26,724 bases of DNA, taken from a virus. Positions 1-26,724 of this stretch are shown one piece after another. The notes under the pieces were generated by a model, which saw only the letters and a program-made list of their open reading frames with translations, searched no databases and was not told the origin of the DNA. The DNA lies in the IMG/VR virus record IMGVR_UViG_3300044941_000432, positions 1 through 26,724 of that record, one strand, 5' to 3'. The translations under genes and the position numbers were made by a program. Within the stretch, counting starts at the first letter, position 1. The number at the start of each line of letters is the position of its first letter.

Positions 1-49
1 CAGCCGGCTGTTAACCGGCGGGTTGTAGGTTCGAGTCCTACTCGCGGAG
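1..49 (+). tRNA. tRNA-Asn (GTT), 3' part only
   Basis: This is the 3' part of a tRNA. A five-pair anticodon stem (3-7 with 15-19) encloses the loop CTGTTAA, placing anticodon GTT at 10-12, which reads Asn codons. A perfect T arm follows (stem GTAGG/CCTAC around TTCGAGT, 25-41). The 3' acceptor strand TCGCGGA lies at 42-48 with discriminator G49. The D arm and 5' acceptor strand lie outside the window. CCA is not encoded, because GCT follows. tRNA 3' ends are common integration sites, which matters because a phage module lies to the right and points toward this gene. Confidence 0.93.
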
Positions 50-99
50 CTTTTTGTTTCTGCCTGTAACCCTGTCCACCACGGGGTTAACGCGAGCCA

Positions 100-126
100 G
101 CCGAGAGCGACCCTCTCGGCTTTTTT
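100..126 (+). terminator. Rho-independent terminator after tRNA-Asn
   Basis: A perfect 8-bp stem, GCCGAGAG (100-107) with CTCTCGGC (113-120), has a 5-nt loop and is followed directly by six T (121-126). It lies 51 bp after the tRNA on the same strand and most likely ends the tRNA transcript. Confidence 0.85.
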
Positions 127-546
127 CGTTTCCCGCCTTTCTTTGCAGGGTTTGCCAAACTCGCACCGACTTCGGAGAGTCTCGGTTCCGAACCCGTCCC
201 TTCCGGGGTGCAGAAGGAACGGTCCGATCGGGTCGAAAATCAGCCTAAAGTCTCTCGATCTCTTGAGAGACGACCGCCACAAGTTAACAACCCGTTCCCC
301 ACCGCGGCCTGAACGGGACACTCATCGGAAGCGAGACTTTTCGGACCATGGGCCACCAATGCGGGTCTAGACAGTCCTCGAAACGGGAAAGGAACGGCTG
401 GTGGCCGACTTCGATCGTCCGGTTGCGAGAGCATCCTCCAGACGGAACCGCAACGACTGATCGTCGGCTGGCGGGCCGTGGGTGCTGACACTCGCCGCCC
501 CGTCGTTCGCCGGCCGGATCACCGGGTTTTCACAGTTCGGCCCGCA
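127..546. other. Gene-poor stretch, no supported feature
   Basis: Between the tRNA terminator and the pyruvyl transferase pseudogene I see no convincing coding region. The open frames here are short, have no recognisable domain or ribosome binding site, and partly run antisense into the pseudogene. I found no duplicate of the tRNA 3' end and no integrase remnant. Confidence 0.5.
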
Positions 547-1419
547 TCACCCGAACTGACGGAACAACTGCTCCACGAACGCCGCATGGCGAGCGGGCTG
601 CCGGTTCACGAATTCCGACGCATGGCTCGGCCAGCGAAATGCCCGCCAACCCGGATCGACTCCCACCTCTTCGAGCAGATCACGAATCTTGTGCCGCTCG
701 GCGAGGAGCACGCAATCTGTTTGCGATTTCATCGCCAAGATGGTAGAGTGGAACCGCTGGGAAATGACCCGCTGAGCGGTCGCGTGCAACGCTGCCCACT
801 CCGGCGGCTCCAGAGGGCCGACCGTGGTGTACCGTGAGGGTTCCGAAGTCACAATTTCCAAACCGCCCGAAACGGGAATGACCTGATCCGGGCGAAACGG
901 CCACGGGTCGGCCAGAAAGATGTGCGCCCCGATCCCCAATTGAGACAGTTTGTCTTCGATCAACGCCTGGCTCCGAGGAAACAAAGCCGCCAGATCGACT
1001 CCCAGGACCGGGTCGGAGAGCTTTTCCACTTTCGGCACATAGGTTCGCACCAGATCCAGGGTGCGTGTATCGCGTGCGGTGATCCAGTCGAATGCCCCCA
1101 GCATTTCGGCCAGTCCCGGCGGTGGCCGGTCCACCGGGGCCGGCCCCACGCTGACGGCGTAGGCGACCTTGGGGATCGTGATCCGCTGGCCGTAATAGAT
1201 GTTCGGGAACGGATCGCAGAACCCGGGTTGGCCCCACTTCCAGATCTCATCGCTCCCGCAGACTGCAAACGAGGCATTCCGGTTCACCCACTCGGCCGCC
1301 TCCGCTGGATCGGTGAATCGTGGAGACAAGTGCACAACGCGTTCGATGAACTGGTGCAAGACCGGCCGGCACGGGTGCCGGGCGTAGACCGCTTCGCGGT
1401 GTGGACTGCGGTATGGTAA
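547..1419 (-). pseudogene. Polysaccharide pyruvyl transferase family protein, 5' end lost at a MITE-like element
   Basis: The protein carries hallmarks of the polysaccharide pyruvyl transferase (CsaB/WcaK-like) family: a GSDEIWKWG segment in the middle and a late RFHSTILAM segment, matching the family's R-[FL]-H substrate-binding region. Members add ketal pyruvate to, or otherwise modify, surface polysaccharides. The first in-frame start is a TTG at 1359, but recognisable coding continues upstream (LPYRSPHREAVYARHP) without a start up to about 1419. There it runs into the inverted repeat of the element at 1414-1626. The N-terminal part typical of the family (GD/N-rich first strand, perhaps 40-50 residues) is missing and is not found beyond the element. 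I therefore read it as 5'-truncated. Expression from the TTG would give about 270 residues lacking the first Rossmann strand. The stop is TGA at 547. Confidence 0.72.
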
Positions 1420-1455
1420 TCGGCGAGCAAAAGTGGTTCTTCCGCACTTTTGGTG
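1414..1455 (+). repeat. Left terminal inverted repeat of the MITE-like element
   Basis: This 42-bp arm pairs with 1585-1626 (40 of 42 identical). It reads open in the frame of the adjacent pseudogene but supplies no start codon. Confidence 0.85.
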
Positions 1456-1584
1456 CAGGGCGGTTGTCAGAATGACGCTTCAGCAGTTTGAGACACAACG
1501 AGTTGTGGCGAATGTTCCTGATCCACTTTCGCTATCATCTCAACGGAATAACCCCACTGGCGACAACAGGTTGCAGTGGACCAT

Positions 1585-1626
1585 CACCAAAAGTGCGGAA
1601 GAACCTGTTTTGCTCGCCGATTACCA
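1585..1626 (-). repeat. Right terminal inverted repeat of the MITE-like element
   Basis: This is the reverse complement of 1414-1455 with two mismatches. Its outer edge supplies the TGG-TAA that ends the IS66-like fragment to its right. Confidence 0.85.
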
Positions 1627-1728
1627 CGTGTCCGGATCGAACGCCGGCGGGACGGTGATCCGGGTGCCGTCGGGGAGGACGACCTCGAGCGGGTCGGGTG
1701 GGGCTTGCAGGCGCGGCGGCAGGAACAT
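1621..1728 (-). pseudogene. Fragment resembling an IS66-family accessory protein (TnpA/TnpB-like)
   Basis: On the minus strand, 35 codons read MFLPPRL, then LEVVLPDGTRITVPPAFDPDT, then a Trp and TAA lying inside the inverted repeat of the MITE-like element. 'LEVVLPDGTRI.VPP.FDP.TL' is the usual C-terminal pattern of the small IS66 accessory ORF, whose natural end would continue a few residues (LRRLL...). The N-terminal helix-turn-helix part is not recognisable upstream in any frame. I infer a decayed IS66 remnant cut by the element; recognition rests on one short motif. Confidence 0.35.
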
Positions 1729-1899
1729 CTGACCTTTTGAAGTGCTCGACCGGCTGTTCTGCGACCGTGTTCCTCTCGTGTCCCGAGAGCACGTCTTGCG
1801 AACACCCACCCGCGCACGACCCGTCAACCAGCCGGTATTTGGGACACCCGGCCTCTGCCCCGACCCCGCGTACCGCCCTTCGGCGGAGCCGTTTCCTTA

Positions 1900-2822
1900 G
1901 GAGCCTCTAACAGAAAGAGCTCAAAATGAGCTCATGGGCATGCGGTTCGCACAACCTATTGCCAATGGACCTGACCTCGTAGGAGGTGGTGTCATGGCCA
2001 AGCCGCTCGTATCCGATGAGTTGTGGGAGATCGTCGAGCCGCTGCTCCCGCCCCCCAAGCCGCGGCGATTCCGAAACCCCGGCCGCAAGCCGATCGACAA
2101 CCGCAAAGCCCTCACCGGCATCCTGTTCGTGCTCAAGACCGGCATCCAATGGGAGGACCTCCCCGTCGAGATGGGCTGCGGCTGTGGCATGACCTGCTGG
2201 CGGCGGCTGCGCGACTGGCAGGAAGCCGGGGTCTGGTTCGCCCTGTACCACCTGCTCCTGGAACGCCTCGACAACGCCCACGAGATCAACTGGTCCCGGG
2301 CCGCGGTCGATGCCAGCTTCGCCCGGGCGTTCGGCGGAGTCGAGGACAGTGGCCCAAACCCTACCGATCGCGGCCGACCGGGGATCAAGCACCACGTGGA
2401 AGTGGACGCCCACGGCATCCCGCTGGCCGCGGCCAACACACCCGCCCATGTCCCCGAGGTGAACGTCCTGGTTCCGCTGGTCGATTCGGCCGGCCCACTC
2501 GATGAGGAGTTGGAGCCGAAGTGGCGACCCAAGAAGGTATACGCCGACCGGGCATATGACTCGGAGCGCCACCGCGACGAGTTGCGTGATCGTGGCATCG
2601 ACCCGCACTTCGCGCGTCGGCGAACCCCGCATGGCAGTGGTCTGGGAATCTTCCGGTGGGTGGTCGAACGGACCATCTCCTGGCTCCACGGGTTCCGCAA
2701 ACTTCGCTTCATCACGGAGAAACGCGATGAGATGAAAACGGCGTTCCTGAATCTCGCTCTTGCCCTCATCTGCTTCCGGTATCTGTATCCCAGCTGATTC
2801 GGGCTGATTCTGATAGTGCCTC
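1900..2822 (+). mobile_element. IS5-family insertion sequence (IS427-like), about 922 bp
   Basis: A single transposase gene is bounded by imperfect inverted repeats of about 21 bp. The left repeat begins at 1901 (GAGCCTCTAACAGAAAGAGC). The right repeat, read inward from 2822 on the other strand, is GAGGCACTATCAGAATCAGC; 16 of 21 positions match. Both ends are flanked by TA (1898-1899 and 2823-2824), the short target duplication typical of the IS427 group. The element ends 29 bp beyond the stop codon of the WG-repeat gene. It looks intact and could still move. Confidence 0.83.
1994..2797 (+). CDS. IS5-family DDE transposase
   Basis: The 267-residue protein starts MAKPLVSDELWEIVEPLLPPP, the standard N-terminus of IS5-family (IS427-like) transposases, with the DUF4096 helix-turn-helix region first and the DDE_Tnp_1 nuclease fold after it. 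Catalytic acidic residues are visible as AAVDASF (first D), YADRAYDS (second D) and VVERTISWLHGFRKLRF (E, with the Y-(2)-R-(3)-E-(6)-K-like block). I chose ATG 1994 rather than the in-frame ATG at 1934. An ideal AGGAGG lies at 1981-1986, seven bases upstream, and homology begins at MAKP. Length is normal, with no frameshift, unlike many two-ORF IS427 relatives. It is the only protein gene on the plus strand in the window. Confidence 0.93.
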   Translation: MAKPLVSDELWEIVEPLLPPPKPRRFRNPGRKPIDNRKALTGILFVLKTGIQWEDLPVEMGCGCGMTCWRRLRDWQEAGVWFALYHLLLERLDNAHEINWSRAAVDASFARAFGGVEDSGPNPTDRGRPGIKHHVEVDAHGIPLAAANTPAHVPEVNVLVPLVDSAGPLDEELEPKWRPKKVYADRAYDSERHRDELRDRGIDPHFARRRTPHGSGLGIFRWVVERTISWLHGFRKLRFITEKRDEMKTAFLNLALALICFRYLYPS

Positions 2823-2851
2823 TATGGGGACACAGTTTTCGCACGGGACGA

Positions 2852-3877
2852 TCAATCACATTCCGATACTACGGCAAACCCCTCAGAAAATGAGTGTGCA
2901 TAGGTATATTTTGCAGGAATACAGACATCATTTGAATACAGCGACATGAAACCGAATTTGCATTGAGGGCCGCCACGAGCGGGTTCGCAGAATCGAATTC
3001 GTCCACAAGAAGGTATATCGATCAGGCCGGGGCTCGCGTACTTCATCGAAGCCACTTCGTTCCCGCGACTGTCAATAACTCCCCATTTTTCGTTACAAGC
3101 GACTATCGCATACCCGCGAATAAACTGACTAGGGCTATCGTATTTCGCTGGAAGTACAAACTTCCCGGAAATATCCACGAACCCAAACTTTTTCGTGTCT
3201 CTGTCAAATGCATCGGCCAATCCACAGTAGAACTCGCCCACATGTAAATGTCGAGCCGGGCGGAGCACCTCTTTACCTAGCGGGTTGATATAATATACGC
3301 GTTTATCATCTGGATTGCGAACCGTGGCGATACCCTCCGGCTTGAATCCGGACTGATCGCCTGCGCGGCCGTGAAATGGGCCAAGCACCTTTTTCCCGCG
3401 CCGATCAATGAAGTACGTCTTGTCGGGCTCGTCTGGGTAGGTTACTGCTGCTAGCCCGCAAGAAAAATCAGTTGCGTAGTCAAAGCTGGGAGGAATGGCC
3501 ACATTGCCTGTAACATCACAAAACCCCATTCGCCCGTGGTGTGCAAAGGAGGCAAAAACGGAAAGGCCTTCGCGTGGAAGACGCAGGTCTGCGTAGACGG
3601 GCTTTAGCACATAGTTGCCACCCAAGTCGATCATGCCATAACATTCAGTTCCATCTTTATGCTCCAACACTATCGCAAGTCCAGTCATGGGTTCGAATGG
3701 GAACGCCATTTTGAACTTGGATGGAATGATTGGCCGGCCATGTAGGTCGATGTACCCAAATGGATCGCCCTCGGCTTTCCGGCACACCAGAAGGCCGCAA
3801 ATTACGTTGCCCAAATATTCAAAGCTATCTGGCAGAACGCGATGATCATTAATATCAATCAGGCCCAATTTGCTCAT
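2852..3877 (-). CDS. WG-repeat (KWG) protein
   Basis: The 341-residue protein is built of WG-type beta repeats: FGYIDLHGRPIIPSKF, YGMIDLGGNYVLKPVYADL, MGFCDVTGNVAIPPSF, TYFIDRRGKKVLGPF, FGFVDISGKFVLPAKYDSP, KWGVIDSRGNEVASMKYASP and FGFMSLYSNDVCIPAKYTY. These repeats form propeller-like scaffolds of unknown, probably binding, function. ATG 3877 is preferred over the longer frame to 4024 because repeats begin at once (SKLGLIDINDHRVLP) and a GGGGGGAG ribosome site precedes it. No signal peptide is visible, so the product is probably cytoplasmic. The gene has lower GC than the phage and sugar genes, suggesting acquisition. It lies 121 bp downstream of a toxin-tipped exoprotein, a position where immunity genes often sit, but WG proteins are not an established immunity family to my knowledge. 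The last repeat (SFSEGFAVVSECD) stops abruptly 29 bp from the IS5 element, so the C-terminus may be shortened. Confidence 0.85.
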   Translation of the reverse strand: MSKLGLIDINDHRVLPDSFEYLGNVICGLLVCRKAEGDPFGYIDLHGRPIIPSKFKMAFPFEPMTGLAIVLEHKDGTECYGMIDLGGNYVLKPVYADLRLPREGLSVFASFAHHGRMGFCDVTGNVAIPPSFDYATDFSCGLAAVTYPDEPDKTYFIDRRGKKVLGPFHGRAGDQSGFKPEGIATVRNPDDKRVYYINPLGKEVLRPARHLHVGEFYCGLADAFDRDTKKFGFVDISGKFVLPAKYDSPSQFIRGYAIVACNEKWGVIDSRGNEVASMKYASPGLIDIPSCGRIRFCEPARGGPQCKFGFMSLYSNDVCIPAKYTYAHSFSEGFAVVSECD

Positions 3878-3998
3878 CACAGACTCCCCCCGGAGCCGCG
3901 ACCTCGTGCTCCAATCGCTCTGAACATTGCGCTCTGGAAAAACCACTCGCAGCCCATGAACAATTGCTCGGACAACAACACTAACAACCGGAATGCGA

Positions 3999-6328
3999 TT
4001 ACGGCAAAGGAATGAGCTCACCAATGATTCCTTGCTGAACCATATAGGTTAGGAATGTTGCCGTCGTCTCTTCGAGTCCAAAATGATTCACCATGATGTC
4101 CTTGATTTTTGTTGCGAATGCAATGTGGTGAACAGTCGCCAGTTCCGGGTTACTACCTTTGGCCTTGTGAGCAATAGCCAGTTCGTTTTGAGCAGACAAC
4201 AAATCCTCCATCAGCTTTGCATCGTTGACCCTTGTGGCAGCCTCCACCGGCCCTGCAACGGCAAGCACAGTGCCAGCCGCCGCCAAAAATGTACCAAGCT
4301 TCGTCTTCTTGCCCTTGTTAGCTCGACCATCTACGGTTGCTCCATCCACCGCCGCTTTGGTGTTTTCGAGCATAGCTTTTGCCTTCAGTCGGGCCTCATA
4401 ATTAGCAACCGCCGCCGCCCTTTCCTTAGGAGGCACCTGCCAAGCATTGACGTTGCGTTCTTTGCGCAAGGCTGCCTTTTCCGCAGGCGACAACCTGTGC
4501 TCGGTATAAGTCAGCTTGTCAGTTTTTGCTACTGCTGCGCCCAGCTTGGTGTTGCTCTTCGCATCTATGAACCCGTAATCCCTCTTCAATTGCTCTGCGA
4601 AATTCAGAATCTGCTGTTTGGATGGCATGTGGTTATTGTTGATGAACCTATTGAAGAAATTTTTCCAGTCATCGTTCCAGTTCCTTAACCCCGCCCCGCC
4701 GCTCACACGTTCTCTGAACTGGTGCGTCCGGATGTGATCCTCGAGCATCAGATACCAGCCGTTATCAGCGCTGTGCATATAATCGGCACCAAAGACACTC
4801 TTAAGGTGTTTTGCGATTTGTTTGAACTCACGGTTCGACTCGTCGAAGAGTTGCTGTGGGATCAGATGGTGCCAATTGTATTCGTGACCGGTCGGTGCCC
4901 CCGGAGCGGCCGCGAGCAGAGTAAACGTCAATCCATATACGCCTGTAACCGAGAGTAGCCCGCTCCCGGCAACGAGCGGATTGTATGCGCCGTTGCCTAG
5001 CCCAGAAACGCCAATGTAATAGTCACCGGATGCCGGAGCCTCAAAGCCAAACTCATCGCCCGGTTGAAGACTTTCGCTGCGGGCGATCTCCGTGCCACTT
5101 TCATTGAATATGCGTATAATAATGCGAAAGCTGGGATCATTAGCTGATGCGCCTGATGGAGCCCACACACCGATTGACAGCCAATCGGATTCCGCCAGTT
5201 CTACTCTAAATAAATCGACATCCAAACCCACAAAGCTATTGTTGCCGATCTCATCAGAGACTTTAACAACACCTGATTCATCAAACACAATTGGCTGAGC
5301 CGCGGCGAGAGTATCACCAGGTATGTCAGAGTTGTCTGAATACTGCGTCACTCGCCACATGAAGGTCCGGCTCACCACGTTCGAGCCATCGGACACCGTA
5401 GCTGTTATTTGGTACGGAGTTTCACTTGTGGCTCCAGTCGCGATTGTCCCCAAGATCAAACCGGTTTCGGGATCGACAGACAACCCCAAGGGCAAGCCCG
5501 AGACGGAATAAGTAAGCGGATCGCTGGTAACGCTTGTGGTTGACAATTGCAAAGAAACGTTGTCACCAATAGCGTTGACCTGATTTCCAGGCCCATTGAA
5601 CGTGATCGCAGCTCGAGGCAAGACGTGCCAACTGAACGACTGGTTCACGCTGCGCATGCCGTCTGAAGCCGTCACGGACACGAGGTAGGGGATTACAGTG
5701 CTGGTGCCGAATGCGAGAGTACCGGAAATTAACCCCGTTAACGGGTCGAGGCTGAGTCCGGATGGCAACCCCGAGACACTGTAGGTCACCAACCGCCCCG
5801 ACGCATTCCGCGAACTGAGTTGCAGCGACACCGAATCCCCTTCGGCGCTGAACTGGTTTCCGGGATATTCGAAGCTAATGAAGTTGACCGTCCAATTGAA
5901 GATCCGGCTCACCGTGTTGCTGCCATCAGAGACGGTCACCGTCACTTGATATGGCGCAATGCTGGCAGCTGCATCCGCGATAGAGCCCGAAATGATGCCA
6001 GTAATTGAGTTCACGTTTAAGCCGAGGGGCAACCCGATCGCCGAAAATGTGAGAGTCGCCGTAGTTGGCCCCACTGCGGACAAGGGCAGGGTAACCTCGG
6101 TTCCGGCCGCGTTGACTTGGTCGCTCGGTGAGTCGAGTTGGAGCGTGGACTGAGCACTGACATGCCAATCAAAAGACCGGCTGGCGCTGTGCATACCGTC
6201 GGTGGCCGTCACCGTGATCAAATAGGGAGTGGGGGCCGCTGCCCCAGAGGCAATTGTTCCAGAGATTACGCCGGTGGATGCGTCAATGCTCAGTCCATCC
6301 GGCAGACCCATGGTGCTGAAGGTCAGCG
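3999..6328 (-). pseudogene. Giant exoprotein, 3' portion: He_PIG repeats, PPC domain, WHH/HNH nuclease-like C-terminus (out of frame)
   Basis: This is the continuation of the gene at 6339-9283, one frame away after the C9 tract; an internal ATG at 6311 opens a 770-codon frame. Residues below count from 6311. Residues 1-325 are putative-Ig (He_PIG/cadherin-like) repeats with 'GLP.GLS.D..TG.I.GT'. Residues 325-465 look like a PPC (pre-peptidase C-terminal) domain (SDIPGDTLAAAQPI ... ASGDYYIGVSG). Residues 475-590 carry WHHLIPQQLFD, a later EDHIRTHQF and a W.DDWKNFF segment followed by ILNFAEQLKRDYGF. This resembles DUF2380/AHH-type HNH-fold nuclease toxins, with the His pair near 4867-4872. The last 180 residues are charged and contain one hydrophobic stretch (FLAAAGTVLAVAGPVEA). 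Without frameshift correction this part lacks export signals. With correction, the whole gene encodes about 1760 residues with a toxin-like tip. Confidence 0.7.
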
Positions 6329-6329
6329 G

Positions 6330-6338
6330 CCCCCCCCC
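6330..6338. repeat. Homopolymer C9 tract at the frameshift in the exoprotein gene
   Basis: Nine C on the plus strand are nine G in the mRNA. The 5' frame reads GCG GGG GGG GGC CGC TGA and stops at 6323. Ten G, or seven G, would give SAGG(G)PLTFSTMGLPDGLS, which continues the repeat exactly as in the sibling repeats (YSASGTVTFTATGLPDGLS). Seven G matches sibling repeat length. The in-frame G GGG GGG also forms a -1 slippery heptamer. Confidence 0.85.
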
Positions 6339-9283
6339 GCGCTATGCCCCTGGATGACGAGCGCCACTGATTCGCCAACATAGTTGAACTGGGGGCCGGG
6401 GTCTTCGAGACCGATGAAACGAACAGTCCAGGCGAACGTTTGGCTATCGCTGTTCACTCCATCGGTAACTGTCACCATCACTTGATACGGAGTTGTACTG
6501 GCTGCCGAGTCGGAGACGACCCCCGAGATAAGACCGGTGGACGAATTAATGCTCAGGCCGTTTGGAAGTCCCGTCGCCGAGTACATGAGGGACAGGTCAT
6601 CCCAATAAACTGTCTCTAGCGTCAGAGAAACAGCATCACCTGCTGCGCAGACCTGATCTCCAACCGGTGTGAGCAACAGGACGGCGGCATTGCCGACATA
6701 CCAAGTGAAGGATTGGCTGGAACTATGTGTGCCATCAGATGCCGTGACTGTGACTGTGTAGGGGCTGTCTTGATCGGCGGTGGCTGAGATGGTGCCCGAG
6801 ATCACCCCTGTACTGGTATTGACACTCAATCCATCCGGCAACCCTGTAGCAGTGAAAGTCACCGTGCCGGAGGCAGAATACGCCTGTAGGGCCAGCGATA
6901 CCTCTTCATCTACTTCGCTAAACTGTGTATCAGGGGATTGAAGCCTTATGTAGTGAATCGTCCAGGAAAATAATTGGCTATCGGTACTGATTCCATCGGA
7001 AACGGAGATCGTTACCTCGTAAGGTGTCTCACTGGCGGCACCGTTCGCGAGCGTGCCTGAGATGAAGCCCGTGTTTTGGTCGATTCCCAGCCCACCTGGC
7101 AAGCCGGACGCAGAAAAGACCAACGGGAGTGCGGAAGTGCTGATTGCAGACAGTTGTAAGGAAACCTCATCACCTGCCACGTTGACTTGATCGCCGAGGC
7201 TCCATAGCCAGGGAGTCGCTGGTTGGGTGATCCGCCAAGTGAAACTCTGATTGGCCTGGAGCGTGCCGTCGGTCGCAGAGATGGTAACAGTGTAGGGGTT
7301 GCTCGTGTCGGCTATAGTCGCGATGGTTCCGGAGATCAGGCCGGTCTGCGCGTTGATGCTCAACCCCGTCGGCAGGTCTGAGACACTGAACGTCAGTGTC
7401 CCGGATAACCCGCGCACTTGGGTGGGCAACGACACGGAGTCGCCACTGAGGTGGTGCTGCGTACCTGGGTTGGTGAGGTCGAAGGAAACAACGACCCACG
7501 AGAAGGTCTGGCTGGTAGTAGTCACTCCATCGGAGACAGAGGCAGTTACGGAATACGGGCTGTTGCTGATAGCACCACTATCGATGATACCAGAGATGTA
7601 GCCACTGGTGGTATCGATGCTCAACCCGGGGGGCAGGCCGGTGGCGCCGTAAGTGAGTTGGTCATTGTTCGGATCAACGGCGGAAATCTGTAGTCCAATC
7701 GCCTCACCGACAACATCGATTTGGTTGCCGGGATTGCTTACTACAGGAGCCTGATTGGTGGTGTCGGCGATGCGGATGTCAGTGGTCGCTCCGGTTCCGC
7801 CCCCACTGCCCCCAGAGCTCAGTCCGACCGTGTAGTTCGGGTCGCTGACCACCGAGAGTCGGAACCCCTCGGTCCCCTCGACCAAGTTGTCGGTCTTGGC
7901 GTCGAGCGCGAGGGGCAGTTCCGTCTGGCCCGGCGCAAAGGCGACCTCCACCTCGCCGTTGCCGTCCGGAACCAGCGCCCCGCCGGACGGCCCGAACAAC
8001 TCGAAGTCGTCACCCCATGTCGCCAGCGGGTTGCTCTGCCCGTCCAGACCGAACAGCAGGCGCACGGCCAGTGACTGTGACGTGTCCCCGCCGCTGCGGT
8101 ACAGCCAGATCCCGCCACTCGACCCCTCGGGAACTGTCTGCGACTCCGGTCCCACCCACACTACCGCCCCGCCCGAACCACCACTTCCGCCGCTACCACC
8201 CGAACCGCCGCTACCACCCGAACCGCCGCTACCACCCGAACCCATCGGGTCGAGGATGCGGATGTCTGCGGTCTGACCTGCCCAGAACCCACCCGACCCA
8301 CCACCCCCGCCCGATCCGCCACTACCCCACCCGATCAAGTACTCGTTCCCGCCGTCGCCCTCCAGGACCGTGACGCGGAACCCCTCCGTCGGCTCCGTAG
8401 CGATGTCCAAGAGCGCGTGAAGGACCAGTTGGACTTGCGTCTCGTTGGCCCCGAACGTGACCGTCCCGCCGCTGGCCCCCAACGAGACGCTACTGCCGCC
8501 GCTCCCACCGCTCGGTCCGGTCAGCGTGTAGTCCACGTTCCAGGCCGCCAGCGGGTCCGACAACCCGTTGGTGCCGATCCCCAGTTGCACCGTCAGCGGC
8601 TGCGTCGTGTCGCCGCCGCTGCGGGACAGCACGATCCCGCCGCTGGCACCTTCCCACACCGACAGTGTCTCGGGGTTGATCGAGATCACCGGCGCGGCGT
8701 CGGCGATCTGGATGTCGGCGGCACTGCCGTCCCAGCCGCCGCTGCCGCCCGAACCGCCGCTGCCCCACCCGGCCTGGTAGTTCGTTCCGCCGTCGAGTAC
8801 GGTGACGCGGAACACTTCCGTCCCCTCGACGAGGTTGTCCCGGAGAGTCGTGAGGTTCAGGAAGAGGGACGTCTCGTTCGCCCCGAACGTGATGGTCCCG
8901 CCACTGGCGCTCAGCGAGGCACTACTACCACCGCTCCCGCCGCTCGGCCCAGTGAGCGTGTAGTCCACGTTCCAGGCCGCCAGCGGATCGGCCGCCCCGT
9001 TCGAGCCGAACGACAGTTGCACCGTTAGCGGCTGCGTCGTGTCGCCGCCACTGCGGTACGCCCAAATGCCGCCGCTCGCTCCTTCCGGGAGCAACTGGGT
9101 GTCCGGCCCCAGCCACGCCGCGGCAGTCGTCGGAACCACCCGATCTTCCATCACCTCGACCGTCAGCCGAGCAGTCTGCCTGAGTTGGGTCGGCCTGCGA
9201 AACAGGTCGGCGACGCGGTCCCAGAGGGTCAGTAAACGGTCGAAGTAGGTGTAGCGGGCATCCAGTAGGGCGGGGCGGCTCAT
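6339..9283 (-). CDS. Giant exported repeat protein, 5' portion: planctomycete LEDR motif, Calx-beta domains, He_PIG repeats
   Basis: The start is ATG 9283, eight bases after GAGGA; a TTG further upstream (9301) is less likely. Residues 1-53 end with LTVEVMEDRVVPT (about 40-52), the planctomycete LEDRxxP-type N-terminal motif linked to very large exported proteins. Residues of about 55-480 hold three Calx-beta-like repeats (PEGASGGIWAYRSGGDTTQPL, then DYTLTGPSGG, then LVEGTE.FRVTVLDG) joined by Gly/Ser linkers. From about 490 onward come six or more He_PIG repeats (QVNVAGDEVSLQLSA, then GLPGGLGIDQNTGFISGTL, then VSDG..T.SQ.F.W). These are secreted beta domains, often Ca-binding, suggesting a cell-surface adhesin. 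The frame runs through the C9 tract and stops at TGA 6323, just inside a repeat; the rest lies in another frame at 3999-6328. No C-terminal anchor is visible. It sits 156 bp after the glycosyltransferase gene, so it may have its own promoter. Confidence 0.82.
8187..8240. repeat. Three perfect tandem 18-bp repeats encoding a Gly-Ser linker
   Basis: The unit CCGCCGCTACCACCCGAA occurs at 8187-8204, 8205-8222 and 8223-8240 without mismatch and encodes GSGGSG twofold-type linkers between the second and third Calx-beta domains. The length is a multiple of three, so copy-number change would only lengthen or shorten the linker. Confidence 0.92.
8255..9110. repeat. Diverged direct duplication of a Calx-beta unit, 432-bp period
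   Basis: Near-identical DNA recurs with a 432-bp offset. For example, AGTTGCACCGT.AGCGGCTG starts at 8583 and 9015, and the stretch GTAGTCCACGTTCCAGGC recurs around 8527 and 8959. Two neighbouring Calx-beta domains therefore arose by recent tandem duplication or are kept alike by gene conversion. The outer limits given are approximate. Confidence 0.75.
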
Positions 9284-9344
9284 GGGTGCTGTCCTCGGCA
9301 ACCGTGATGTATCTCAAAGCAACTCGCCACGGAATCAGGCGAGC

Positions 9345-9376
9345 ATCATTTTCGTGAGACGAATAGACGAAATGAT
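9345..9376. promoter_or_regulatory. Imperfect hairpin between glycosyltransferase and exoprotein genes
   Basis: ATCATTTTCGT (9345-9355) and ACGAAATGAT (9367-9376) form a 10-bp stem with one bulged base around an 11-nt loop. No T run follows on either strand, so it is not a classic terminator. It lies in the 156-bp gap upstream of the exoprotein gene and could be an operator or an mRNA leader structure. Function is unknown. Confidence 0.35.
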
Positions 9377-9439
9377 CCTCGGCGGAAACCCTCGCGTCAA
9401 GAGCCGATGGACTGGTTTTCCCGATTTTTCACGAGAGGT

Positions 9440-12253
9440 TCACTTGCTCTGACTCAAGTTGGACAGGAACTCCTCCCACTGGGGCACCACGGCGTCCGGG
9501 TGCCAGGCCCCCGACGCAGACTTGGCCGCAGCACCCGCAGCTTCGGACTTCGCCGCGTCGTCCCAGAGCGCCTCCACCGCCGAGACCCACGGGACGACTT
9601 CCTCGACCGAGGGGGGAGTACGACCCTCGGGGGTAATGTGGAGCGGAATCGACAGGCATGTTCCACCCGCGCCGACCACTTCCGGCAGCGCACCACGATC
9701 ACTCGCGACCACCGGGATGCCGTTGAACATCGCTTCCGCCGCCACCCGACCGAACGACTCGCGCCACAACGACGGTATCACGACGAGCCGCGTCTGCCGG
9801 TAGAACCCCCGCGGGTCCGGCGTGTTGGCCATCCGATGAAGAGACGTGACATTCCGCAAGTCCACACCGCATCGTGCCAGCCAGTCTGCTCGGCCTCGCC
9901 CCTCGACGACCAAGAGCGGAATGTCGGGGCGACTCCGGCCGATGACCTCGGTCATCCGCGCGAACCAGAAGACCCCCTTCTCGGGGACCGGGTTGACGAA
10001 CGTCACGAACTGACCACCGTCCGGGCGCTCGCACGCCACGCGGGTCACGTCAATCACTGGCGGTAGCGCGACACATTCGATCCCGAGCGCCTTGCGGTGG
10101 TACTCGCGGCTGAACTGCGAAGGTACGATCACTGCGTCGCAGCCGGCGAACGCGGCCGCGTCCGGGTACGCGAAGTTGTGCAGCCAGAACGCCACCTTCG
10201 CCCCGGCCTTCTTCGCCACTTGCACGACGCTGCGGCTGGCCGGGTCGCCGCCGTAGGTCAACACGACATCCGGGCGGAACCGCCGCACTGCCTCGGCGAG
10301 GACCGTCAGGAACCCGGCGGTTTCTTCCGGCGAGGGGAGCTTGGCGGGAACGGGCGGGTCCGGGGCGAACACGGTGACCGGGAAGCCGCCCGGCCCCGGG
10401 ACCGTGTGAACGGCAAACTGGCTCGACCCGGCCGCGCCGGGGGCGCTCGTCACTCCGGGCCGGTCGCGGAGCGTAACGCCGATCGGCGTGGCGGCCGGGT
10501 CGTCGAGGAATGGCCCGGTGAACGCCCCACACCGCCAGCCACGGCTGGCGAGTGCGGCGAACAGATCGCGGGTGCAGACCGCCGCCCCGCTCGCCGGGTC
10601 GTGGTAACAGTGGTACGACGCGAACATCACCCGTGGGCGTGACTCCGCGGGGCGCGGCCCAACGCCCGACCCCACGGGTATGGTTCCTGATCGGATCGAA
10701 GTTGTGGGAGAGGAGGGAACGATCCGGAGGGTGACGGGTTCGGCCACCGCTATTGGATAACCATCGGGGGGCGGCGGCTGGCTGCGGGCCAAGCTGTCGG
10801 AGCGAATGTGATACCGTCCACTCCGATGTGCGACGAACGCGAACACCGCCCCCGCCCGCGCGAACCGCCGCCACATCTCCGCGTCCTCGCTCCTCCCGCG
10901 GTAGCGCCCCAGGCTCTCGTCGAACCCGCCAACTCGGTCGATCAGCGCCCGCCGGTGGGCGACGCCGAGCGGAACGGCGAGGGTGTCCGCGACCAGCGCT
11001 CCGAGGTGGGCCTCCGGGTCGTAGGTCGTCACCCGGTCGCCGCAACCCGGCCGCTCGTCGACGAGGTCGTAGCGGAACACCAGGACGTCCCCGCGGCCCC
11101 GGCCGTCCCACACCCGGGCGAGGTGGTCGGGGTAGAACTCGTCGTCGCAATCGAGGTACGCGACCCACCCCCCGGTTGCCGCGGCCAGGGCGGTGTTGCG
11201 CGCGGCCGACAGGCCCCGGTTGGCCGGGTGGCGGAACACCCGGATGCGAGGGTCGGCCGCGGCCGCCGCGTCGAGGAGGGCGGCCGAGTCGTCGGTCGAG
11301 CCGTCATCGATGGCGAGCAACTCCCAGGCGGAAAATGTCTGGGCCAGGACGGACTGGATGGCCCGGCGCACGAACCGGCCGCCGTTGTACACGGGCATGA
11401 CGACCGAAATCGCCGGCCGGGGTGAGGTCGGGTCGATCAGCAACGCCGCCCCACCCGGGGCCGTGTCGGCCTCGGGCGGACTCCGGCCGCCGCTTGCCGT
11501 CGACAGCCCCCCCGATGTCACTACGACCACCCTGGGGTGACCCGGCGGGGACTCCCGCCACCCGCACCCCAGGTCGCGCAGCCAGCACTCGTAGACGGCC
11601 CGGTTCTTGTGGTAACGGTTCGGCAGGAGGGTCGTCTTCCGACCACACAGGAGGGCCGAGATGGCGAAGTGCAACCGGTCGGTGACGACGTGGGCGTGGC
11701 GGGCGGCCAGGCGGAGGTACTCGTCGGGTGTCCGACACACCCGGGCGGGGTCGCCGCGGGACGTCGATTCGGGGAACAGGGCCTCGGCGTCGGCCCGCAG
11801 CCAGACGCCCTCGCCCAGGTCCGGCTCCCCAGGCGTGGGGACATCCAGTCCCAACGCCAGATCGGGGGCCAGTTCGGCATCGGGCCGGAGTCGCCAACTC
11901 GCCCGCTCGCGCACGAACACGCGGGCGTAGGGCAGATCCTCGGGGCCGGTAAACGATTGAGGGAGGACGACCACCGGCCGTCTCCAGGCCAATACCCGCT
12001 CACGAATCGCACAGGCCTGGTGGTAGAAACTCCCCATGTTGCCGCCGGCCGCGATCACCACCGTGTCGGCGTCACCCGGCCCGTCGTTCGGATCGAGGAG
12101 GCGGACGGGGACGGCGAACGCCCGCATCAATTCGAACGCGGCGGCCTCGAGCAGGGCGTCTCCTACGTTCCCCGGCATTCGGACGTAACCGACTGTCCGG
12201 TCCCGGAGCGGTGCGAACACGTGTCGGTATGCGGAAATCGGTAGGAGTCTCAT
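9440..12253 (-). CDS. Three-domain sugar-transfer protein: pyruvyl transferase-like + GT2 + GT4
   Basis: The product is 937 residues from ATG 12253 (MRLLPISAYRHVF); upstream in-frame TTG/ATG starts at 12313 and 12307 lack a ribosome site. Domain 1 (about 10-225) is polysaccharide pyruvyl transferase-like, with GNVGDALLEAAAFELMR at the N-terminus, VIAAGGNMGSFY in the middle and TDRLHFAISALLCG at 191-204. Domain 2 (about 281-490) is a GT2 (GT-A) glycosyltransferase with SVVMPVYNGGRFVRRAIQSV, IDDGSTDDS (315-323), a DCDDEF metal site near 368-373 and a GGFDESLGRYRGRSEDAEMW acceptor block. Domain 3 (about 541-937) is a GT4 (GT-B) glycosyltransferase with WLHNFAYPD, IVPSQFSREYH, VNPVPEKGVFWF and the ESFGRVAAEAMFNGIPVVAS donor-binding signature. 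Each domain alone is a normal-sized enzyme, so this fuses three steps of surface-glycan building. It lacks membrane segments and is probably cytoplasmic. It lies 156 bp after the preceding glycosyltransferase gene and is plausibly in the same functional block. Confidence 0.88.
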   Translation of the reverse strand: MRLLPISAYRHVFAPLRDRTVGYVRMPGNVGDALLEAAAFELMRAFAVPVRLLDPNDGPGDADTVVIAAGGNMGSFYHQACAIRERVLAWRRPVVVLPQSFTGPEDLPYARVFVRERASWRLRPDAELAPDLALGLDVPTPGEPDLGEGVWLRADAEALFPESTSRGDPARVCRTPDEYLRLAARHAHVVTDRLHFAISALLCGRKTTLLPNRYHKNRAVYECWLRDLGCGWRESPPGHPRVVVVTSGGLSTASGGRSPPEADTAPGGAALLIDPTSPRPAISVVMPVYNGGRFVRRAIQSVLAQTFSAWELLAIDDGSTDDSAALLDAAAAADPRIRVFRHPANRGLSAARNTALAAATGGWVAYLDCDDEFYPDHLARVWDGRGRGDVLVFRYDLVDERPGCGDRVTTYDPEAHLGALVADTLAVPLGVAHRRALIDRVGGFDESLGRYRGRSEDAEMWRRFARAGAVFAFVAHRSGRYHIRSDSLARSQPPPPDGYPIAVAEPVTLRIVPSSPTTSIRSGTIPVGSGVGPRPAESRPRVMFASYHCYHDPASGAAVCTRDLFAALASRGWRCGAFTGPFLDDPAATPIGVTLRDRPGVTSAPGAAGSSQFAVHTVPGPGGFPVTVFAPDPPVPAKLPSPEETAGFLTVLAEAVRRFRPDVVLTYGGDPASRSVVQVAKKAGAKVAFWLHNFAYPDAAAFAGCDAVIVPSQFSREYHRKALGIECVALPPVIDVTRVACERPDGGQFVTFVNPVPEKGVFWFARMTEVIGRSRPDIPLLVVEGRGRADWLARCGVDLRNVTSLHRMANTPDPRGFYRQTRLVVIPSLWRESFGRVAAEAMFNGIPVVASDRGALPEVVGAGGTCLSIPLHITPEGRTPPSVEEVVPWVSAVEALWDDAAKSEAAGAAAKSASGAWHPDAVVPQWEEFLSNLSQSK

Positions 12254-12409
12254 TTCATGGTTCGCCTGTGCGAGTGGGCCACGCCCTCCTTGCCGGGAGA
12301 GTGGCATGCGCAACGTCAGGTTTGGCCCGTGAAGAGCAGCTTACGCACCGGCCGAGCGGTCGTCACGGGCCGTCCTGCCGCCGGCCCGGTGATCGGTGCG
12401 CCTCGGTGG

Positions 12410-14065
12410 TCACGCAGGAAAGCCCCGACCGTCACACGTCCGAACGTCGTGGAGCGTGGCGAGGACGAGGTCCGCGACGGTCTCGGTGGCGAACCGTTCC
12501 GCCGCACAGCTCCGAACGGTGCTGCGAGGCATCGCACTCGCGCGGACGACGGCGTCCGAGTACACCCCCAGTGCCGCCGCGTCCGCGTCGTTCTTCACGC
12601 ACTTTGTGCCCGGTGGTAGCCGATCCACGAAGACGCCGGTAACTCCGTCCCGGATGAACGGTGCCCCGGTGCGGACACCGACGGTCGGACAGCCGGCGAG
12701 CAGGATCTCCTGGAGCGCGAGCGGGCCGTGGTCGTCGTCGGCCAGGTAGGCGCAGGCCCGCGAGCGGCGGGCGGCCTCGAACAACTGGTCCCGCCTGTAT
12801 TGGCCGTAGTGCAGTACGACGTGCCGGGGGAAGACCTCGCACAGGTGTTCGAGCAGGCCGGGGCGGTGGCCGTTCTTGGAGTAGATGAGCAGGTCGTACT
12901 CGTCGGGCAGTGGTTCGCCCGGCCACGGGTCGATGGGGTACGGCCAGGTGACGATGGGCGCGGTGTTCGCCGGGCCGCGGTTCTTGGCGATCAGATCGCG
13001 GTACCAGTCGCTGTGGCAGAACATGGCCCGGCAGTTCGCGGCGTCGAGCAGGCCGCGTTCCTCGGCGTCGATGCGCGGCTTCCACGAGTAGGTGAAGAGC
13101 ATGTTCGGGCCCTGTACGAACGGCCGGCCCTCCGAGTCCCACCAGACGGCGTAGCGGCGGTCGTCCCAGTGCCAGAACCAGGGCAGCGCCCCGTCGCTCG
13201 CGGGCAGCGACTTGATCGACAGCCAGTCCAACCCCTCCTTGATCCGCTTGCGGAGTTCCTTCTGCAGGGCGTACATGCCGTTGGTCGGGCCGTCGCGGCC
13301 GGGGGCGTGGACCGGGCCGATCAACTCGACCGGCATCAGGCCGTCGCGGTGCGTGACGTGCGGGGCGGCGGTGAACCGCTTGACCACCGGCAGCGTGGTG
13401 AAGTCGCGCGGCCAGCCGGGCTGGACTTTGTGCTTGCCCTTGGTGGTCTTCTTGCCGAGGTCGCGGTAGCCGGCGTCGTCGAGATAGCTCAGGTGGTAGC
13501 TGCCGGTGTCCACCCGGTAGTGGTAGAACGGCCGGGCGAACTCGCACGGGTCGCAAACGCTCACCTTCGCTTCGTTCAGCCGCCGGGCCAGGTCCTGGTC
13601 TTCGCCGTTGTTGAGGGCCGCGTACCCGCGCACCGCGTCGAACGCAGAGCGGCGAAAAGCCCAGCCGCCGTGGTACAGGCCGCCCGTGTCGTGCTCCTTC
13701 AGCCCGTCGCCGTGGGCGAGCAATACCAGCGATGGGCGGGACCAGTCGGCTTTCTTCAACGCCTCGGCTTGCGTCGAGAACCAGTGCGGCAGGTAGACGT
13801 CGTCGTCGTCCGCGACCAGGAACCCCTCGGCGTCCGGCGAGGCCAGCGCGGCGCAGGCGTTCCGCTTCTCGCCGAGCGAGCGGAAGCGGGCCGGCACCGA
13901 GATCAGCCGCCAGCCCTCGCCGGCCTGGTTGTCGTACTGGCCGGCGTCGTCGAGGATGACCAACTCCCGCAGGTGCCGTGGGTAGTCCTGGCGGAGGAAC
14001 GACTCGATCAGCTGGCCGAGCAGGTGCGGCCGGTGGAACGTGCAGCAGAGGGCGGCGAGCTTCAT
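12410..14065 (-). CDS. Two-domain glycosyltransferase (GT2 N-terminal, GT4-like C-terminal)
   Basis: The product is 551 residues. Residues 1-230 form a GT2 domain: AALCCTFHRPHLLGQLIESFLRQDY, VILDDAGQ (36-43), the DXD-type VADDDDVYLPHWF (85-97) and the GEDQDLARRL acceptor/base block (154-163). Residues of about 245-545 resemble a GT-B glycosyltransferase: DYLL-type strand YDLLIYSKNGHRPGLLEHL, HYGQYRRDQLFEAARRSRACAY, then DDHGPLALQEILLAGCPTVGV, where the GT4 'E-x7-E' equivalent is partly kept. The start ATG overlaps the upstream stop as ATGA (14062-14065), implying translational coupling with the pyruvyl transferase-like gene. The enzyme is predicted cytoplasmic. Substrates cannot be named from sequence. 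The order GT4, pyruvyl transferase, GT2-GT4 directly after a Ser-rich phage protein suggests this set acts on a common acceptor. Confidence 0.85.
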   Translation of the reverse strand: MKLAALCCTFHRPHLLGQLIESFLRQDYPRHLRELVILDDAGQYDNQAGEGWRLISVPARFRSLGEKRNACAALASPDAEGFLVADDDDVYLPHWFSTQAEALKKADWSRPSLVLLAHGDGLKEHDTGGLYHGGWAFRRSAFDAVRGYAALNNGEDQDLARRLNEAKVSVCDPCEFARPFYHYRVDTGSYHLSYLDDAGYRDLGKKTTKGKHKVQPGWPRDFTTLPVVKRFTAAPHVTHRDGLMPVELIGPVHAPGRDGPTNGMYALQKELRKRIKEGLDWLSIKSLPASDGALPWFWHWDDRRYAVWWDSEGRPFVQGPNMLFTYSWKPRIDAEERGLLDAANCRAMFCHSDWYRDLIAKNRGPANTAPIVTWPYPIDPWPGEPLPDEYDLLIYSKNGHRPGLLEHLCEVFPRHVVLHYGQYRRDQLFEAARRSRACAYLADDDHGPLALQEILLAGCPTVGVRTGAPFIRDGVTGVFVDRLPPGTKCVKNDADAAALGVYSDAVVRASAMPRSTVRSCAAERFATETVADLVLATLHDVRTCDGRGFPA

Positions 14066-14832
14066 GAGTCCACGAACCTCCGAACGGCGTCACGGAGCGG
14101 GGCCGCCATCGCGTGAACCAGGTCGGGTGCGAGCTTCGGCCTCGGCTCGTCCCACGGGGCGTCGGCGATCCGCCAGCCGAGGTGGGTGTAGCCCGTGAAC
14201 CGGTTCTCGGAGTTGGGCGGGCGGACGAGCACGACCGGCGTCCCCATCGCGGCGCACGGCAACAGGACGTGCAGCCGGCTGGTCACCACCCAGCGGGCGC
14301 GGGCGTAGAGATTCAGCCTCCGGGTGGCCTCGGCCACGCGGTCGCAGTCGCGCGGCACGGTGTGGGAGAGCTTGGTGCCGGCGGCGATCCTCGGCGGCAG
14401 GCGTTCGAGGTCCGCCGGGGCCACGTCCACCAGCAGCACGTCGTCGGTGCGCGGGCCGTAGGCCGGTTCCAGCGTGAGCGTGGCGCACCACGACAGCCAG
14501 GCGTCGATGCCGTGGCGGGCGCATAGGTGAATCGTCCACGGGTCGCGGCAGCCGATCGGCGAAGCCGTGTTTCGCGGGATGGCGTCGGGGTCGTTGGCGT
14601 GCAGTCCGACGAACAGCGTCCTCGCCCGCGTCCGCGGCGGCCAGTGCTTGTGGGCACCCGAGGCGAACCAGCCGTTGACGACCCAGCGGACGTCCTCGCC
14701 CCAGTCGCGGGCCGGGCCGAGGTCGTCGCGGTCGATCCGCAAATCGACACGGGGCACCAGGCGTTCGAGGGCGAGCGACTGGATGTCGTCGCCGATGTTC
14801 TGGGTGCGGTACCGGACGACGGCGATCTTCAC
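14062..14832 (-). CDS. Polysaccharide pyruvyl transferase-like protein
   Basis: The 256-residue protein starts at GTG 14832 (MKIAVVRYRTQNIGDDIQSLALERL). The GTG overlaps the upstream TGA as GTGA (14829-14832), giving tight coupling. The start fits the family: a first strand, then the 'N.GDD.Q..AL' helix that binds donor phosphate. Further on, SHTVPRD is followed by RARWVVTSRLHVLLPCAAMGTPVVLV, the conserved R-L-H active-site region. At 256 residues it is short for the family (usually 300-400) but has both Rossmann-like halves. A longer open frame extends to 15405 but runs antisense-like through the previous gene in another frame and is not real. The role is probably pyruvylation or a related modification of a glycan made by its neighbours. 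Confidence 0.82.
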   Translation of the reverse strand: MKIAVVRYRTQNIGDDIQSLALERLVPRVDLRIDRDDLGPARDWGEDVRWVVNGWFASGAHKHWPPRTRARTLFVGLHANDPDAIPRNTASPIGCRDPWTIHLCARHGIDAWLSWCATLTLEPAYGPRTDDVLLVDVAPADLERLPPRIAAGTKLSHTVPRDCDRVAEATRRLNLYARARWVVTSRLHVLLPCAAMGTPVVLVRPPNSENRFTGYTHLGWRIADAPWDEPRPKLAPDLVHAMAAPLRDAVRRFVDS

Positions 14833-15881
14833 GCGGCGGCCCTCCGGCTGCGGGCGACGGACTCGAACAGCTTGACCCAGGCGGCGGAGAGTGCCTCTGG
14901 GTTCGCCAGGTCGCTCACCAGCTTCTCGCGGGCGGCCGTGATCACCTTCTGCCGCAGTTCCTCGTCGTAGGCGAGCGTCGCGGCGTGGTGGGCCAGTTCC
15001 TCGTCGCAGTCGCCGAGGAAGCCGGTCACGCCGTGGTCGATCATCTCCTTCCAGCCCCAGTCGTTCTGGGCGACGACGGGCACCCCGGCGGCGAACGCTT
15101 CCAGGCCAGCGCGGGGCCAGTTCTCCCGCGCCCCGCCGTTGACCGGCAGCAGGCAGTGCAGCGTGGCGAAGAACTGCGGGGTTGGGATGGCCATCGGCCG
15201 CAGGATGCTGGCCCACGGGGGCGGCGGGCCGAGCTTGGCCAGCGTCCGTTCGTCCACGCCCATGACCAGGGCCTGCCGGTGCCGGTGGGCGACGCGGTCG
15301 TAGATCCGCCAGGTGTTGCTCGACCACTTGTCGGCGTCGGGCCGCGCTACTCGCCCCACGACGAACGGCTCGTGCTTGCCGTGCGGCCGTGGGCGGAACT
15401 CCCACTCGTCGAGGTCGAACGCGCCGCGGATCAGGTGGCCGGACACCTTGTCGTAGCCGAGCGGGGCGAGTTGCGGCTCCAGCTGCTTCCGCTGGAAGTC
15501 GGACTGGAAGACGAAGGCGTCGGCGGGGCCGTGGTCGGCGAAGGCCTTCTTCTCGTGGTCGAACAGGAAGGTCATGCAGTTGGCCCAGACGAGCGGGCAG
15601 CCCAACGCCCGGAAACGGTGGGCGTGAACCAGGAACTCGCCGTTGCAGAAGGCCACGACCGGCGAGCCGGCCAGGCCGGGGACACGTTCGAGGTCGTCGG
15701 GCCGGGTCGGGTGGGTGACGCTGCCGAGGGCATCAAGCCGTGCCCGCCAGCGGTCGTCAAAGCCCCAGGTGGGGATGAGGTGGACGTCGAGTCCGGCCCG
15801 CCGCCAGAGCTTGACGGTGTGCCAGGCCTCGGTGTTGGCCCCGCCCATTTCGCCGGGGTAGCCGGCCAGGAAGACGCGCAT
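14829..15881 (-). CDS. GT4-like glycosyltransferase
   Basis: The 350-residue protein begins MRVFLAGYPGEMGGANTEAWHTVKLWRRAGLDVHLIP, a GT-B first strand with the Gly-rich acceptor loop, preceded by GGAGGT at ideal distance. The C-terminal Rossmann half has VVGRVARPDADKWSSNTWRIY (donor-binding strand), LHCLLPVNGGARENWPRAGLEAFAAGVPVVAQN (the E-x7-E-like GT4 signature, with E in ENWPRAGLEA) and a final WKEMIDHGVTGFLGD. It is normal length, without membrane segments. It starts only 11 bp after the stop of the Ser-rich phage protein gene and overlaps the next gene by 4 bp. It therefore looks like the first enzyme of a sugar-transfer cassette at the end of the phage operon. The frame is open upstream to 16631, but that stretch is the other frame of the Ser-rich gene. 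Confidence 0.88.
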   Translation of the reverse strand: MRVFLAGYPGEMGGANTEAWHTVKLWRRAGLDVHLIPTWGFDDRWRARLDALGSVTHPTRPDDLERVPGLAGSPVVAFCNGEFLVHAHRFRALGCPLVWANCMTFLFDHEKKAFADHGPADAFVFQSDFQRKQLEPQLAPLGYDKVSGHLIRGAFDLDEWEFRPRPHGKHEPFVVGRVARPDADKWSSNTWRIYDRVAHRHRQALVMGVDERTLAKLGPPPPWASILRPMAIPTPQFFATLHCLLPVNGGARENWPRAGLEAFAAGVPVVAQNDWGWKEMIDHGVTGFLGDCDEELAHHAATLAYDEELRQKVITAAREKLVSDLANPEALSAAWVKLFESVARSRRAAA

Positions 15882-15892
15882 GGAACCTCCGG

Positions 15893-17797
15893 TCAGAAGA
15901 GGATGACGAAACTGCTCTCGGTCGGCGGCGGTGGCGGGAAGACGAGCGAACTGCTCGGCTCGCCGGACGAACTCGGCGGCTCCCACCACCAACTGCTGCT
16001 CGACGAACTGTCGATCCACCACGAACTGCTCGGCCACCAGACGCTGCCGCTGCTGGGCGGGTGAACGATCACGTGGCTCGACGACGGCGGCGGAGCGAGG
16101 GAGGACGACGGGTCGATGACGATCAGGCTGCTCGACGGCAGCGGGTCGATGCCCGAGGTCGAACTCGAACTGCTCGACGGCCAGGTGGCGTTGCTCGACG
16201 AGGGTGGCTCGATCCACGACGACGGCGGCCACGGCACGTCGCTCGACGAGGGCGGATGCACCCACGACGAGGGTGGCTCGATCCACGACGATGAAGGCAC
16301 CACCCAGGACGACGAGGGGAACACCAGCGACGACGAACTCATCCACAGGCTGGAGCTCGACCAGCCGGACGAACTGCCCGAGCAGTTGTCGCAGCGGCAA
16401 CACCCCGCCTGGTGGCTGACGGCCCAGGAGCCTTCCTCGCGGGTCAGCCCGCCGTGTTCGATCCGCAGCGTGACGGTGCGGTGGTAGACGTACAGCCTGC
16501 CGCCCTCGCAGCGGACGTCCGTCTCGGTGACGCCGACGCCCGGCCCGCTGCCGCTGCTGCCCGACCCGCTCGGCGTGCCGCTCGACGACGGCCACAGGCT
16601 GGACGAGGGCCAGGAACTCGACGACGGCCACAGGCTCGATGACCAGCTACCCGAGCCGTCGCTGCCGGACGAGCTCCACCACGACGAGCCGCTCCACGAA
16701 CTGCCCGAGGACGACCACCAACTGCTGCCCGACGAACTGCCGCTGGACGACCCGGACGAACTCCACCACGACGAACTGCCCGAGGAACTGGGCCACCAGG
16801 ACGAACTCGGCCAGGCCGACGAACTCCACCACGACGAACTGCTGCTCGACCAGCCGCTGGACGACCCGCTCGAACTCCAGGCGGAACTCGACCCGGACGA
16901 ACTGCCCGAACTGCTCCCGGACGAACTGCCGCTGGACGACCCGCTTGACGAACTCGACGACGACGAACAGCACCCCTCGCCGAGGGCGACCACCTCCCAC
17001 TTGCGGCTGTCCTCAAACCGCTTGGCCAGCCCGAACGTCCCGGCCGGCACCGACTCCGCCGACGGGCAGTCGCACCCCTCGCCCGAGGTCGATTCGCTCT
17101 TGCACAGGTCCGGGCAGACGACGCCGATCGAGTCGTGGACGGTGAGCGTCACCTCGACCGGGCACCACTTGCCGTCCTGGAACACCACCGGCTTGGCCAG
17201 GGCCGAGCCGCACCGCGACAGCGACTCCAGCAACTGGAACCGCAGCACGTCCTCGGCGTCGCCCAGCCGCACCACCGCCCACCGCTCGGTCGAGCCGCTC
17301 TCCTCCAGCCACAGCACGCGGGCCGACCCCGCCGGGGCGTTGCGGAGCGACAGCGTGTTGCCCGGCTCCATCTCCGCGAAGTCGTACAGGTGGTCGGGAT
17401 CGACGATCACCTTGACCGGCGTCACGCCGGCCACGATGCCCCGTCCGATGGCGTTCACGTCGAGCGGTTCGAGCAGCACCGCGAACCGGCCGGCGGCGAT
17501 CGGGTCGTACGGCGTGCCGCCCTCGAAGTTGACCTTGTTCTTGAACTCCTGCAGGTTCGCCAGCGGGCCGACGATCGGCTCGGACATCGCCAACACGGCG
17601 AACCGTGGCAGCGCGAAGCCGGTGTTGTTCCGCACCCGGACGATGCCGGTCTGGCGGAACTCGTCGGCCGCGTCGGACTCGGTGTTGTGCTGCCGGGCGC
17701 GGACGTAGTTGGCCGCGTCCACGAAGCCGTTGAACGCGTCGGCCGGGATGACCAGCCGCTGGCCGGGCAGTGCCTTCTTGAACGGGTCGCCCGGCAT
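15893..17797 (-). CDS. Phage tail-associated protein with Ser/Trp/Pro-rich low-complexity regions
   Basis: The product is 634 residues. Residues 1-275 are a folded domain (MPGDPFKKALPGQRLVIPAD ... VRVRNNTGFALPRFAVLAM ... AVLLEPLDVNAIGRGIVAG) of a type I associate with planctomycete prophages; its exact structural role is unknown. A GEGCC motif (about 277-281) opens the first Ser-rich region (to about 425), made of SSSG, SSSW and WPSSS units. A small Cys-containing beta domain (ETDVRCEGGRLYVYHRTVTLRIEH and GCCRCDNC, about 430-472) separates it from the second Ser-rich region (about 473-620: EPPSSW, HPPSSS, WWPSSS). The tail ends PPPPPTESSFVILF. Dense Ser with Trp/Pro suits an extended, possibly O-glycosylated fibre. 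It follows the tail genes with a 1-bp gap and precedes glycosyltransferases by 11 bp. Alternatives are a baseplate or fibre component, or a surface-display protein. Confidence 0.8.
   Translation of the reverse strand: MPGDPFKKALPGQRLVIPADAFNGFVDAANYVRARQHNTESDAADEFRQTGIVRVRNNTGFALPRFAVLAMSEPIVGPLANLQEFKNKVNFEGGTPYDPIAAGRFAVLLEPLDVNAIGRGIVAGVTPVKVIVDPDHLYDFAEMEPGNTLSLRNAPAGSARVLWLEESGSTERWAVVRLGDAEDVLRFQLLESLSRCGSALAKPVVFQDGKWCPVEVTLTVHDSIGVVCPDLCKSESTSGEGCDCPSAESVPAGTFGLAKRFEDSRKWEVVALGEGCCSSSSSSSSGSSSGSSSGSSSGSSSGSSSAWSSSGSSSGWSSSSSSWWSSSAWPSSSWWPSSSGSSSWWSSSGSSSGSSSGSSWWSSSGSSWSGSSWWSSSGSDGSGSWSSSLWPSSSSWPSSSLWPSSSGTPSGSGSSGSGPGVGVTETDVRCEGGRLYVYHRTVTLRIEHGGLTREEGSWAVSHQAGCCRCDNCSGSSSGWSSSSLWMSSSSLVFPSSSWVVPSSSWIEPPSSWVHPPSSSDVPWPPSSWIEPPSSSNATWPSSSSSSTSGIDPLPSSSLIVIDPSSSLAPPPSSSHVIVHPPSSGSVWWPSSSWWIDSSSSSSWWWEPPSSSGEPSSSLVFPPPPPTESSFVILF
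15912..16380. repeat. Low-complexity DNA encoding the second Ser/Pro/Trp-rich region
   Basis: Irregular short repeats of CGACGA/GCTCGACGA type encode SSS clusters separated by W, PP, EPP and HPP on the minus strand. The frame is maintained throughout, so these repeats are constrained at protein level. They are not CRISPR or intergenic repeats. Confidence 0.7.
16525..16965. repeat. Low-complexity DNA encoding the first Ser/Gly/Trp-rich region
   Basis: Irregular repeats such as GACGAACTGCCG and GACGAACTCCACCACGA encode SSSG and SSSW units over about 145 residues. The region starts straight after a Cys-Cys pair. Both TCG and AGC/AGT serine codons are used, arguing against pure recent slippage of one codon. 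Confidence 0.7.
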
Positions 17798-17798
17798 G

Positions 17799-18581
17799 TC
17801 ACACCCCGATGCCCAACAGGGCGAAGTTGCCGTACTCGTAGACCCGTTCGACGTAGGCCGCGACCGGCTGCTTGATCAGCGTCTCCTCGTCCTCGGCGTC
17901 GGCGTACCGCACCCACAGGTACTCCCACCCCTTCTTCTCGATGCCGGTGATGTCGCCGACCGTGAGGTCCGTGGCGTTCGGGCTGGCGGCGAACTTGAAG
18001 GCGATCTCCCAGTCCTCGGTGCCGCGCTGCGAGCCGGACGCGCCGAGGAACAGCACCTCGCCGCGGGCGAACCCCTTGAACGGGGCGTGGTTCACCCGCC
18101 CGGTCAGGTAGAAGAGGGTGGTCTTGTACGCCCCGGTCAGCAGCGCGACGGGGACGTAGTGCGTCTCGGTGAAGTTGAAGACCGGGATGGTGATGTCGGT
18201 GCCTTCGACCGAGTCGGTCGAGACGCCGATGGCCCCCTGGAAGTCGGGCGGGTCGTCGCCGTAGCTGCCCACCGTCTCCAGGCTCTGCGTGATCTTCTGG
18301 TTCCCGCCGCCCGTGTCGAAGCTGTAACTGCTGGCCCCGGCTTCTTTCGGCTCGAGCTTGCCGTAGCGGGCGGTGACCTCCCAGACGCCGCCGCCCTGGT
18401 GGGCGATGTGGTAGTTCTGGAAGACCAGGTTGCCGTAGGCGAGCGGCAGGGTGGCCTGCACCAACGCCCGCACCTCGGCGTCCAGTTCGGTGCCCAGCAC
18501 CATGAACTGCAAGTCCACCGACGGGCTGTCGATCCCGACGGTGGCTTCGCGGCTGTCGAACTTCTCGATGATGATCGCCAT
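17799..18581 (-). CDS. Phage tail-associated protein of unknown role
   Basis: The 260-residue protein begins MAIIIEKFDSREATVGIDSPSVDLQFMVLGTELDAEVRALVQATLP. It is rich in predicted beta strands with few helices and has no signal peptide. It contains the segment YSFDTGGGNQKITQSLETVGSYGDDPPDFQGAIGV and an aromatic stretch near the C-terminus (GWEYLWVRYADAEDEETLIKQPVAAYVERVYEYGNF). I recognise no named domain. It lies between the tape measure gene (7-bp gap) and the Ser-rich protein (1-bp gap), where siphovirus-like phages place distal tail or baseplate hub proteins, so a distal tail/baseplate role is inferred from position. It is the kind of gene repeatedly found beside Ser-rich proteins in planctomycete prophages, but that is recollection, not a search. 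Confidence 0.7.
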   Translation of the reverse strand: MAIIIEKFDSREATVGIDSPSVDLQFMVLGTELDAEVRALVQATLPLAYGNLVFQNYHIAHQGGGVWEVTARYGKLEPKEAGASSYSFDTGGGNQKITQSLETVGSYGDDPPDFQGAIGVSTDSVEGTDITIPVFNFTETHYVPVALLTGAYKTTLFYLTGRVNHAPFKGFARGEVLFLGASGSQRGTEDWEIAFKFAASPNATDLTVGDITGIEKKGWEYLWVRYADAEDEETLIKQPVAAYVERVYEYGNFALLGIGV

Positions 18582-18588
18582 GGGTGCC

Positions 18589-20568
18589 TCACGCGAAGAC
18601 GAGGCCGCCGTGCTGGGCCTCCTGTACGAGTTTCTTGGTGTTCGCCGCCGTCTGCTCGGCCGCCTTGGCGGTGCGTTCGCTCAGGGACTCCGCGCCCAGC
18701 CCGCGGACGGCCAGCGCGCTGAAGGTGCCCTGGATGTCCACCTTCTCGCGGGCCGTGTCGGCCACCTCGTCGAGTTCGGGAAAGTCGGGCCGCTTCATGC
18801 GGTCGGGCGAGCGTGCTGCGTCGGCCTCCTCGCGCTTCCGCTTGGCCTCGGCGAGGGCGTCCTCCCACTCCTTGCGGGCGTCGGCGATGTCGGCCTCGCT
18901 CGCCGCGAGCGTCTCCTGCTTGCGCTTCTGCCGCTCGGCCCGCTCGGCCTCCTGCATGCGGTTGAGCTCGTCCTCGACCCCGGCGCGTTCGCCCTCGATG
19001 GCCGCCCGGCGGCGTTGCCGTTCCGTCTCGCGCTCGTTGACGGCGGCGTCGCGGCGGGCGTTGATGGCGTTGTCCTCGGCGGCGATCTCGTCGTTGATGC
19101 GGGCGATCTCCTCACCCGCGTCCTTGCCGGTGAACACGCTCTTGACCCGGGCCCACACCTTTTTGAAGAAGCCGCTGAACCGGTTCCACCCCTTCTGCAG
19201 CACGCCGATGAAGTTCGTCCAGGCGGTACCGAGGAAGCTGACCGTCTCGACCCAGGCGACCTGGATGCCGGCCCAGGCGTCGTTGAGGAACCGGGCCAGG
19301 CCGTAGACCGCGCGGTAGAAGGTGTCGATGAAGAAGTTCTTGAAGTCGATCCACTTCTCCTCCAGCCAGAGCACCCCCTTCTGGAACTCCATCTTGAGCG
19401 TCAGCCAGAGGATGCGGGCGGCGAGGCCGATGTCGCCGGCGGCCAGCGCGTCCGAGATCCCCTGCCACGCTGCGAGGGCGGTTTCCTTGAGGCCGTTGAA
19501 CTGCTCGCCGAGCCACGACAACGCTTGGCTGCCGGCGTCGGAGGTGTAGATCATGTAGCCGGCCAGCGCGACCACGGCGGCGGTGACCAGGCCGATCGGA
19601 CTCAAGATCGCCGCGACGACGGCGGCCAGGATCTTGAACACGGCCACCACGCCCATGATCAGCGACACCAGTCCGCCGATCGCCGCTCCGACGAACGAGA
19701 TGGCCCCGCCGGCCGCGATCAGGGCCACGCCCACTCCAACCACGGCGGCGATGACCTTGGCCACGGTGACGATGACCGCCTTGTTCTCCTTGACCCAGTT
19801 CACCACCCCGACCACGAACCGCGTGATGGTGCCCAACAGCGCGGTGAGGTCGGGGGCGAGTGCCCCGCCGATGGCGAAGGCGGCGGCCTTGAGGGTCTTG
19901 ATGAGCCGGTTCCAGGCGTCCTGCAGGTCGGCGGCCGACTGGGCCTGGTCGGTGCCCACCGTCAGCCCGAGCCGATTGGCCTCGGCCCGCAACTCGTCGA
20001 TCCCCTTGGCCCCGGCGGAGAGCAGCGGGATGAGCTTCTGGCCGCTCTTGCCGAAGACGTCCATCGCCAGGGCGGCCCGCTGCGTCGGGTTGCCGACCTG
20101 GGCGATGCGGTCGGCCAGGAGGCGGAACTGCTCGTCGGGCGTCAACGCCTTCAGGTCGGCGACGGTCAGGCCGAGCTTGGCGAGGGTGGCCCGCATCTCG
20201 CGGGAGCCGCTGGCCGCCGAGACAAGGTTCCGCTGCATCGCCTTCAGGCCCGCTTCGAGCGTCTCCAGGTCGGCCCCGGACTGCTCGGCGGCGAAGCCGA
20301 GCTCGGACAACGCCTCGGTCGAGACGCCGGTGCGGGCGGCCATCTTGTTGAGCGCGTCGCCGGCGTCCTTGAAGTGAAACACCATGCCGGCGACCGGGGC
20401 CAGGGCCGCCCCGCCCAGTGCCACGAGCCGCGCCCCCAGCCCGGCCACGCTCGCGCCGAACGCCTTGAGCTTCTTGGCGGCCGCGTCGAGGCCCTTGACG
20501 AGCCGGCTGTCCTTGACGGCCAACTCGACATACGCGGCACCGGCACGGATTCCCTTGGCGTCGGCCAT
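18589..20568 (-). CDS. Phage tail tape measure protein
   Basis: The 659-residue protein sets tail length and serves as a scaffold for tail tube assembly. Visible features include the typical N-terminal region with LVKGLDAAAKKLKAFGASVAGLGARLVALG, then the tape measure signature FKDAGDALNKMAARTGVSTEALSELGFAAEQSGADLETLEAGLKAMQRNL (about 66-115). A 'NPTQRAALAMDVFGKSGQKLIPLLSAG' block follows (about 160-186). Hydrophobic membrane-spanning-like segments cover about 263-342. Amphipathic aromatic helices follow (about 370-480), then a long charged coiled coil (about 490-600). At 659 residues it predicts a fairly short tail if the roughly 1.5 angstrom per residue rule holds. The start ATG lies 7 bp after the chaperone frame ends. 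Confidence 0.92.
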   Translation of the reverse strand: MADAKGIRAGAAYVELAVKDSRLVKGLDAAAKKLKAFGASVAGLGARLVALGGAALAPVAGMVFHFKDAGDALNKMAARTGVSTEALSELGFAAEQSGADLETLEAGLKAMQRNLVSAASGSREMRATLAKLGLTVADLKALTPDEQFRLLADRIAQVGNPTQRAALAMDVFGKSGQKLIPLLSAGAKGIDELRAEANRLGLTVGTDQAQSAADLQDAWNRLIKTLKAAAFAIGGALAPDLTALLGTITRFVVGVVNWVKENKAVIVTVAKVIAAVVGVGVALIAAGGAISFVGAAIGGLVSLIMGVVAVFKILAAVVAAILSPIGLVTAAVVALAGYMIYTSDAGSQALSWLGEQFNGLKETALAAWQGISDALAAGDIGLAARILWLTLKMEFQKGVLWLEEKWIDFKNFFIDTFYRAVYGLARFLNDAWAGIQVAWVETVSFLGTAWTNFIGVLQKGWNRFSGFFKKVWARVKSVFTGKDAGEEIARINDEIAAEDNAINARRDAAVNERETERQRRRAAIEGERAGVEDELNRMQEAERAERQKRKQETLAASEADIADARKEWEDALAEAKRKREEADAARSPDRMKRPDFPELDEVADTAREKVDIQGTFSALAVRGLGAESLSERTAKAAEQTAANTKKLVQEAQHGGLVFA

Positions 20569-20575
20569 CGCTGAC

Positions 20576-20881
20576 TCAATCTCCCGGTGGACGGTTGACG
20601 AACACCTGCTTCAACACGCCGATGCCGACCTTGACCCGTGGGGCGTCCTTCCGCCGGCAGTGCGGGTCGAAGTCGGCCGGGGTGAACGGGCGGGTCTTCT
20701 TCGGGTCGCGGTGGCAGTTGGCGATGACGGCCATCACGGCGGAGGTGTGCGCCCACCGCTGGCGGCTGACCGCCTCGGCCATGATCACGAGCTCGGCGAG
20801 GGTGAAGGGCCCTGGGTCAAGGCCGACGACCCCGGCGAGCTCCCAAACGAGGCGATCAATCTGTTCGCTTCCGCCTCCGGG
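20576..20881 (-). CDS. Tail assembly chaperone, second frame (likely reached by -1 frameshift)
   Basis: This frame encodes GGGSEQIDRLVWELAGVVGLDPGPFTLAELVIMAEAV, then ANCHRDPKKTRPFTPADFDPH and a Lys/Arg-rich end. The 'DP.PFTL.EL..MAE' and 'NCHRDPK' patterns are those of the small protein found between chaperone and tape measure genes in related prophages. It has no ATG, GTG or TTG before the conserved part; the first is a GTG inside ELVIM. It lies in the -1 frame of the preceding gene and overlaps its end. By analogy with gpG/gpGT of lambda, the product is probably an extension of the first chaperone by programmed -1 frameshifting. The left-strand boundary given (20881) is the latest plausible shift point. 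Confidence 0.65.
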   Translation of the reverse strand, partial: PGGGSEQIDRLVWELAGVVGLDPGPFTLAELVIMAEAVSRQRWAHTSAVMAVIANCHRDPKKTRPFTPADFDPHCRRKDAPRVKVGIGVLKQVFVNRPPGD

Positions 20882-21282
20882 TCGAGTTGGTCGAGGACCG
20901 TCTCCGCGTGATCCAGCAGCCGCGCCTTGACCTTCTTCCCGGCCGCGCTCAGCTTCCGCATGCCCGCCCGCGCCCGGGCGTCGGGGAAAAAATCGAATAG
21001 TTCCTCCACGAACGCTTCGGCCGCCAGTGTGATGGCGTCGCCGTACAGCGCGCGGCCGAAGTCCTCGTCGCTGACGTGGCGGGCGTCGGCCTCGTCCTTG
21101 CACAGGCAGTAGAGCACGTCGGCCAGTTGCACCGGGTCGGCCACCAGTTCGCTCAGCGGCTGGAAGCCGTCGTCGATGAGCTTGTACAGGTCGAGCTTCA
21201 TCAGGCCGCGGACCCGCTTCACGGCGGCCACGTTGATGGCCACCGTCCAGGTCCGCCCGGCGTTGTCCTGAAAGCTGTGCAT
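20785..21282 (-). CDS. Tail assembly chaperone, first frame (gpG-like)
   Basis: The 165-residue protein starts MHSFQDNAGRTWTVAINVAAVKRVRGLMKLDLYKLIDDGFQPLSELVADPVQLADVLYCLC, with GAGG six bases upstream of the ATG. This resembles small tail assembly chaperones that coat the tape measure protein before tube polymerisation. It sits between the tail genes and the tape measure gene, the expected place. The end of the frame (FGSSPGSSALTQGPSPSPSS) looks like out-of-frame sequence of the overlapping downstream gene. This supports the idea that translation normally leaves the frame before there in a fraction of ribosomes. Charged helices (AAGKKVKARLLDHAETVLDQLDPEAEA) precede the overlap. Confidence 0.75.
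   Translation of the reverse strand: MHSFQDNAGRTWTVAINVAAVKRVRGLMKLDLYKLIDDGFQPLSELVADPVQLADVLYCLCKDEADARHVSDEDFGRALYGDAITLAAEAFVEELFDFFPDARARAGMRKLSAAGKKVKARLLDHAETVLDQLDPEAEANRLIASFGSSPGSSALTQGPSPSPSS
20986..20992 (-). promoter_or_regulatory. Candidate -1 slippery heptamer T TTT TTC in the chaperone gene
   Basis: In the first chaperone frame the codons GAT TTT TTC CCC form T TTT TTC, a canonical X XXY YYZ slippery site, with T TTC CCC overlapping it. The -1 frame is open from here to 20576. A shift here would add an Arg-rich stretch, so a shift closer to the overlap, for example at C CCG (20878-20881, giving DP then GGGSEQIDRL), is also possible. Confidence 0.4.
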
Positions 21283-21290
21283 GGTGAACC

Positions 21291-22340
21291 TCACTTCGCG
21301 GAAGGGCCGGCGGTGCGGATCGGGATCGGGTGCGGCGTCCACTCGCCGGTGCCAGCCTCCTCGCGTTTGCCGTCCTTGCAGATCGGGATGGGGACCGGCA
21401 CCCAGGCCTCGTCGGCGTCGTCGGCCGCCCTGGGCCGGGTGCGGCGGGCGACTTCGGCCGAGCAGCCCCACATCGACACCTTGCGGGCCATGCCGCTGGT
21501 GCAGCAGACGACCGACACCAGTTCGTTGGTGTCGCTGCGGAAGATGCCGCCGCCGGAGTCGCCGGACGACACGCTCAGGATCATCCGCAGTTGCCCCTGG
21601 CCGTTCTCCCGCTCGGCGACGGTGCCGTCCTCCCGGTTGCCCGGCTTGTCCACGCCGAAGCCCATGTGCCAGACCGGGGTATCGACCGCCGGGTTGCTCT
21701 CGGCGATCAGGGCGTAGGGGAGATCCTTGACCTCGTCGTCGGTGACGCACCAGGCCACGTCGGGCGTCTTGTGGAACGCCACGACGCGGATGCCGAACGA
21801 GCGGCTGTCCTTGAGGGTGAGCGTGCCGCGTGCCCCGACGCCCGAGACGCAGTGGGCGGCGGTGAGCACGTCCCAGCGGCCGTCGGGCCGCCGCGGGCCG
21901 ATCACGGTGGCCGTGCAGCCGGCGGTGCCGAAGCGGATGCGGCCCAGGGCGTTCACCGGGTCGAGCTTGCCGTCCCCCGGCGGCTTGGGGTCGGGTTTGG
22001 GCGGCACCGGAGGCACTGGCGTGCAGGACTCGATGGTGACGCTGATCCGCGCTTCCTCGACCGACAACGCCCCGTCGGCGTTAGTGATGACGAGCAGTTC
22101 GACCTCGTAGGTGCCGGGGTGGGCGGCGAACTCCAGGACGCCGCGCGGGCTGGTGGCCCGCAGCACGTCCTTCGACGGGTAGACCCGCCACAGGAGCGCG
22201 GCCTTGGCATCCACCCCTTCGGCCTTGAGCCGGACGAGCGAATGCGGCTTGTACTTCGTTTCGCCGCCGATGCGGATCGTGTCGGCGTTCGCGGCCAACG
22301 GCACCAGGGCAAGCAAGGCAATGGCAAACACAGAACGCAT
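21291..22340 (-). CDS. Secreted trypsin-like serine protease
   Basis: The 349-residue protein starts at ATG 22340, six bases after GAGGAG. The signal peptide MRSVFAIALLALVPLAANA has a likely cleavage site after ANA. Residues of about 20-115 look like an Ig-like beta domain (HSLVRLKAEGVDAKAALLWRVYP), then a Pro-rich hinge (PVPPVPPKPDPKPP). The trypsin/S1 domain has all three catalytic elements: WDVLTAAHC (His), TPDVAWCVTD (Asp) and SVSSGDSGGGIF (Ser with oxyanion GDSGG). The C-terminal tail (PVPIPICKDG ... PHPIPIRTAG) has no domain. It should be exported by Sec and act outside the cytoplasm. It is embedded in the tail operon, 20 bp after the tail tube gene and 8 bp before the chaperone. A Sec-exported enzyme is odd there, because tail parts assemble in the cytoplasm; it may be a morphogenetic, lytic or moron gene. 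Confidence 0.88.
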   Translation of the reverse strand: MRSVFAIALLALVPLAANADTIRIGGETKYKPHSLVRLKAEGVDAKAALLWRVYPSKDVLRATSPRGVLEFAAHPGTYEVELLVITNADGALSVEEARISVTIESCTPVPPVPPKPDPKPPGDGKLDPVNALGRIRFGTAGCTATVIGPRRPDGRWDVLTAAHCVSGVGARGTLTLKDSRSFGIRVVAFHKTPDVAWCVTDDEVKDLPYALIAESNPAVDTPVWHMGFGVDKPGNREDGTVAERENGQGQLRMILSVSSGDSGGGIFRSDTNELVSVVCCTSGMARKVSMWGCSAEVARRTRPRAADDADEAWVPVPIPICKDGKREEAGTGEWTPHPIPIRTAGPSAK

Positions 22341-22360
22341 GAGAACTCCTCGGGTGTGGA

Positions 22361-22801
22361 TCAGGGGGCGACGACCCAGCTGGGCGGGGTGACGGAGAAG
22401 GTCGGCTTGACGGTGACGCTGACGGTGATGGCCTCCTCGAGCGACTCGTTGCGGCTGAAGTTGGTGACCATGCAGGTGGCCCGCAGCCCCTGCGAGCCGG
22501 GCACGTTCATCGGCCCGTCCATGACGGCGAACTCCATCGCCCCGCGGTTCAGGAACGTGTCGCGGATGGCGGCGAAGTCGTCGTCGGCCGTGTCCCAGAC
22601 CATCTCGAACTCGATCGACCCGTCCTTGAGCGTGGCCACGGTCGCCCGCCAGCCGGCGTTGCCGCGGGTGGTCACGTCGGCTTCGCCGGCCTCGAGGTTC
22701 AAGGTCACGTCCTTGACGTTCTGGATCTCGTTCCAGGCGGGCGAGGCGAAGGTGCCGGTGTTGCGGTACAGTTTGGCGTCGAGCCCGAGTTTCACGGCCA
22801 T
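22361..22801 (-). CDS. Phage tail tube protein
   Basis: The 146-residue protein (MAVKLGLDAKLYRNTGTFASPAWNEIQNVKDVTLNLEAGEADVTTRG) follows the pattern of siphovirus major tail/tube proteins: an N-terminal 'G.da.ly' strand, 'WNEIQNVKDVTLNLEAGEADVTTRG' and KDGSIEFEMVWDTADDDFAAIRDTFLN. Then comes a beta C-terminus (GLRATCMVTNFSRNESLEEAITVSVTVKPT). Hexamers would stack into the tail tube. The ATG is preceded by GAGAGGAG. Its position between the tail completion genes and the tape measure block fits. No sheath gene is visible, so a non-contractile tail is favoured. Confidence 0.82.
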   Translation of the reverse strand: MAVKLGLDAKLYRNTGTFASPAWNEIQNVKDVTLNLEAGEADVTTRGNAGWRATVATLKDGSIEFEMVWDTADDDFAAIRDTFLNRGAMEFAVMDGPMNVPGSQGLRATCMVTNFSRNESLEEAITVSVTVKPTFSVTPPSWVVAP

Positions 22802-22813
22802 CGGTGTCTCCTC

Positions 22814-23245
22814 TCAGCGGACGGAGTTCTTCCACAGGGGCGGCAGTTGGGCCTGCTCGGCCTCGAAGGCCGGCCCCATGAACGGCCGGGGGCGGTAGCG
22901 GAGCCGGCGCGTCTTCGCCTGGGTGCGGCGGACCGCCTCGCCGCCGTGTTCGAGCAGGCGGGGGGCTTGCGACTCCGCGCGGATCAGCGTCGGCCCGATG
23001 ACCACGCTCTTGCGCTGCGGGTCGTAGGCGAACAGGATGAACTTGCGCAGCAGGCCGACGTGCGAGTGCGGCGGCGATCCGGGCGGGCTGGTCCCCTTCT
23101 TCTTGCGGATGGACGTCCTGGCCCGCGTTCGCACGAACGCGCCGAACCGCGACAGCACCCGCCGCGTGCCGGCATCGACCGCGTTCTTCACCTTCGCCCG
23201 GTCGAAGAACCCCTGCTTGGCGGCCTGGAAGGTCATCGTGATCAT
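22814..23245 (-). CDS. HK97 gp10-like / tail completion protein
   Basis: The 143-residue basic protein (MITMTFQAAKQGFFDRAKVKNAVDAGTRRVLSRFGAFVRTRARTSIRKKKGTSPPGSPPHSH) shows the 'A...G.fvr..aR.siR....sspG.PPh.h' pattern common to gp10-like and virion morphogenesis proteins. These sit at the head-tail junction or complete the tail. 'FMGPAFEAEQAQLPPLWKNSVR' at the end matches the usual 'rPfm.pA...' terminus. It starts 3 bp after the preceding stop, in tight operon order. Confidence 0.75.
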   Translation of the reverse strand: MITMTFQAAKQGFFDRAKVKNAVDAGTRRVLSRFGAFVRTRARTSIRKKKGTSPPGSPPHSHVGLLRKFILFAYDPQRKSVVIGPTLIRAESQAPRLLEHGGEAVRRTQAKTRRLRYRPRPFMGPAFEAEQAQLPPLWKNSVR

Positions 23246-23248
23246 GGT

Positions 23249-23677
23249 TCACCTCCACACGCGGTAGGTCAGCGTGAGGACGCTGGTGAACTGGCGAAAC
23301 TCCTCCAGGTGCTCCATCGCGTAGACCGGCTCGTTGGCCACCTCGGTGCAGCGGGCCTGCGGGAAGCCGGCCAGCGGGTGCGCGCGGAGGTGGTCGGCGA
23401 TCTCCTCCACCAGTTCCATGAGCGCATCGAGGTTCTCCACGCTCGGCTCGACCTTGCGTTGCACCGCCACGTCGATGCGGTAGTCGAAGCTGTCCCGGTT
23501 GCGGTCCAGTGCCTTGCTGGCGACGGAACGCGGCACGACGCTGACCCGCAGTTCGGTCATCTCCGAGAGCTCGAAGCACGGCTGGTAGTGCCGCACGGCG
23601 ACGAGCGGCTGGCTGAACGCGGTGGCGTTCAGCTGCTCGACGACGGCGTCGGCCAGGGCCAGGATCGTCGCGGGCAC
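23249..23677 (-). CDS. Tail terminator-like phage protein
   Basis: The 142-residue protein starts at GTG 23677, which shares one base with the preceding TAG (TAGTG). It begins MPATILALADAVVEQLNATAFSQPLVAVRHYQPCFELSEMTELRVSVVPRS, and a strand-rich middle (FDYRIDVAVQRKV) is followed by a helix (NLDALMELVEEIADHLRA) and 'FTSVLTLTYRVWR' at the end. This alpha/beta layout and gene position resemble lambda gpU/tail terminator proteins that cap the tail tube. Assignment is by layout and context rather than by a diagnostic motif. Confidence 0.65.
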   Translation of the reverse strand: MPATILALADAVVEQLNATAFSQPLVAVRHYQPCFELSEMTELRVSVVPRSVASKALDRNRDSFDYRIDVAVQRKVEPSVENLDALMELVEEIADHLRAHPLAGFPQARCTEVANEPVYAMEHLEEFRQFTSVLTLTYRVWR

Positions 23678-24057
23678 TATTCGACCCCCACTTGCTTGGC
23701 GTGAATCCGCAACACCTTGCGGAACACGTCCGACCACCGCCACGCGGGCTCCTTGCCCGGGGCCATCACCTCGTACACGAACACCTTCCCGCCCTGCGTC
23801 TCGCGGATCCGGTCGCCCCGCTCGGGCAGGACCGCGACCGCGTTCAGCACCAGGTCGGCGGCGTGGATCAGGAAGTCGCGGTCGGTCCACTCCATCCGCA
23901 CGCCGCCGTAGCCGTCGTCGAGCTTCAGGAGCGTCCGCCCGATGGTCGCCTGCACCGCCACCTCGTCCACCCCGCGGCGGTAGACGACCGGCCGCGAGGC
24001 GTGTTCCTTGAGCATCTCGGCGAGCCAGTCGGAGCCGGCGCGGAGCAGGTCGGGCAT
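23677..24057 (-). CDS. Head-tail joining protein
   Basis: The 126-residue protein (MPDLLRAGSDWLAEMLKEHASRPVVYRRGVDEVAVQATIGRTLLKLDD) resembles the small head-tail joining (gpFII-type) proteins. It shows 'V.YRRG.D.V.V.ATIG.T', then 'RDFLIHAADLVL' and 'ERGDRIRE..GGKVFVYEVMAPGKEPAWRWSDVFRKVLRIHAKQVG'. These proteins bridge portal/connector and tail. ATG 24057 lies 7 bp after the stop of the decoration gene. The open frame continues upstream to 24147, but that is another frame of the neighbouring gene. Confidence 0.75.
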   Translation of the reverse strand: MPDLLRAGSDWLAEMLKEHASRPVVYRRGVDEVAVQATIGRTLLKLDDGYGGVRMEWTDRDFLIHAADLVLNAVAVLPERGDRIRETQGGKVFVYEVMAPGKEPAWRWSDVFRKVLRIHAKQVGVE

Positions 24058-24064
24058 GGCGTCC

Positions 24065-24397
24065 TCACTGGCTGAGCCGGACGCGGACGTGCGGGCTGCC
24101 CGGCCGAGAGTCGACCAGTACCGTCTTGCCCAGCAGCTTGTTGCCACTGGCCGTCTCGGTGGCGACCTTGGCGGTGTTGTCCCAGTAGGCCAGGTCGCCC
24201 ACCGCCCAGCCCGTCAGCGACGCGACCGGGAAGTCGAACACGCCGACGACGGCGAGTGCCCCGAGCTTGCCGGCCTTGATGTCGAGCTTGGCCACGCCGA
24301 CCAGTTCGCCCTGCACGACCACGTCCCCGGCCGCCACGTCGGCCACCGGGATGTGGTCGATGCTGCCGCCGTCGTGGATGAAGATCACCTGCGCCAT
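24065..24397 (-). CDS. Capsid decoration protein (DUF2190-like)
   Basis: The 110-residue protein (MAQVIFIHDGGSIDHIPVADVAAGDVVVQGELVGVAKLDIKAGKLGALAVVGVFDFP) shows the DUF2190 pattern: an 'G..I...p.adv.aGdvV..g.l.GVa..di.aG..g.la..GvfdfP' beta core followed by 'G.L.YWD....kvt...sgn.liG' and an 'RVRLS' end. DUF2190 proteins decorate or cement the outside of the capsid. It normally follows the major capsid gene directly; here an HNH endonuclease gene is wedged between them. Its first 13 bases overlap the end of that endonuclease gene. Confidence 0.8.
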   Translation of the reverse strand: MAQVIFIHDGGSIDHIPVADVAAGDVVVQGELVGVAKLDIKAGKLGALAVVGVFDFPVASLTGWAVGDLAYWDNTAKVATETASGNKLLGKTVLVDSRPGSPHVRVRLSQ

Positions 24398-24942
24398 GTC
24401 TGCCTCCGGTGGTTCAAGATCACTGCGTGCCGTTTCCCGTTCTGGATCAGGCTGACGGCCGCCCGACTCACGCCAAACCTGCGGGCGACGACAGCCTGTG
24501 GGACCACCCCACGCAGGCTGACGATTTCCCGCACCTGCAAGTCAGTCAGCCGCCTGCCCACCGGCTCCCGAAGCCGCGTCCGATAGGCGTGACGGTGGTT
24601 GTCCCCGCGACTGAGGTATTCCAAGTTGTGCAAGGCGTTGTCGTGCTTGTTCCCGTTCTTGTGGTTCACGTCGCGACCGTGGGCTGCTCCCAGGAAAGCG
24701 GCCGCGACCAGTCGATGAACGCTTCTCGCGACGTACCGGCCCATGACGCGAAGGCTGACCACCAGGTAGCCGGTCTTCGAGTGCGCGGTCGGCCGCAGTA
24801 CTTTCCACTCGCCAGACTTGCGGCTCCGGATACGTCCCTGATCGCTCGCCTGGTAATCCGGGAAGTCCAGAAGGTCTGCCCAGCGCTCCTCGGAAGAAAA
24901 ACACGAAGCTGGCTGGGGGCAGGCTGGTTCCAGTTCGCTCAT
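24385..24942 (-). CDS. NUMOD4-HNH homing-type endonuclease with C-terminal helix-turn-helix
   Basis: The 185-residue protein starts at ATG 24942, overlapping the capsid stop as ATGA. The NUMOD4-like region (EERWADLLDFPDYQASDQGRIRS, about 19-41) precedes an HNH nuclease: VHRLVAAAFLG, then DVNHKNGNKHDNALHNLEYLSRGDNHRHAYR. This gives the H-N...N-N...N pattern of free-standing homing endonucleases in phages. The C-terminus (LTDLQVREIVSLRGVVPQAVVARRFGVSRAAVSLIQNGK) is a resolvase/NUMOD-type DNA-binding helix-turn-helix. It is inserted between capsid and decoration genes without breaking either, a typical free-standing homing site. Composition is slightly more AT-rich than its neighbours. Confidence 0.88.
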   Translation of the reverse strand: MSELEPACPQPASCFSSEERWADLLDFPDYQASDQGRIRSRKSGEWKVLRPTAHSKTGYLVVSLRVMGRYVARSVHRLVAAAFLGAAHGRDVNHKNGNKHDNALHNLEYLSRGDNHRHAYRTRLREPVGRRLTDLQVREIVSLRGVVPQAVVARRFGVSRAAVSLIQNGKRHAVILNHRRQTWRR

Positions 24943-26724
24943 GCTTCCCCTTTCGCTTTCACTCCGCCACGAGGGTCTTGCAACGCGCAACCGAAGTCGT
25001 GGTAGCCGCGCATCTGGACGCCCAGGACGTGGAAGTCGGCCTCGGCCGTCTCGATCGTCGGGGCCTCCTGGCCGTTCAGGAACGCCACCTCGATCACCGG
25101 CAAATCCGTCGGTTCGGCCAACAGGTACCACGCCTTCGCCGAGAAGCCGGGGTACTTGGCGTTGCCCAAGTAGCGGCTCACCTCGACGCGGAACTTGCCC
25201 TGGTGCGGGTTGGTGATCGGGTACTTGGCCGTCGAGGCGTTGTCGCGCAACTCCAGCGACTTGAACAACTGCGAGCCGATCGCCGAGAGCGCCGTCGGCA
25301 CCAACAGGATCGCCGGCATGACGCCGATCGGCTTGCCGTCGCCGTCCACCTGGTCGAGGAAGGCCACCTCGCCGGCGGTCAGCCCATCGATCCCCAGGGC
25401 GGTCGTCGCCCCGGAGATGAAGTTGGCGTTGCCGGCGGTGAAGAAGGCGGCGTTGTTCAGGAACGTCGTCCAGAACACGTCGTTGATCTTCAGGCCCGAC
25501 CCGCGGCCGAGCTTCTGCGGCACGGTGGTGATCGCGCCGAGGTCGTCGTTGATCACGTCGCGGCGGTCGATGGACAGCATCAGGCCGTAGGTGTCAGCCC
25601 GGTTCGAGTACGTCTCGTTGCCGAGCGTGCCGTGCTTGATCTCGCCGCCGGGTGCGACCAGTTCATACTGGTCCTTGCCGATGAGCCGGTAACTGGTCAC
25701 CGTCTTGAAGTCCGACACGTTCCGCACGGCGCAGACGTTCCGCCAGGTGCGTTCGACCGAGAAGAAGCCGTCGAGCAGGAACTTGTTGGCGACGTTCGAC
25801 AGGATGCCGCCGATGTCCACCGTCGAGAACGCCGCCTCGATGCCCCGGCCGAAGGCGTACCGCAGGACGGTGCGGTGGTCGCGGAAGTTCCGCCCGGTGT
25901 AGCCGTTGGCCCACGCCGCTTCGAGCAGCAGTTCTTGCAGGCCGATGCCGCCGCGGAACCGCCGGGCTGCCGCGTCGAGCGTTGGCTCCGGGTAGAGGCG
26001 TTCGACGCCGTCGAGCTTGGCGGTCAACAGGCAGGCCGCCTCCAGGACCGCGCCGCTGACGCCGCCGTCACCCGAGCCGATCCCCGGCGAGCGCGGACGG
26101 GTCGATCGCAGCACCTCCAGCTCGGTCCGCATGGCGTCCCAGCCGTCGCGGATGGCCTGGCTCTCGATCTCGGGAAACCGCCCGCCGCAGACCCGCCGCA
26201 CCGCCGTGATGCGGTTGGTCTCGGCGACAGCCTGGGACCGCACCGCCTCGACGGTGAAGGCGTCGCCCTCGTCGTGGTCGTCCTCGCTCGTGACGGTGCC
26301 GTCGGGGTTCCGGGTGGCGGCGACGCTGGCCGAGGTGCGGCCGTCGGCCCCGAGGTCGACGAAGCTGATCTCGCCGAGCGTCGCCTTGCGGACGACGTTG
26401 AGCGGGCCGGTGAAGGTGCGGCCGTTGACCAGCACCTGTTGGTTGTCCTTGACGAACTCGAACTCCTCGACGCCGGCCCCCACGGATGCCTGCCACGGGA
26501 AGCCGTTGCGGGCCGAGGTCACGACCTCGCGGGCCGCCGGCGTGTCGCGGGAGACCAGGCCGGTGGCGACCAGTTGCCCCTCCTCGACCCGCACCGCGTC
26601 GGTGTGGCCGACGCCGGACAGCGGGTCGTGGCCGAAACGGATGGGCCGGGACTGCGACGGGATCGACAGCCCGGCCAGGTCGATGACCACCGGGTGCCGC
26701 CAGCCGGCGACCCGCATCGGCGTG
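24939..26724 (-). CDS. Fused prohead protease and major capsid protein (5' end outside window)
   Basis: The frame is open through the right edge. An ATG exists at 26717, but the fold appears to begin earlier (T-P before it). From 26717 the protein is 592 residues. The first part (about 1-150) is a phage prohead protease: GWRHPVVIDLAGL (His), HTDAVRVEEGQLVATGLVS, FPWQASVGAGVEEFEFV (Ser), VNGRTFTGPLNVVRKATLGEISFVDLGADGRTSA. A charged linker follows (SEDDHDEGDAF), then a helical stretch. The C-terminal half is a gpT-like/HK97-fold capsid protein (about 300-592): FSTVDIGGILSNVANKFLLDGFFSVERTW, IKHGTLGNETYSNRADTYGLMLSIDRRDVINDDLGA, FNNAAFF. It self-cleaves and builds the head in related systems. 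Fusion replaces the usual separate protease, scaffold and capsid genes. Confidence 0.85.
   Translation of the reverse strand, partial: TPMRVAGWRHPVVIDLAGLSIPSQSRPIRFGHDPLSGVGHTDAVRVEEGQLVATGLVSRDTPAAREVVTSARNGFPWQASVGAGVEEFEFVKDNQQVLVNGRTFTGPLNVVRKATLGEISFVDLGADGRTSASVAATRNPDGTVTSEDDHDEGDAFTVEAVRSQAVAETNRITAVRRVCGGRFPEIESQAIRDGWDAMRTELEVLRSTRPRSPGIGSGDGGVSGAVLEAACLLTAKLDGVERLYPEPTLDAAARRFRGGIGLQELLLEAAWANGYTGRNFRDHRTVLRYAFGRGIEAAFSTVDIGGILSNVANKFLLDGFFSVERTWRNVCAVRNVSDFKTVTSYRLIGKDQYELVAPGGEIKHGTLGNETYSNRADTYGLMLSIDRRDVINDDLGAITTVPQKLGRGSGLKINDVFWTTFLNNAAFFTAGNANFISGATTALGIDGLTAGEVAFLDQVDGDGKPIGVMPAILLVPTALSAIGSQLFKSLELRDNASTAKYPITNPHQGKFRVEVSRYLGNAKYPGFSAKAWYLLAEPTDLPVIEVAFLNGQEAPTIETAEADFHVLGVQMRGYHDFGCALQDPRGGVKAKGEA

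Follow-up and report, generated by a model that had tools for sequence, protein, structure and literature searches.

A predicted self-glycosylating virion-fibre module in a tailed phage of planctomycetes

Introduction

Mycobacteriophages Che8, Corndog and Myrna use transferases of their own to glycosylate virion proteins, with the C-termini of capsid and tail-tube subunits as targets (Freeman et al. 2023, cited via PMC12363180 and PMC12619734). The SRRP adhesins of Gram-positive bacteria, which are defined by GtfA/GtfB with DUF1975 and by accessory Sec, carry a Ser-rich repeat domain, are glycosylated inside the cell and have two to ten transferases per cluster (PMC6973325). In a review of decoration proteins, the relatives of the beta-tulip protein gpD include phi29 gp8.5, the phi29 preneck appendage and MoeA; gp8.5 is composed of a beta-tulip base and a spike, attaches to the capsid in the form of trimers and has a role in adhesion to the host (PMC7602432).

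In this study, we analysed an incomplete virus record of 26.7 kb from IMG/VR (IMGVR_UViG_3300044941_000432), the whole of which (positions 1 to 26,724) is called the window. It encodes a Ser-rich protein followed by a cassette of sugar-transfer genes. As in Che8, Corndog and Myrna, the transferases are phage-encoded and lie in a phage genome, here joined to the major capsid protein, tape measure and tail genes. However, the transferases here are predicted to act on a distinct Ser-rich fibre, whose gene is directly followed by a multi-enzyme cassette; the phages are those of planctomycetes, and glycosylation itself is a prediction. The literature searched, beyond whose reach most subscription papers lay, yielded no earlier report of transferases in phages of planctomycetes.

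A preliminary description of the locus had likened it to the SRRP adhesins. The likeness held for a long Ser-rich repeat domain as acceptor and for dedicated transferases in the same cluster, but not for the enzymes and the export system. The window transferases matched no Pfam or NCBIfam family for the GtfA/GtfB pair with DUF1975 at E <= 0.01, and no accessory Sec genes (SecA2, SecY2, Asp) were present in the window, where the neighbours are phage structural genes (the record being incomplete, more distant genes fall outside this scope). Further, the base domain is phage decoration-like here, whereas SRRP adhesins have a signal peptide and a binding region. The locus works like an SRRP system but is not a member of that class, because neither accessory Sec genes nor a GtfA/GtfB-type domain were found in the window and the enzymes differ. 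With phi29 gp8.5 and other beta-tulip decoration proteins it shares a predicted beta-tulip base and a fibre-like C-terminal part; however, gp8.5 has a supercoiled spike (PMC7602432), whereas here the extension is a low-complexity, Ser-rich tract and transferase genes follow.

Results

The cassette and the phage structural genes all lay on the minus strand. In the direction of transcription, the phage block began with a head maturation protease/major capsid protein fusion (24939..26717), followed by an HNH/NUMOD4 homing-type endonuclease gene (24388-25131) inserted between the capsid and cement genes, a Phage_cement_2 (PF09956) capsid cement protein (24065..24397), several small head-tail genes and the major tail protein (22361..22801). 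It continued with a trypsin-like protease (PF13365; 21291-22331) inside the tail gene block, the tail length tape measure protein (18589..20568), the conserved 260-aa phage protein T260 (17799..18581), which served as a synteny marker, the Ser-rich gene and four transferase-type genes. The trypsin-like protease had an N-terminal signal-like segment and was kept between the major tail protein and the tape measure in the related loci L002, L004 and L041. Two large He_PIG proteins were encoded on the minus strand at 6323-9301 (also with Calx-beta and a MEDRVVP motif) and 3999-6311; LEDR-type proteins resembling this pair come after the cassette in L044 (15677-20545) and L072 (17452-19350), and the pair could represent surface proteins of the host or cargo of the phage. 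An IS4/5-type transposase (1994-2797, plus strand) and a further pyruvyl transferase-like gene (PF04230; 547-1287, minus strand) were located to the left of the cassette.

The Ser-rich protein (15893..17797, minus strand) had 634 residues, approximately 27% of them Ser, with 63 Ser within residues 301-400. An N-terminal domain (residues 1-182; 17252..17797) with a predicted beta-tulip/decoration-like fold was followed by a linker domain to residue 275 and by the Ser-rich region (residues 276-634; 15893..16972), which started with CC and consisted of SSSG/SSSW/PSSSW repeats interrupted by a Cys-rich segment. When the Ser-rich part was compared with that of L002, 48 synonymous and 25 non-synonymous codon changes were counted, and 52 of the 98 base changes fell at codon position 3. 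Repeat number varied among the homologues while the frame stayed intact in every full one. The synonymous excess and the survival of the frame through changes in repeat number indicate, at the level of codons, that the Ser-rich frame is real and under coding constraint. Forward open reading frames opposite this gene (e.g., 16527-17708, plus strand) were dismissed as antisense shadows, because it is the Ser-rich frame that homologues conserve.

The GT4 glycosyltransferase gene (350 aa; 14829..15881) started at 15881 after an 11-bp gap containing GGAGG. It overlapped by 4 bp (GTGA) with a gene for a polysaccharide pyruvyl transferase-like protein (PF04230; 14062..14832), which in turn overlapped by 4 bp (ATGA) with a 551-aa gene (12410..14065) encoding a GT2 domain and a C-terminal GT4-like domain, the latter clear only in homologues such as L041. 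A protein with pyruvyl transferase-like, GT2 and GT4 domains (9440..12307; ATG at 12307 chosen over TTG at 12313) started about 100 bp past the GT2-GT4 gene with no overlap. No terminator-like site was seen on the minus strand from the Ser-rich gene through the GT2 gene. Pfam E-values were 3.7e-11 for GT4, 1.1e-7 for PS_pyruv_trans and 1.1e-5 for Glycos_transf_2; in the last protein, PS_pyruv_trans covered residues 49-232, Glycos_transf_2 303-403 and Glyco_trans_1_4 773-887. This gene order, including the gap, the two overlaps and the three-domain protein, had been described from the sequence beforehand and was confirmed by open reading frame calls and Pfam. The C-terminal Glycos_transf_1 domain of the GT4 protein scored 43.3 bits against a curated cut-off of 26.4, its E-x7-E motif was conserved in 9 homologues, and its remote PDB relatives included BshA. 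A simple hydropathy scan showed no transmembrane-like segment in the four enzymes, and the window contained no recognisable flippase and no recognisable membrane-bound partner of the GtrA/B type.

The AlphaFold model of the N-terminal domain (m148319abed35) had a pLDDT of 78. The top Foldseek matches in the PDB were proteins of phi29 (gp8.5), T1, FCWL1, HFTV1, E217 and Pam3, with E-values of about 0.004-0.05 (best 3.6e-3). In VIA-align, the 16 top entries had Z scores from 10.9 to 6.5, after which the score fell to 4.8 (gephyrin/MoeA-like domains); HFTV1 scored 10.9, FCWL1 9.4, T1 9.1 and phi29 gp8.5 7.0. All 16 were phage decoration/head-fibre proteins except two entries of phi29 gp12, the preneck appendage. 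The prediction for the N-terminal domain is thus the beta-tulip fold known from capsid decoration/head-fibre proteins. It gave no Pfam match and no profile similarity to the PF09956 cement proteins of the same phages (hhalign probability 1.1%).

Relatives were sought with alignments of the N-terminal domain (A3) and T260 in IMG/VR and in planctomycete genomes and MAGs. Hosts of the N-domain relatives were Gemmataceae, Isosphaeraceae, Thermoguttaceae and Pirellula, in line with the planctomycete setting proposed beforehand; of 392 genomes sampled from the phylum to which one such host belongs, 39 had relatives. A tblastn search with the window N-domain against 50,697 phage records gave no match, and only remote capsid relatives were found there. 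Two loci (L066, L076) came from MAGs with the labels Bacteroidales and Propionivibrio; since every other named host was a planctomycete, their contigs may have been binned wrongly. Three layouts were distinguished: the N-domain fused to a Ser-rich tract as in the window (layout A), a short N-domain gene with the SSG-type tracts in a gene of their own behind it (layout B), and an N-domain without a tract (layout N). A CC pair stood immediately ahead of the tract in most layout A and B proteins. The Isosphaeraceae genome G001 (KatS3mg108) had layouts A and B at one locus each, and a single contig of another planctomycete genome (G355) had eight N-domain loci. In L227, an SSG-rich tract downstream of the N-domain gene and after a methyltransferase-like gene ran in frame into a Hint/intein-like domain (SGNCLLFGTLVRLADG...). 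The lineage of L214, L210 and L225 had Ala/Thr/Gly-rich fibre proteins of approximately 725-790 aa without a Ser tract, with a GT9-like third gene in L214 and L210.

Tracts and transferases were found together in both directions of search. In the forward test, clusters were formed at 80% N-domain identity, 68 had enough downstream sequence, and transferases were counted within 6 kb. Genes were called with a home-made codon model and longest open reading frames, and transferases were recognised partly by small local HMMs, not Pfam; the tract was defined by S+T, replacing S+G, which missed the Thr-rich L237. A transferase lay downstream in 27 of the 30 clusters with a Ser/Thr tract (the exceptions were L227, L218 and L070) versus 9 of the 38 without (Fisher p = 3e-8, ignoring kinship). 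These nine included the lineage with the GT9-like gene; tract-less relatives mostly carried other genes at that position. In the reverse search from GT4 in IMG/VR, 12 of 14 relatives were 6-27 bp behind an N-domain plus Ser-rich gene, and the two without that neighbour were the most divergent (54% and 49%). From PF11051, an unrelated transferase, all 36 testable relatives had an S/G-rich open reading frame no more than 3.5 kb upstream, and at 34 of them both the N-domain and T260 genes were present. The preliminary description had held that the link would fail if homologues of the Ser-rich gene usually lacked adjacent glycosyltransferases; these counts favour the link.

The Fisher p-value overstates the evidence, since the Ser/Thr tract changed only 4 times on the N-domain tree with only one independent contrast on strongly supported branches, so that the tract-transferase statistics are phylogenetically non-independent. 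The exchange of families at one position and the higher conservation of the transferases stand apart from this p-value. Layout A was mostly followed by the same GT4 gene, which is tied to fused Ser-rich fibres, and layout B by a PF11051 gene, often plus FkbM methyltransferase and GT4. The same position was occupied elsewhere by GT25 (L162, L216, L206), GT32/GT8 (L228, L162) or GT2 (L220, L237), and on the N-domain tree the first transferase switched family (GT4, PF11051, GT25, GT32/GT8 or GT2 among relatives) no fewer than 6 times. In L237 (genome G104), a Thr-rich (TTGTGTT) fibre protein and a Thr-rich neighbour preceded GT2, which on sequence is a natural Ser-to-Thr swap.

Identity between the window and L072 was 71% for GT4 and 76% for GT2-GT4, compared with 40% for the major capsid protein, 43% for the N-domain, 51% for the tape measure, 61% for T260 and 28% for the major tail protein. 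Both constraint and a recent swap of the cassette among phages may lie behind the higher transferase identity. At E <= 1e-50, the GT4 family occurred in only 5 of the 392 planctomycete genomes, at 7 places, 4 of which adjoined an N-domain match (G001, two of three in G360, and G384). Of the others, one was cut by the contig start, the G364 copy (L242) had no readable neighbour and one was a weak outlier. Being found in so few genomes and mostly beside an N-domain, GT4 looks like a phage gene and not a general host gene.

Discussion

The locus is best read as a module with which a tailed phage of planctomycetes makes and glycosylates a virion fibre of its own: soluble phage transferases would O-glycosylate the Ser-rich fibre. 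We give this reading a probability of roughly two in three. It draws on gene order, co-directionality, the recurrence of the link, the exchange of transferase families and the predicted base fold. The Ser-rich protein would be a surface fibre of the virion; its beta-tulip base would most likely sit on the capsid, like that of phi29 gp8.5, and its long Ser-rich extension is probably disordered. Soluble transferases expressed from the same transcript would modify this protein in the cytoplasm during late expression; action there on a soluble acceptor is argued from the lack of membrane-like segments and of a recognised flippase partner, and the nearest such acceptor would be the Ser-rich fibre of the same operon. 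The adjacent GT4, the best candidate for a priming enzyme, probably adds the first sugar to Ser, and the GT2/GT4 and pyruvyl-transferase-like enzymes would extend and modify the sugar chain. Elongation and decoration would fall to the genes further downstream, which vary more (GT2-GT4, PPT, methyltransferase-like, and LicD in L002). The glycosylated fibre would then be assembled onto the particle, where it may act in adsorption or shielding.

The place of the fibre on the particle was weighed separately. The preliminary description had called the protein tail-associated, and its gene does sit behind the tape measure and T260, which would suit a tail-tip or tail-side fibre glycosylated in the same way. 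The beta-tulip fold also occurs in the phi29 gp12 preneck appendage and, among predicted viral structures, in proteins annotated as tail-fibre-like or collagen-repeat. However, 14 of the 16 clear PDB fold matches were capsid decoration/head-fibre proteins, the gp12 entries being the other two. A head fibre or decoration protein is therefore probably the better assignment from the model, although it is weakened because the phage also encodes an ordinary PF09956 cement protein and the fibre gene is behind the tail genes; a tail fibre is a possible but less probable placing, and 'tail' is probably better read as 'head or tail fibre'. The earlier interpretation as a whole was partly supported, its main part by an independent reverse search from the transferases.

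Other roles for the enzymes were judged less probable than glycosylation of the fibre. GT2, GT4 and pyruvyl transferase families are typical of polysaccharide synthesis, and the window has the additional PS_pyruv_trans gene at 547-1287, so the transferases could alter the surface of the host cell, in serotype conversion or in superinfection exclusion, and stand behind the fibre gene by chance. We consider this unlikely, as no flippase, GtrA/B-like partner or transmembrane-like segments were seen in the window and several unrelated transferase families hold the same place behind Ser/Thr-rich fibre genes. Slightly more doubtful still is the view that genes of any kind, transferases included, settle at the end of the structural operon and that the Ser-rich tract is an unmodified linker. 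The association is concentrated in one main clade and transferases also occur in some tract-less relatives, as neutral cargo might; however, most tract-less relatives have other genes there, GT4 or PF11051 is nearly always first behind the tract, and the transferases are better conserved than the structural genes. Glycosylation of phage DNA against restriction, a known role for some phage transferases (PMC12619734), is very improbable here given the late structural operon, the strict link to Ser/Thr-rich proteins and the lack of any recognisable base hydroxymethylase or related gene in the window.

Beyond the single locus, self-glycosylation of the fibre could be part of a modular mucin-like virion coat common to planctomycete phages. 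A conserved beta-tulip base would be combined with tracts rich in Ser, Thr or Ser/Gly that can replace one another, and phages would swap the transferase cassette behind it in a nearly serotype-like way, so that every phage has a sugar coat of its own. We put this forward tentatively, at somewhat less than even odds.

Virion glycosylation is known from a few mycobacteriophages, and the present module, if true, would be a second and structurally different kind, with a dedicated Ser/Thr-rich fibre and an exchangeable cassette. The paired genes are small, soluble and suited to co-expression, so O-glycosylation of proteins by phage enzymes can be tested directly, and nature offers many variants of the enzymes for the same type of acceptor. 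If true, the module would be spread over many phages of a phylum with few cultured phages.

Follow-up and report, generated by a model that had tools for sequence, protein, structure and literature searches.

The window analysed here is an entire IMG/VR record of 26,724 bases with coding largely on the minus strand. Its gene order is a head-maturation fusion, head decoration, tail tube, a protease, two small genes, tape measure and then more tail and glycosyltransferase genes. The fusion joins a major head protein to a head-maturation protease (24939..26717, minus; phrog_4523 6e-66, PF25209 7e-44), and the tape-measure gene lies at 18589..20568 (minus; phrog_8462 4e-42). Flanked by the head protein and decoration genes is an ORF (24385-24942, minus) which, by its motif, we take to be HNH-type homing-endonuclease-like; locus L009, a relative, has no gene at this position. 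Large glycosyltransferase and pyruvyl-transferase proteins are encoded downstream of the tail genes (9440-14065, minus), and glycosyltransferases are found at the corresponding place in relatives too. A transposase gene (1934-2797; phrog_4716 6e-25) sits near the left end on the opposite, plus strand.

The gene under study encodes a predicted exported S1 protease of 349 amino acids (21291..22340, minus; ATG at 22340, stop ending at 21291). The first-pass annotation had placed it between tail tube and chaperone genes with spacings of 20 and 8 bp. Both spacings hold: the stop of the upstream gene ends at 22361, leaving a 20-bp gap to the protease ATG, and the next gene begins at 21282, after a gap of 8 bp. 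The upstream gene (22361..22801, minus) is indeed a tail tube (PF06199 9e-8, phrog_1407 2e-12), whereas the downstream one (20785..21282, minus), which has no PHROG or Pfam match, is called tail assembly chaperone by its position in a conserved gene order only. A ribosome-binding site, GAGGAG, precedes the protease gene (22346..22351, minus), and comparable sites are present upstream of homologues. A frame open from 23579 to 21291 prompted us to consider a frameshift fusion to the tail tube, which was rejected because phase and gap vary: among relatives the tube-to-protease phase counts are 41/8/5 and the gaps 8-107 bp, with no fixed reading-frame relation. Scans unsuited to this phylum found no sigma-70-like promoter in 18500-26724 (0.2 expected, a weak test) and no terminator-like sites above chance (3 found, 3.8 expected).

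Residues 1-20 (22281..22340; this and the following parts all on the minus strand) form a putative signal peptide, recognised from the sequence and by a crude signal test, with cleavage probably after an AxA-like end near residue 19-20. They are followed by a beta-sandwich domain (residues 21-104, 22029..22280), delimited by AlphaFold strands, alignment conservation and dN/dS, a proline-rich linker (residues 105-125, 21966..22028; low pLDDT at 107-122), a trypsin-fold domain (residues 126-305, 21426..21965; Pfam, HtrA/Deg fold with Z about 19) and a C-terminal tail of low pLDDT (residues 306-349, 21294..21425), in which the alignment reveals two copies of W-x-P-x-x-I-P-[IL]. The earlier claim of a complete S1 protease with His, Asp and GDSGG Ser was borne out. 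PF13365 (Trypsin_2) matches residues 142-275 with E 5e-11 and 43.9 bits versus a cut-off of 27.6, PF00089 scores exactly at its cut-off of 20.6, and His163, Asp194 and the GDSGG Ser262 (codons 21854-21852, 21761-21759 and 21557-21555) are without variation across 30 aligned homologues, as are Cys142, Cys164, Cys279 and Cys280. Activity as an S1 peptidase is predicted from these intact catalytic residues. Of the Ig-like domain that had also been claimed, a modelled beta-sandwich stands (seven strands in residues 23-103 at pLDDT about 80, in an AlphaFold model of pLDDT 76 overall); the label itself is a fold impression, since no Pfam family match names the domain. The window protease has no PHROG match, and its Pfam matches are Trypsin_2 and Trypsin only, with no peptidoglycan-hydrolase domain found.

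In its modelled structure the protein comes closest to the HtrA/Deg group (DegQ, DegS, DegP, HtrA1/2), with which it shares the trypsin fold, the triad and a periplasmic location, the last being predicted for the window protein. Structure matches of the window model in the PDB include DegQ (E 1.5e-7) and DegP (Z 19.2, rmsd 3.0, 174 residues), and identity is 12-20% in the listed HtrA/Deg matches. It differs from this group in that Pfam finds no PDZ domain, residues 309-349 being a short low-pLDDT tail, and in that an Ig-like domain and a proline linker stand in front, in a phage late operon. The best viral structure match, the unnamed BFVD protein A0A2H4KIR0 (E 5e-20, 343 columns, 24% identity), has 467 amino acids and is alike in domain make-up only, because the rmsd over both domains is poor (21). 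Divergent relatives (L141, L145) match phrog_9683, a 'protease', weakly (E about 0.001). What we regard as new is the cargo slot, the exchange for other enzymes and the companion gene, all described below, and not the protease fold itself.

A Sec signal peptide had been claimed as well, and our home-made, crude test (not SignalP) agrees: it was positive in 29 of 30 homologues, compared to 6% of shuffles and 0 of 22 tail-tube proteins, and the signal peptide is retained among homologues despite varying letters. Export bears directly on a role as cytoplasmic head or tail maturation protease, which would suit a gene located among head and tail genes and, in L142, L136 and L202, following the head protein. 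Given the signal peptide, the head-maturation protease already fused to the phage's head protein and a slot that is empty in 43 of 121 relatives, we regard such a role as very improbable.

Among 26 close homologues, compared in 325 pairs of which most have a finite dS, median dN/dS is low in the Ig domain (0.22) and the protease domain (0.25) and higher in the signal peptide (0.46) and the tail (0.61), which indicates that the protease gene is under purifying selection. Frame-broken or truncated copies occur in L013, L014, L053, L062 (MAG KatS3mg108) and L072; they fit a dispensable gene or a sequencing error. These broken copies and the many relatives without the gene are what a chance or decaying insertion without function would leave behind, but a dN/dS of about 0.25, an invariant triad and the presence in several unrelated phage contexts make this hardly credible. 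Conservation, selection and synteny rule out a chance ORF, an artefact or a chance insertion.

Scoring of the junction between tail tube and chaperone excluded repeated contigs, partial tube genes and cut-off slots and comprised 121 loci. This protease occupies 62 of them, 43 stand empty, an exported papain-like cysteine peptidase takes up 11 and other content 5 (an earlier count that included repeats gave 62, 41 and 9); these shares are not natural frequencies, because the set pools loci retrieved with two queries, the protease and the tail tube. The order tube, protease, chaperone, tape measure is kept in most protease loci. Judged from these gene orders, the junction is a cargo slot. L009 and L074, with a near-identical tail tube, differ by exactly one gene and its ribosome site, and this empty-site comparison shows that the unit of gain or loss is the gene plus its ribosome site. 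A tail-tube tree with 97 distinct rows, one of them the window, needs at least 10 changes of the protease label where shuffles need 33, and only 2 changes are forced by well-supported branches.

Such a variably filled slot and a gene separable from the tail genes accord with the cargo gene that the first-pass annotation had suggested. It had also held that absence from related elements together with an own promoter would mark a chance insertion. That combination was not observed: about half of the slots hold the protease, others are empty, and the promoter scan, a weak test, found none. Cargo genes in the structural operons of phages are known as morons. Like them, the protease gene is a single gene that brings its own ribosome site, lies between conserved tail genes and comes and goes among near relatives. 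It differs in that no own promoter was found by that weak test and in that it is often tied to a companion elsewhere in the operon. It is almost certainly conserved cargo encoding an exported protease, as far as sequence comparison can tell.

Replacement of the protease was counted in loci selected by their tail tube, which avoids choice by protease (REPLACEMENTS). From 224 tail-tube matches 80 loci were kept, 39 of which hold both head and tape-measure genes. This protease is encoded by 16 of the 39 (L095 has it far downstream), a different exported peptidase by 12 and none by 11, so an exported peptidase is not indispensable or lies elsewhere. The 12 are made up of 5 with the cysteine peptidase, 6 with a different Trypsin_2 family and 1 with a trypsin-thioredoxin fusion. 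None of the 28 peptidase-bearing loci has two kinds, and no locus examined combines this protease with the cysteine peptidase. Cys, His and Asn of the latter are invariant in 18 sequences, and a model (pLDDT 66, Foldseek E 0.012) hints at a papain-like fold; the enzyme is found at a second junction too, between head and tail genes. In all 5 aligned cases the gene after the 187-aa cysteine peptidase encodes an exported protein whose CxxC is invariant, 4 of these 5 proteins having a C-terminal membrane helix by a crude test. In the tail operon of L116 (3247-4644) a single chain comprises signal peptide, Trypsin_2, Thioredoxin_2 and a membrane helix. That unrelated exported enzymes replace the protease in close relatives suggests that the cutting of envelope proteins matters to these viruses.

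Swaps of peptidase class, the export signal and a slot with gain and loss would likewise be expected of superinfection exclusion or receptor shaving, by which surface proteins of the dying or lysogenic cell are removed or altered so as to block adsorption of rival or sister phages; the first-pass annotation had likewise raised receptor processing and exclusion of rivals. This reading is unlikely in our estimation: a late structural operon with no detectable own promoter speaks for late rather than lysogenic expression, and the thioredoxin-like partners go unexplained.

The pair of an exported cysteine peptidase and an exported CxxC protein can be seen at L105:6949-8845 and also in L104, L108, L109 and L096. 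A PPWQP-like motif, reminiscent of the W-x-P motifs in the C-terminal tail of the protease, is conserved in L105-type loci.

Relatives of the protease are encoded by 57 distinct IMG/VR loci in a protein search and by 63 in a second scan by alignment, many identical to the first set. Fifteen loci come from bacterial genomes, 12 of them with titles that name Planctomycetota; the other 3 belong to Fimbriimonadales, Bacteroidales and Acidobacteria metagenome bins, and 2 of these (L060, L065) carry the same phage tail genes and may be mis-binned. Within the family of G002, 12 of 95 genomes match at E <= 1e-30, with 14 matches in total and 3 in one genome. Examined with about 1.5 kb on each side, 6 of the 14 loci have tail-tube neighbours, 4 a Gemmata phage cassette, 1 a single cassette gene and 3 no recognised neighbour. 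A tblastn search with the protease matched none of 50,697 phage records and none of 72,556 plasmids; the phage records likewise gave no match to the tail tube, to the 187-aa cysteine peptidase or to two divergent homologues. A literature search over titles and abstract openings yielded no paper reporting the protease gene or its slot, and the portions available of the few papers found on planctomycete phages do not mention the gene.

A small companion gene accompanies the protease in many loci, for example L004:8476-8658. It encodes 58-67 residues with neither signal peptide nor membrane helix by our crude tests. A set of 70 loci that have head, gp10-like and tape-measure genes shows it in 27 of 41 protease-positive and 1 of 29 protease-negative loci (Fisher p 5e-8, related loci not being independent); the lone exception, L093, is akin to L095, whose protease sits about 9 kb further on. 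A search based on the companion gave 53 loci. The protease is present in 43 of them, counting those that show its Ig domain before the contig or frame runs out; 7 are cut off within 2.5 kb, and 3 have no visible protease (L093, L186 and L194), L186 stopping just short of the protease that its contig carries. In L049, L142 and L136, phage types unlike that of the window, the companion overlaps the protease start, and in L200-L202 a small membrane protein and an Ig-less protease come after it, in that order. The window and 14 of the 41 well-covered protease loci are without a recognisable companion, and hence it would be helpful rather than essential. Nothing in Pfam matches it with an E of 1 or below, the best PDB sequence matches are at E 1.3 (two designed proteins), and PHROGs gives nothing better than E 0.21 (a holin match of one companion). 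Whatever its function, companion and protease form a new, testable two-gene module.

These data also weigh on a moron-like role in host benefit or competition, with a secreted protease that feeds or defends the lysogen. The relative G004 encodes a serine integrase and a LexA-like repressor, which point to a temperate phage, and the carriage of the protease by 12 of 95 genomes of one family, one with three copies, fits such a role. Placement in a late operon does not, and neither does the link to the companion and to other exported peptidases instead of varied cargo, as seen in 43 of the 53 companion-selected loci with protease and 7 more that end within 2.5 kb. A benefit to the host is thus rather unlikely.

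The same protease is present in other phage types at other places of the late operon. In Gemmata proviruses, L049 and L144 it comes after tail or fibre genes at the late-operon end, a usual place of lysis genes, and in L142, L136 and L202 after the head protein. Four copies of the Gemmata type share the order protease, 84-aa protein, 74-aa membrane protein and 68-aa protein. Some high-GC loci were read from ORF lists and ribosome sites because our home-made gene caller chose the wrong strand there. In several relatives small membrane proteins adjoin the protease or are fused to it; L141:6302-7447 has extra N-terminal membrane helices in frame, as if a small membrane protein had been fused. A holin identity was considered for this two-helix N-terminus and dropped for lack of family support.

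The varied placement argues against a virion-borne protease that rides the tail and opens a surface protein layer of the host at entry, with the Ig-like domain as anchor. The protease does adjoin the tail tube in the group of the window, and Ig-like domains on phage tail proteins are well known. Other phages, however, place it after head genes or fibres, the frameshift link to the tube is missing with gap and phase varying, and a signal peptide would remove the protein from the assembly compartment. We consider a part in entry distinctly unlikely.

An export signal and a late operon are also common to exported endolysins and lysis cassettes, as are, in some relatives, small membrane proteins nearby and the place at the operon end. 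The window protease differs from them by a catalytic domain of the protein-cutting S1 fold and by the absence of an identified holin: no holin was recognised by family beside the window gene or its relatives, matches of small membrane proteins being at E 0.15 or worse, and unlike several relatives the window has no small membrane protein beside its protease gene. Eight peptidoglycan-hydrolase families, with positive controls, gave 0 of 20 each in related phage records, which are often fragments; for a ninth, PF05838, no control matched.

To our knowledge, little is known of how planctomycete phages enter or leave across such unusual envelopes. Late placement and export indicate the envelope at the end of infection, and the protease probably acts in the envelope of the host. 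Our overall explanation, to which we give somewhat less than even odds, is a conserved late cargo of temperate Planctomycetota tailed phages that is exported and cuts envelope proteins, with exit as the leading reading. Translation would start at the ribosome site that the protease gene has for itself on the tail-operon messenger; the product would be exported by Sec and released or held in the periplasm, where the mature enzyme would be an S1 protease with an HtrA/Deg-like fold and no PDZ domains. Its N-terminal beta-sandwich probably places it on a surface or substrate, and host-envelope proteins are probably cut in the late phase of infection, in which the tail operon would be expressed. 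The cutting may then aid phage exit, alone or with small partners, where others use a peptidoglycan hydrolase.

Disulfide links may be a feature of the planctomycete protein wall. A bolder proposal, which we hold to be doubtful, is that Planctomycetota phages exit via an exported protein-cutting module instead of a peptidoglycan endolysin and dismantle a protein-rich, perhaps disulfide-linked envelope; its core would be a protease of S1 or papain-like type, which an exported thioredoxin-like reductase, small membrane proteins and a dedicated companion of 60 residues may or may not accompany. An older view assigns planctomycetes an SDS-resistant protein wall (as excerpted from PMC3422733), but they possess peptidoglycan that lysozyme opens (as excerpted from PMC4432640), and the protease alone may therefore not suffice for exit. 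For this reason a role in exit is held tentatively, and exclusion, entry and host benefit are kept beside it. The recurring, swapped exported protease and the thioredoxin-like partners in some relatives are concrete genes that can be tested in culturable hosts, e.g. Gemmata, and they would help to explain how the planctomycete envelope is held together.

Two further cases deserve mention. The genome G033, of about 10 Mb, carries three Gemmata-type phage cassettes with the protease (L220, L224 and L225). In L056 the same module of signal peptide and Ig domain is joined to a different C-terminal domain (10551-11264), and a second, truncated Ig-module gene lies alongside (9971-10198).
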